Position numbers and translations under genes: made by a program | In this document: positions 1 to 64,000 of the stretch, one piece after another | How the letters are laid out: each line of letters begins with the position of its first letter | Position numbering within the stretch: position 1 is the stretch's first letter | NCBI GenBank assembly: GCA_016946835.1 | Contig: JACVTC010000010.1 | Location: 2,088,001-2,152,000 of the forward strand | Direction: 5' to 3' | From: Neocallimastix lanati (nom. inval.) | Taxonomy: Eukaryota; Neocallimastigomycota; Neocallimastigomycetes; Neocallimastigales; Neocallimastigaceae | DNA length: 64,000 nucleotides | The notes under the pieces: model-generated | The model's database searches: none | Told to the model about the DNA's origin: nothing | Seen by the model: the letters and a program-made list of their open reading frames with translations, nothing else

Positions 1-118
1 ATAAAAACCTAGTTATAATAATAATAATAATTTAAATATTTATCTTTTAATAAATAATAAAATAATTTCTAATAAAAAATATTTTACAAAATAAATTTTA
101 TCTAAACATTCTTTTATT
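1..118. other. AT-rich flank, no gene seen
   Basis: Low-complexity A/T sequence with short AAT runs. The integrase-like reading of El-1 stops just to the right, and nothing recognisable (LTR terminus, tract of purines) is visible here, so the 3' end of El-1 is either lost or lies outside the window. Confidence 0.6.
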
Positions 119-3100
119 TTACGTTAACATCATATAAGTCCAGATTTTAGTCATATCCGATGTGAATTGAACGCCATTATCCGTTGTAATGACTTGAGGA
201 ACTCCATGTCTAGCGAAAACATTTATTAAAAACTTAATGATGTCCTTATATGTAATATTTTCAGTAGTATCAGCCTCCACCCACTTAATGAAATAATCCA
301 CCGTAACAATTATATATTGGTTTTTATTACTAGTCTTTAAGGGGCCAATAATATCAAGTCCAAGATGAGTAAAAGGGTCTTCAACTTCTGTTGGAATGTT
401 TTTCGGTAGGTTCTGGATATGACTGAGGGCGATTTAACTGACATTTTTCGCATTTTGAGATTATTCGTTTTATATCGTTGACCAAATCATTCCAGTAGTA
501 ACTTTTTCTAAGTCTTTGATATGTTTTATAATAACCTTCATGGCCAACATGATGTGCTTCTAGAATTAATTTTAGTTTTTCATTTGTTTCGGTAACAAGT
601 TTTATATAATTATTTCCATCTATAAAATAATCTATACCATCAATCTTTGTGAATTTTTCTTCAATAAATTCTTTAATTACTTTAGAAAGTGAATCATTTT
701 CATCATCTTTATCCTATTTTATAGCTAATACCTTTTGTTCCTTAATCATTCTTCATTCTAGATAAAGCTTCGGCTACTACATTCTTTTTACCCTGCTCAT
801 AGCGAATATCCACTTTTAGCAAACTTGCAGTCAAACACCATCTTGTTTGTCGTGCATTATTCGGTTCCTTATTATTAAATAAACCCAGTAAAGGTTTGTG
901 ATCTGTAAAGACTATGGTTCAAAAGTGGCTTCCCATAATATAAGGTTTTAATTTAGTAATACAATAATATAAAGCCGTTCCTTCCAAATCGGTTATTCCA
1001 TAATTCTTTTCTGCTTTGGTTAAGCTACGGCTAATGAAATGAATCGGGTGTTCTATTTCTGACTCGTCTTTCTGCAGTAATACTCCACCAATACCTTCAT
1101 ATGATGCATCTGTACGAATAATGAATTCTTTGGAGAAATCGAGATATTTTAAAATAGGGACATTAATTAATTTTTCTTTTAATTTGATAAAACTTTGTTT
1201 TGTTCATTATTCCGTTTATATTTTACGCCTTTTCTTGATAGCTTACAAAGAGGAGCTGAGGCTTGAGCATATTCATTTATAAAGTTCCTATAATATCCTT
1301 CAGCGCCTAAGAATGATCTTAACTCATGTATATTAGTGGGTTCTTTCTAGGCTTTAATTGCTTCGATTTTACTATTTTGAGGACTAAGACCTTTAGTAGA
1401 AATCTTGTGACCAAGAACTTCAACTTCAGTTTGCATAAAATGACATTTTTTAATATTAGTTTTTAATTTATGTTCCTTGAAGATTGCTAATACTTGTTTT
1501 ATGTGTTGGATATGTTCTTCGACAGTTTTTGAATATATAAGTATATCATCAATAAAATTGAAAACACATTTTCCGATTAAAGGAAATAAAATTCTATTCA
1601 TTTCCCGTTGGAAGGTAGCCGGAGCTCCAGTCAATCCAAAAGGCATAACTTTGAATTGGTAGTTGCCATATTTGGTTGTAAAACTGATAATTTCAAAACT
1701 TTCTTCGTCCATCAGGATTTGATGGTATCCTGAGTATAGGTCCATGGTAGTAAAGATTTTGGCACCATCTAGACTATCAAATGTCTCGTCAATATACAGA
1801 AGGGCATAAGAGTCTTTTTCGGTTAGATCATTTACCATTCGGTAGTCCACACACAATCTCCATTTCCATTAGCCTTTGGGACCACAACAATAGGTGAAGA
1901 CCGTTTTGAATAAGATGGTACAACTAGCTTTTTCTTAATAAGTTTAATTAGTTCTTCATTAATAATATTAGATTTAAATTTGGTTACTCTGTAACATCAT
2001 TGTTTAACAGGTTTTGCGTTCGCTTTCAAGTTAATTTTATGAAGAGCCAAGTCTGACGGCGTTAATTCTTCAGAAGATGTTGCTATAATATCCAAGTTTT
2101 CTTCAAGTAATTTTACTATTACATCTCTATAATCTTTACAAAGACTTGCTAAAAATTTTTCATTATGGATATACTCTTGCGGAGATAGACCTTAAATTTT
2201 CTTTAATTCATTAGTTGTGTCTTCATCTTCAAGTATTTTCCTTATTATATATACTAATTTTTCTTCTTCTTTGCATCTATTATTAATAGGAGCTATAAAG
2301 TCGATTAGTCCTTGAGAATTAAATTGGCATAAACTATATCTTATAGGATGGATAAAAAGATTGTGTTCTACTTGAGTTTGGAAATTAATCAACAAATCAT
2401 AAAATGGATCATCATCATCAATTATTCGAAAATCTATTATCATTTTATAATCATTAATCTTAACAGGTATTCGTACAATGATTCCTTCCGAATACTCATC
2501 ATTCTTTGTCGCTAAACGTATCCTTCCACGACTAATACCTACTTCTTCATAATTTCCAGGTAATTTTTCATAAAAAGTTTTTGTGATAACAGATTACTAC
2601 AAGAATCAATTAGTGCTTTACCAGGATTTTCATCTACTGTTACATCAACCATGGCAATATCTTCTTCTGAGGTTTCCTTTCTTTTGCTAATATAAGAGTG
2701 ATCAATATTATTTTCCAAAGTAGCAGCAGCAATAGTATTGTTTAATGCACCTATAATTTTCTTTTCAGGTTTTTCTAATTTTAATCCTTGACTTACTTGA
2801 CTTCTGACTTTTGAAGAAACATTGAGGAGCTGACCGTAACTAATAATGCACTTGGTTTCATTCAATTCTTGTAATATATCATATTCTTCCTGATCCTTAC
2901 ACATCTTGATGATCCTAAGCATTCTACTAATTGTTGCTTTTTCTTTAGGCTCTTGAAAATCTATGAGCTTCTGTAAAGTAATATTCTCTTGACCTTCGTC
3001 ATTAAGCTTTTCAGGAACTTCAATAACTTCCATTTCATTGATTTGTTTTGTTTTAATAAACTTATCGTTTTCATCATCGATTAATTTATTTAATTGTTGA

Positions 3101-3600
3101 TGCACTTTATCACTAGTAGTACTAATGATATTTTTTTGTTTTGAAGAATCTAGACTTTGTTTTTCTCTTATAGTAATATTATCCTCACTTTCCTTCCTTT
3201 TTCCCTTGTTATTTCCAAAGTTAGCTCTTTCTTTGTTCCGAATTTATTTTTCTTTGGTTATCTCAATATTTATATTAGGCTGCGCCATTATCGAAGGATG
3301 TAGTTGAATTTTATTTTTAATGATTATTCTATTTTCTATTTCCTTCTCTTTTATCTTTTTTATTGCAGGAGTTCTTATTGGGGTAGGATTATCTTTGAGA
3401 CTTTTACGTTGTCTCTTTTCATTATTTTTACTAGTTTCAACATTAGTCGTCAACTTCCTTTTTGTTGCACTAACTCTAAATTCTACATCATTCTCATTAT
3501 CGGATTCTTTGTGAGTTTCATTAATATAGGAAGCATCTTCTTTTTCTTCCTTATTATAATCTTTTGTACTACTAGGACTAGATTTATATTGTAATGAAGC
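119..3600 (-). pseudogene. El-1 pol remnant (protease, RT, RNase H, integrase core)
   Basis: Reading the minus strand from right to left shows a protease-like stretch near 2539-3105 with an IDSCSN signature, an RT block near 1347-1856 (VDYRMVND, DLYSGYHQIL, FNFIDDILIYS), an RNase H block near 790-1150 and an integrase block near 119-700 with the VDYF.KWVEA and TTDNGVQFTSD motifs. These are the catalytic domains of a gypsy polyprotein, which would copy the element RNA and insert the DNA. The frame is interrupted many times, so this is a fossil and not an expressed gene. Confidence 0.88.
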
Positions 3601-3648
3601 TATTTTATTTTATTAGGGAGTTCTTCCTCTCCCTTTTAGTGGTTTAAA
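3594..3648 (-). promoter_or_regulatory. El-1 gag/pol frameshift signal
   Basis: In element sense: slippery TTTAAAC (3648-3642), 8-nt spacer containing the gag stop (3641-3634), then a 5-bp stem GGGAG/CTCCC (3633-3629 with 3620-3616) and the 8-nt loop AGGAAGAA. The loop GAAG can pair with CTTC at 3599-3596. Geometry is identical to that of El-8, El-9, El-10 and El-11. The -1 frameshift function is inferred from the classical X-XXY-YYZ heptamer plus downstream structure. Confidence 0.75.
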
Positions 3649-4524
3649 GATTTACCACTATAAATCCGTTTCTTGTTTTCTTGAATAATTGCATTTAACT
3701 TAGGACAATTATACTGCAAATGTCCTGGATCGCTACAATAAAAACAGGCTTTAATGGTAAGATTTTTCATTTTTTTTGTTAAGTCCTCTAACTCGAAGTC
3801 TTATTTCCTTTTGGACTTCTAACTTCATAATTATCTCTCACTACCTTTCTGTTGTTTTGATAATGATTCCTGATATTTATTATGGGGTTAACAATTTCAG
3901 ATGAGTATTCTTTTGAGGGTCTCAAAGTCATTACTCTATCAACCTTTTCTGCAATGTCAAACGCCCGATTTAAAGAAATGTCATCTTTAAGAGAGACCCT
4001 TTTCTAAGCTTCTTCATGTTCCTAAGAGTATCAATATAATCGAGAACACTGACACGCTTCTTTCTTTTCTTATCTAATTTCAAGTATATGGATCGGAAAC
4101 GAGTATTAAAGTCTTTTACTCGCTCATTTCTTTTAATTCTTAAGGCACGGAGCTCACGAAGTAACATACTCTGGTCTACTTTAAGACCATAAAAAGTTTC
4201 TAGTGCTTCTACAATTTCCTTTAAGGAAGGATATTGATCCTTTTTCTTTTCTTCTGAATCAGATTCTTCTTCTTCGTCCTCACTTTCTGATTCAGAATCG
4301 GTACTGTAACTGTCAATTAAATCCTGAATAACTTCGCGAGGCTCTCTAGTAGACGTGAGTAAGCAGGCAGTAAAAATCGTTTTGGGATCAGTAACTTCCT
4401 CAATTTCTATCCATAATTGGATTTCTGATTCCCAAGATTTAATATGGAGATTTTCCTTTGAAATTTTCTCGATACCTTTTAATTCCTTTTTTAATTTTTT
4501 AAAATTGATTTTATTTTCAGCCAT
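3634..4524 (-). pseudogene. El-1 gag remnant with zinc knuckle
   Basis: The N-terminal half starts with MAENKINFKKLKKELK, aligning with the El-10 gag start; I therefore place the start at 4524, although the open frame reaches 4563. An acidic Ser/Glu/Asp stretch follows, then a helical capsid-like region (LKKLRKGS). A CCHC knuckle (CFYCSDPGHLQYNC) is readable around 3700-3750 just before the gag end. Gag would form the particle shell and bind element RNA. The frame is broken in this copy. Confidence 0.82.
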
Positions 4525-4642
4525 TTGAAAATTTAAAAATGGTATTAATGCTATGATATCCAATTTAAAAAAATATGTTTAAAAATATATTTAATAATAA
4601 TTAAAAATAAATTTATCTTCGTTTTATAATATAATTATGTAC

Positions 4643-4800
4643 TCAGAAAACCCTCTGATAATCCAATTCTTTATTCTAATAATATTTCAGACTCAGAATC
4701 TCTCTCTGAAAATCTGATAAATTAATTCAGACTCGAAAACACCCTTCGAAAATCTGAAACAAAAAAAAATTAAAATTCAAATTTAAAAACGCAATTTGAA
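4643..4800 (-). repeat. El-1 leader hairpin array (four units)
   Basis: Four short hairpins lie upstream of gag: TCAG/CTGA with an 8-nt loop (4643-4658), TCAG/CTGA with a 9-nt loop (4693-4709), TCGA/TCGA with a 9-nt loop (4733-4749) and an 8-bp TTCAAATT/AATTTGAA with a 9-nt loop (4776-4800). The middle two also have an outer CAGA/TCTG stem separated by a small asymmetric bulge. Stem sequence changes while loop length is held. Confidence 0.65.
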
Positions 4801-4810
4801 AATCTGAAAC

Positions 4811-5079
4811 TTTTTATTATGAATTTTAATATTTATTATATTCTCTTAAGCATTAATACACATAATATATATATCTTAATTTTTTTTTAATTTATTTTGT
4901 AGTAATAACTTCATTATTTAATTTTATTTAATATATTTATTTTCTTTATTAAAATAATTAATATCACATAAAACAAAATGTATAAATACTTAAATAATAA
5001 TAATAATATATAAAAACTAGGTAAATAATAATAAGGTAAATAATAATATATATAAACTAGGTAAATTCCGTTATTGAAC
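4811..5079. other. AT-rich spacer, no gene
   Basis: Simple A/T sequence. The motif AACTAGGTAAAT occurs twice (about 5008 and 5057), flanking a short duplicated AAT-rich block. No LTR terminus can be assigned. Confidence 0.5.
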
Positions 5080-6245
5080 AATACCTAAGATGCTATGCTA
5101 ATTTTCGTGATTCTGACTGGTCAAAATATTTATTCCTTGTAGAAATTAGTTATAATAATATAGTACAAGAGAACAATTAAACATTCCCCATTTTTTGTAA
5201 ATTATTGCTATAATCCAAGACATTCACCTGCAATTCCTAGTAGTTTAAATGTACCACGGACTGATGAAATAATAAAAGATTTTTCAGAATTTGCCAAAGA
5301 ACTTAAAGGAAGAAAGTAAGAAACAAGAACAATTTGCAAATAAACATCGATCTGAAGCACCAAATTTTAAACTTATTAAAAAGTTCAATGAGAATTAATA
5401 GCTATACTTTATATATTTTATTATTATCAATATTACTATTATCATTTATATTTTAATATTTTTATTTTATAAAAAAAAACATATATCTTAGATAATTTCT
5501 TTTTATATTCTATATTTTTAAATCTAAATTTTTCATGTATTTTATTATTAACATGTGCTTGAAAATTTACTCATATATAATTCCTTAATTAAAAATTTAT
5601 TTGATATATTATAATATAGATTAGTTTATTTTATTATTTTAAAAAAAAAAAAATTAAACTTAAGATTCGTCTGGCATCCCAACCCTTGAGGAGGACCATG
5701 TAACGAATACTAAAATTTGTGAAAGGGAATCTTGCAATAGCTTTTAGAGCTATAGCCATTAATAGAAATACTCTAGTTCGACTCATACCTAAACCTATTT
5801 TTTAAATATTTTATTTTCATTGATCTAGTTAATTTTTTCTGTATTTTCTTTAAGAATTTCATAGAAATTCTTAATAATTAAATTGAATTTTTAATTTTAG
5901 TTTATCCTTTCTTCAATTAGTTTCTAATTTAACCAAGAAAATCAGTTTTAAATTATTTTTCTAAAATTCTAAAATTTTCGAAAATCATGCAAACTGTTTT
6001 TCCATAAAAAGTATAAATACGAATAATATTTTCTCTAAAAAAAATATTTTTTTAATTTCATGCTTTTATTAATCAATTAATTTATAATAAGTAATATGAT
6101 ATATTACAAAATTAATTAAATAATTAATTAATAATTACTTTAATAAATTTTAAATTAATAAATTAACAAACCAAATTTTTTTTATAAAACACTTTTTTAC
6201 TTATTGTTAATTTTCAGTGTTGCCGAGTGCCTCTATCACTTTACA
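5080..6245 (+). mobile_element. El-2: Ty3/gypsy 3'-end fragment with LTR, broken
   Basis: At 5080-5395 a plus-strand reading gives a gypsy integrase C-terminal core (IEQYLRCYANFRDSDW, then SYNN, then PAIPSSLNVPRTDE), resembling the Tf1-like LEQYLRCY..W segment of El-7. It is followed by spacer, a purine-rich tract (GAGGAGGACCA, 5688-5698) and an LTR-like segment. The remainder of the element is absent. A few breaks are visible even in this short piece. Confidence 0.75.
5699..6245 (+). repeat. El-2 putative 3' LTR
   Basis: Starts TGTAACGAATAC directly after a polypurine tract and can be closed at CTTTACA (6245), giving TG...CA over about 547 bp. It holds a TATAAATA box near 6012 preceded by AAAAAG, the same promoter core seen in the other LTRs of this window. 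The right boundary is a guess because there is no second copy. Confidence 0.5.
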
Positions 6246-6699
6246 ATAATAATATGTAATTAAAATTTAATATATATAATTAATTGTTGATAATTTAACT
6301 TTATACAAGTAAATTTTAAAACAATAATATTAATTAATAATTAGTATATGATAAAATTAATAAAATGATTCATAATGGTAAATATAATTTTAAAAGATAA
6401 TGAACTTTAAATCATAATTATTTATTAATGAATAATAATTATTTTTGAAAATAATTATAATTCTTCATATTTTAGATTCGTTACAATAGTTCAAAAAATA
6501 ACAAGAATTTCTTGGTATTTCTTATGTTTAATTAAAAAAATCCATTCATTATATTATTAATATTAGTTTTTCTTTTTTTAAAAATTTTGATTTATAAGCA
6601 TACCATATCAATTTGAAAATGAAACAAAATAGTATTAATTATTTAAATAGTACAATTGCCATATTTATTGTTTTTATTAATAATCATTTAGTAAGTACG
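6246..6699. other. AT-rich, nothing recognised
   Basis: A/T-rich sequence on both strands without a coherent reading or a repeated terminus that I can support. Confidence 0.5.
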
Positions 6700-7740
6700 T
6701 TTAAAATTAATATTCCTATTAATTTAATGTTTTAAAGGTTACCTTTTATTCATTACCTGCTAAAATGTTACACTTCTTTCATTAGCTTTTAAAATGTGTT
6801 TGTCTAAAAGGAGTTTCTGGTTTCTTTTTTAAATGTGATACCATTAACTTTATATTTTCATAGAAATTGAATATTTGTATATTTACATTTTTATTCGTTG
6901 CAAAATTTTCTATTTATGTATAAAGCAGTATATTGTCAATTAATAATATAAATTTGATTTTATATTTAATTTTAAAGTATTTCTTTGTTATACTAGTACC
7001 TTTAACAAAGGTTTATTTTTAATTACAAATTCTGGCAATTTCATTCTTTATATAGCATATTTTTGCAAGTATTATAAATACGATTCAAATTTTCTTTAAA
7101 TTATGTAATGTTTTCCCTAATATTAATTACACTATTATTAGTTCTATGAGGCTTATTAGTTTAAGGGATTGTAAGATTGAATTAAATATTTAAATCTATA
7201 AAGTGTTGATCGGGTGATTGATTGATTAATTGGTTTAACATATTAATGTATGAAAATACCGCATTAGGCAAGTTATCAATCAGATTATTGGATTTTTGTA
7301 TTTATGAAACAAAGAAAATATTCTTCCAATATCACCTTCTCTGTTTGATTATAGCTTTTAGTATGATTAACATCGTAAAATTAATTATTGAAGTAAGCAT
7401 AAATAATTCCAGAAATCAGTATTGAATTGAGTACCATTATTAGAAATTATAAAGTCAAGCAAATTATGAATTCTCTAAATATTTGAAATAAAAGTATTAG
7501 TATCGAGAGAAGCAAAAGGATGAAAATCTGAAGTAAATAAAGTGAATCATCTTAGTAAGTCGATTAAAAATAACCATAAAAGTAGTCACATCTATTTAGG
7601 AGCATATAGAATAAAATCTATTAATATATTAAAGAAATTCGTACTATCCAATAATAATTCAATATTATGAGGAAATGTTAAGTTTTTATGTTCTGTACAT
7701 GTTATAAATTTATGGCAAACATCTTCTAAATAATGTTGTC
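6700..7740 (-). mobile_element. El-3: eroded gypsy (Tf1-like) integrase fossil
   Basis: From 7740 down to about 7222 the minus strand reads as a worn gypsy integrase: a zinc-binding/linker part, then an LTKM-like stretch, FISNI.RIHNLLDFIISNNGTQFNTDFWNYLC (compare IVSDRGSQFTSEFWTRLC in El-7), then a TEKV..EEYFLCFIN block matching TERVNGILEQFLRCYIN. 6700-7221 may hold worn C-terminal sequence, but that is weak. Many breaks; old. Confidence 0.65.
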
Positions 7741-7969
7741 ATTCTTTAAGTGCAACTTTAAATCTGAAAGAATTAATATACTTTATTGGTTATTATATCA
7801 ATGTATCATTTTTAATCTATGTTTTCATAATTTTTTTTTAAATTTAATGAATTACATTGAATTTTTAAAATATAAATTTTATATAAATAAACATATTTAT
7901 ACAAAATTATTTTATAAAAATAATTTATACCAAATAAACAATTAATCTATATTAATTAACCCAATTTCC
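7741..7969. other. AT-rich spacer
   Basis: A/T-rich sequence between two fossil fragments. A short plus-strand open frame here is Ile/Asn/Lys/Phe-rich and looks like base composition rather than a gene. Confidence 0.5.
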
Positions 7970-8720
7970 TAATAAAACCAGAGATTTCTTAAAACCATTG
8001 TCTTCTAGCTTATTTGTGTTTATAGAGAGCCTTTTGTAATAATCCAGATTTTCGGCAATTGAAGTTTTTATCACCAATTGGAATTTGAACATAAATTTTC
8101 TCATCTAAATTAGTATTTAAATATGCAGCTTTAATATCGGTTTGTCTTAATCTAATTTATATATTAATGCAATAGTAATTAGCAAATGTTAATTTAAAAC
8201 TATTCATTTCTATTATAGGAAAATAGGTACATGTATAATCAATTCCTTTAATTTAACAAAACCTCTGACAGTCAATCTTACTTTATATATGCCATTATCT
8301 TTAATGATAAAAATTCATTTAACATCGAATGGTTTAATGACAATGGTTTCCACAATTTTCATAATATTATTTTCAAATAAATTTTATAATTCTTTGTTTA
8401 TTTAATCTTTCCATTTGTTGGAATTTTCTGAATTAATAGTTTCTTCATAATTCTTTGGAATTAACATATTAATATTATTTACTCTTTTTCTTTTGCAGCT
8501 TTCATTTCATCTGAATCTGTTTCCTCTTACAAATTGATTTGTTTAATGTTGGTGTTCTATCCTTCATTTTTCTTTCTTCATTGGATTGATAATTTTTTCT
8601 TTTCTTTTTAGATAGATTTTTGTTTTTTCTTTATAAATTATTTCCTTTTTGTTTACTTGTTTATAGATAGCTTATTATTCTTCTTAATATTAAATTTTAT
8701 ATCCTATTCTTTGGTTTTCC
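7970..8720 (-). mobile_element. El-4: eroded Ty1/copia reverse-transcriptase fossil
   Basis: The minus strand reads, with many interruptions, NSNKWKD, then VKPFDVK.IFIIKDNGIYK.RLTVRG, then DIKAAYLN..LDEKIYVQIPIG and a KALY-like block. These are the WVFKIK...YKARLVV, DIKAAYLNA and ALYGLKQ motifs of copia RT, also seen in El-6. It ends abruptly near 7975. Old and heavily broken; unrelated in frame or position to El-3. Confidence 0.7.
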
Positions 8721-8837
8721 TTAAATTTACTTTTATCTAAAGTTTCCAAATTTCTAAAATTGACTTCATACTCATTTTCAGAATTATAGTCTTTAGTCTA
8801 GGCTATATTAAATAAAGTATACACGTGATTGTCATAT

Positions 8838-9223
8838 TGATATGCGGGACTTTTATGTACAATAATTTATAAGCAGTGGGTATTAAATGATGGTAGTTTA
8901 GTAAATTTTACTAACAAAATTATAATATTCGTACAATTAAAATAATAATTCTAATACCTAAAAATTTACAAGAGAGTTCCCTATTTCTAATATAAGTAAT
9001 CTAATCTATTTATAAGAAATAGGTATTATATTAATTATATATTCTAATATATAGAACTATATTAATTTCATATGAATTAAAGTATTATAATTATTATAAT
9101 TATAATAATACATATTGAAATAAAATAAAATAAAATAATTATTATCAAAAAGATATAAATTTAATATTTAATAATTAATATTAAATATACAAATATGTTA
9201 CTACACATATTTGTTTTATATCA
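8838..9223 (+). repeat. LTR-like repeat, copy 1 of the El-5 family
   Basis: Begins TGATATGCGGGAC and ends TTTTATATCA (TG...CA, 386 bp). Positions 8846-9223 match 24608-24985 over 378 bp with few differences and no net length change. Its first bases recur at 9228 and, in altered form, at 10613. It probably represents a terminal repeat of El-5 or a solo LTR beside it; orientation is not certain. Confidence 0.6.
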
Positions 9224-9365
9224 ATATTGATATGCGGGACTTTTATGTGCTACTAATTTTTTATAGTATCGTTATATTTAATTAACCTTTATTAATATAT
9301 TTTAATTTATAAAACCCAATTAACCAAGGGTCTTCTCCAAATTACAATAAAGAAGAGTAGTTATA

Positions 9366-9779
9366 TGAAATCTTGTTGGAAATAAAGTTTGAAATATTAA
9401 ATAATGTTTTTATTATTAATTCTATATATTATAAATATTTATTATGTAAAAATATATTATTATTATTTTATATATTTGTTATGTATAATATTAGTGGCGC
9501 ATGTATGACGTACACTAAATATTAGCATATTACTAATTTATATATTACATTTACATTAAATAAGTTATATTATTTTATATTTAAATATTAAATTTTAGCT
9601 TAATTAAAAATATGTAGTTAATTAATTAATAAATAAAAAAAAAGTGATCAATTTAAATTCACTTTACAAAAGATTAATAGTCTCAGTAATGACTCAGTTA
9701 TAATAGTCATATTTAATTGTTTTTATTGTTAATAAGAGTTTTTATTTTTAAGTTTTCATATTTAAAAATACTAAAAATT
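9366..9779 (+). other. El-5 leader, AT-rich
   Basis: No gene. It contains one less AT-biased spot (GTGGCGCATGTATGACG, about 9494) and a short inverted pair, GTGATCAATTTAAATTCAC (about 9642), of unknown use. Confidence 0.4.
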
Positions 9780-10615
9780 TAAATTTTAAAACGCAGTTCA
9801 GAAATCCAATAGTTGAACCAACAATCAATAATCTAGTATCAAAAAGGGTATTAGATTCAGACTATTATCCAATTTGGGCAGACGACTTGAACCTGCTATT
9901 GTGCACTTTTGGTTTAGAAAGCTATATCCATAGCGAAAACCTACAAATAATAACTGCAGATGACCCAAATTACAACAACAATTGTATAAAGGTCCAAGGT
10001 ACATCAGACCTTTACTACAAAGAAAATGTTAATAAAACAATGATTAAAAACGACAATAAAGCAAAATGGTTCATATGTCTCAATTTAGACGATGAAACCA
10101 AAAGAAAAATAATTTTTAATACCTTTACTGCGTATGAAATCTGGAAGCTACTCAAGGGAACTTTTCAGAAGGGAAAAGAAGAAAGAAAAGAAATTCTAAA
10201 AACTGAACTAGGAAAGCTAAGATATGACCTAGATAAGGATTTTGAAAATTTTCTCTCCGGAATGGAAAACCTATTCTTTCAACTGAAAGAACTGGGAACT
10301 GAGCCTTCTGATGAACAAAAATTTAACTACCTGTTTAAGGCACTACCACGGAACTTAACTCAAAAAGTGAATATAATGGTCTTCCTTGATAATTGGGAAG
10401 AATGTAAAAAACATCTAATTAAGGTAATTCCAAGGTATAAGTTCCTTACTAAAGATAAAACAAATCTTAAAGCTTTTAATACCACTACAATTGGAGTAAA
10501 AAGGAATTACAAAAACATTGGTAATAATTCTAATTCAAAAGGAAGAAACAAAAGGATTATCAAATGTTATAAATGTAACGGATTAGGACATATATCACGT
10601 GACTGTCCAAAGTGA
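9780..10615 (+). CDS. El-5 copia-type Gag with zinc knuckle
   Basis: The frame is open from about 9780 to the stop at 10615; no ATG is evident at its 5' end, and I read the similarity from LDSDYYPIWADDLNLLLCTFGL (about 9857), the usual start of copia gag. The middle has the helical UBN2-type gag fold motifs (AKWFICLNLDDETKRKI, EIWKLLKGTFQKG, LGKLRYDLDKDFENFLSGMENLFFQLKELG) and the C-terminus a CCHC knuckle, CYKCNGLGHISRDC. Gag packages element RNA. The stop codon is the TGA that also opens the downstream repeat, so no pol frame could follow. It is the only long open part of an otherwise old element. Confidence 0.75.
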
Positions 10616-10649
10616 TATGGGGGATGATATGTGCAATAATTTTTAATAG

Positions 10650-10960
10650 TGAGAAAAGTATGTGTGTTTTTTATAATAAACTTTATTTAATTTTTGTATT
10701 TAGTTAATACATAAATTTTATTAATGTAAAGAACTCATTTTTTAAGATAATAAAAATAATTATTTTTATAGTAAAAATTACATATTTAATCATGTGATAA
10801 TTCTATGAATTAATACACATAGATAAATGTTACACAACATAAAAATATAAGAATAAAATATTAATATAAGATAAAAATATAATATTGATAATAATATAAG
10901 AATATAAAAATATAATTTTAATAATATAAAAATATAAAATAAAATGTGATTATTTTAACA
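10650..10960 (-). repeat. El-6 3' LTR
   Basis: 311 bp, TGAGAAAA...TTTTAACA on the plus strand, matching 23618-23928 with about one difference. It is preceded (in element sense) by the polypurine tract at 10961-10969. Confidence 0.95.
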
Positions 10961-10969
10961 TTCCCCCCT
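10961..10969 (-). other. El-6 polypurine tract
   Basis: AGGGGGGAA in element sense immediately before the 3' LTR, the standard plus-strand primer position. Confidence 0.8.
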
Positions 10970-12888
10970 AAACAAGATTTTTCTTGAAAATTTTGTTTGC
11001 GAAGAATAACATTTTATTTCCGTTGACATCTTTTGTGAGTACATCTGCAAGATTGTCTTCGGATTTGATATGTTGTAAAATAACATTATTATTTTCAACA
11101 TGTTCCTTGAAGAAATGGTAACTTACACGGATGTGTCTTAGTCTTTTTCCAATAGCGAAATTTTCGGCGGAGTATAGACTGGCTTTATTGTCACCATAGA
11201 GATTTATTTTGAATTCTTTGTTAAATAGTTCTTCAAGAATGTTTTTCAACCATAGGCCATTTGCGACGGCTTCCGATAATGCAACATATTCTGCTTCGGC
11301 AGTGGATCTTGAGACACATTGTTGTTGTCTTGACATCCATAAAACTGGTCCTGAAGCTAGGAAGTAGATATTTCCAGATGTAGATTTGCTATTGGTTAAA
11401 TCTCCAGCGAAGTCGGAGTCAGTATAGCCATTAAGATTTCCATCTCTTTTGTATTGTAGGTAATAGTCTTTGGTTTGGTTAATATATTTAAATATTTGTA
11501 GTACCTTTTTCCAATCAGTCATATTTGGATTTTTATTTTTTCTTGATGCTTTGTTTACTGCACAAGCAATATCAGGTCTTGTGCATTTTGCTAGATGTAT
11601 GAGAGAGCCTACTGCGCTTTGATAGATACTATTATCGAATGGTTCGTTGTTAATTTCTTTAATGTTTTCACCTACACAAGGAGTAGAGGATTTTTGATTT
11701 TCATTTATTTTGAATCTTTTTAAGATATCGTTAATATATTTCTTTTGTGAAATATTATATCCATATTCAGTAGGTTCAACAGTTATTCCAAGTATATGAT
11801 TTACTGGACTACATTTTGATATTTTAAATTTATTTTTAATTAGCTCAACAGTGGAGTTTATTTCTTTATCTAAGCCTGTAATAAGCATATCATCTACATA
11901 TAATGCAACAATGCAAGTAGTTTCTTTTTGGGAATTTGATTTTGAAAATAAGCATTGTTCACTTTTAAGTTGAGTAAAACCTATACTCTTCAGGAAATTA
12001 GAGATTGTTATATTCCACATTCTTCCTGCTTGTTTCAATCCATATAAGGCTTTGTTTAATTTCCAAAAACCGTGTTTATAGTTTGGATCTCCTTCTGGAA
12101 TTGTCATATAAATTTCTTCATTCAGAGGAGCATTTAGGTATGCGGCTTTGATGTCTAATTGTTGTATTTTCCATTTATGTAATGAAGCTATTGCGATGAC
12201 TAAGCGCATGCTTTCAACAGATAACATGGGAGAGTATGTTTTGTCATAACCAATACCTTCAATTTGTTTAAATCCTTTGATTACTAGTCTAGCCTTGTAT
12301 TTTTCAAGTTCTCCTTTATCGTTATATTTTTTTGTGAATACCCATTTGTATTCAATAGGTTTTCTTCCTTCAGGTAGCTTCTTTACTAAGGACATGGTTT
12401 TGTTGTTGTAGAGATTTTCAAGCTCGCTTGATATTGCTTCTATCCATTTATCCTTGTCAACACTAGTTACTGCTTCTAGGAATGTTTGCGGAGTATCTAA
12501 ATCAATACTATTAATTTGTTTATTTGTATCATTACTTGTTTTATTCGTTTCATTTTCAGTATTAATATTTTCATTTGATTTGTTAAAATTATCATTTTGT
12601 TTTATAGGAATATGATTATCGTTTAATGTTTGTTTTCCTAAATTAATTAAATGTTTAATTCTTTGTTTTTTATAAATATTATGATCTGTACTAGAGTCAT
12701 TCTCTCTCTTCCTTTTATTTAATAAATAATTAGAATTAACAATTGCAATGTATTTTGGAGTTGTTTTTGATGTTTCATTATTTAGTGCTTTTCTTTTCTC
12801 TAAAATTTTTGAGATTTTTGATTTTTGAATTCTAATCCTTTTTAATTTTTCTTTCAAAACTTTTCTTTTGTTAATGATTATCACTTTA
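10968..12888 (-). CDS. El-6 pol 3' segment: copia RT and RNase H
   Basis: Minus-strand frame carrying a basic linker (KRKRENDSSTDHN), then copia RT: PQTFLEAVTS, KWIEAISSELENLYNN, EYKWVFTKKY, KYKARLVIKGF, DIKAAYLNAPLNEEIY, LYGLKQAGRMWN and the catalytic ALYVDDMLITG. RNase H follows: YTDSDFAGD, CVSRSTAEAEYVALSEA, LYGDNKASL, HIRVSYHFFKEHV, ADVLTKD. The C-terminal NKIFKKNLV ends next to the polypurine tract. This is the enzyme half that copies the RNA. At 12888 the frame meets the El-7 LTR; residues read beyond that point come from the LTR and not from El-6. Confidence 0.92.
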
Positions 12889-13855
12889 TGTAAAATATTT
12901 AATAATTTGAATACGTATTTAAATGTAATGTAATGTAAATTATTGTGGATAAAAATGTTTTCCAAATTTTTAATATAAATTTAAATGTATTCCAAATTAT
13001 TAATTTAAATAATTTTCTCAAAAATTTATGACTAAATTATTTGGAGAATTTACGTAACAATTACTCAGTTGAATCACGAAACTTCATAAATTAAAAAATA
13101 ATTAGTCATTAATTAGTTAAATTAAAATAATTAAAGGAATATTGCCTTTTCCGTTTGTTTACAAAAACTTGCCGTTTTGTTTACTTGTCTTTTAAATTAT
13201 AGAAATTCTAAAAATAAAAATAGCAAGTTGTGGTTTAGTAAATTGGTTTTCACAACTTGGCAAAATTTAAATTAAATATATGGATAGAATATATTTAATC
13301 ATATAATTAATGAATTAAACTCTAAATTTTTCTTCATAGAAAATTTTAGAAAAATTAGATAGTTTTAAATAGGATTTATATTAAAATAATTCATAACATT
13401 TTATGTAATTTATTAAATAATGTAATTGATAATATAAAATAATATGTTTATATAATTTATTAAAATTTATTTTGATTTAAAATTTTATTTTGAAAAAGTA
13501 TAAAAAGAGTTAATTTTTCAACTATTGAACGATAGTTGGAAAATCGTATAGTAATAGGAAAATCTAAATTTTATTATTAGTTTCGTAACTATTATTAGAA
13601 TAGTTACTTTCTTATAAAACAATTATATTATAGTTTGTAAAACCTTAACTGCTAGTGGGAACTCCGGAAAGGACCCTGCGTTACCCAGTTAAGTGGTTGT
13701 TGAAAATTAGTTAATAAATAAAATAAATAAATAAAAGAAATTAAAAAAGAAAATAATTAATTAAATAATAGAGGTTTAAGATATAGTGTTATTAGTGTAG
13801 TAAAGTTAGTTTAGAATAGCCACAAACCTAGACTTGATAAGTATTTTATTTTACA
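12889..13855 (+). repeat. El-7 5' LTR
   Basis: 967 bp, TGTAAAATATT...TATTTTACA. It carries a TATA box (13499-13507) and the probable RNA start near 13534. A GC-richer patch near 13650 (CTAGTGGGAACTCCGG) lies in the presumptive R/U5. About one difference from 18746-19712. Confidence 0.95.
13499..13544 (+). promoter_or_regulatory. El-7 TATA box and presumed transcript start
   Basis: TATAAAAAG at 13499 preceded by GAAAAAG. About 35 bp downstream AGTTGGAAAAT (13534-13544) equals the reverse complement of the first 11 nt after the LTR. In Tf1-like elements the transcript begins with exactly such a self-primer, so I place the start near 13534. The spot also lies in an imperfect inverted repeat (TTTTTCAACTAT/ATAGTTGGAAAA, 13513-13543). 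Confidence 0.65.
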
Positions 13856-13866
13856 ATTTTCCAACT
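13856..13866 (+). other. El-7 self-priming PBS
   Basis: ATTTTCCAACT starts at the first base after the 5' LTR and is the perfect 11-nt complement of AGTTGGAAAAT at 13534-13544. There is no TGG tRNA-type PBS. It matches the self-primed mechanism known for Tf1 and its sushi/chromovirus relatives, where the RNA 5' end folds back and is cleaved to prime. Confidence 0.75.
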
Positions 13867-13935
13867 CTTTAGAATAGAAGTTTACCTTTGTGGCATTGTT
13901 AAGAAATAAGGAATAGTTAATATTTTTAGTTTTAG

Positions 13936-13972
<37 letters not shown>
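13936..13972 (+). repeat. Poly(A) tract in El-7 leader
   Basis: More than 30 consecutive A between the PBS and the gag start, preceded by TAGTTTTTTT. Low-complexity; its length is likely unstable. Confidence 0.9.
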
Positions 13973-13978
<6 letters not shown>

Positions 13979-14077
13979 GTTTAAAATTAGTAATAGTAAA
14001 TAAAGGTGGATTTAATAATTAGATATAGTATAGTATATAGTTTATTGTTTAGTAATAAAAATAGGTTTATAAATAGA

Positions 14078-17000
14078 ATGGAGTATTTGAGAATCAACAA
14101 CCAAGACCCAGGAGCTAGGAGAGACTTTGACGCAGTCTCTGAAGCCAGCTCCATGGAAGTAGAAAATGAGGCTGGTAATCACGTCAATACCAGGGCACGT
14201 CTCATTCCAAAACCTAAGGTATTTTCAGGAAAAAGGAACGAACTGTCAGCGTTTTTAGGCCAAATTTCAAGATATTTCAAATATAACTTAGAAGGTGAAG
14301 CAATTGAAGATGACGAATTCAAGATAGATGTAGTGAGCAGCTACTTAGATGGAACCGCTGCAGAATGGTATGCTGACTTGTGTAAAGAAGAAAGCCCCTT
14401 GCTCCAAAGTTACGATCTCTTTATAAATGCATTAAAAGAAAGATATAAAACCTGTGCCAGTACCGATGTAGCCAACAGTAGGATTACGAAGATAAAAAGC
14501 CACCATTATTGTTCTCTCGCCGAATACTGTGATCAGTTCGAAAAGGTAGCCAGAGACTCCTCCTTTAATGATGAAGCCAAGATTCACTTTTTTATTGATG
14601 GATTGCCAGCAAGAGCAAAAGAAAGAACAAGATTGATCTATCCCAGGATCAGGAAACTCAACGAACTAATTAATGTGGTATCTGCCAACGCTGAAGAAGA
14701 CCGTCGTGTTTTTGGAAATGACCCCATGGATGTAGACCAGAGAAGAATTAGACCTTTTAGCAGAAGTTTAGGAACAAGCCGCTACAGGACTAATTACCAA
14801 GATACCGAAAGAAATTATGGAATGCCGCCAGCAAATAAATTGTCAAGAATTAAGAAATGTTTTATATGCAACAGTACTAATCATTTGAAGTCTAACTGTC
14901 CTAAACAAAAGGAGAAAATTCGGAGAAGAGAAAAGGTATTACAGATAACTGTTAGTAAAAAGAGTTTATCTCACACCTACAATGTAGCTATCAAGTTCAG
15001 AGATGGATTAATCCTAAAGGCAATTTTAGATACCGGATCTGACATTAACTTAATTGATAGAAAAGTTGTTGACAGGTATGGTATTCCAATGCAACGTCTT
15101 CGTTATGAAAAGAATGTTTTAGGTATTAACGGAAATGGAATTATCCGCTATGAAACCATTCCTTTAACTATGGTTATGGGTCAGCATTCTGAAACTATTA
15201 ATTTTTACATTTATGATTTACCTGAAGGAATACCCATTATCCTTGGAAATCCATGGTTAAAGAAACACTGCCCAACAATTGAATTTGACCACGGAAATAT
15301 TAGATTCAGTTCTCAGTATTGTAAAAGAAACTGCTGTGCTACCGCCGAAGAAATTGCCAGAAGAGTTGAAGAAAAAAGAAGAAAAGAAGAAGAAGAACGC
15401 AGGAATAAAATCCAATTAGCAAAAGAAATTATTAATTATAAGGTTGAAAATAATAAAGATAATTGTATTAGATTAGATAATTATGATTTTAAAAGTAGTT
15501 TAGAGATTGAAAAAAATAAAGCATATATTCGTAAAGTATGTAGTAAAAAGGCTGTTATGAAAAAAGCCTTAGTTAAGAAAAATAAGAGTTTAAAAAGAAA
15601 AAATTTAAATAAAGATAAAATTGAAAATTATGTATTTTATTGTGTTTCAAAAAATGAAAGTAAAGATAAAGTTTTACGTGTTATTAGAGAAAAATGTGAA
15701 AATGTAAAAAGGAATACTAGTATTGATCGAGAAAAACAAGATAGAAATAAAATTAATATAAAAGATGAAGTTAAAGAAGAGATTCCAGAACAATATAAGG
15801 AATATAAAAGTGTATTTGATGAAAGAGAATGTGATAAATTACCTCCTCACCGGTTGTATGACTGTAAAATTAGATTAAAGGATGATGTTGACTTATTTTA
15901 TGGTCCTTTATATCCATTAACGGAGGAAGAACGTGAAGCTTTAAAAGAATATATCAAAGAAAATTTAGAAAAAGGCTTCATTAGACCTTCAACATCTCCT
16001 GCTGGTGCTCCAATTTTATTCGTTAGAAAAAAGGATGGAAGTTTAAGACTTTGTATCGATTATCGAAGACTTAATGAAAATACTATAAGGGACTCCTATC
16101 CACTCCATTTAATCACCGAGCTTTTTGACAGATTGAGAGAAGCTAAGTATTTTACTAAGTTAGATTTAAAATCAGCATATAATCTAGTAAGAATTCGTAA
16201 AGGAGATGAGTATAAAACCGCTTTCAGAACAAGATACGGTCATTATGAATACCGAGTAATGCCCTTTGGATTAAAGAATGCACCTGCTACTTTCCAACAC
16301 TTTATTAATGATGTATTAGGGGAATACTTAGATGAATTCGCTTTCGCTTATATTGATGATATACTTATATACTCAAACACCCTAGAAGAACATCGCGTGC
16401 ATGTGAAGAAGATTCTTAAACGTTTGCAAGAAAGTGGACTTTATGCAAAATTAAGTAAGTGTGAATTTGAAGTCCAGAAAACAACATTCTTGGGGCACGT
16501 AATATCCAATCAAGGAATTTCCATGGATCCGGATAAAGTTAAGTCTATCTTAGAATGGCCAATACCAACTACAGTCAAAGAAGTACAATCGTTTATAGGT
16601 TTATGCAACTACTATCGAAGATTCATCCCAAACTTTGCTAAAATTGCTAAGCCGTTACACAACTTAACAAGAAAAGATATTAAATATGAATGGACTGAAG
16701 AATGCTCCGTTGCATTCGAAACTTTGAAGAAACTTTTTACCATAGAACCTATTCTTGCCCATGCAGATCCAGAATTACCGTTTATAGTAGAGACAGATGC
16801 AAGTAATTTTGCAATTGGTGCCGTATTATCTCAAAGAAATAAGGATACAAATGAGTTACATCCAATCTGTTATTATTCTAGAGGTTTGTCCAAATCTGAA
16901 AGAAACTACCCTATTTATGACAAGGAACTTTTAGCTGTTAAGTGTGCATTACAAGAATGGAGACATTACCTTGAGGGTTCAAAACACCAGTTTACAATTT

Positions 17001-18712
17001 TCACAGATCACAAAAATCTTACTTTTCCTCGTAAGCCAGAACTTCTATCTCAACGACAAATTAGATGGAATTTATTTTTGTCACGATTCGATTATAAATT
17101 GCAATATAGACCAGGAAAAGAGGGTGGAAAACCAGATGCTTTTTCAAGAAGACCAGACTATGAAGATAAAGAAATTGAGGATGAAGAAGACTCAATCCCG
17201 TGTTTCGCTATCATGGACTTAGATAATAATTCATACCCTTCAATCCAAGGTCAACTAAAAGAGGAATTAATAAAGAATACAAAAGAGGATAAATTTATCC
17301 AGGAATTAATTAGCGTAAAGAAAGGAGTATCGACTACTAACAATAAATATAAAAGTAAAATGAAAGATTTCGAACTTGAGGAGGATGGATTACTTCTTTT
17401 TAAAGGACTTATCTTTGTTCCTAACAAGATGAAAGATATTATTATCGGTATCCACCATGATAATCCTGTGCAAGGCCACTTTGGAATTCTTAAAACTAAA
17501 GAAGTTATTAGTAGAAATTTTGTTTGGTTCAGAATGACGGATGATATCGTAAAGTACATTGCTTCTTGTAAGATTTGTTGTCAAGCTAAAGATGATCGTC
17601 ATAAACCATATGGATTACTTCAACCGCTCCCTACTCCAAAAAGACCATGGTCATATGTTTCAATGGATTTCATCACTGATTTACCTAAATCGAGAGACAA
17701 ATCAGTAATTATGGTTATAGTAGACAGATTAACTAAAATGGCTCATTTTATCCCATTTAGAAACCTTCCTACCGCTGTTATTGCTGCAGATGTTTTCTTT
17801 CGTAAAATCTTTCGCTTACACGGCCTTCCAGATGATATTGTTTCGGATAGGGGTTCTCAATTTACCTCGGAATTTTGGACACGATTATGCAGTCTATTAG
17901 ATATTCGTCAAAATTTGTCAACAGCACATCACCCTCAAACAGATGGTCAAACTGAACGAGTTAATGGTATATTAGAACAATTTTTAAGGTGCTATATTAA
18001 CAAAAGAAAAAATAACTGGATGGACATTCTTCCTTATGCTGAATTCGCATATAATAACACATTACAACAATCGACTAATCAGACACCATTCTTCTCAAAT
18101 TATGGTTTTAATCCAAAATTCAATCCAGTTATACCTGCTGATAGCAGAAGAACAAGTACCATTGACCATGTTGAACAAATAAGGAAAAACATGCAATTCC
18201 TCAAGAAAAATTTAGAAAAAGCTAAGGAAAGATATAAGAGATATGCAGATCACTTAAGAATTGTAGGACCAAAATTAAAAGTAGGTGATAAAGTTTGGTT
18301 AAAGCGTCCAGACTTACTTCCAAAAGGTCCTTCTAAATTGACTAACAGAAAACTTGGTCCTTTTAAAATTATTGAAAAAACAGGCCCTGTTTCTTATAAA
18401 TTAGAATTGCCTGATACTATTAAGTGTCATAATGTTTTCCATATTTCAAACCTAGAACCTTACAATGAAAGAGAATTTGATGAATCAAGTGCAAGTACTA
18501 ATACTCGAATTACTTCGATCGCTACTGATACTGAAGGAAAGGAACCTTTGAAGATTGTTGCCGCTAAAGTTGTTAACAATAAACCTCTTTACTTTATGTT
18601 ATGGAAAGGACTTCCAGCTACTGAATGCACTTGGTTGTCTGAAGAAGAAATCTCCGATCCTCAATTAGTTCAAGAGTTCAATAGAACTAATAGAGTTCCT
18701 TCGAGATTATAA
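14078..18712 (+). CDS. El-7 Gag-Pol polyprotein with C-terminal chromodomain
   Basis: The frame is open from 14006; I prefer the ATG at 14078 (MEYLRINNQDPGARRD) because the first 24 codons upstream are composition-like. Counting from 14006, the order is gag with capsid motifs (IPKPKVFSGKRNELSAFLGQ), CCHC knuckle CFICNSTNHLKSNC (about residue 285), retropepsin ILDTGSDINLI (about 342), a Lys-rich linker, RT with LDLKSAYNLVRI and YIDDILIYS (about 782), RNase H with VETDASNFAIGAVL, integrase HHCC (about 1150-1195) and DDE motifs (MDFITD, VSDRGSQFT, TDGQTERVNG), then a chromodomain (LYFMLWKGLPATECTW) at about 1530-1560. Single-frame Gag-Pol and chromodomain fit the Tf1/sushi chromoviruses. The chromodomain normally steers integration to marked chromatin. 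Confidence 0.96.
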   Translation: MEYLRINNQDPGARRDFDAVSEASSMEVENEAGNHVNTRARLIPKPKVFSGKRNELSAFLGQISRYFKYNLEGEAIEDDEFKIDVVSSYLDGTAAEWYADLCKEESPLLQSYDLFINALKERYKTCASTDVANSRITKIKSHHYCSLAEYCDQFEKVARDSSFNDEAKIHFFIDGLPARAKERTRLIYPRIRKLNELINVVSANAEEDRRVFGNDPMDVDQRRIRPFSRSLGTSRYRTNYQDTERNYGMPPANKLSRIKKCFICNSTNHLKSNCPKQKEKIRRREKVLQITVSKKSLSHTYNVAIKFRDGLILKAILDTGSDINLIDRKVVDRYGIPMQRLRYEKNVLGINGNGIIRYETIPLTMVMGQHSETINFYIYDLPEGIPIILGNPWLKKHCPTIEFDHGNIRFSSQYCKRNCCATAEEIARRVEEKRRKEEEERRNKIQLAKEIINYKVENNKDNCIRLDNYDFKSSLEIEKNKAYIRKVCSKKAVMKKALVKKNKSLKRKNLNKDKIENYVFYCVSKNESKDKVLRVIREKCENVKRNTSIDREKQDRNKINIKDEVKEEIPEQYKEYKSVFDERECDKLPPHRLYDCKIRLKDDVDLFYGPLYPLTEEEREALKEYIKENLEKGFIRPSTSPAGAPILFVRKKDGSLRLCIDYRRLNENTIRDSYPLHLITELFDRLREAKYFTKLDLKSAYNLVRIRKGDEYKTAFRTRYGHYEYRVMPFGLKNAPATFQHFINDVLGEYLDEFAFAYIDDILIYSNTLEEHRVHVKKILKRLQESGLYAKLSKCEFEVQKTTFLGHVISNQGISMDPDKVKSILEWPIPTTVKEVQSFIGLCNYYRRFIPNFAKIAKPLHNLTRKDIKYEWTEECSVAFETLKKLFTIEPILAHADPELPFIVETDASNFAIGAVLSQRNKDTNELHPICYYSRGLSKSERNYPIYDKELLAVKCALQEWRHYLEGSKHQFTIFTDHKNLTFPRKPELLSQRQIRWNLFLSRFDYKLQYRPGKEGGKPDAFSRRPDYEDKEIEDEEDSIPCFAIMDLDNNSYPSIQGQLKEELIKNTKEDKFIQELISVKKGVSTTNNKYKSKMKDFELEEDGLLLFKGLIFVPNKMKDIIIGIHHDNPVQGHFGILKTKEVISRNFVWFRMTDDIVKYIASCKICCQAKDDRHKPYGLLQPLPTPKRPWSYVSMDFITDLPKSRDKSVIMVIVDRLTKMAHFIPFRNLPTAVIAADVFFRKIFRLHGLPDDIVSDRGSQFTSEFWTRLCSLLDIRQNLSTAHHPQTDGQTERVNGILEQFLRCYINKRKNNWMDILPYAEFAYNNTLQQSTNQTPFFSNYGFNPKFNPVIPADSRRTSTIDHVEQIRKNMQFLKKNLEKAKERYKRYADHLRIVGPKLKVGDKVWLKRPDLLPKGPSKLTNRKLGPFKIIEKTGPVSYKLELPDTIKCHNVFHISNLEPYNEREFDESSASTNTRITSIATDTEGKEPLKIVAAKVVNNKPLYFMLWKGLPATECTWLSEEEISDPQLVQEFNRTNRVPSRL

Positions 18713-18745
18713 GTCGCTCAGGGGCTCGACTTAAACAGAGGGGCA
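18713..18745 (+). other. El-7 3' end with polypurine tract
   Basis: CAGAGGGGCA directly before the 3' LTR is the expected plus-strand primer. Confidence 0.75.
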
Positions 18746-19712
18746 TGTAAAATATTTAATAATTTGAATACGTATTTAAATGTAATGTAATGTAAATTAT
18801 TGTGGATAAAAATGTTTTCCAAATTTTTAATATAAATTTAAATGTATTCCAAATTATTAATTTAAATAATTTTCTCAAAAATTTATGACTAAATTATTTG
18901 GAGAATTTACGTAACAATTACTCAGTTGAATCACGAAACTTCATAAATTAAAAAATAATTAGTCATTAATTAGTTAAATTAAAATAATTAAAGGAATATT
19001 GCCTTTTCCGTTTGTTTACAAAAACTTGCCGTTTTGTTTACTTGTCTTTTAAATTATAGAAATTCTAAAAATAAAAATAGCAAGTTGTGGTTTAGTAAAT
19101 TGGTTTTCACAACTTGGCAAAATTTAAATTAAATATATGGATAGAATATATTTAATCATATAATTAATGAATTAAACTCTAAATTTTTCTTCATAGAAAA
19201 TTTTAGAAAAATTAGATAGTTTTAAATAGGATTTATATTAAAATAATTCATAACATTTTATGTAATTTATTAAATAATGTAATTGATAATATAAAATAAT
19301 ATGTTTATATAATTTATTAAAATTTATTTTGATTTAAAATTTTATTTTGAAAAAGTATAAAAAGAGTTAATTTTTCAACTATTGAACGATAGTTGGAAAA
19401 TCGTATAGTAATAGGAAAATCTAAATTTTATTATTAGTTTCGTAACTATTATTAGAATAGTTACTTTCTTATAAAACAATTATATTATAGTTTGTAAAAC
19501 CTTAACTGCTAGTGGGAACTCCGGAAAGGACCCTGCGTTACCCAGTTAAGTGGTTGTTGAAAATTAGTTAATAAATAAAATAAATAAATAAAAGAAATTA
19601 AAAAAGAAAATAATTAATTAAATAATAGAGGTTTAAGATATAGTGTTATTAGTGTAGTAAAGTTAGTTTAGAATAGCCACAAACCTAGACTTGATAAGTA
19701 CTTTATTTTACA
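18746..19712 (+). repeat. El-7 3' LTR
   Basis: 967 bp, about one base different from the 5' LTR; followed by the target duplicate CTTTA and then El-6 sequence. Confidence 0.95.
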
Positions 19713-22485
19713 CTTTAGAAGGCGTTTTTTCTCGCGGGGGTTCCCCCAAATGGCTCGCTGGTCGAGCTGTGAGGCGACTGCACAACGATACCGACGACAC
19801 CTGATCTGATCCGCGGGTTGTCGTCTCACTCTCTTCTTTTTTTGAAAATTTTGAAGTATTAATTGTGGCTTGATTTTTAATTTTCCTATTTTGATTAATG
19901 TTTTCAGGCATATGTAAATTATTTGAATTTGTGGCTTGAACTTTAATAATTATCTTTTTATTATTTTTATTTGACTGTTTTGCATTAGAAATATTCTTTG
20001 AATTATTTTGATAATTAATTGAAATATTAGAATTATTTATTGATTTTAAATTATTATTTGTATTGGAATTATTATTTGAGGAGTTATTATCATTATTTGA
20101 AAATATATTTGATTTTATATTTTTGTAAATTTCTGATAAAAGTTCTTCATTGTTATATTTATTTTTAATAAAATCTTTTAAATTTTTTGTTGCTTGTTTT
20201 AATTGTTTATTAACAATTTTATAATCATTAAATTTATTATTTTTATAATCACTAATAATACCATTATGCTTTAAATTATATTGCTTAATATCTGATTTCA
20301 TTTTATTGACAATATTTGAGTCACTGTTAAATATATATTTTATTTTATTTAAATTATTCGTTAAATTGTGATTCGAGATATTTGATTTAATTGTTGAATT
20401 ATTTGAATTCTTATATGAAGTATTGTTTGAGTTACTATTTGAAATAATATTTGAAGTATTATTTGATTTATTATTTGAGATATTATTTGAATTATTACTT
20501 GAGATATTGTTTGAATTATTAGTAGAAATATTTGATTCATAATTGTCGTTGTAAATTTTATTATTATTTAATGAGTTATTATTATCATTGTTTTGAGAAT
20601 ACTCATGAGAATCTTCACTTGAATAGTTACTGTCGTTGAAATTTGAAGTATTATTATTATTGAAATTTTGTTGAATTAAGAGTACATTTTGATTGTTGTT
20701 ACTTTGGTGATGAACGTTTGAATTATTTTCATTTGATTCATATTCTAAATCTTCGTCTTCATCTTCATCTTCTTCTGTGTTAAGTTCTTCAGGTGTGTAA
20801 TTTTCTTTATAATTTGTTTTGTTATTAAAATTAAAGTTTCCAGGGATATCCTCTTCGAATACGGCATCACGAACAATATGAGTTTTGCAATCATTAGTTC
20901 CAAAAATAACATATCCTGGAGAATGTTCATCATATCCTAAGAAAATTCCAGGTAATGTGTTATTATCAAATTTTGAGTTTTTAAGGGAAGCATCTACATA
21001 GTAGTATGCTCTGCATCCAAAAACACGAAGATTGTCAATATTCACTTCTTTATGGTAGTATAATTCATCAGGAATTTTAAATTTTATTGCTGTTCTTGGA
21101 GTCATATTATATATTTTCACTGCGGTTTTGACAGCGTCTTCCCAGAAATGGTAGCTTAACTTTGCTTGGTTTAATAATGCTTTTGTAGCATTTATTATTG
21201 TTCCATTTAATCTTTCAGCTCTTCCATTGCTTTGTGGGTTTCTTGGAACGGTAAGATTTCTTTGTATACCTGCTTTGTTGCAGATATCTATGAATTTTCT
21301 TGATGTATATTCTTTTCCATTGTCACTTTGTATTTTTGTTATTGTTAAATTTGATTCATTTGTCACCATTCGTATGAAATTTTCAAAAATTTCTGGAACT
21401 TCGGATTTTCTTTTTAGTAGATATATCCAACTTTTTCTTGTGAAGTCATCAAGGAAAGTTAAAATATATTTGAAATTATTCCTTGATTCTTTAAGAGGTC
21501 CAATAATGTCCGAGTGGATTAGTTCCAATGGCCTTGTACTTCTTGCATTTAAAGTTTTTCTGAAAGGTTCTTTTTTCAGCTTTGATATTTTGCAGCCAAT
21601 ACATAGAGTTTTGTTAATTGTGTGTCCATTTAGGAATTTAATAAGATTATTGTTATAGAAATGGCACAGTCTTTTATGCCATATACTTAAGGAGTATTGG
21701 TCTAGATTGCTACTTTGTAAACTGTATATTGTTTTATAGTTTCCTTGTTTATTATTAACGTAAATATTACAAATTTTGATTGAGTTTTCTTTTTCTATGC
21801 ATAAAAGTTGACCATTCAATTTCGCTAATCTAAAGTATGCATTGTTATCAATAATGATAACATCAGCTAAGTATTGTCTTTTAAGATCGTTGAATGATAT
21901 TAATGTTTTATTTTCATTAATATCTTCTGAATATAATACATTTTTTATTATGAAGTAAATATTATTGATGTATCCCGTAAGATCTCCAATTTTTGAAACT
22001 TGTACTATTTCTTTTTCCTTTGTTGGTAGTATCATATTAGTATGATAATCTCTAACATTACATAGATTTTTTAATGATCCCGTGATATTTGAAGATGCTC
22101 CAGAATCTATGGATATTACATATCCATTATTATAATCTGGATGACATTTATGATTGTTGATGAATTCATATATAGTTTTTCTATTTAGGTCGTTTGTAAT
22201 TATGTTTGGAATCATAGGTGGAAGTGGACTATCATGAGGTTTTACTAATTTATTTTTACCAATAAGGTTTAATTCTAGATTATTATTATTTTCTATGTTA
22301 TTGATTATTATATCACGTGAATCCATAATTTTATTTGATATATATGATTTATGTTCATCATGAATTGATTCATTTGAAATATTATAGTTGATTGGATTTG
22401 TTTTAGGTTTGTTATAGTCCCCTAAATAATTGATTATTAAATCATTTGATTCATAAGAGTTATTCATTGGTGGTTCAGGAGACAT
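19713..22485 (-). CDS. El-6 pol 5' segment: copia protease and integrase
   Basis: The first Met available is at 22485. The domains are protease with IDSGASSNITGS (about residue 126), a GAG-pre-integrase zinc region (WHKRLCHF...CIGCK, about 268-297), integrase core with HSDIIGPL, QSDNGKEYTS and NGRAERLNG (about 326-424), and the GIFLGYDE segment typical of copia. A roughly 300-residue Asn-rich stretch (NNSN runs) follows. The last 40 residues are encoded by an unusually GC-rich patch. It would process Gag and integrate the DNA copy; El-7 has split it from the RT half. Confidence 0.92.
19718..19838 (-). other. GC-rich patch inside El-6 pol
   Basis: About 120 bp with well over 50% G+C (contains CTCGCGGGGGTTCCCCC and GATCCGCGGGTTG) in surroundings of about 20-25%. 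It is in frame with El-6 pol and begins next to the El-7 insertion. Not a recognised domain; see findings. Confidence 0.8.
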
Positions 22486-22595
22486 GTCATATGGATTTTC
22501 TCCATCTAGTCAGATATTCTTTTCATGGGTTTCTTGAGATTCATCATAGTCACTGAGGGCATCAATGATTTCTAGGTTGTTGATTGTATTTTTGG

Positions 22596-23546
22596 CTAGG
22601 TTAACTTTCTTGCTATTTCTTTAATTTTATTATTAGGATTCCTTGCATTAAAGTAGCAATTTCTTGTGAAATGGTCATGTTTGTCACAGATTGAACAGTA
22701 CTTCTCATTATTTCTTTTGGTCTTGTTCCTGTTAATTTTGCTATTTTTCTGGTTTCTTCTTCTCCGATTATTATTGTTATAGTTATTATTATAGTTATTA
22801 TTATAATTATTATTATTGTTATTATAATTATTGTGATTATTATTCCTAGAATTATTTTGGGAATGATTATGATTGGCATTTTTTATAAAAGAAACTTCTT
22901 CCACTGGCTTTGGGTCTTCCGCATTTAAAGTTCTTTTGGCTATGGTTCTGATTTCGTTTGCAATCTCTTGAAGATTGTCTTTACAATTGAATTTGACATA
23001 GTTTTTATATTCCCCTGGGAGTCCCTTCAAGAGTAATTTGAATTTTTCATCTTCGTCTATTGTTTTTCCTAATTCTTTGAGTAGATTACAAAGATGTTCG
23101 AATTCTGTAGTAAATTTGATTACTTCTTTGTCCGTTTTGGCTCTTAGATTTTTTAAACGGTCGTATAAATCTGGAACTTTGTTGATATTTATTATATTAT
23201 ATTCGCTTTCCAGATATTTATACATTTCGTAAGCCGATTTTAATCGAAGGCCTATCAACGTGGCTTTGGTTTCTTTGGAAACCGAGCATAGAATTTGTTG
23301 GCGAGCTCTACCGTCCTTTTCTTTAATTAGAGAAATTGAATTTTCAATATTCTTCTTATCTTCTTTTTTAGATTTGAGTTTATCATATAACTCATTTAAT
23401 TCTTCGTTGGCGTCGAATTGGATGTATTTGTCTTTGTGATTTATTTCGAGATTTGTTCTCAATTCGTACGCCCAAATGTCAAAGTTCTCTTCATTTAATA
23501 TCTCTCTTGGAGTTGAAGATGAATCTAAATTATTAGAAGTATTCAT
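22596..23546 (-). CDS. El-6 Gag (copia type)
   Basis: 316 codons starting MNTSNNLDSSSTPREILNEENFDIWAYELRTNLE. The W..EL opening, the YMKYLESEYN-like middle and LLKGLPGEYKNYVKF are typical of UBN2-type copia gag. An Asn-rich hinge precedes a basic stretch and a CCHC knuckle CSICDKHDHFTRNC near the C-terminus. The ATG at 23546 lies about 70 nt after the PBS, a sensible leader length. Gag assembles the particle and binds RNA. It lies in a different frame from the pol segment that follows. Confidence 0.92.
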   Translation of the reverse strand: MNTSNNLDSSSTPREILNEENFDIWAYELRTNLEINHKDKYIQFDANEELNELYDKLKSKKEDKKNIENSISLIKEKDGRARQQILCSVSKETKATLIGLRLKSAYEMYKYLESEYNIININKVPDLYDRLKNLRAKTDKEVIKFTTEFEHLCNLLKELGKTIDEDEKFKLLLKGLPGEYKNYVKFNCKDNLQEIANEIRTIAKRTLNAEDPKPVEEVSFIKNANHNHSQNNSRNNNHNNYNNNNNNYNNNYNNNYNNNNRRRRNQKNSKINRNKTKRNNEKYCSICDKHDHFTRNCYFNARNPNNKIKEIARKLT

Positions 23547-23603
23547 ATTTATAAGAAAGGTGGTTTTAAATAACGGATATGTTTTTTATAAATAAGAGCT
23601 AAT

Positions 23604-23617
23604 TGAGACTCTTAATC
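23604..23617 (-). other. El-6 PBS, complementary to tRNA-Lys(CUU) anticodon arm
   Basis: The plus strand abutting the 5' LTR reads TGAGACTCTTAATC, the anticodon stem-loop of eukaryotic tRNA-Lys(CUU) as I know it from animals, with GAGC (D-stem 3' strand) four bases upstream. So the element's first bases after the LTR are complementary to a tRNA fragment ending at about nt 40. Drosophila copia uses a half-tRNA (initiator Met, nt 1-39) in just this way. The tRNA identity needs the host gene. Confidence 0.65.
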
Positions 23618-23928
23618 TGAGAAAAATATGTGTGTTTTTTATAATAAACTTTATTTAATTTTTGTATTTAGTTAATACATAAATTTTATTAATGTAAAGA
23701 ACTCATTTTTTAAGATAATAAAAATAATTATTTTTATAGTAAAAATTACATATTTAATCATGTGATAATTCTATGAATTAATACACATAGATAAATGTTA
23801 CACAACATAAAAATATAAGAATAAAATATTAATATAAGATAAAAATATAATATTGATAATAATATAAGAATATAAAAATATAATTTTAATAATATAAAAA
23901 TATAAAATAAAATGTGATTATTTTAACA
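23618..23928 (-). repeat. El-6 5' LTR
   Basis: 311 bp; about one difference from 10650-10960. Followed on the plus strand by the target duplicate AATAG and the resumed El-5 sequence. Confidence 0.95.
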
Positions 23929-23933
23929 AATAG

Positions 23934-24607
23934 TATCGTTATATTTAATTAACCTTTATTAATATATTTTAATTTATAAACCCCAATTAACCAAGGGTCT
24001 TCTCTAAACTACAATAAAGAAGAGTAGTTATTAGAAATCTTTATAATAATTTAATAAATATTAATAATAATAAATATACATTTAAAATATATTATATCGG
24101 AGTATAGTATAATATATAATAAATATATATTAAAATAATAAATATAATAAATATAACTATATAATTCTTAAAATGAAAATATGAATAATAAAGTTAAATA
24201 TATAAGAATATAATTATATAATAAATATGAATATAATAAATAATATCAACTATATATATTTAATTATAATTAAAATAACTAAAACTATTTCATTATATTA
24301 TATATTATAATATATAAAAGTATTATGTATTTTTAATATAAACTTCAAAATAAATATGAATAGTTAAGTTATATATATAATAAAATTCTTATTATATATT
24401 TAGAAGAAATTAACTATTTAATTTAATATATTTAATATATTTAATATATTTTATATTATATATTATTTATAATATATAAATATTGAATAATATATGAATA
24501 ATAAAATTATTTCAAATATTATTATTGACAAAAGAGATATAAATTTAATATTTAATAATTATTATTAAATATACAAATATGTTATAACACATATTTGTTT
24601 TATATCA
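23934..24607 (+). repeat. El-5 terminal repeat, continuation
   Basis: 23934-24040 matches 9262-9365 (TATCGTTATATTTAATTAAC...GAAGAGTAGTTAT). The remainder is very AT-rich, ending in ATATTTGTTTTATATCA (24607), the same end as the 8838-9223 repeat. Part of the middle may be expansion of AT-rich simple sequence. Confidence 0.55.
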
Positions 24608-24985
24608 GGGACTTTTATGTGCAATAATTTATAAGCAGTGGGTTTTAAATAATGGTAGTTTAGTAAATTTTATTAATAAAATTATAATATTCGTACAATT
24701 AAAATAATAATTCTAATTCCTAAAATTTTACAAGAGAGTTCTCTATTTCTAATATAAATAATCTAATCTATTTATAAGAAATAGGTATTATATTAATTAT
24801 ATATTTTAATATATAGAACTATATAAATTTAAAATGAAATAAAGTATTATAATTATGATAATTATAATAATACATATTGAAATAAAATAAAATAAAATAA
24901 TTATTATCAAAAAGATACAAATTTAATATTTAATAATTATTATTAAATATACAAATATGTTACTACACATATTTGTTTTATATCA
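24608..24985 (+). repeat. LTR-like repeat, copy 2 of the El-5 family
   Basis: 378 bp, matches 8846-9223. It abuts the end of the preceding repeat head to tail, and its right end adjoins the truncated El-8. Confidence 0.65.
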
Positions 24986-25023
24986 CAAGTAAAGAATATT
25001 ATTACAATAACAATAGGTATTAA

Positions 25024-27428
25024 TCAATTAGCAATAACTTTTATTTTAAAATTCATAGGTTTTATACCTTTAGTAGAAAGAGTATGACCAAGGAGCTCAA
25101 CTTCTTCTTTAAAGAAATCACATTTTTCAAAGTTCACTTTTAATCCATTATTAGCAAGTATGAGGAATACTTTTTCTAGGTCTTTGATGTGTCGATTTAA
25201 TGAAGGAGAATAAATAACTAAATCATCTATGTAAATAAAAACGCATACTCCGATTAAATCAAAAAATATTCTGTTCATCTCCCTTTGAAAAGTAGCGGGA
25301 GCGTTGCATAGTCCAAAAGGCATAACTTCAAAATTAAAGTTTCCATAAATAGTCGTAAAGCAGGTGATATCTTTATCATCAGAATGCATAAGAATCTGAT
25401 GGTACCCTGAGAAGAGATCAATAGTAGACAAAATAGAAATATCACCGCTAACATAGTAAAGTATATCATATATTAAAGGAAGTGCATAAGCGTCCTTTAA
25501 TGTACAGTTATTAATCTTCCTGTAGTCAACACATATTCTCACTTGACCATTCTTTTTTGGTATCTTTTTTGGTACCAGTACTACAGGAGAAGACCAAGGA
25601 GAACTAGAAGGAACAATTAAATTATTATAAGTTTAATTAATTCCTTTTTAAGTGCATCAGCTTGCACTTTTGAAATACGGTATGCTCTCTGTTTAATAGG
25701 TGTTGTTCCTGGTATTAAATTAATTCTATGAGGATATAGCTTTGACGAACCCAAATCGTCAGTTTTCAGTGCAAGAACACTAATATAAATTAAAAATAAT
25801 TTTTCTACATCAGCTTTCAAATGTTCTGGTAATTTTTTTACAATAGAGTGAATCATTTCCAGTTTAGATATTGTGTCGTCTGTGCAAACCTCGTTTTCAT
25901 TATGTATTACTTCATTAGTTATTAATAAAAGAGATGGAATCAATTGTGTTGTAATATTAACCGTCTTATTCTTACATTCTTTCCTTTCAATATTTCTATC
26001 TACTAATTTATAATTAATATTTATTTTGTTATTGCTATTTTGATGAGAATCGTTTTTTGATGGAAGTTTAGAATGTGGTCTGGAACTTATATTGTTTGTA
26101 ACTTTAGAATTAATTTTATGATCATTTATTTTATAATTGTCAATTTTATTATTATTATTATTAATTGTTTTTATTTTGATATTATTTTCTTTATCGATGT
26201 CGACACTATTAAAGAAAGGTAATTTTACATTAAAATTATTTATGTTAATATTAGGTAACTCTGATTTAGCATATGTAAAGAGTATATTATTATTATCATT
26301 ATTATTATTGTCACTCCAACTAGTTTCAGAATCTTCATCATTCTCTTCAGAAGAATTATTATTTATATTATTCTCCTTATTCATATTATTTTCTTTGTCA
26401 TTAATTCTATTTGTACTTTCGGAAGGACTCAAACTAACGTCATAAAATAAAGAAGCTAATTCTACAGGATTATTATTTTCATCAATATGATATAAGATAT
26501 CATTAACTAAATTTATATCAAATCTATTTCGTTTAAGTGTTTCAATACCTATTAATATATCAAAGATATCATCCTTATCAATTCTCCTAAAGTAATCGAT
26601 AAAAGTGTAATATCCAATAGATATTTTTAGTTCATAAATATCTGAACAAGTTGAATTGTTTGAATATACCTGAAAATATTTTTCGGATATTTTCCCAATA
26701 GGATTTTTATTAAATTTTTTCAAAGCCGTAGTGGTAATCAAATTAACGCTAGCACACGAGTCCAAGAAAATTTCAGCTGGTTTCTCATCCACAGTGCCTT
26801 TAACTTTAATCACTTTTTGTTGGCTTATAATCGTCATTACATTTATTAAAGAGGTATTCAAATTTTTCTTTATTTTCTCTTTTCCTTCGGTTAATTTTAA
26901 TGCTTTTGTAAATTCTGACCTGAACTTTGGAAACAGGTCTAACAAATATACTAACTTCGTTATGACCTCGGTAGATGCTACTTTTTTAATAAAGTCTTTA
27001 ATTTTAAATTCATTAAAATCTTCCATCATTTTTATGTGTTTCTCCGGCTTAGAATAACTTTTAACATTGATGGGTATATCATCTTTGTTACTGCTCAGTA
27101 TTTCATTTATTTTATTCAATTTATTCGCCTTTTTTACATTTCTAATATTTGGTTGATTGATATAAGAAAGGTCCAAATATTCTAATTTATTTGTATTATT
27201 AGTAGTTATTGTTTGATTATTAGGTGCTTGTGAATCCTCAAAAATTTCAATAAATTCATTGAAAGTAACATTTTTATGATCTTTATTTTCTTTAAATTCT
27301 TTATCTTCTTCTTTTTCTGTTGATAGTTTGATATTCGTTCCTCCCTCATCTGTTATCATATCAGATGTTCCTGTAGTTGCTAATTTATTGACATTTAATT
27401 TTCTTTTCATAATAGTATTTTTCTTCAT
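25024..27428 (-). pseudogene. El-8 protease and RT remnant
   Basis: A protease-like domain with FLDSCASVNLI lies near 26735-26765. A 140-residue Asn-rich insert follows at about 26000-26450, then the RT N-terminal approach (LYPHRINLIPGTTPIKQRAYRIS). The RT core at 25024-25542 has MRICVDYRKIN, STIDLFSGYHQIL, VMPFGLCNAPATFQREMN and FIYIDDLVIYS. The palm motifs are well kept, so the protein was recently under selection. The pol reading ends at the truncation point. Confidence 0.85.
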
Positions 27429-27489
27429 AGCATTTGTAATAATTGGAACTGGATTATCTATAAGCTTTTTCTTTATTTCTTTGGTATAT

Positions 27490-28177
27490 GGGGAGATTTA
27501 TATTTAATTATTTTTACCTTTCTTTTGGGCAACAGCAATAATTTCCTCATTATGGTAATTACCAAAATTATTATAAATATTATTTGAACTAGGGTCATTA
27601 TTAATTTTCTTTTCATTATCATTTATAGAAATTTTATTTAAATCAATTTCATTGTTACTTTGATCATATTTATTATTCTTATAAGTATTATTTATTTTAA
27701 CATCATTATTAACTTATTAATAGTATCATTTTCATAGATGTTGTTAAGATTATTATTATTTAATTTATAACCGTTACTAATATTCTTAATAAGATATTCT
27801 TTATTATTTATGTTATTATTATTATTATTATTGGAATAAATATTATCAATACTTGTATGATTATCATCAAATAAACTGTTTGTATAATTTATTTTATTAT
27901 TCTCATATAAATAATTATTATTTATATCATAATTATGTGAATTATCATTATAAGGATATCCATTATTTATTATATCATTATTTGAAGTTGCACTAGCATT
28001 ATATTAATCATTATTATTATTATTATTATTATTATGTAAATTATTATCATTAGTATTATTATAATTATTTTTCATTTTCATAGTATCATTCTTTAACTTG
28101 AGAGAATATGTTAAATTTACATATTCTTCATTAATAATATTATTTTTATTATAAGTTTGAAGTTTGGTTTGGTTAAC
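27490..28177 (-). pseudogene. El-8 gag-pol linker, Asn-rich
   Basis: A low-complexity AAT/ATT-rich region lies between the gag end and the protease-like domain. Minus-strand readings are dominated by Asn, Tyr, Ile and Asp codons (YNDNSHNYDIN-like) and are interrupted a few times. Its position equals the Lys/Asn-rich linker of El-10. No domain is recognised. Confidence 0.55.
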
Positions 28178-28210
28178 GGGAGTTGTCCTTCTCCCATTAT
28201 TTAGTTTAAA
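28141..28210 (-). promoter_or_regulatory. El-8 gag/pol frameshift signal
   Basis: In element sense: TTTAAAC (28210-28204), 8-nt spacer with the gag stop (28203-28196), stem GGGAG/CTCCC (28195-28191 with 28182-28178) and loop AAGGACAA. I see no convincing downstream partner for the loop in this copy. The geometry is the same as in El-1, El-9, El-10 and El-11. Confidence 0.72.
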
Positions 28211-29505
28211 TTATTAAAGCTATCTCCATTATTATTATTATTATTTATATTAGCGTTGAAATTACTATTAATATTTGAACTAGTAGTATTAATATCCTGA
28301 TTTATTCCATAAGAATTCCTATTAAAATTATTATTTCCAGTGGGAATATTATTCTTATTAAAATTATTATTATTTCTATTAGTAATATTATTTCCAGTAA
28401 ATTTATTATTTTTATTAAAGTAATGATTACTACCATTAAAAGAGTTATTGTTACCATTTTTATTACTATTATTATAATAATTGTTATAATTATTACTATT
28501 ATTATTATAATCAAAATTATTATTATAATTATTACTCATATCATTATTATTCATATTATAAAGATTATTATTTCTATTACTACCATTATTATTATTATTA
28601 GGACATTCATAAGCTTTATGTCCTACTTGTTTACATGAGTAGCAAATAACTGATTTTCTAGCTTTTGGTTCGTAGTTATTATAGAATCTTCTTGAATCAT
28701 AAGTATTATTTTGTTGAATTTGTTCTACTCCGTGATAATAATTATTATTATTATTAAAACTTTTATTTTTATTGTTACTATATCTACCTGGTATAAACAT
28801 TCTATTATTGGTGGAGTTTTCATTTATATAACCCATAACATATGATGACGCTTGCCTAGAATTATCTAAATTATTTCCATGTTCTCTTAAGTTCCTATAA
28901 ATTGGATGATTTAATAAAATGTTATTATTTTTATTTATGTTATTTTGATATATCATAACATTCTGAGAATTTTTGCTTGTTATAGTTCGTACTTCAGCTT
29001 TTTCTGCACGTTCTGCTACTTCGAAGGCTTCTGTTAATGTTTTACAGTTGGCCAAAATTACTTGAGAATGTACATATACCCTACCATGTATAGCATTTAA
29101 ATAATCATCGACACATATTAATTTTTTATATTCCAAATCAAGTCGATGATAAAGAGTTAAATAATTATAATTAAATCCTTTAATAGTTTCATTTCTCTTT
29201 ATTTTTAAGGCCTTTAAAATTGAACACTTATCATTTTGAGTAATTTCTAAATAATCTTCAATGGCTCTCTGGATTTCTTTATACGAGGGAAACCTTTTAA
29301 CATTATTTCTTGTAGTACATAGGGATTTTAAAAGGTTTTTTATGTCGGCCTCTACTGCGTTCTTCACCCAAATAAAAATTCTATTTGGTTCCTCAATGTT
29401 GTAAATTTCCATAATATTTTTGAAATCTTCTATCCAAGAATCTATATCCTTACCATAATTCGCTAAGTATGGTAAGTCTCTTCTAATTTTCGAAGCGTCC
29501 GCCAT
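28201..29505 (-). CDS. El-8 Gag (gypsy type) with zinc knuckle
   Basis: 434 codons, MADASKIRRDLPYLANYGKDIDSWIEDFKNIMEIYNIEEPNRIFIW. The N-terminal helical capsid-like region shows RNETIKGFNYNYLTLYHRLD, matching the KRNEKIKDFNVRYRTLYTKLD segment of El-10, so they are homologous gags. A CCHC knuckle, CYSCKQVGHKAYEC, is followed by about 130 residues of Asn-rich sequence before the stop. It encodes the structural protein. The frame is open, although the element as a whole is broken. Confidence 0.88.
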   Translation of the reverse strand: MADASKIRRDLPYLANYGKDIDSWIEDFKNIMEIYNIEEPNRIFIWVKNAVEADIKNLLKSLCTTRNNVKRFPSYKEIQRAIEDYLEITQNDKCSILKALKIKRNETIKGFNYNYLTLYHRLDLEYKKLICVDDYLNAIHGRVYVHSQVILANCKTLTEAFEVAERAEKAEVRTITSKNSQNVMIYQNNINKNNNILLNHPIYRNLREHGNNLDNSRQASSYVMGYINENSTNNRMFIPGRYSNNKNKSFNNNNNYYHGVEQIQQNNTYDSRRFYNNYEPKARKSVICYSCKQVGHKAYECPNNNNNGSNRNNNLYNMNNNDMSNNYNNNFDYNNNSNNYNNYYNNSNKNGNNNSFNGSNHYFNKNNKFTGNNITNRNNNNFNKNNIPTGNNNFNRNSYGINQDINTTSSNINSNFNANINNNNNNGDSFNNLN

Positions 29506-29516
29506 TTATCTAATTA

Positions 29517-29558
29517 TTGTTTCAATTTGTAATTATATTCTTATATATTTCTACGCAT

Positions 29559-29616
<58 letters not shown>

Positions 29617-29800
29617 TATTATTATTATTAATTCTTATTTTATACACTATTACTAAAATTTTATTTATTATTATTAACTATTATTTAATTCACTATTATT
29701 AAAATATTACTTATTATTAATTATTACTTAATTCACTATTAATAAAATATTATTATTATTAATTATTACTTAATTCACTATTAATAAATTTTAAATTTAA
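29517..29800. repeat. (ATT)n microsatellite and about 50-bp tandem repeats in El-8 leader
   Basis: An ATT run of about 25 units (29558-29630) is followed by three imperfect copies of a unit containing ATTACTTAATTCACTATTA (29660-29790). A fourth, related copy lies near 30060. Confidence 0.85.
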
Positions 29801-30224
29801 AAAGACACACGAAATATTAAAGAGATATATTAATATGTTTTTATTATATGTTTTATTATATTTTTTATTAAAAAGAAAAAATGTTCAAGGAAGTGAATTG
29901 TCAATTATAATAATACAATTATTTATACACTTTAACTCATTATATTAATATTTATTTATATAAAACTATTGGTTAAATATTTAATTTATAACATAAACAA
30001 TTAATATACTATTTTAATAGTTTCTTACTTCTGGTAATAAAATATTATTTATTATTATTAATTATTACTTAATTCACTGTTACTAAAGTATTATTTATTA
30101 TTATTATTAAAATATTATCTATTATTTTTTCCTAAATATTATCACATATACTATTAATAAAATATTATTTACTATTAATATTTATACTAAACTATTACTA
30201 CTTTTTTATTAAAATATCATTTCT
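29801..30224 (-). other. El-8 leader, AT-rich
   Basis: No gene. It continues the leader, with TTATTATTA runs and one scattered copy of the TTACTTAATTCACT unit. Confidence 0.5.
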
Positions 30225-30383
30225 TAATTAAAGATTTATTCGTTTTTATACTGGTCCAAATTCCCAGTTGTCTTTAATTACTAATAAAGAAGATGATTAA
30301 AAAAAATTAACTATACTAATAATAATAATTAAAGACTTATTCGTTTTTATTCTGGTTCGAACTCCCAGTTACCTTTAATTATT
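30225..30383 (-). repeat. El-8 leader double hairpins (two units)
   Basis: Two copies of a two-tier hairpin. Unit 1 has a 10-bp outer stem (30225-30234/30271-30280) and an inner ACTGG/CCAGT stem with a 9-nt loop. Unit 2 has an 11-bp outer stem (30324-30334/30373-30383) and an inner CTGG/CCAG stem with a 9-nt loop. The outer stems differ in sequence between units yet remain fully paired. Confidence 0.75.
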
Positions 30384-30580
30384 ATTTAATAATAATCATA
30401 ATAATTTACGCGTTTTTTCTTTTTTTTTTTTTTTTTTATATATATATATATATAAATTTATATATTACTATTATAAAAAAAATTAATTATTTAATTTAAT
30501 ATTAATTATTTAATTATCTTTATTTTTTAAAAAGTAAATATCATTATAAATATAAATTTCATAATATTCTTGGTTTGCAC

Positions 30581-30597
30581 GCCCGGATTCTCCACCA
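30581..30597 (-). other. El-8 primer binding site (tRNA type)
   Basis: In element sense TGGTGGAGAATCCGGGC, four bases after the LTR end (30602), with the TGG start that pairs with tRNA CCA. It is close to El-10's TGGTGGAGAAATCGGG. A perfect 13-bp inverted repeat (30561-30573/30665-30677) encloses the site and the LTR end. The tRNA (acceptor strand beginning GGAGAA) is not identified. Confidence 0.7.
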
Positions 30598-30601
30598 TTT
30601 T

Positions 30602-31400
30602 TGATACGATATTTTATTAAATACCGTATATGTTAGTTGGGCGTTTATACAAAAGGGAATTATTCCAAGAATATTATATTACAATAATTATATTTATTTA
30701 CTTTTTATTTATTTATCTTTTATTATTTTATTTATTATATTTTATCATATAAAAAAAAAATACATGTTGTAATTATTATTCCCTAAAAAAAATATTTATT
30801 TATAAACTATTTTCATAATTATATTTTACTAATTTTATAAATATTATTTGTCGAAACACTAAAAGTAATTAATAAATATAAATTTTCATAACTTTTTACT
30901 TATAATTATTAATTCATATTGTTTAACATTATCTAAAAATTATTTTAATATTAAAATCAATTTAATTAAACATTCAATCTCCGTTATAATTAATATAACT
31001 AATTTTGCTATATAATCAACAATTATTTAATTTAATATTTTAATTATTATTAATAAATTATCTTTAATAATATATTTTAAGATTCATTAGATAAAAATAA
31101 TTTTTAATAAATATTTATATTAATAATTTTTCTATGTTAAAGTTTTGTGATAATTTGGTCTTAACGATTAGGTCAAGATGACAAATTATAGTAATTAATT
31201 AATAACTTAATTTTATTCTTATTTAAAACATATTGTTATTAGTAAATTTTATAATTAAGTTTTTATTTAAAACATAAAATTTATTTAATCTTAATAATAT
31301 TTTATTACATTATTATTTTATAAGTATTACTATAATTTAAATTACAATAATCCTACAAAGGATTAATCAAAAGATTTAAATATGTATTTATATAAAATAA
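30602..31400 (-). repeat. El-8 5' LTR (far end unresolved)
   Basis: On the plus strand it starts TGATACGATATT directly beside the PBS spacer. The rest is AT-rich, with a small complex patch at 31140-31185 (TTGGTCTTAACGATTAGGTC). I cannot place its outer end because there is no second LTR. Confidence 0.45.
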
Positions 31401-31429
31401 TTAATTATTAAAATATTAATTATTAATAT

Positions 31430-31780
31430 GAATATGTAATAGTATTAATATAAGATTGATATTGATAATTTAAACTAAGATAATAATATAAATATATAAA
31501 TAATATATAAGAATCTAATATAGCTAAATATTATATTTTATAATTAAAATATAATATGTAGAAATTAATTTAATATGACAATCACGTGTTTACATTATTT
31601 AATATATATTAATTTCAATATGTTAATAATATTTAGTCAATTAGTTGGCCTAGACTATTTCCTAAATATTTTAATAATAATTATTATATTATTAATTATT
31701 AATATTGAAATTCAAATAACTGAATTATTGAAATTGAAATTGAAATTGAATTAAATGGAAATTCAGTTATTATCTTAACA
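31430..31780 (-). repeat. LTR-like repeat, inverted copy of 58617-58976
   Basis: Reverse complement of 58617-58976 over about 350 bp: TGTTAAGATAATAACTG at one end, a GGCCTAGAC/GTCTAGGCC core and an ACACGTGATTGTCATAT block. A short piece of the same sequence (ACACGTGATTGTCATAT) borders the 8838 repeat. Probably a solo LTR of yet another family; no coding part is attached. Confidence 0.6.
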
Positions 31781-31835
31781 TTCTAAATAATTTTTCTATT
31801 ATTTTCTATTATTTCTACTGGACATGCATCAAAAA

Positions 31836-33453
31836 TGTAAGAAACTCTAATAAAAAAAAAGATATTTTATAAGAGTTTTCTTTTATTATTATATTTTTTT
31901 TATTTAATTTTATATAAAGTTTGAGTTTATTATTAAATAATATAATAAAGGAAAATACTTATATCGGAGTAAACTATAGTAGAGAAAATAGAGATATAGT
32001 ATATGAATATATATATATATATATATTTTTAAAAAAACACAAAATTTTTTAAGAAAAAGTTTTTTTTAGAAAATTTAAATTTTAAATTATTATTGTTTTA
32101 ATATTTCTTTATTAATATTTATTTAATAAAAATAACTCTTGATTTCTGAAAAAGCAGAAATCAATCGTTATTTTATACTTTTTTGTTTATTAATTAATCT
32201 TAATTTATAATATTTATTTATTTTTGTCATATGTTTATTTAATTAATAATTATTTAATATAAAATATTAGTTATTTCTTGGCTAAGCTATTGATTGCTAG
32301 TCAGCTGTTGTATCTTCAGGAAAAGACTAGCAGAAAAACCTGAAGATTTCTTAATTGTAATAATATTTGAATGAATTATATTTCAAGGAAATTTATTATT
32401 TAATTTATTTAATATTATTGTAAAAATAATTTTAAAACATTAAATATTAAATCTATTATTTAATTTAGTTATTATTTAATATTATTGTAACGAAACTTAT
32501 AAATAGTAAATTAGTAACTATGGTTCAATGTTAAGTTACCATAACCATCGGGCTGAACCCTTAGGGTTCGACACCCACTCTTTCCAAATTTTAATAACTT
32601 TTTATTTATTATAACTAGAATATTAAAGAAATTACTAGTGTTTATCGGTTAAACAATTGAACCGATAAAACTAGAAAAATCTATTTTATTAATATTTTTT
32701 ATCATTTTTTATCTAAGATTCATTTTCTAGAAAGAAAACTTGTTTTCTTTAATTTTCTTTAATTTTCTTTTATTTCTAATAATTACTAATAACAACTGAT
32801 AACTTAAAATAATTAATTTTCCTGAAAAACTATAAATAGGTGTAAAATTTCATAATAAAATATTTTTACTTGTGCTTTTATTAATTAATTTTAAAGTAAT
32901 TTAAAATATTACAATGATTAATTAATAAAATAATAATTTATATTTTTACTAATAAAAAAACTTATTTTAATAAAACATATTTTGAATTACTTTAGTGTCG
33001 AGAACCTTTTGTGTAAAAAACCTTATAACAATCTTAAGTAACATTAAGATTTGTTACAATTATTATGATAATTGTTTGAAATAATTTTAAAACTTTGACT
33101 ATTAAAGTTTGCTATTAATTTATGGCTTAAATTTTAATTTATCATAATTTAATAATTTTGTATATGAGTCAGCGATATTAATAATTTACCTAAAATTAAT
33201 TTAATAAAGTTTAGTAATAAAATAAATGATAAATATAATTATATATGTGAAAATTATAATAAATTTTATTATAAATTTTATTATTATAAATTTTATTATT
33301 ATAAATTTTATATTTTAATATTTAATTTTATTATACTTATGTATTTAATTTTTTAATTAATAAGATTTATATTCATATTAATTTCTTTTATTTTAATTAA
33401 TAAAATTTATATTTAGACTAAGAAGAATAGAAAATATTTCTATATTTCTTACA
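31836..33453 (-). repeat. ENE-bearing LTR, copy P2 (solo or fragment)
   Basis: Bounded by inverted termini TGTAAGAAA.../...TTTCTTACA. In minus sense: LTR start at 33453, structured U3, the pseudoknotted U-rich element (32347-32295), a TATA-type motif (32167-32180, reverse complement of TTTTATACTTTTTTG), then a 10-bp hairpin (32139-32164) where the transcript should start. Other hairpins are TTTATCGGTT/AACCGATAAA (32647-32675) and AAGAAAAC/GTTTTCTT (about 32733-32750). No coding sequence. Confidence 0.55.
32295..32347 (-). ncRNA. P2 pseudoknotted U-rich (ENE-like) RNA element
   Basis: Helix 2: ATCTTCAGG (32312-32320) with CCTGAAGAT (32339-32347). Helix 1, interleaved: TGCTAGTC (32295-32302) with GACTAGCA (32325-32332). 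In minus sense TTTTTC and TTTT flank the inner strand, forming a U-rich internal loop. Both helices differ from copy P1 by compensatory changes. Proposed as a structured 3'-UTR element and not as a separate transcript. Confidence 0.55.
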
Positions 33454-34924
33454 AAAAATGTTACGGTTCGTAACAATTTTTGGATTATAATATTTTAACA
33501 CTTCAATGAATTAAATAAATAAATAAATTTTGGTTTTATATAATTTTTATTAAAATTATTTCAATTAAAAAAAAATTAAAAAAAAAAATGTTTTATTAAT
33601 TCCTATCTTCTTAAAAAGTTATTTTAGAATTACATGTATTTATATTTTTTTTTACATTTAAAATTTGTTAAGCCTATCTAAAATATTTTCCAAATATTTC
33701 TAACTAATTACTAAAATAATGTTTTAAATTGATTTTAAATTATTTATATAATTATTATTTATTTCTAATAAATAATAGTTATATATTATTTAATTATAAA
33801 ATATTTATTATTATTTAAAATTAATAATATATATAAAAGAAAAATATAAAATTTATACAGAATTTTTAAGTGTGGTTTAGTAAGTTTTTAGTAATTAAAA
33901 ATTACCAAAAAAAATATGTTTAAATTATCAATATAAAATTTAGTAATTAATTGAATTGATTTTTAGAAATTATAATAAATAATATATTTTAGAAAATATA
34001 AAATATTAATAATATTGATATAACTATATAATTAATATTAATAATAAAGTGATATTGATAATATATTAATATTAATAAAATAATTGAATATTAATAATAA
34101 TTTTTCATCTTTAATTTGATATTAATAATATATAAAAATTTAATAATAAAATATTAATAATAAAATTTAATCATAGAATATAGGAAAGTTCCAAAGTATT
34201 GAAGAATAAAATAATTTATTTTAGTGGTTAGGTAAGAAAATACAATTCTAACTAAAATAATAAGATTATTTGTTTATTCTTTATCAAAAATGATACGGGC
34301 TGGGGTTGAAACACTAAGATATTCAAAACAAAAAAAAAATAAATATTAACACATAACTATAAAAATAAATTTGGAAACAAGAAAAAATTAAATTTTAAAA
34401 TATTCTTTATTTAAATTTAAAATTAAAATTATTTGTTCCAAGTATTAAAAAGAAAGAAATTTATTCTTCTTTTTATACTTTTATTTTAATACATTTTATT
34501 TATTATTAATATATTCTTTATAAAAAAAACTATTATAACTATTTTATTTTAATTTTTAACTATTATTTCTTTAAAAAAAAAAAAAATAACATTTATTAAA
34601 TTAAAATATAAAAATTTATTTAGAGATTGTATCACGAAGGGCATTCCGGGCGGTAGCTTCTTCTTGATATTGTTTTTCAAAGAGAGAATTATACAGAATT
34701 GATATTTTCTGTATTTTAGATCATTTTTATTATTGGAATTCTTCTGTATTTTAGTTCATTTTTATTTTAATTAAGATTTAATTTATTTTTGATTTTTGTT
34801 TTATTTTTAGTTTATTTCAAAGGTTTAGAAAATATTATACAGAAACTTATAATTCTGTATTTTATATCAAATATTTATTGAAATAGGTTTTTATTATTCT
34901 TAATATAAAAATAAGAATTAGTAA

Positions 34925-35390
34925 TGATTTAAATATTATATAATTTTTAATAAGAATATTTAATAATAATTTTTATTATATTTAATATTAATAAAATATT
35001 TAATAATTATTTTTATTAGATTTGATATTAATAAAAGATTTTAATAAGAATATTTAATAATAAATTTTATTATATTTAATATTAATAAAAGTAATTCATA
35101 AGAATATTTAATAATAATTTTTATTATATTTGATATTAATAAATGATTTTAATAAGAATATTTAATAATAATTTTTATTAGATTTGATATTAATAAAAGA
35201 ATATTTAATAAGAATATTTAATAATAATTTTTTATTATATTTAATATTAATAAATTTAATTTATAAGAATATTTAATAATAATTTTTATTATATTTGATA
35301 TTAATAAAAGAAATTTATAAGAATATTTAATAATAATTTTTATTAAATTTGATATTAATAAAAGAATATTTAATAATAAGATTTATTAAT
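34925..35390. repeat. Tandem repeat, about 55-60-bp AT unit, about eight copies
   Basis: Repeated AAGAATATTTAATAATAA and TTTATTATATTTGATATTAA blocks with small indels. Confidence 0.8.
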
Positions 35391-35723
35391 AGTTTTTATT
35401 TTATTATTATTAAGAGTATTTAATAGGAAATACAAGGTATTTAGTGACACCCCGTATCAAAAATGTTATGGCTCGAAGAATTCAAAAAAAAAAAAATTAT
35501 ATAATATTAAAAACACAAAAAAAAATTTTTAATCTTTCACAATAATTTTTTTTTTTATTTCTTTTCTTTTCTTTTATTTTTATTTAATTATTATATTTTT
35601 ATTTTTATTTTATTTTTATTTATTTATTTTATTTTTTTTTATTTAATTCTATTTATTTCTTTTTTTTTTTTTTTGTTATTTATTTTATTTATATTTATTT
35701 ATTTTTATTTTTATTTATTTATT

Positions 35724-35935
35724 TTATTGTTATTTATTTTATTTATATTTATTTATTTTATTGTTATTTATTTTATTTATATTTATTTATTTTTATTTTT
35801 ATTTATTTATTTTATTGTTATTTATTTTATTTATATTTATTTATTTTTATTTTTATTTATTTATTTTATTGTTATTTATTTTATTTATATTTATTTATTT
35901 TTATTTTTATTTATTTATTTTATTTTTATTTCTAT
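35724..35935. repeat. 54-bp minisatellite of TTTATTTA type
   Basis: TTATTGTTATTTATTTTATT recurs at about 35724, 35758, 35812 and 35866; the last two intervals are 54 bp. Its translation gives a repetitive Phe/Ile/Leu/Tyr string, which is not a gene. Confidence 0.9.
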
Positions 35936-36994
35936 TTTTATTTACTTATTTTTCCTCCCCTAGAAAGGGGTTCCAAGGTAGTCAATTTATATCTTTTTGA
36001 AGATATAAAAGTAGCAAAGCCTCTGGAAGTAGTTGAAGAGATGGAAAAACAATAGATTTTTAAATCTTATTGATTATTTCCTTATTATAATAAATAGAAA
36101 TTTTATTATTTCCTAATATTCAAATTAACTAAAATAAATCTATAATATAAAAGATGCATTATAGATAAGAATTAAACAAAAATAGAGAAGCAGTATTACA
36201 ATAAAATTGAATACTTTAACTTAATTTTGATATTAATTTAATATTTAATCTTATATATTAATTTGAATGACATAATAGAAAATAAAATACATTTATTAAT
36301 ATATGAAAAACCTTATACAATTTTAAATACAGAAAATTTTATTTTATTTATTTCTTTCATTTCAATTATTTCTTAATTCGAAAGACAGAAATATTGATAA
36401 AGTTATTTAAGTTGTTTATATACAGGAATTATTCCTTATTTAGAAGAATAATACTAAAAGTAATTAGTACTATGTTATTGATAAACTCTCATAAATTTAA
36501 TTTACCTTTATAAGGAATGAACATAAATTTAAATTAAATTTTATGTATAAACTTAAATTTTCAGATCAAATAATATAGTAAAATTATTAATGTAAAGAAT
36601 ACATAAATTTATTAATATTTTAAAAATCACATTGACTATATTAAAAGGTTTTTAATAAGAATCAATTTATTACTTCATTCTTTATCAAAAATGATTTATA
36701 CCTGATATTCTTAATCTACAAAAATTAAATTTTGTAGAAGTGAATAAGAGGATAAATACTGAATAAAATAGATTTAAGAAATTTAAGAAAAAAAATAAAT
36801 ATGTTTTATTATTAAACACAAAAATGTTTTATTAAAAAAATTTATTTTTATTTTAATATTAATCTTTATTTATTTAATAATTAATTTTGTTTAAATTAAT
36901 AAAATAATTGCTAAAACTAATAAAATAATAAAATGAAATATTTATTATTTATACTAATTTATTTTAAATTTTAATAATAAATTGATTATTAATA

Positions 36995-37161
36995 ACTAAT
37001 AAAATATATATAATAATTTATTAAATAATTAATAATCATACTTTTTGATTATTAAAACTAATAAAATATCTATAATAATTTATTAAATAATTAATAATCA
37101 TACTTTTTGATTATTAAAACTAATAAAATATCTATAATAATTTATTAAATAATTAATAATA
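36995..37161. repeat. 62-bp tandem repeat, about 2.7 copies
   Basis: Units begin at 36995, 37057 and 37119 with ACTAATAAAATAT and contain CATACTTTTTGATTATTA; nearly identical, so recent. Confidence 0.9.
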
Positions 37162-37729
37162 AAGAATAATTTATAAGAAATATTTACATGTTTTTATATT
37201 TTTCTTTGATTTTAAACTATTTACATTAAAAATAATAAAATTAATAAAAGAGAAATAAAGAATAATTTATTATTAAATTAAACAATATTTACAATTAAAA
37301 TATTAATAAAGATGAGTTTTAAAATGTTATTTTAATTACAATTTGTTTATAAAAGTTGAGTTATAAAATAAATAAAATAATCATTATTTTAAATAAAAGT
37401 AACTTAAAAATTATTTAACTATTTAATTTTAATTTTGAGATGTTTATAAGTTTGTTTATTTGTTATTTATAATTTATTAAATTTGTTTATTATTTTGTTT
37501 ATTTGTAGTTTTAGAAAAATATTATTTATTAATTATTTTAGTTTTTAATTAAAATTATTAATGATTAATTAAATTATTATTATTTTATTTTAATTATTTT
37601 TATTTAATTAAATTTTCTTAAATATGGATTTAATTTTTTTTCAGAATGGATTAATTTTTGGATTAAGTTAGACAAGAATTTGTTCTTTATTATTTATTTT
37701 AATTTAATAATTTTGTTATTTATCAAAAA

Positions 37730-37966
37730 TGATAAATTTTAGAAATTATCTTAATTTTAATATAGAATTAAAAAGTGATAATTTCAATTTATTTTAATAA
37801 TAACTGTATAAGTTATTTATGAATTAAAAAAAAATGTTTTATTAAAAATAACACTAAAAATTTGATTTATTAGAACACTTGTTTTCTAATATTTTATTTT
37901 ATAAATCTTTTATTAAAATTTATTAAACATTATAAAATTTAAAAGTGATTATTAAAATTATAAAAT

Positions 37967-37998
<32 letters not shown>

Positions 37999-38524
37999 TA
38001 AATGAAATATTTACAAATATTTATATTTTTCTTTAAAATTAAACTATTTATAATTTATAATTTATAAATAAAAAGAATAATTAAATAAAATAAAAGTAAT
38101 AAAATTAATAATAAAATTAATAATAAAATAAATATTTAATAATAAAATAAATAAATTTGTTTATTATAAAAATAATTAAAAATATTTTGTTATTTAAATT
38201 AATTTTGTTATTATAAAAATATTATTTAATTATAAAATTAATTATAAAAATTATTATAAAACTAATTATAAGAATTATTATAAAACTAATTATAAGAATT
38301 AATTATTTTATTTTAAATTTAATCTTAATATTTTTATTTTGAAAAATATATAATATTTCTTTCATATCTGAGTATTAATGTAATTTTTAAGTGTAATTTA
38401 TTTGTTTTATTTAATTAATTAATTAATTTTTTTATTTTATTAAATTATTATTAAACTTGGCTAAGGTTAGTTTTGATTTTATGTATAATAAATTTTCAAG
38501 ATTTATTAATTTGGTTATTTATCA
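37730..38524 (-). repeat. El-9 3' LTR
   Basis: TGATAAATTTTAG...GGTTATTTATCA; the first and last eight bases are inverted repeats (TGATAAAT/ATTTATCA). The polypurine tract CCGCCGAGGAAT (sense) lies at 38525-38536. Confidence 0.93.
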
Positions 38525-38536
38525 ATTCCTCGGCGG

Positions 38537-40643
38537 TTAAGATTGAACTTCGTCCCTTGAAGTTAATTCTTTTTCTGGAATGATATAAGGAAAAACATTT
38601 TTAATATGTACATTTCGATCAAGAAGTTTTCCTGTTTGAGGATCTTCGAGGACAACTGTATTGAATTTTTGTTTGTTAACTACTTTATATGGTCCATAAA
38701 AGTAAGGATTTAACTTACTTCTTCCAATTAATCTTATCATCACATAATCTCCGGGTTTATAATTTTTCTTTAGTGATTTCGATAGTCCAATGCGATGTTC
38801 CCAATATTGATTTGCGTAATCCGAATATTCTGTTGCTTGTTTCACCAAATTCTGATGTCTTAGGAATCTTCTAAAAATATATTCTTCATCTGTTTCATTT
38901 GGATCTTTGTAAATATCTGGAAACATTACTTCTAATGGCCAGGTGTCTTTTCTCCCATAAAGTAATTCAAAGCTGCTAAATTTTGTTTTGGAATTTTTTG
39001 TTGTTCTAAGAGCCCAAAGTGCGGATGGTAAATATTCATTCCATTCACTTTCGTTTTCAACTAAGAGTCTTAGAATTTTCTCTACTTCTCTATTACGGTT
39101 TTCAATCATACCATTTGATTCTGGATGATGTGGAGATACAAAGTGCACCCATGACCCATAAAGATCGATCATCATTTTAGTAATATCTGATGCAAACGAA
39201 CTTCCATTATCTGTAACAATTATTTCTGGAGGACCATGTCTTGATATAACTTCAGTTAAAAATTTTATAACTTCTTCAGACTTTGTGTTTGGAATGGCTT
39301 TAGCTTCAACCCATTTTGTGAAGTAGTCAACCAATGTAATAATATACATATTTCCATTTTTAGTAATTGGAAGAGGACCAATCGTATCAAGTCCAACACA
39401 AGTAAATGGTTGTTCAACTGGTGTTACATTATCTGCAGTGTTTTTCGGGATTGGTTTTGGTCTACAAAGTTGACATTTTCTGCAAGATTTGATCCACATC
39501 CTAACGTCATTCCAAATGCCGGGCCAATAATATGAATTTAGTATTCTGTTTACAGTTTTTTCGGCTCCTTCATGTCCTACAGAATGAGCACGATTAATTA
39601 TATCCTTTTTGTCTTCATCACGGTAGATAACTTTTAAATAAGTATCATCTTTCTTATAATATAAGGTGTTATCAACAACTTGATAATTCTTAGTGAAGTA
39701 TTTGATTATTCCTTCTGGTAGGTTTAAATCTTTTGGATTAAGATCAGCTAAAATTGTATTAATACATTTTATAATATCTTCGCTGTCTTTTGAAGGTAGT
39801 CTTGAAAGAGCGTCTGCGAAAACATTTTTCTTTCCCTTTTCATATTTTAGTTCAATTTTATATTTGTTAAATTCTTCTATCCAACGCATGTGTCTTCCTT
39901 TATTTGGAATAGTATTTTTGTAAAATCCTAAGAGTGGTTTATGATCCGTAATGAATATAGTTGGTTTCTTGTTACTAATTAAGTACTGATGGAATTTTTG
40001 GATTGCGTAATTAATAGCCAAACCTTCAAGATCAGTTACAGAGTAGTTTCTTTCTGGAGGTGATAAAGTACGACTTACACAACAAATTGGGTGTTCCAAT
40101 TTGTCTTCCTCCCCCTGTAAGAGGACAGCACCAATACCTTGAGTGGAGGCGTCTGTTCTAACAATAAATTCTTTATCAAAGTCAGGATAACATAATATAG
40201 GGTCAGACAATAAACAGTGACGTATGTCTTCAAAAGCTTCATTACGATTAGAAGTCCATATATATGATTGATTTTTCTTAAGTAGTTTAAAAAGAGAGTC
40301 AGCTAATAGAGAAATTTTGTATAAATTTTCTGTAATAACTAGCAAGACCAAGGAAAGACCTGAGTTCATTAACATTTTTGGGAGCTTCCCAAAGGGCTAT
40401 ACTTTGAACTTTAGAAGGAACAGTTTTTAAATCATTAGGGGTAAGAACATGACCTAAGACTTCAATTGATTCTTGGAAAAATTTGCATTTTTGAAGATTG
40501 AGGGAGAGATTATACTTGGAGAATATTTCAAATACTTGTTTTAAATGTTCAAGATGTTCTTCAATAGAAGTAGAATATACAACTATGTCATCGATGTAAA
40601 CGAATAAGCATTTACCAATGAGGGGTAAAAGGATTCTGTTCAT
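38537..40643 (-). pseudogene. El-9 RT tail, RNase H and integrase
   Basis: The readings cover the RT C-terminal palm and thumb (FVYIDDIVVYS, LGHVLTPNDLK), RNase H (FIVRTDASTQGIGAVLL, SVTDLEGLAINYAI, FITDHKPLLGF), the integrase zinc region (HSVGHEGAEKTVNR...CRKCQLCRP) and the DDE core (LDTIGPLPITKNG, TDNGSSFASD, HHPESNGMIENRNRE). The C-terminal NPYFYGPYKVV segment is usual in gypsy integrases. The longest open part is 612 codons; the region is broken, so it is a recent fossil. Confidence 0.9.
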
Positions 40644-42358
40644 CTCCCTTTGAAAGTAGCGGGAGCATTATTTAAACCGAAAGGCATAACAACAAAATTA
40701 TAGTTTCCAAAATTTGTTGTGAAAGAAGTTTTTTCAATATCTCTAGGATTCATTGGGATTTGGTGATAACCCGAATATAAGTCAAGGGCTGAAAATATTT
40801 TAGCACCTCTAATTGAATAGACAAGTTCATCGATGAAAGGAAGTGCATATGAATCTTTAATAGTGATTTCATTGAGCCTTCTGTAATCTATACATAGTCT
40901 CCATTTCCCATTTTTCTTTCTGACTAATAAATCAAGAAATGACCAAGGGGAATGCGAGGGAATAATTAAGCCTTTATTAAGTAAGGATATAATTTCTTCT
41001 TTTAGAATATCAGAATGCTCTTTTGATAATTTATAAGGTTTTAGCTTAATAGGTTTTTCAGTAGTAGTAATTATTGAATGTGGTTCAAGGTTAGCAGTTG
41101 TTAGCTGACTTAGTAATGTTGCCATACAGTTTTTGTATTGATTAATAAGACTTTCAAATTTTGATTTAACTTTATCTGGAACAGAATTGAGAATTTCGTT
41201 TAAAGTAGAGTTAAATTCACGAATTTCTTCATCTTTTTTAGATACATAAATAGCATTCATTAAGGGAATATTATTCGTATTATTTGAGTTAATTATCTGG
41301 ATTATCTTTTTAAGACCTTTTCTTGTTTTCTGATATATGAAATCATCATCTGGATCAATAAGTAATCTATATTTCTTTTGAATACTTCTTCCAAAAATAA
41401 TATCAAAGTATGGATTATCTTGATTTATAATATAAAATTTTTCATAAATGTTGCAAGAATCATTAATGTTAATTTTCAATGGAACATAGTATTTAGTAGG
41501 TACTGTAGATCCATTTGCTAAAGTAATATTTTGTTCAATTATATCTTCTTCAATTTTCACATCATTAAATTTATTTAAACATCCTTTTGTTATAAAATTT
41601 ACATTTGCTTCTTTATCGTAAAGAATTTTTAAAAATACTTCTTTCGTTTTTCCAATGAAGATTGGAATAGGAATATTATAAAGAGAGCATAATACATTAT
41701 CTATCTTTGGCTTACAACTTTGTCCTAATTCCTTCCTAAGAGTAGGACTAATAGAAAGTAATTGTGCAAGACTAATTTTCGGAAACAAGTTGTTGGCTTC
41801 CTTAATTATACTAAATTTATTACCTGGTTCTAACATTTGTATATCTGTCATACTTCTTTTTCTGGTTTGTTTAGTTTGGCTGAGAGATTGACTATGAGTT
41901 AGAACATCCTTGGTATTGTTTTCATTATTTATTTTACTACGTTCATCAATTATGTTAATTACATTATTCTCATTATTTCTATTATTACTTTCATTATTAT
42001 TTCCATTATTGTTTTCTGAATTATTCATTTCAGAATCTTTTGTATTTTCCTTTGTATTATTTGGTTCATCAATAATAATTTCATCATTATTATTTAATTC
42101 ATGGTCATTTAGTTTTTCATTATTAAGTTCTTCTTGTATTCCTGATTGCTTTCTTTTGTTGTTTAACTTTCTTAATATTTGGTTGATTGAGAATGGATGG
42201 TTTAACGATACTTTTATTATTTGGAGAGATTTTATTCTTATCCAAAGTACTTGTAGGTACTTTCTTTTTCTGGGGCTACATTAATTTGAGGGATTTGATT
42301 ATTTTCGTTATTAAGGTAATTTATTGATTGATTTGATGATGCAATTTTAGTTATTTTT
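40640..42358 (-). pseudogene. El-9 linker, protease-like region and RT N-terminal part
   Basis: An Asn-rich linker (NNSENNNGNNNESNN) is followed by a SQLLS.SPTLRKELGQ stretch shared with El-1, El-10 and El-11 (ISVAQLLDISPKVKAEL), so this pre-protease segment is a family trait. A protease-like fold follows, then LEPHSIITTTEKPIKLKPYKLSKEH and the RT start (KWRLCIDYRRLNEI, SALDLYSGYHQIPM, VMPFGLNNAPATF). The coding sense is in more than one frame here; it is part of a broken element. Confidence 0.85.
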
Positions 42359-42390
42359 GGAGATTGCTTACTCCCATAATTTAATTTAAA
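42341..42390 (-). promoter_or_regulatory. El-9 gag/pol frameshift signal with pseudoknot
   Basis: In element sense: TTTAAAT (42390-42384), 8-nt spacer with the gag stop (42383-42376), stem GGAG/CTCC (42374-42371 with 42362-42359), loop TAAGCAAT. The loop GCAAT can pair with ATTGC at 42345-42341, making an H-type pseudoknot. Confidence 0.75.
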
Positions 42391-43254
42391 CACTCTTCTT
42401 CTAATTCAGGGCAATCATCTTTAACATGACCTATTCTTTGACAATTTAAACATACATTGATTTTTAAATCAGCAAGTTTCTGAGTTATTTCTTGCAATTC
42501 ATCATCTTGGAGTTGTGTAGGTTTTAATGTGATTTTTCTATTTTCAACATTTTGATTAATATAATTATGAGTAGGCTTTATATTATTATTATATTTTTGG
42601 TAATTATTGTTGTGACTATTATTTATATTATTATTCTTATTATTAAATGTATTATTTTTATTATAAGTACTTATATAATATGTTCCATAATTATTTTGAG
42701 TGTTAGATTTTATATTTCTTTTGTTTGGTTCTCCTTTATCTTTAGATCTATTTGATTCTACTAATTTATATATCTTCTCCTTTTTAGACGTTATTTGCAT
42801 TGCATCTTTTAAGTTTTGCGGTTCTGCTAATAAAGCCTCATAGGTTTTAGTTAAAGTCCGAAATGCATTAATATAATAAGAGATTATAACTTCCTTATTT
42901 AAATCAATTCTAATTTTATTTAAAAGTGTTTCAAACCTTATGTTGAATTCTGCAACACTTTCACCTTTCTTAATTGTAGCTGTTGAAAGTTCTAATAACC
43001 TTAAATTTTTGCAATGTTCCTGTAATTTACTTATAATGGTATCATATTTATCTGGGGTAGTTTTATTTAATGAATTTATTACTATCTTTCTTGCAATACC
43101 AGTAGTAATTGAAATTAAACATTCTATCTTTTCTTCTTGGTCAATTTTATTGGAATTACACCAACGAGTATATTAGAAATTCCAATCATCAAATTCTACA
43201 GTCGGTTGACCTAATATAGGAATCGTTGAAATTAATTGATTTTAAATCGGACAT
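42381..43254 (-). pseudogene. El-9 gag with zinc knuckle
   Basis: Starts MSDLKSIN at 43254. The C-terminal part contains an Asn/Tyr-rich hinge, an LQDDELQEITQKLADLKI segment and a CCHC knuckle CLNCQRIGHVKDDC, ending ECLN at the slippery site. The N-terminal half is broken. Confidence 0.82.
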
Positions 43255-44187
43255 TTTACTCTGGAATTTAGAATTATGTTTTCTCTTTAATATAATTTAT
43301 ATATTTTATTTTATATAATAATTTATTCACTAACAAAATATTTATATATTTAAATTTAATTATTTAATCAAATTTTTAATTAATTAAAATTTTATATATT
43401 CAATTTCAATTTATTTATTCATTCACTTATTATACGTTTCTTTAATTAGTTATTTTTTTTTTTTTATTTATTTAAGAACCTCGAATTATATATGTAGCAG
43501 TAATAGATTTTCTTGGCGTTCTGATTATATTTTCGACCTCATTAGACTCTATTTACTCTCTTGTGCTGTTTTCATTCGACTCGTTATAAAGTTTTCCGTT
43601 TCTCTGGATCTCTCAACAAAGTATCGATATAACTAATCAATTACTCTCCAGTACAATTTTCAGTTCTGTCTAACCTCTACTCTCTATAATCAGGACCCAA
43701 TACTCTCTCTTGCTACTCTAATTTATATCTTATTAATCGCGACCTAGAGTCAAGTTCCAATAGTTTATGATTAATAAAATATAAACCTATATAATTCTTT
43801 AAAATTAAAATAGAATTTTTTTTTTTTTCAAAATATAATATCTATCGTATCTTTTCCTTATATTTGTCGTTCTTTTCCTATTTATTTATTATTTTCTTCT
43901 TAATATAAATGGCTTTCTTCCCAATATTAATTTAATTTTTTTTTACTAATTTATTTATTTTTATTTATTATATTATTATTATATTATTATATATATATAC
44001 ATATATATATATTTTATTTTTAATTTTAAATTATGAATTTTTATACTAGTTCATACTCTAGTTTTTATTTTTAATTATTATTATATAATAAATATTATTT
44101 ATCCTTTATTTTATTATTATGAATTTTTATACTAGTTCATACTCTAGTGTTAATAAATAATACTTATTAATAATAAGTTAGCTGCCT
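43255..44187 (-). other. El-9 leader: purine-rich motifs and two hairpins
   Basis: In sense orientation GAGAGTA occurs about four times (plus-strand TACTCTC near 43552, 43641, 43679, 43713). Hairpins ACTAG/CTAGT with 8-nt loop AGTATGAA (sense) stand at 44045-44062 and 44131-44148 inside a duplicated 30-bp block. No gene. Confidence 0.65.
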
Positions 44188-44205
44188 TTCCGGTTCGAAG
44201 GACCA
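44188..44205 (-). other. El-9 primer binding site candidate
   Basis: Sense TGGTCCTTCGAACCGGAA, one base after the 5' LTR end, with the TGG start. The partner tRNA is unclear, because the sequence resembles a shortened T-arm and not a full tRNA 3' end. Confidence 0.55.
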
Positions 44206-44206
44206 C

Positions 44207-44444
44207 TGATAAATTTTAGAAATTATCTTAATTTTAATATAGAATTAAAAAGTGATAATTTCAATTTATTTTAATAATAACTGTATAAGTTATTTATGAA
44301 TTAAAAAAAAAATGTTTTATTAAAAATAACACTAAAAATTTGATTTATTAGAACACTTGTTTTCTAATATTTTATTTTATAAATCTTTTATTAAAATTTA
44401 TTAAACATTATAAAATTTAAAAGTGATTATTAAAATTATAAAAT

Positions 44445-44476
<32 letters not shown>

Positions 44477-44998
44477 TAAATGAAATATTTACAAATATTT
44501 ATATTTTTCTTTAAAATTAAACTATTTATAATTTATAATTTATAAATAAAAAGAATAATTAAATAAAATAAAAGTAATAAAATTAATAATAAAATTAATA
44601 ATAAAATAAATATTTAATAATAAAATAAATAAATTTGTTTATTATAAAAATAATTAAAAATATTTTGTTATTTAAATTAATTTTGTTATTATAAAAATAT
44701 TATTTAATTATAAAATTAATTATAAAAATTATTATAAAACTAATTATAAGAATTATTATAAAACTAATTATAAGAATTAATTATTTTATTTTAAATTTAA
44801 TCTTAATATTTTTATTTTGAAAAATATATAATATTTCTTTCATATCTGAGTATTAATGTAATTTTTAAGTGTAATTTATTTGTTTTATTTAATTAATTAA
44901 TTTTTTTATTTTATTAAATTATTATTAAACTTGGCTAAGGTTAGTTTTGATTTTATGTATAATAAATTTTCAAGATTTATTAATTTTGTTATTTATCA
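44207..44998 (-). repeat. El-9 5' LTR
   Basis: 792 bp, same termini as the 3' LTR; near identical. Confidence 0.94.
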
Positions 44999-46917
44999 AA
45001 ATGATACAATATAAGTAATAAAGTATCAAATTTTTATTTATTTAATTATAAAGAGGTCGAGCAAATAGGGAATTTATAAAATAATATATTCCAACTCAAG
45101 GATAATAAATAATAATTTACACAAATAATAAAATTTATTTATTTCTTTTTAAATCTCGTTTTTATTTATTTATTTAATTTTACATAAATTATTACAATTA
45201 TATTTTATATTCCTCTGAATATAATAATTATTAACTATCTCTAATAATTCAATTTATATTAATATTTTAATAATAATTTTACTTATAATTGTAGGATTCA
45301 ACTCTTATCCTTTAACTATAAGTATTTACTTAATTATTTAAACTAAACTATAAGTTCTCTAAAACTATTATTTTACTCTCAATTAGAATTTCTAAAATAA
45401 CAAGAAAAACTCTCTCTTTAACTTTTATTTCATTCTCTTCTTTTAAATTTATTAATTAATTTTATCTTGAATATTATTGGCTGTCTAATTAATTTTAATC
45501 TATGATTTAGTATATTATATATTATAATTATTTTTCACTATATTATTATAGGATTTTCTCTTTTGTTAATTTTCTCGCCTATTTCTAGTTGTATCGTATC
45601 AAAAATGGTACAGGACTTTTGAAATTGATGGATGTATAATAATATATTGGTAAATAGATAGTGGGCGTGTTAAAAGTACTAGGAACTTATATAATATTTA
45701 TTTATTTATTTATTGACTATTTATTAATTTATTTATTTAAAAATTTATTTAACTATATATTTATTCATCCATTTATTTATTTGTTCATTTATTTATTTAT
45801 TCCTCCATTACATAAAAAAGAAAAGAGAGAGATGATATAAAACGTAAATAAAAACTTTAATTATTAATAAATTATTTTATTAATAATTACATAAAAATAA
45901 ATTAATAAATCATTTGCAAACTCGTGATATAAATAAAACGTGATCGAAAATAACGTGAGAAAATTAAAATTATGTAAAGACATAAAATTATGAAAGAACA
46001 TAAAAATTAATGTAAACATAAAATTTATGTAATAAATTTTATGTTATGTTAAAATTGAAATAATTTATAAATTTCTTTTTATTATTTTTATTATTTTTAT
46101 ATTTAATATTTTATTTTATTATAATTTTAATTATTTTTAATAATTATTATTTTATATTAATATTTTATATTTTTATAATAAATTTATATTTTTATGAATA
46201 TTTTATTTTAATATTTTATATTTTATTTTATACTTTTATATTAAATACTTTAAATACTTAATAGTTACTCTAAGAGAATTAATCAATTAATTAAATAGTT
46301 TATTATGAATTTCAAATATAAAAACAAGAATAATTCTTTATAATTATTCTTTGCAGCACAATTTTATGCCAAATTTATATTATGATTATTTTATTTTTTT
46401 TCAAGATAAATATTAAATACATGTATTAATTAATTTTATAATTATTTTTAAATAAATAAATAAATTTTATAATTAAATAACAACTTTATAAAACTTCTCC
46501 CAACAAGAGAACTTGAACCAAAGGCGTACTTTATCAGAGATTTAAAATAATATTATTACAAAATATTTTATAAATTTTGGTAATACATTGATTAGTTAAA
46601 AATAATTTTGTGTAACAATAAAATAATAATAAAATTTTAGATATGAATATTCATAATAAAAAGTTTATAATATAAAATAAAATTTATCAAATGTATAATT
46701 AAAATATAATAAGAATATAATAAAATATTTATTTTATAGCAAAATATTAATAATTAATAATATATATATTTATATAATAATAAAGGAAATATTGATAAAT
46801 TTAATAAAGATAATAATTAATTAATAAAATAGATTTAAAACATACGTATATGGAGAAATGTTAAAATTATTATAATTTAAGGTATTTTAGTAAATACCGT
46901 ATCAAAATGTAAGAAAT
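44999..46917. other. AT-rich, LTR debris, no gene
   Basis: Contains ATCA-A5-TGGTACAGGAC at 45596-45615; TGGTACARGAC is also how El-11's LTR starts, so a relative of that LTR may begin at 45605. A slightly complex patch lies at 46495-46545 (CTCCCAACAAGAGAACTTG). TTTA tandem runs at 45690-45800. No coding evidence. Confidence 0.55.
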
Positions 46918-47110
46918 ACAAATAAATTTATTAATAATTTATTTACATTTCTTAGTTATTATAATTTATTTAATTTAATATTTATTTATTCATTTAATAA
47001 TATAGTCATTTTATTTAATTTTATATTTATTTTTACACTTAATAATTATATTTATTTTATTTAATTTATAATTATTCATTCATTTATATTTATATATTAG
47101 TTTTAGAAAA

Positions 47111-47212
47111 CAATATTAAGATTTTTCCCAAGTTAATTGGTTTTACTTAATATTGATTCATCTAGAGTTTTTCCGCTAATCTTTTCTCTATATGTAAAAA
47201 GTTAAGGTTAGC
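47111..47212 (+). ncRNA. P3 ENE-like double RNA element
   Basis: Domain 1: CAATATTAAG (47111-47120) pairs with CTTAATATTG (47146-47155), enclosing ATTTTTC, a CCAA/TTGG hairpin and TTTTA, that is, a U-rich internal loop. Domain 2: ATCTAGAG (47160-47167) pairs with CTCTATAT (47186-47193; one mismatch) around TTTTTCC and TTTT. The strand between them, GCTAATC (47175-47181), pairs with GGTTAGC (47206-47212; one mismatch), a pseudoknot. Confidence 0.55.
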
Positions 47213-48613
47213 AAAACTTTCAATAAATTATTTAATTTTATATTTTTTTTTTGGTTAATTATAACTTTTATTTTAAACTTACTACTTCCTTTATAATAAT
47301 GAATTTATACAAATTCATTAAGTAAAGGGAGCAATGTAAGAAATTTAGATAAATTTATTATAAAATTTATCTATCTTTCTTATTTAATACATTAATTTAA
47401 TACATTAAATTATTGTATTTATTTTAACCAATAATATTTAATTATTAATTTATATATATTTGATTCTCTTGAGTTCTCTTCGAGAAATCAAGAGTTATTA
47501 TTTTAGGATTTTTATAATAAATAATAATTCAAATAAAATAATTAATTAATAAACAAAATCCTTTTTAATAAATCATATTTTATAAATATTTGTGTCTTTT
47601 ATTCCTTTTGTGTTATTGTTTATTATAAACTTTCTATAATAAACTCTATCGTATATTTAAGTTAAGTATAATTATTTATTTATATTATTTTATATTTATT
47701 TAATTATATTTAATTTTATTTTCTCAAATTAATGTTAATTAGTAATAATTTATGTTAATTTGTAGTGTTAAATTTAAATTGAGTGTTTAGGTAAGATTCT
47801 TGCTATATCTTTCCTAGTTTTGGGTTAAATTGGTCAGGTCAAGATGTTCTTATTAATTATAACAATTTAATTAAATTTAAATAATAAATAACACACACAG
47901 AGTTTTATAATTAAGATTTCAATATTTAAGATTTATGTTTTATTAGAACTTTATTTAATATATATTTTAATAATAAATTTTAACTAAGATTAATATAAAA
48001 AATTATTTATTGTTATAATTAATTCATTAACTTTATGTTAATATTTTAGAATTTAATAATTAGTTAATAATCTTACAAAGAATTCAAAATATGGAATTTC
48101 AAATCCTTTTTATATTAAACTAAAATAATAATTAACAATATAATTAAATAATACATTTTAATCTTGATATATTCATACATGTAATAAACTATATAAAATA
48201 TAATAATAAAATAATATTGATAAGAATCTTTTAATAAAATAACTATATAACTTATTCATAAAACAATTTAATAATAAAACTAATTTAATAATAAAATATA
48301 AAATAAAATAAAATAAAATATTAAAACTAATTAAAAATTCTCTTTCGGAAATCTTTAGAATGATAAAGAATTCCTTAGAATCTTTTAGAATATAATTGAA
48401 TAAAATATATATTAATAAAATATATATAAAACTTATAAAACTTATTTAAAATATTATGAAACTATTACTAATAACTAATTCTGTATTTTTAATTAATAAT
48501 AAAAATTAATAATATAATTTCCAAGTTAAGAGATTTATCTAATATAAATTTCTTAATTAATAATTTAGGGTCTTAATTAAATAATTAAATAATATTTTTA
48601 TATTTAAATATCT

Positions 48614-48790
48614 TTAAAGTCCAATATCTCGTTATCTAGTTGTCCAATAAGGTTGATTTTAACATATGTTGTAGTTCTCGACCGTAGCTTTCTAATGAAT
48701 ATATTTTTAGCGGGAAATCATGATATAATATTTCCATTATTTGTTGAGTTATCGTTGTTTTTCTTCATGTAATTTTTATCAAATTCTTAA
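48614..48790 (+). other. Compositionally distinct conserved-looking block
   Basis: About 175 bp of higher complexity (CCAATATCTCGTTATCTAG, GTTCTCGACCGTAGC, GCGGGAAATCATG, GAGTTATCGTTG) in AT-rich surroundings. I have an uncertain memory of similar sequence scattered in other AT-rich fungal genomes. No frame, no RNA family recognised. Confidence 0.4.
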
Positions 48791-49032
48791 GGGTTGAATT
48801 AAATTAAATTTTCTTTAATAAATAAGTCCAAACCCTTTGGTTTCTAATTCTTTAATGTTTCTAATATTTATTTTTATAATTAAAATAGAATTAAAAATAA
48901 TTTTTTGTCAATTACTAAATTAAATTTCAATTGATCTAATAGTGAATTTTAACTTCAAATCCACTAGTATTCGTGACATGTAGTTAAGAAATTATTTATA
49001 ATTAATTTTATAAGTAATTTCTTACACAAAAA

Positions 49033-49514
49033 TGATAAATATGTACTAAATAATACATTCTTAATTAAATCTACGATTTATTTCTAATACATTATGTGTA
49101 CATTATTATTTTTGTACTTTAATAAATTTTTAAATCCAAAGATCAAAGATTAAATCAAAAATTATATTAAACTTTATATTTTTATATTAAATCTTATATT
49201 AATAGTAATATTTTTATATATTTAAAACTTATATTAGCAATATTAATAATAAATCTTATTTTTTTATTTTTATATTAATAATGAAAATTTGTATTAATAA
49301 TATTTTTATATATTGATAATTAAAAATTTATATATTATATTTTAACTTTTATTATAAAATTTTATATCGAAATGTTTTATTTTATATTGACAAATATTTT
49401 ATTTTATTAAAAACCTTTATATTAGAATAGTATTTTTATTTCTATTTGAATATTTTAACAGATTGTAATAAAAATTATAGCCAATTAAATAAATTCTTAT
49501 TAGTAATATTTTAG

Positions 49515-49548
<34 letters not shown>

Positions 49549-49852
49549 TGTTTTATTAATATTATAAATGTATTTTATTGTTATAATTAAATCTTATATA
49601 ATTGATTATAAAATTCAATTTAAATTTAATAGTTTTTATAAAAAAAAAAAATAAATAAAATGTAATTTAGTGGCAAGAACAACTTTTATGCTTTGAAAAA
49701 AGTATAAATAGTTGTAAATTTTGCTACCAATTTTTAAAAATCAAATAATATCAAGTAAAATTAATAAAATAAATAAATAAAAAAATAATAAATAAATAAA
49801 TAAAATTTGTGTTTCTTACTTTATTTTTATTTAATTCTCTAAAACCTTAACA
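49033..49852 (+). repeat. El-10 5' LTR
   Basis: TGATAAATATGTAC...AACCTTAACA. TATAAATA at 49703 preceded by GAAAAAAG; poly(A) tracts near 49520 and 49640. Confidence 0.93.
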
Positions 49853-49858
49853 TTTATA

Positions 49859-49874
49859 TGGTGGAGAAATCGGG
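49859..49874 (+). other. El-10 primer binding site (tRNA type)
   Basis: TGGTGGAGAAATCGGG, six bases after the LTR end; similar to El-8. A perfect 9-bp inverted repeat, TATTTAATT (49828-49836) / AATTAAATA (49876-49884), brackets the LTR end and PBS. Confidence 0.7.
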
Positions 49875-49884
49875 AAATTAAATA

Positions 49885-51188
49885 GAAATAATAGTAAATA
49901 ACATAGATTTTTTTTAATTTTTTTTTTTTTTATTTTATATTGATAAACAAGTAAGTCGTTAATCCTTTGATTAACCTATGGCGCTTGTTTGATATATATA
50001 TAAAAAAAAAAAATTTTTTTAAATAAGTAAAATTAAGATTCAAAAAAAACCCAAATCTTGTAAAATTATAACAAGGAGCGGATAGAGCTCATACACAGTG
50101 TATTTCCAGAAAACAACAAAATATCTATTATTCATAGTAGGTTATTGGATAATAGTTATTCTGGGAATTAATTGGAAAGTAGACGAAGGTATTTGGTTAC
50201 CGACCCGGTAATAATAGTTCAGCCTTCAACGTTTCAACACACGAAGGTGCGGGTACTTTCCAAGCACTGGCGAATAAGGAGCTTACGTCATCGAAGGCTT
50301 AAGATTGTTTTTTTTTTATTTTTTTTTATTTTTCTTTGTGCTAGTTATAAGGCACTTTATTATATAAAGTATCAGACTTTGGCTAACTTCGCCATTTAAA
50401 TTTTTTTTATTTTTTTTTATTACTGATACTTTATTTGTTTAATAATTCCTGTAAAAGAATCTTAATTTACTTTGAAAATATTGTGTTTTTAGTTAATTTT
50501 TATTAGTTAATAAAAATATTATTGAATACTTTTAAAATTTATTTTTATTCCGTACATAGATTATCGGATTAAGTTTATCCTACATAGTAATTGGGCTAGT
50601 GGGCTCTGAACTGCTATATTTTATATTGAATATAGTAATCGTGGCACACGCGTGGCATGACACCATTAGGTAAGCTGCACGTCAGACAGTGTGTACTATC
50701 AGATTGTACGACAATAAAGATTATTTTTTTGTATTTATTAATTATAATTAATTAATAATTTTATTAGCTATAATAATACAATATTTATCGTTTAAAAAGA
50801 AAAATTTTTTGAAAGGTGAAAATAATAAATAAAACTTTGCTTCTAAATTTATTACTACAAATATAATAAATTACAAAATTCAAGTGGTCGATAAAGATTT
50901 CGAACTTGAAAAATATTCTATTAAGTTGTCGATAAAGATTTCGAACTTAAAAATTATTCTTAATAAAGTAGTCGAAAAGAACCTCGTGCTTTATAATTTC
51001 TACTAAGTTGTCGATAAGGATTTCGAGCTTATATCTACTAAAGAAAGCAAATAAAATTATTATTTTCAAAAGTTACTAAAATATATTGTTTTAAAAATTG
51101 ATTCGATATTAAATTACCTATTAAATTATATTTTGAAAGTTGGATTTCCAAAATTTATTCGTATTTAATCACCTCATATTTAGACAAA
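49885..51188 (+). other. El-10 leader, structured
   Basis: A 1.3-kb leader with several GC-richer hairpins: nested AAACAAG/CTTGTTT around GTTAATC/GATTAAC (about 49951-49993), long-range GGAAAGTA/TACTTTCC (about 50171/50255), TTACCG/CGGTAA (about 50198) and a complex stretch 50560-50715 (CGTGGCACACGCGTGGCATG). 50886-51030 holds four units of the TCGA hairpin array. A 75-codon frame at 50172 is probably incidental. Confidence 0.6.
50881..51030 (+). repeat. El-10 leader hairpin array (four units, about 40 bp)
   Basis: Each unit is an outer stem, a small bulge, TCGA, an 8-nt loop (TAAAGATT, TAAAGATT, AAAGAACC, TAAGGATT), TCGA or TCG, then the outer stem. The outer stems are CAAGT/ACTTG, TTAAGT/ACTTAA, AAAG/CTTT and TAAGT/GCTTA, so pairing is kept while sequence changes. 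Confidence 0.75.
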
Positions 51189-52091
51189 ATGTCCAAGGAA
51201 ACAACTTTGAGCTTTAAAGAATTGAAAAAAGAATTGAGAGATATTGTGAAACTTAGCAAGGACAATTTAGATATTAAGTCCTGGGCTACTGAATTAAAAC
51301 TTTGGATCAAGATACAAGGTATCACAGATCCAGAAACAATATTTAATGCTTGTTTACTTACCAGCTCTGGTGAAGTACAACGCGTTATTGAAGATTTGCG
51401 AGAAGATAGTGATGATGAAAGTGATGATTCATCAGATGAAGAAGAAGATGATGATGAAGAAGAAAATGTTGATGATATTAAATTTCCTTCCCTTGAAAAA
51501 ATTATTTCAAGTCTTGAAAATTTTTACGGTATTAAAGAAGACCAAAATTTACTTCTTAAAGAACTTCGTGCAATGCGAATTAAAAGAAACGAAAAGATTA
51601 AAGACTTTAATGTAAGATATAGAACTTTGTACACTAAACTTGATAAAAAGAGAAGAAAGCGCATTGGTGTACTAGATTATATTGATTCTATTCAAAATAA
51701 TTATGAAGCCTGGAAGAAATTATCCCTTAAAGATGATATAAGTATGGATAAAGCTTTCAAAATTGCCGAGAAAGTAGATAGACTTTCTGTAAGGAACAAT
51801 AATACCTATAATATTAATAATTCCCAACATAATCAAAATAATCAAAACAGTACTACTTCAAGACTTTATCCTAAAAGAAGAAACGAAAATTTCCAAACAA
51901 GTCAAATAAATAATAAACCGAAACCTCAAGATATTATAGAAGAATCAACCCAGAAAATGAGAAATTTATCTGTTAAAACTTGCTTCTTCTGTAAGGAAGA
52001 AGGTCATTACTCATACTATTGCCCTCAATTAAATAAGATTATGGAAAAAAATAAAAAAGAAATATATTCCAAAAAGTCTTTAAACTTCTAA
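51189..52091 (+). CDS. El-10 Gag with zinc knuckle
   Basis: 300 codons, MSKETTLSFKELKKELRDIVKLSKDNLDIKSWATELKLW. The start is the first ATG after the leader array and matches the El-1 gag start. A capsid-like N-terminal region is followed by an acidic stretch (SDDESDDSSDEEEDDDEEE). A helical part contains LLKELRAMRIKRNEKIKDFNVRYRTLYTKLDKKRRKR and KAFKIAEKVDRL, then come an Asn/Gln-rich hinge and the CCHC knuckle CFFCKEEGHYSYYC, ending in a KKSLNF tail on the slippery site. It forms the particle and binds RNA. Homologous gags: El-1, El-8, El-9 and El-11. Confidence 0.93.
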   Translation: MSKETTLSFKELKKELRDIVKLSKDNLDIKSWATELKLWIKIQGITDPETIFNACLLTSSGEVQRVIEDLREDSDDESDDSSDEEEDDDEEENVDDIKFPSLEKIISSLENFYGIKEDQNLLLKELRAMRIKRNEKIKDFNVRYRTLYTKLDKKRRKRIGVLDYIDSIQNNYEAWKKLSLKDDISMDKAFKIAEKVDRLSVRNNNTYNINNSQHNQNNQNSTTSRLYPKRRNENFQTSQINNKPKPQDIIEESTQKMRNLSVKTCFFCKEEGHYSYYCPQLNKIMEKNKKEIYSKKSLNF

Positions 52092-52131
52092 ATGGGAGCA
52101 GAAGCACTCCCAATGACAAAACAATAGCTTC
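52079..52131 (+). promoter_or_regulatory. El-10 gag/pol -1 frameshift signal with pseudoknot
   Basis: TTTAAAC (52079-52085), 8-nt spacer with the gag stop (52086-52093), stem GGGAG (52094-52098)/CTCCC (52107-52111), loop CAGAAGCA. The loop GAAGC (52101-52105) pairs with GCTTC (52127-52131). The downstream reading that continues in the -1 frame is open from the stem onwards, as this mechanism requires. Confidence 0.82.
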
Positions 52132-52718
52132 ATTAAATAATTTACAAAATAATACTTTTACTAAGAATACTCCAATTGATAATAATTCCTTTAATGAAGA
52201 ATCTGAAGAATCTGATTTTAGTGACACAACTGAAAGTGAGGATGATATCATTATAAATGCTATAAAAAGAAAAATGAATGATAATAACGGCGAAAAAGAA
52301 GAAAATAATTCCAAGAAAGTACATAAAAGTTTAAAAGATAATCCACGTCCTTTTGCAACTCCTGCTTTAAGAAAGAAGAAAGAAAATGAGCTACATAATA
52401 AACCAAATAAAGTTTATAAAAATCAAATACTTCCTTCAATTTTAACTCAACCAAATATTAACAAAGAAAAACAAAAAGAAAAGGAATTAAGAAATATGAC
52501 AAGAGTAAGAGAAAGTAAAGAAGAAAACAACAATTATTCATCAAAAGGAAAGGAAAAAGTTGAATCTGAAGATATACTTGTAATCGATAATGAAATAGAA
52601 GATCTAGAAATGAATAAAGATAATCAACAAAATAAAACTAATACTTTAAAAATTAATTTCAACAAAAACTAAAGAAACTAATAATGAAAATACTCAGTTA
52701 GTAAAAAGGAATATCAAA
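52112..52718 (+). CDS. El-10 gag-pol linker region
   Basis: A Lys/Asn/Glu/Ser-rich, disordered-looking stretch (EESEESDFSDTTESEDD, then KKVHKSLKDNPRPFATPALRKKK). The SLKDNP.P..TPA motif recurs in El-1 (SLKDNPTPIRTPA) and El-11 (TLKDNPLPITNTPA), so it is a conserved spacer between gag and protease. No enzyme domain. Its frame relation to the flanking genes is not resolved into one protein here. Confidence 0.6.
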
Positions 52719-55700
52719 ATGATGAATAATAAAGAACCTTACAATATTATGGATGATTTAAATAATCTTAAATCCAGTATTACGATAGGTCAACTCTTGA
52801 ATGCATGTCCGAAAATTCGTTCACAATTAACTCAAGGTTTAAAGTTAGAAAAATCTAAAATAATTGGAACTGTAGACAATGTAATAGCACGAACTTTATT
52901 AGTGAATAACTATGATCATAGCTACATAAGTAAAAGTAATGAAGTAACCGAAGAAGACTTAGCAATGGTTGATGCAAGTGTTGACGGAGTACTAGGAAAA
53001 CTTTTAATTGATTCTTGTAGTAACCTAAGCATCGTTACTAAGCAGTATTTTGATAAATTACCTGGTGAATATGAAACAGTTGGAAAAAGTCGTGGAAGAA
53101 TCCAACTAGCAACACAAGATGAAGAATACTCGGAAGGAATTATTGTTCGATTACCAGTAAAAATTAATAATTATGAATTTAATGCGGACTTTAGAATTAT
53201 TGAGAAAGAAGACTCTTTTTATGATATGTTACTAAACTTTAAAACTCAAATCGATCATTGTTTATTTATTCATCCAAACTTAAACAGTCTATGTAAACTT
53301 TTGTCAGAAAGTGAATATGAAGAAATAGCTAAAATAAATAATCAATATTATGATGAAGAAAGTATAATTTGCACTATTAGAAAAGTTAAAGAAACGAATA
53401 ATGAAAAGGAAATTATAAAGGAATTAACTCTAATGGAATTTATTGAGAGTGATGAATTTTTAAGTACCTTAAATAAAGATTATAAAGAACAAATTATTAA
53501 AATTCTCAAAGAAATGATTGACATAGTTGCCACTTCAACAGAAGAACTAACTCCTTCTAAACTTTCACCACATAAGATCCGTTTAAAAGCTAATGCAAAG
53601 CCAGTAAAATTAAGAAGTTATAGGTTAACTAAATTAAAATCAGATATCTTAAAAGAAGAACTTACAAAGCTTATTAAGAAAGGATTGATAGAACCATCCT
53701 GTTCAGAATGGTCATCTCCAGTAGTACTTATTCTAAAACACAATGGAAAGTGGCGCTTGTGCATTGACTACCGAAAAGTCAATGATATGACAGAAAAAGA
53801 TTCTTATTCAGTTCCATATATAGATGAAATTTTTGATAGTCTCGGAGGAGCTAAAATATTTACAACTCTTGATTTATTTTCTGGTTTTCACCAAATTTTA
53901 ATGGATGAAGAAAGCGTTGAAGTAACCACTTTCACTACTAAGTTTGGAAATTATCAATTTAAGGTTATGCCTTTTGGACTTACTGGAGCTCCCTCAACCT
54001 TCCAAAGAGAAATGAATAAAATTTTATTCCCTTTTATTGGTGAATTTGTTTACGTATTTATTGATGATGTTTTGATCTATTCAAAAAGTATCGAAGAACA
54101 TTTAATTCATATTAAACAAGTATTAGAAGTATTTAGAGAAAACAAGTTAAAAATTAATATTGAAAAGTGCCATTTTCTTCAAACTGAAGTTGATGTATTA
54201 GGTCACAAACTTACTACTAAAGGATTAAGTCCCATGGAAAACAAAATAACAGCTATTAAGAAGTGGGAAGCCCCTTCATCACTTCATGAATTAAGATCAT
54301 TTCTAGGAGCAGTAGGATATTATCGTGACTTTATTCCTAAATATGCTCAAATTACCTCACCTTTATGTAAATTATTGAAAAAGAATACTAAATATGAATG
54401 GAATAAAGAACAACAAGAAAGCTTTGAACTCCTAAAAGAAAAATTAATCAATTCACCTATTCTAAAATTTTCGTTATTTGACAAACCTTTTATCATTAGA
54501 ACTGATGCTTCGTATAATGGAATTGGTGGAGTTCTTTTACAAAAAGAAGAAGAAACCGGTAAGGAGCATCCAATACACTTTATAAGTAGAAGTTTGAAGA
54601 AAGCTGAAAAGAATTATGGTATCACAGATTTGGAAGGAACAGCTTTATTCTATTGTATGACTAAATTTAAATATTATATTGAAGGAAATCCATTACCTAC
54701 AACTATATACATAGATCATAAACCATTAGTTGGTTTATTTAAGAATAAAGAACCTTTGAATGAAAGGCAAACAAGATGGTGTCTAACCGCTAGTATGCTT
54801 GGAATTAATATAAAATATGAATCAGGAAAAAAGAATGTGTTAGTTGATGCTCTTTCAAGAATGAAAAGTAAGGAAGAGAGAAAGATATTATTAACAAAAA
54901 TTACTAATGGAAATAATGAAGAATTATTATCTAAAGTTATAAAAGAATTTATTAATGAAAAGTTTACTGTTATTGATGGTGAAGATTACTTTATCGACAA
55001 TGGAAACTATAGAAAATTAATAACGGATGAAAATGAAAAATTTAAATTAATTTTAGAAGCTCATAATATTGGCCACGAAGGATATTACAAAACATATCAA
55101 AGACTTAAGAAAAACTTTTATTGGAATCATATGATTAAAGATATCAAAAGAATTGTTAGTAATTGTGAAAAATGCCAGTTAAATCGTCCTCAACCATATC
55201 TAGAACCAACCGAAAACCATCCAACTAAAGTAGAGGGTTCCTTTGTTCATTTAGAATTAGATATTATAGGACCGTTACCAAAAACAAGAAATAATAATCA
55301 ATATATTATAGTAACTGTTGATTACTTTACCAAATGGGTTGAAGCCGAACCCACTGAAAACATAACTTCCTCTGATATAATTAAATTTTTAATAAACGTT
55401 TTTGCAAGACATGGTGTGCCTCAAGTTATTACTACTGATAATGGAGTCCAATTAACTTCTGATATGACTAAAATCTTTCTTGATCTTTATGATGTATATG
55501 TTAAATTTGTAGCTACTTACCACCCTGAATCAAATGGTCTTACTGAAAATCGAAACAAAGAAATTGGAAAATTACTTCGTTTATTAGGAAGGAAAAATCA
55601 AGATTGGGATGAAATTTTACCTTCTGCTTTATGGGCACTTCGAACTACCAAAAATACAGCTACTGGACATTCTAGTTTTGAATTAGTATATGGAAGAGAA

Positions 55701-56087
55701 GACCAACAGCCTTATGATATAGCCATAAGAACAATTGAAAATGCAGGTAAATCATATGATGAAATTTTAATGGAAAAATTTGTTCGTCATTATCAATGGA
55801 CTAGAGAAGCATGCGAAAATGTGAAGAATGCTAACAAGTATTGGGCAACAAGACGAGAAGAACAAATAAGTATGAAAAAAGGAAAAGAATTAAAGGCTGG
55901 TGATCTTGTTCTTGTTAGAAACTTTAGCCGCACTAAGCTAGAACCATATTACAATGGACCATTTAAAATTTTAAAAATTCAATTCAACACGGCAACCCTA
56001 ATCGATCAGAAGACTGGAAAGCAACTCGATAGGAATGTTCACTTTAAAAATTTAGTAAAGTTTAACTCCGCTTACAGAGAAGCTTGA
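52719..56087 (+). CDS. El-10 Pol: protease, RT, RNase H, integrase
   Basis: 1122 codons. A pre-protease ITIGQLLNACPKIRSQL segment is followed by a protease-like domain with LIDSCSNLSIV (about residue 98) and by RT (KLSPHKIRLKANAKPVKLRSYRLTK; LCIDYRKVND; LDLFSGFHQIL; VFIDDVLIYS about 447). RNase H has FIIRTDASYNGIGGVLL (about 591) and YIDHKPLVGLF. The integrase zinc region is HNIGHEGYYKT...CEKCQLNRP (about 780-815). The DDE core is LDIIGPLPKTRNN, TTDNGVQLTSD (about 905) and HPESNGLTENRNKE (about 940). The C-terminus has LEPYYNGPFKIL and GKQLDRNVHFKNL. There is no chromodomain. This is a complete gypsy enzyme set in one frame; the first Met may not be the true N-terminus, because synthesis probably enters by frameshifting. 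Confidence 0.95.
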   Translation: MMNNKEPYNIMDDLNNLKSSITIGQLLNACPKIRSQLTQGLKLEKSKIIGTVDNVIARTLLVNNYDHSYISKSNEVTEEDLAMVDASVDGVLGKLLIDSCSNLSIVTKQYFDKLPGEYETVGKSRGRIQLATQDEEYSEGIIVRLPVKINNYEFNADFRIIEKEDSFYDMLLNFKTQIDHCLFIHPNLNSLCKLLSESEYEEIAKINNQYYDEESIICTIRKVKETNNEKEIIKELTLMEFIESDEFLSTLNKDYKEQIIKILKEMIDIVATSTEELTPSKLSPHKIRLKANAKPVKLRSYRLTKLKSDILKEELTKLIKKGLIEPSCSEWSSPVVLILKHNGKWRLCIDYRKVNDMTEKDSYSVPYIDEIFDSLGGAKIFTTLDLFSGFHQILMDEESVEVTTFTTKFGNYQFKVMPFGLTGAPSTFQREMNKILFPFIGEFVYVFIDDVLIYSKSIEEHLIHIKQVLEVFRENKLKINIEKCHFLQTEVDVLGHKLTTKGLSPMENKITAIKKWEAPSSLHELRSFLGAVGYYRDFIPKYAQITSPLCKLLKKNTKYEWNKEQQESFELLKEKLINSPILKFSLFDKPFIIRTDASYNGIGGVLLQKEEETGKEHPIHFISRSLKKAEKNYGITDLEGTALFYCMTKFKYYIEGNPLPTTIYIDHKPLVGLFKNKEPLNERQTRWCLTASMLGINIKYESGKKNVLVDALSRMKSKEERKILLTKITNGNNEELLSKVIKEFINEKFTVIDGEDYFIDNGNYRKLITDENEKFKLILEAHNIGHEGYYKTYQRLKKNFYWNHMIKDIKRIVSNCEKCQLNRPQPYLEPTENHPTKVEGSFVHLELDIIGPLPKTRNNNQYIIVTVDYFTKWVEAEPTENITSSDIIKFLINVFARHGVPQVITTDNGVQLTSDMTKIFLDLYDVYVKFVATYHPESNGLTENRNKEIGKLLRLLGRKNQDWDEILPSALWALRTTKNTATGHSSFELVYGREDQQPYDIAIRTIENAGKSYDEILMEKFVRHYQWTREACENVKNANKYWATRREEQISMKKGKELKAGDLVLVRNFSRTKLEPYYNGPFKILKIQFNTATLIDQKTGKQLDRNVHFKNLVKFNSAYREA

Positions 56088-56105
56088 GTCTTCGTCGGGG
56101 CATCT
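56088..56105 (+). other. El-10 polypurine tract region
   Basis: CGGGGCATCT immediately before the 3' LTR; short and impure but in the right place. Confidence 0.55.
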
Positions 56106-56938
56106 TGATAAGAATGTACTAAATAATGCATTCTTAATTAAATCTACGATTTATTTCTAATACATTATGTGTACATTATTATTTTTGTACTTTAATAAAT
56201 TTTTAAATCCAAAGATCAAAAATTAAATCAAAAATTATATTAAACTTTATATTTTTATATTAAATCTTATATTAACAGTAATATTTTTATATATTTAAAA
56301 CTTATATTAGCAATATTAATAATAAATCTTATTTTTTTTTATTTTTATATTAATAATGAAAATTTGTATTAATAATATTTTTATATATTGATAATTAAAA
56401 ATTTATATATTATATTTTAACTTTTATTATAAAATTTTATATCGAAATGTTTTATTTTATATTGAAAAATATTTTATTTTATTAAAAACCTTTATATTAG
56501 AATAGTATTTTTATTTCTATTTGAATATTTTAACAGATTGTAATAAAAATTATAGCCAATTAAATAAATTCTTATTAGTAATATTTTAGATATTTTAAAA
56601 AAAAAAAAAAAAAAAAAAATGTTTTATTAATATTATAAATGTATTTTATTTATATTGTTATAATTAAATTTTATATAATTGATTATAAAATTCAATTTAA
56701 ATTTAATAGTTTTTATAAAAAAAAAAAAAAAAAAAAAATAAAATGTAATTTAGTGGCAAGAACAACTTTTATGCTTTGAAAAAAGTATAAATAGTTGTAA
56801 ATTTTGCTACCAATTTTTAAAAATCATCAAATAATATCAAGTAAAATTAATAAAATAAATAAATAAAAAAATAATAAATAAATAAATAAAATTTGTGTTT
56901 CTTACTTTATTTTTATTTAATTCTCTAAAACCTTAACA
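56106..56938 (+). repeat. El-10 3' LTR
   Basis: 833 bp; TATAAATA at 56786. Longer A-tracts than the 5' copy. Confidence 0.93.
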
Positions 56939-56942
56939 TTTT

Positions 56943-57779
56943 TGGTAAAGAACGAACATATAATGGATTATTAATTAGAATTTCAACTTACTTTAGAATC
57001 CATTATATTATTCTTTACTTAATATTACTTTACTATATTTTCTATAATAAAATATTTTCTAAATATATTTTTTTTTTATATTTTTATTAAAAGTTTCTAA
57101 AATATTATCAATAATTTTATATTTTTATTATTAATATCAATATCTATAATTTAACCTTAAATTTTATTATTTTATTAAAGTGTTTATTATCAATATTAAT
57201 ATTTTATTTTTATTTTCAAATATATTATTATATTATTATTATATTGTATCAATATTAAACTTGTATTCTTTTTAGTATTTTATTTTATTTTTAAATTGAT
57301 TATTTTATATTTGTATTCCCCACAAATAAAATCAAATCTTAATTGATTAATAATAAATATTAAATATATTATAGTTTTTAAATTTATTTTATATAAAATA
57401 TAAGAATATTATATTAACATTCTTGATTAAAATAACTTTATTTTTCTGTAAAATCTTTTTAAATTTTGTTTGTTACTTTTCGTATATATTAAATAATTTA
57501 GTTTTAGTATATGAAAAATAATATAAAATTATGTAAACAAAATTTATTAAAATAAAAATACTTATGAATTAGTTAATTTAAATTAATATAAAATTTTAAG
57601 TACTTAGTAATAGTAAATATTTTTTTTAAATATGATAATAAAATGTAGAAAGGCTTTACATATTTATTTTTTTTCAAAAAGTATAAATAAGTGAAGTTTT
57701 TTAATAATTAAAATGTAGACAGAAAAATATTAAAAATAAATAATTAAATAAAAATTCTAATAAAACCCGAACCATAACA
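56943..57779 (+). repeat. Putative solo LTR
   Basis: TGGTAAAGAACG...CGAACCATAACA, 837 bp, with TTTT on each side (56939-56942, 57780-57783) as a possible target duplication. It contains TATAAATAA at 57682 preceded by CAAAAAG. Removing it restores CA-TTTT-TGATACAG, the recurrent junction motif of this window. Confidence 0.5.
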
Positions 57780-58240
57780 TTTTTGATACAGATTGGAATT
57801 CTTAAGCATAAAATTATTAGAAAGCTTGAATAATATCTAACCTATTCAACAACAAATTAATAAATTAAAATCATAAAAAAAAAATTTATTTTAATTAAAT
57901 TCTAAAACTCGAAATTATACTTTAATTCTATTTTAATTTTTAAAATAATGAAATACTAATGTTAATTAATTTCTCTTTTTAATTAAAAGTAAATAGTTTG
58001 TAAACAATTTTCTCTTTTTTTTATTATTTTGAATTCTTTGTTTATAATAATTCTTGTATTAATTGTTTATTTGTTTATTTTATTGTTTATTTTTATAAAT
58101 ATAATTATTCTTAATTATTTTATTATTAAAAATTGTAAATACTTTAAATTATTGTAAAAATATAAATACTTGTAAATATTTTATAAAATTAATTTCTCGT
58201 TGTTATTAGAAATGTAATAAAAAAATAATAACCAAATATT

Positions 58241-58360
58241 ATATTAATAAATAATAATAAAAATTAATAAATAATAATAAAAATTAATAAATAATAATAA
58301 AAATTAATAAATAATAATAAAAATTAATAAATAATAATAAAAATTAATAAATATAATAAT
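58241..58360. repeat. 20-bp tandem repeat, six copies
   Basis: Exact units of AAATTAATAAATAATAATAA. Confidence 0.95.
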
Positions 58361-58616
58361 AAAATTTAATTCTAAACACAAAAGAAATGTATAATTTTGA
58401 AAAATTAATAACAATTCAGTGTTAAGCTAGAATAATAATAACTTAATTATTAATAATAATAAAACAAATTCATTTATATTAAATTTTATATCAAACTTGA
58501 TACATCTATTATCACTTTTGAAGTAATAACTTTAAATTAAGATAATAGAATCGTTTGTCATTTTTGATAAATAACAAAATTATTAAATTAAAATAAATAA
58601 TAAAAAACAAATTCTT

Positions 58617-58976
58617 TGTTAAGATAATAACTGAATTTCAATTCAATTTCAATTTCGATAATTCAGTTATTTGAATTTCAATATTAATAAATAATAATAA
58701 TATAATAATTATTATTAAATTAACTTTATTAAAATATTTAGGAATTAGTCTAGGCCAACTAATTACTAAATATTATTAACATATTGAAATTAATATATAT
58801 TAAATAATGTAAACATGTGATTGTCATATTAAATTAATTTCTACGTATTATATTTTAATTATAAATTATAATATTTAGCAATATTTAATTCTTATATTTT
58901 ATTTATATTAAATATTTATATTATTATCTAACTTTATATTATCAATATCAAACTTATATTAATACTATTACATATT
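58617..58976 (+). repeat. LTR-like repeat, inverted copy of 31430-31780
   Basis: TGTTAAGATAATAACTG...TACTATTACATATTAG. Moderately diverged from its inverted partner; no coding part attached. Confidence 0.6.
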
Positions 58977-59477
58977 AGTGTTTCAACCCCAGCCCGTATC
59001 ATTTTTGATACGTAACCACTATAAATATGATATTTAGGTAGATTCTTTAGATTAAAGAAATACTTAAATATTATTGGTCAGCAATAATTTTATAACAATA
59101 TATAATTTTATAATAATAATTATTAAACGGGGAATTCTTTTATTTATAAGTTTATACTTATGATGAATTAATTCACATAAATAGCTATTTTTATATTTTA
59201 TTTTAGTATAGTTAAAAAGAGATATTATATATATTTAAGATAATTAATTATAATATTTATATAAGAGAGTAATAATAATAATTGATGTAATAATTAAAAT
59301 AATTAATAATAAATAAAGAGTACATTAAAAAGATATATTTATTACTTTATTTTGTATTATTGTATGTGTTATTTCTATTTAATATTAGAATATATTATTT
59401 TGTAATAATTCCTTATTGTCATTGCCCATAAATAAATATTAATTTAGATACATAAATAAAATATCGTATCATTTTTG

Positions 59478-60436
59478 TGTAATAATTTAATTATAAAATT
59501 AATTATAATTAAATTATTAACTACAACTTAATAATAATTAAATAATAATTATTATTAAATTGAGAAAGCAAAAGGGATAAAATACTTATCTTTTATAAGA
59601 AAGAGTTTATTATAACTAATTATCATAAACTAATAAAACAGAATTGTCAAGAGAAAGGATTATTTTATTTTGTTTTATTTTTAAATTTGTTTTATTAAAA
59701 CTTATTTTATTAAAATAGAAATATAAAATATTTATTAATGTTATTACTATATTATAATTGTTATAATAATAACTCTTGATTTCTCAAAGAGAATTCAAGA
59801 GCCTTATTTATACTTTTTTTGAAAAATAAGGTTAAATTAAAAAATGTTTTCTAATCTTAACAAATATCTTATCTAGGAAAAGATTAGAGAGAAAAACCTA
59901 GATAAGATTTTTGATCGATATTCTATCCATATCGATCAGCGTATCAATTAGGTAAAACCAATTACTTTTAAGAAGTAATTGGGAAAAACCCTAATTAACC
60001 GATTCGTTAATCTAATGTAATTGATCGAAAATAAAAGAATAAAATAATAAAGATATTTCGATCATAAAATTATAAATTTACAAATAAGGAAAATAACATA
60101 ATGATATTAATAAACAAAATACAGAATACATTATTAAAATACATATTAGAATACATAATATATTTGTTTACAATTTAATTAAATAAATAAACTAAAACTA
60201 ATAAATTTAATAATTAAATGTATAATTAAATAAACTATAATTATTAATAAATGTATAAATAATAATTAATTAAATAAATTTTGTTGTATTAAATTAATGA
60301 ATATTTAATATGGAGTTAAATAAATTATTAATAATATTTAAATGAATAAATATTATATAATTAAATAAAGTTATAATTATAACTTTAACTAAGAAAATAT
60401 AATTATTTTATTTAAAAATAATTATAGATTCTTACA
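59478..60436 (-). repeat. ENE-bearing LTR, copy P1
   Basis: 959 bp between TGTAATAAT and ATTCTTACA. The left end matches the right end of copy P3 in reverse complement (TTATAAAATTAATTATAA...TTAACTACA). In minus sense: U3 with ENE-like elements (59996-59850), TATA motif (reverse complement of TTTATACTTTTTTTG, 59806-59820), then a 13-position hairpin (59801-59773, 12 paired) at the expected transcript start. Separated from El-11 by TTT. Confidence 0.6.
59850..59996 (-). ncRNA. P1 ENE-like double RNA element
   Basis: Domain 1: AATTAGG (59946-59952) with CCTAATT (59990-59996) around a 10-bp hairpin CCAATTACTT/AAGTAATTGG (59958-59967/59973-59982). On the minus strand the internal loop is TTTTTC facing TTTTA. 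Between the domains is a 9-bp hairpin GATCGATAT/ATATCGATC (59913-59937). Domain 2: a 12-bp helix ATCTTATCTAGG (59866-59877)/CCTAGATAAGAT (59897-59908), interleaved with TCTAATCTT (59850-59858)/AAGATTAGA (59880-59888), a pseudoknot. Confidence 0.62.
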
Positions 60437-60439
60437 TTT

Positions 60440-60831
60440 TGGTACAAGACCAAATGAAAAATTTAAAATTTAAAATTATATAAAAAAATTTAATTAATAA
60501 CAAAATTGTAAAAATAGAAATAAATTAAACTAAATATAGTTAAATGAAAATTGTAATGTAAGATGTATTTTAAATATGTAGTAAATAAAGAAAATTAATA
60601 AAGTAGTTTTTGTCAAATATAAAAATATTTAAAAGTTGATCAAAATCGGAATCTAGTGAAATTGAGATTCCGAATGTGTGAGATTTAACATTTAAAATAA
60701 AAATAATTGAAATTAATAATTTTTAATAAATAAAAATTTACTTAAGAATTTAAATATTTAAGAGAATAATTATTATTAATAATATTAATTAAATTACAAT
60801 TAAATTCCAGAAATTCGTGCTATCTGTACCA
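60440..60831 (+). repeat. El-11 5' LTR
   Basis: 392 bp with perfect 7-bp inverted termini TGGTACA/TGTACCA. Near its middle is a 9-bp hairpin TCGGAATCT/AGATTCCGA with a 10-nt loop (60646-60673). Confidence 0.7.
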
Positions 60832-60837
60832 AGAAAG

Positions 60838-60854
60838 TGGGGGCTCATCCGGGA
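60838..60854 (+). other. El-11 primer binding site, tRNA-Pro
   Basis: TGGGGGCTCATCCGGGA, six bases after the LTR end, differs by one base from the tRNA-Pro PBS of murine leukaemia virus (TGGGGGCTCGTCCGGGA). An 8-bp inverted repeat TTCGTGCT (60814-60821)/AGCACGAA (60857-60864) brackets the LTR end and the PBS. Confidence 0.8.
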
Positions 60855-61017
60855 AAAGCACGAAGTAGTTTAATTAATGAATAATAATAATAATAATAAG
60901 AAGAAGAAAACATAAATAAATTTTTTTTTAAAAAAAAAAAAAAAAAAATAATAATAATAATAATAAAATTAGAAATAAAAAGTAAAAATTAAAAAAAAAA
61001 AAAATAACTAAATAATC

Positions 61018-61840
61018 ATGGATTATAATATTATAAGTGTTTTTCCACGCCTAAAATCAAAAGAAAAGGAAACGGTAAATAAATGGTATGACGAATTTGA
61101 CAATGTAATTAAAATGGAAAGAATTACAGATGTCGAAACCATCTATCGACTTGTCTACCTAGTAACTTAAGGAGAAGTTAGATCCATAATTCAAGAGCTC
61201 AATAACTCCTTAGAAGGATATCCAACTTTACTTCAGATGAAGAAATCCTTATTGACCGAAGGAACCTACAAAAACCGATATATATGATAAAGTGAAGAAT
61301 CTCTCTATAAAAATTGATGAAGAACTCGAAGATTTCAACCGAAAATATTTAGAATTATACCAGAAAGTAAGTGACGACCTGAAGTCCGGAATAAAAGTAA
61401 AAGATTACCTAAAATCAATTAAAACCAGGAAGGAAGCTTGTCATGCAGTCCTATACGACGAGTGCGAAACAATAGAAGAGGCCATCAAGTCTGCTTCCAA
61501 AGTCCAAAAGCTTCTAGAATTCGAAAAGGAAATGAACTCTGAAGAAGTAAGTAGCTCAAAGGAAATAGTTCACTTAGGTAACAAGAAGTTTAAGGTATTC
61601 TCTCCCATTCACTCATTCCCAGAAGGCGGTAAGGTACTTCGGTATATGAAGGGAAAGAATACTGTATCTAATGAAGACGAGAAGAAGAGAATACCAGTGA
61701 TGGCAAGTTCTAAACTCTACTGCTACAGTTGCAAAGAAGAGGGACATAAATTATACCAGTGCCCCTATTCAGACGAGGAATTAATTCAAATTCTCACTAA
61801 AAGAATAAAGAAAGAAGATGGACATGTACAAAAAAACTGA
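61018..61840 (+). pseudogene. El-11 gag with zinc knuckle
   Basis: Starts MDYNIISVFPRLKSKEKETVNKWYDEFDNVIKMERITD after an A-rich leader. The body includes LSIKIDEELEDFNRKYLELYQKVSDDLKSGIKVKDYLKSI, the gag region homologous to El-8 and El-10, and a CCHC knuckle CYSCKEEGHKLYQC near the end. It ends exactly on an AAAAAAC slippery heptamer. The N-terminal part is interrupted, hence the fossil label. Confidence 0.85.
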
Positions 61841-61881
61841 AAAAGGAGAGAACGTTAGCTCTCGGTAATCAAACTAACGTT
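61831..61881 (+). promoter_or_regulatory. El-11 gag/pol -1 frameshift signal with pseudoknot
   Basis: AAAAAAC (61831-61837), 8-nt spacer with the gag stop (61838-61845), stem GAGAG (61846-61850)/CTCTC (61859-61863), loop AACGTTAG. The whole loop is complementary to CTAACGTT (61874-61881). The stem differs from GGGAG/CTCCC elsewhere by a compensatory pair change. Confidence 0.82.
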
Positions 61882-61971
61882 GAAGAAAAAGAAGAAGTAA
61901 GGGTATATGGGGCTGAATGAACTGATAGGATAGAGAAGAATAATCAAAAAAATAGGGATAAACAGAAGAAG

Positions 61972-64000
61972 ATGCTTTATACAAACAAGCCAAAGGAAAA
62001 GAAAACCCTGAAGGACAACCCATTACCCATAACTAATACTCCGGCCACTCGACAACTTGAGAAAACTGACATGGAAGTCGAGGTTAGTCCAAGGAACAAT
62101 ACGGAAGCACTAACGGAATTACACCCTTTGATAAAAGCTCAAACGACCGTTGAGAAGGCTAAGAAGAAAGAGAAACAAGATAAGATAAAGGAAATAAAAG
62201 AAAAAGGAGAATATAAAATTAACAAAGATGAAGAAGTGAATGATATGGCTTCCTCAAAAGAAAAGCACATTAAATTACTTGGTAGTGGTTCTTCTTATGA
62301 TGTCGGTGAAGACTTGAGGACCCTAAAAGCTAATATTTCAGTTGCCCAATTATTAGATATTAGCCCAAAAGTTAAAGCTGAGCTAAATAGACAACTGAAA
62401 TTTAATAAAGAAAATCAGGTAAACTTGGTGCACAAAGGAAAAATTGCCATTTCCAAATGCAGAGTTTATGATGTTCCCTCTAAGGTCTACCTAGATTACG
62501 GTTCTGGCATCAACCTCATATCGAAATCTTACTTGGAAAAGCTACCGATGAAACCAGAACCTATTGGGCTAGCTACCTCATCTATTGTACAAGTATTATC
62601 GGATATAGATGAAACTCCTGGTTTACTTTATCGTCTTCCTCTTACCATTGGAAACATTACCTTTGAAGCCAATTTCCGATTAATTGAAAAGAATAACGTA
62701 TTGTTCGATATTATTATTAGTTATGAAACAATTATCGAAAACTATCTGTTCATTAATCCCGTTACTTTCGAACTATGTAAGATCAACTCTAGCATGGAAA
62801 TTCAAGAACTTAAGGAACTATTCGAAGAAATTAACAATAAGTATAACCTATAGGAAATAGTTGAAAAATTAGACGAACTGGATAGATCAGACGAAGCCGC
62901 TGACATTAAAGAAGAAGTAGTTAATTTACTTATAACTGCCGAACCAACTCTTTCTACTTCGATTAGCCCTCATTCTATTGTTGATAACTGTGATTCTGAA
63001 ATCTTAGTCTATAATATTGGCGAGGAGGAATCTAGGAGTGAAACCCTCAGTAGGATATACGACAAAAGCATTGGTATCTGTGATGAGAAATTTCTTAAAA
63101 AGATAAGAAAAATACTAAGCTCTTACGACGATATCATTGCCTTGGGTACAGATGACCTGTCAAAAACAAGTTTGATTCCTCATTCAATTCATCTAAAAGC
63201 AGGAAGCCAGCCAATAAAGCAACGTACTTATCGACTTTCGAAGGCTAAGGCTGATATTCTCAAAGAAGAGATAATTAAGCTAATTAACAAGAAACTTATT
63301 GTTCCGTCTCACTCTCCATGGTCCTCTCCTGTTATCCTTATCCCTAAGAAAAATGGAAAATGGAGGCTTTGTATAGACTACCGGAAGTTAAACGAAATGA
63401 CTACAAAGGACTCTTATGCGCTCCCTCTCATTGACGAGATTTTGTTTTCTATAGGTGGAGATATAAAATCTATCACTACTTTAGACCTTTTTTCTGGGTA
63501 TCATCAGATACCCATGAACGAAGAAGATATCGAAATGACCAGCTTCACAACAATGTTTGGAAACTATAATTTTGTTGTAATGCCCTTTGGTCTTACCAAC
63601 GCTCCTGCGACCTTCCAGCGGGAGATGAATCGCATCTTTTTCCCACTGATCGGTAAGTGCATGTTTGTCTACCTTGATCTTGAGGACATTAAAGAAGTAT
63701 TTCAAATTATAAAATCTAACGGTTCTTTATGAAGGAAGTTGAAGTCTTAGGTCATTTACTGACAGTAGATGGCATTAAACCCACTGAAGGAAAAATAGAG
63801 GCTATCAAATATTGGGATAGACCCAAAGATGTGTCAAGTCTTAGATCATTTTTAAGGACGGTAGGATACTACCGTAAATTCATTACAAACTTTGCGAAGA
63901 TTGCCCATTGTTTGTATCAGCTTCTAAAGAAAAATCAGGAATTCATTTGGAGTCAAGACTGTCAAACAAGCTTCGAAAAACTAAAGGATTGTATTATCAA
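61972..64000 (+). pseudogene. El-11 linker, protease-like region and RT
   Basis: The linker has KEKKTLKDNPLPITNTPATRQ, then an NISVAQLLDISPKVKAELNRQL pre-protease segment and a protease-like domain (KVYLDYGSGINLISKSYLEKLP). RT follows: SLIPHSIHLKAGSQPIKQRTYRLSK, KWRLCIDYRKLNEMT, ITTLDLFSGYHQIPM, VVMPFGLTNAPATFQREMN, then palm/thumb readings to the window end (EVLGHLLTVDGIKPTEGKIEAIKYW, LRSFLRTVGYYRKFI). Several interruptions; the C-terminal half is off the edge. Confidence 0.85.

Follow-up and report, generated by a model that had tools for sequence, protein, structure and literature searches.

The window, the whole stretch of 64,000 nucleotides analysed here (22% GC), contains five gypsy elements, El-1, El-8, El-9, El-10 and El-11, that share a junction module at the end of gag, with El-10 serving as the reference. 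The gag open reading frame of El-10 occupies positions 51189–52091 of the plus strand, comprising 300 codons counted from the ATG and ending with a TAA stop at 52089–52091, and in the 199-Mb genome searched it had at least 131 scored matches, with identities of 97–100% among the matches listed. The slippery heptamer T TTA AAC lies in the gag frame at 52079–52085 (+), where the gag codons read TCT TTA AAC TTC TAA, placing the stop one codon past the heptamer. It is followed by an 8-nt spacer that contains the gag stop (52086–52093, +), the 5′ arm of a first stem (stem 1; GGGAG, 52094–52098, +), an 8-nt loop (CAGAAGCA, 52099–52106, +) and the 3′ arm of stem 1 (CTCCC, 52107–52111, +). GAAGC within the loop (52101–52105) and GCTTC farther downstream (52127–52131, +) constitute the 5′ and 3′ arms, respectively, of a predicted second stem (stem 2).

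The start of El-10 pol is located in the -1 frame at 52055–52672 (+), with 197 codons open from the heptamer, and the remaining pol, encoding RT, RNase H and integrase, is located at 52650–56087 (+) in a different frame, indicating that this copy of El-10 is broken. The two frames overlap at 52650–52672, and many sister copies carry a single frame there. Among instances of the El-10 loop type, the -1 frame was open to the end of the retrieved DNA in 33 of 43, some loci being counted repeatedly. The Pfam domains of El-10 pol are ordered RVT_1, RNase H, H2C2 and rve, which is the Ty3/gypsy order that characterizes Metaviridae, and the domain search gave no chromodomain match in this pol. Among the best 120 of 1574 proteins similar to El-10 pol, the closest with a named source were labelled Orpsp1_1 (43–67% identity), a label that we take to stand for Orpinomyces, which belongs to the Neocallimastigomycota; the genome is therefore likely that of an anaerobic gut fungus.

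All five window junctions carry an in-frame X XXY YYZ heptamer, N8 with the gag stop inside it, a 5-bp stem, of which El-9 has lost one pair, and an 8-nt loop. The El-11 module (61831–61881, +) consists of AAAAAAC, N8, stem 1 GAGAG/CTCTC (61846–61850 and 61859–61863), the loop AACGTTAG (61851–61858, +) and an 8-bp stem 2 with the downstream arm CTAACGTT (61874–61881, +). The other three modules lie on the minus strand. El-9 (42341–42390) has TTTAAAT (42390–42384), the loop TAAGCAAT and the stem-2 arm ATTGC (42345–42341), and its stem 1, GGGAG/CTCCA, has four of five pairs; its relatives L109 and L110 have CTCCC. El-1 (3596–3648) has TTTAAAC (3648–3642), GGGAG/CTCCC, the loop AGGAAGAA and the stem-2 arm CTTC (3599–3596). 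El-8 (28178–28210) has TTTAAAC, GGGAG/CTCCC and the loop AAGGACAA; instead of a clear stem 2, it has just a GG within the loop and a CC at 28167–28166. The geometry of heptamer, 8 nt, stem and 8-nt loop that an earlier note on this DNA had described at the five junctions was thus borne out, with all parts at the places it gave. The stem, put there at 4–5 bp, is present in all five elements and is one of 5 bp, with the single broken pair of El-9. The claim that the gag stop lies inside the spacer holds for all five window elements, though not for two of the 37 families defined below, where the stop is at +37.

Scanning both window strands with one rule (heptamer, N8, stem and N8 loop, the stem having at least four of five Watson–Crick pairs and at least five G/C) returned five sites, which are the five elements, and no other site. 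Within the window, the module is thus absent from a contrasting gypsy element with a chromodomain at 14000–18712, which encodes an SH3 domain resembling that of Tf2-1 and carries gag-pol as a single ORF of 1570 aa, and from the copia-type gag/pol pieces (Retrotran_gag_2, RVT_2 and rve) at 9752–12980 and 19708–23585. In Rfam, the window gave no match at the gathering score, and 52050–52200 gave no match at E up to 1. The gags of the window elements are 21–55% identical over BLASTP stretches of at least 47 residues, El-1 being represented by a 202-residue piece. All five window copies are damaged, with the -1 frame or the stem interrupted. Compared with the 197 codons of El-10, the -1 frame extends from the heptamer for 68, 29 and 11 codons in El-8, El-11 and El-1, respectively, and in El-9, which has lost the stem 1 pair, the -1 frame is also interrupted in the inspected junction stretch.

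In the genome, TTTAAAC-N8-GGGAG-N8-CTCCC occurs at 897 exact sites, compared with none for the reversed pattern. When the last base of the heptamer was relaxed to A, C or T (TTTAAAH), 1129 sites were found, again compared with none in reverse. The evidence for fixed spacing is the position of the heptamer at GGGAG-N8-CTCCC hairpins, which number 1165 genome-wide (2 for the reversed pattern); the heptamer therefore lies exactly 8 nt upstream of 1129 of 1165 hairpins. Freeing the loop length to 3–14 nt gave 1132 sites, only three more, so that the loop is 8 nt long in 1129 of 1132. As the copies of the module share descent, these genome counts do not represent independent events; chance is excluded as the source of the module. 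A pattern with stems other than GGGAG (387 sites versus 102 reversed) was not used as a module count, because it mixes modules with other sequences. Some of its matches in the genome G000 (for example C42:70163-70195) have the form ..AAATAAAG..ATGGAAGTGTATTCTCTTCC, in which no genuine X XXY YYZ heptamer is present, and perhaps belong to a separate repeat. The exact pattern was also found in 25 stretches of viral_contigs, on which no claim rests.

Gag ends were also collected by gag homology. In 60 hand-picked gag-end regions (40 and 20 from two gag searches, favouring varied scores and identities, with matches down to 26% identity), the module, with its heptamer, 8-nt spacer, stem of 5 bp and loop of 8 nt, was present in 58; the two exceptions were L072, with one stem mismatch, and L113, without a junction. 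The heptamer was in the frame of the gag match, with no earlier stop, in 52 of the 60 regions, and the stop of the heptamer's frame was inside the spacer in 55. Together with 20 regions found by pattern and the earlier loci, the gag-end regions yielded 80 distinct junctions, which were grouped into 37 families by 80% single linkage over 96 nt. Entry into this set required that all 5 bp of the stem be paired and that its 5′ arm consist of purines, together with one of four heptamers and an 8-nt loop, so that stem-1 pairing and heptamer identity within it are there by selection, and the window copy of El-9 lies outside it. Five of 62 distinct matches were dropped, four of them chance heptamer matches and one (L072) in a shifted register. 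The group with AAGG loops was sampled only through queries other than the El-8 gag and through patterns. The gag stop is locked to the module in 35 of the 37 families. In the 29 T-type families, the codon before TTA encodes Ser, His, Pro, Arg, Asn, Tyr or Phe; that this codon ends in T follows from how the set was selected, and evidence for the heptamer free of such selection comes from the gag-end regions, 58 of 60.

The main part of the module absent from the earlier note is the second stem. Bases of the 8-nt loop can pair with an arm 9–15 nt past stem 1, predicting the geometry of an H-type pseudoknot. Stem 2 takes the forms GAAGC(A)/(T)GCTTC, GCAAT/ATTGC (up to 7 bp), GTTAG/CTAAC (8 bp in El-11) and GAACGTT/AACGTTC, as well as TGTACT/AGTACA, TCAAT/ATTGA, GGCAA/TTGCC and AGTG/CACT. 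Over the 37 families, the longest in-register Watson–Crick run averaged 4.11 bp, compared with 2.86 bp (SD 0.15) when loops and arms were swapped among families; none of 20,000 swaps reached the average of the unswapped families. For 33 stem-loop types tested in this way, the averages were 4.55 versus 3.36 bp (0 of 20,000). Stem 2 has at least 4 bp in 22 families and at least 5 bp in 20, compared for the latter with a mean of 3.56 families (maximum 10) after swapping and 0.63 (maximum 3, 500 rounds) after shuffling. In alignment A1, made from a close family (five rows, four of them distinct; mean column identity 89%), both partners were replaced in two stem-2 pairs, from A-T to T-A and from G-C to A-T, compared with no such case in six slid registers. 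In both double changes it is L041, itself with one broken stem-2 pair, that differs from the three remaining rows, and the result was attained in 24 of 500 shuffles; with four distinct rows only, this test of changes on both sides is weak when taken alone. Alignment A2, from the GCAAT group, was excluded because its row L001 was miscoordinated. In three of the five window elements, the module ends given in the earlier note, 52131, 61881 and 42341, are the last base of stem 2, though that stem was not mentioned there.

Stem 2 is shorter than 4 bp in 15 of the 37 families, namely 11 of the 12 AAGG-loop families, including that of El-8, and L129, L133, L134 and L148. In the AAGG-loop group, CC occurs at +10/+11 in 11 of 12 families, compared with 1 of the 25 others, suggesting that the GG of the loop and this CC perhaps form two pairs, a pattern that may stem from a single inherited event; L143, also in this group, has a 5-bp run that may be a chance match. 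These 15 families, together with the presence of stem 1 and the 8-nt loop in all 37 (a consequence of the entry rule), would suit a heptamer with a simple stem-loop that drives -1 frameshifting alone, the downstream complementarity forming no stem. However, the matching of loop and arm lies far above the swapped and shuffled controls, and both arms change together, which makes a simple stem-loop unlikely. Loop–arm pairing with covariation, as in H-type pseudoknots, is supported over the 37 families taken together, with the AAGG-loop group standing apart. Stem 1 occurs as GGGAG/CTCCC, GAGAG/CTCTC and GGAAG/CTTCC, and once as GGAGG/CTTCC with a G-T pair. Across the 37 families its sequence is nearly fixed, and that of stem 2 changes freely. 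Covariation of stem 1 itself is thin because this stem hardly varies and because a paired stem was required for entry into the set.

Reading frames across the junction were compared in 67 instances, each with more than 600 nt downstream and some loci counted more than once. The -1 frame was open to the end of the retrieved DNA (503–1138 codons) in 47 of them, which represent nine loop types. The gag frame closes 2–3 codons past the X base in 66 of the 67 instances, and the +1 frame is closed at once, also in 66, since TTTAAA contains TAA in that frame; a +1 arrangement of the Ty3 type was thus not found in these instances. Furthermore, in 23 of the 37 families a stop closes the -1 frame no more than three codons before the heptamer, and in two of these right at it, so that in these 23 families a shift farther upstream would meet a stop and the switch must fall on the heptamer or a few codons from it. 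The junctions have the features by which -1 signals are recognized, namely a 0-frame heptamer where gag ends, an overlapping pol in the -1 frame and a structure within 5–9 nt, the spacer here being 8 nt.

Pol might instead be expressed through reinitiation or internal initiation, served by a structure near the gag stop, and an ATG does follow the El-10 gag stop directly, with another 4 codons past the X base in the -1 frame of the TAAGTGCT type (two of the 47 open instances). However, the ATG in El-10 belongs to the gag frame and opens a short frame only, the first -1 ATG lies 43–152 codons downstream in the remaining 45 of the 47 open instances, and an in-frame heptamer at a fixed 8 nt from the stem would stay unexplained, so that we consider this route very unlikely. 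The palindrome AACGTT, which is present in the stem-2 arm of El-11 and in the TGAACGTT type, would be in keeping with a pseudoknot used chiefly for another role, such as RNA packaging or dimerisation, but the structure keeps its place relative to the heptamer and, for 35 of the 37 families, relative to the gag stop, which makes such a chief role highly improbable. Mere descent combined with the coding constraint of overlapping frames is an extremely improbable source of the likeness among modules: the families are homologous and -1 peptides such as NQT recur, but the spacer, stem and loop lengths are equal among window elements whose gags are only 21–55% identical, and stem 2 occurs in at least eight forms with both arms matched, whereas coding predicts no matched swaps.

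The in-frame heptamer, the fixed geometry, the -1 position of pol and the covarying stem 2 can be read directly from the DNA. Judged on these features, the module with its compact H-type pseudoknot is very probably the signal by which a large group of LTR elements of the gypsy order achieves -1 programmed ribosomal frameshifting from gag into pol. We envisage that most ribosomes would end gag right after the heptamer or one codon later, giving Gag. Some ribosomes would meet, 8 nt past the heptamer, a pseudoknot with a stem 1 of 5 bp, a stem 2 of 4–8 bp where it is clear and a crossing loop of 9–15 nt. They would pause with tRNAs on TTA AAC (or AAA AAC) and slip to TTT AAA (or AAA AAA), a tandem -1 slippage of the Leu and Asn tRNAs, or of the Lys and Asn tRNAs in the AAAAAAC type. 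After the slip, the -1 pol frame would be read, giving Gag-Pol. The pausing and slippage, along with an efficiency and a Gag to Gag-Pol ratio, are what we infer from known systems. The proposal that these elements keep a retrovirus-like -1 signal across families is supported at the level of sequence by the 37 families and the covarying second stem, and because the latter makes the module a pseudoknot, the signal is stronger than had been claimed.

In the data given by PMC3835772, with column meanings as explained in its text, the betaretroviral gag-pro pseudoknots of MMTV, MPMV, SRV-1 and JSRV have a spacer of 7 nt, a stem 1 of 5–7 bp, a stem 2 of 6–7 bp, a first loop of 1–2 nt and a crossing loop of 7–14 nt, with the stems stacked or 1 nt apart. 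The module resembles them in its X XXY YYZ heptamer (AAAAAAC in MMTV) and compact pseudoknot layout, but differs in its 8-nt spacer, its 5-bp stem 1, its crossing loop of 9–15 nt, its mostly TTTAAAC heptamers and its location at the gag-pol junction of gypsy elements; the likeness is one of layout. Two mammalian genes that go back to Ty3/gypsy elements, PEG10 and Ma3, are likewise described as using a -1 shift with a classical heptamer and a pseudoknot (PMC5009743; PMC2800197). PEG10, however, has GGGAAAC and a 5-nt spacer, and both are domesticated single genes, whereas the module is found in many families.

The contrast implied in the earlier note, with yeasts using +1 shifts, is weaker. Ty3 of Saccharomyces, like the elements studied here, is of the gypsy order and has gag and pol in different frames, but shifts +1 at GCG_AGU_U, as given in the review PMC5009743, whereas pol follows the module in the -1 frame. 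The same review describes the split between +1 and -1 in fungi as less skewed than in animals, and a passage of PMC10085805 describes Tf1/sushi-group elements outside fission yeasts as predominantly -1, naming grasshopper. Gypsy elements of Verticillium, too, are reported with pol at -1 (PMC3441728). Grasshopper and the Verticillium elements share with El-10 the gypsy type and a -1 pol, but the passages on the Tf1/sushi group in PMC10085805 and PMC3441728 describe no conserved pseudoknot, and El-10 pol gave no chromodomain match. Tca2 of Candida albicans is also a fungal LTR element with a potential pseudoknot past the gag stop (PMC2194720). Unlike the present elements, its gag and pol are separated by UGA, according to the same source, and it is listed as copia type (PMC3441728). 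The Tca2 junction alone is reported not to have directed stop bypass in S. cerevisiae (PMC2194720), a case in which a predicted pseudoknot failed and thus was not proof of function. In the limited literature searched, we found neither the module pseudoknot nor a signal of this sort from gut fungi described.

Since -1 frameshifting in fungal gypsy elements has been reported already, as a passage of PMC10085805 indicates, the kind of signal is known; what is unusual in the module is a fixed geometry over many families combined with many forms of the second stem. The layout of the signal in this gypsy group, probably a fungal one, resembles that of the compact retroviral type. One genome holds dozens of natural variants (33 stem-loop types) with equal spacer, stem-1 and loop lengths and different second stems, providing comparative material on which pseudoknot properties set -1 frameshifting. 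As a tentative reading, which we hold possible rather than probable, a single ancestral recoding pseudoknot may have kept its spacer of 8 nt, stem of 5 bp and loop of 8 nt across the gypsy radiation in this lineage, with stem 2 diversifying into at least eight forms and being cut to a GG-CC contact in the AAGG group (12 of 37 families). If so, the variants would form a natural series in which the ribosome reads geometry and stability rather than the sequence of stem 2, and would include a working class that is hairpin-like or has two pairs.

The module may also explain why automatic annotation splits gag from pol in such genomes. Two loci of the El-10 family, L174 and L175 (G000:C754 and C201), have gag and pol in one open frame of 1663 aa, so that no shift would be needed, and retain the heptamer and hairpin. 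In the El-9 family, L176 (G000:C117) has a 1225-aa frame in which gag continues without the hairpin, which may represent an internal deletion.
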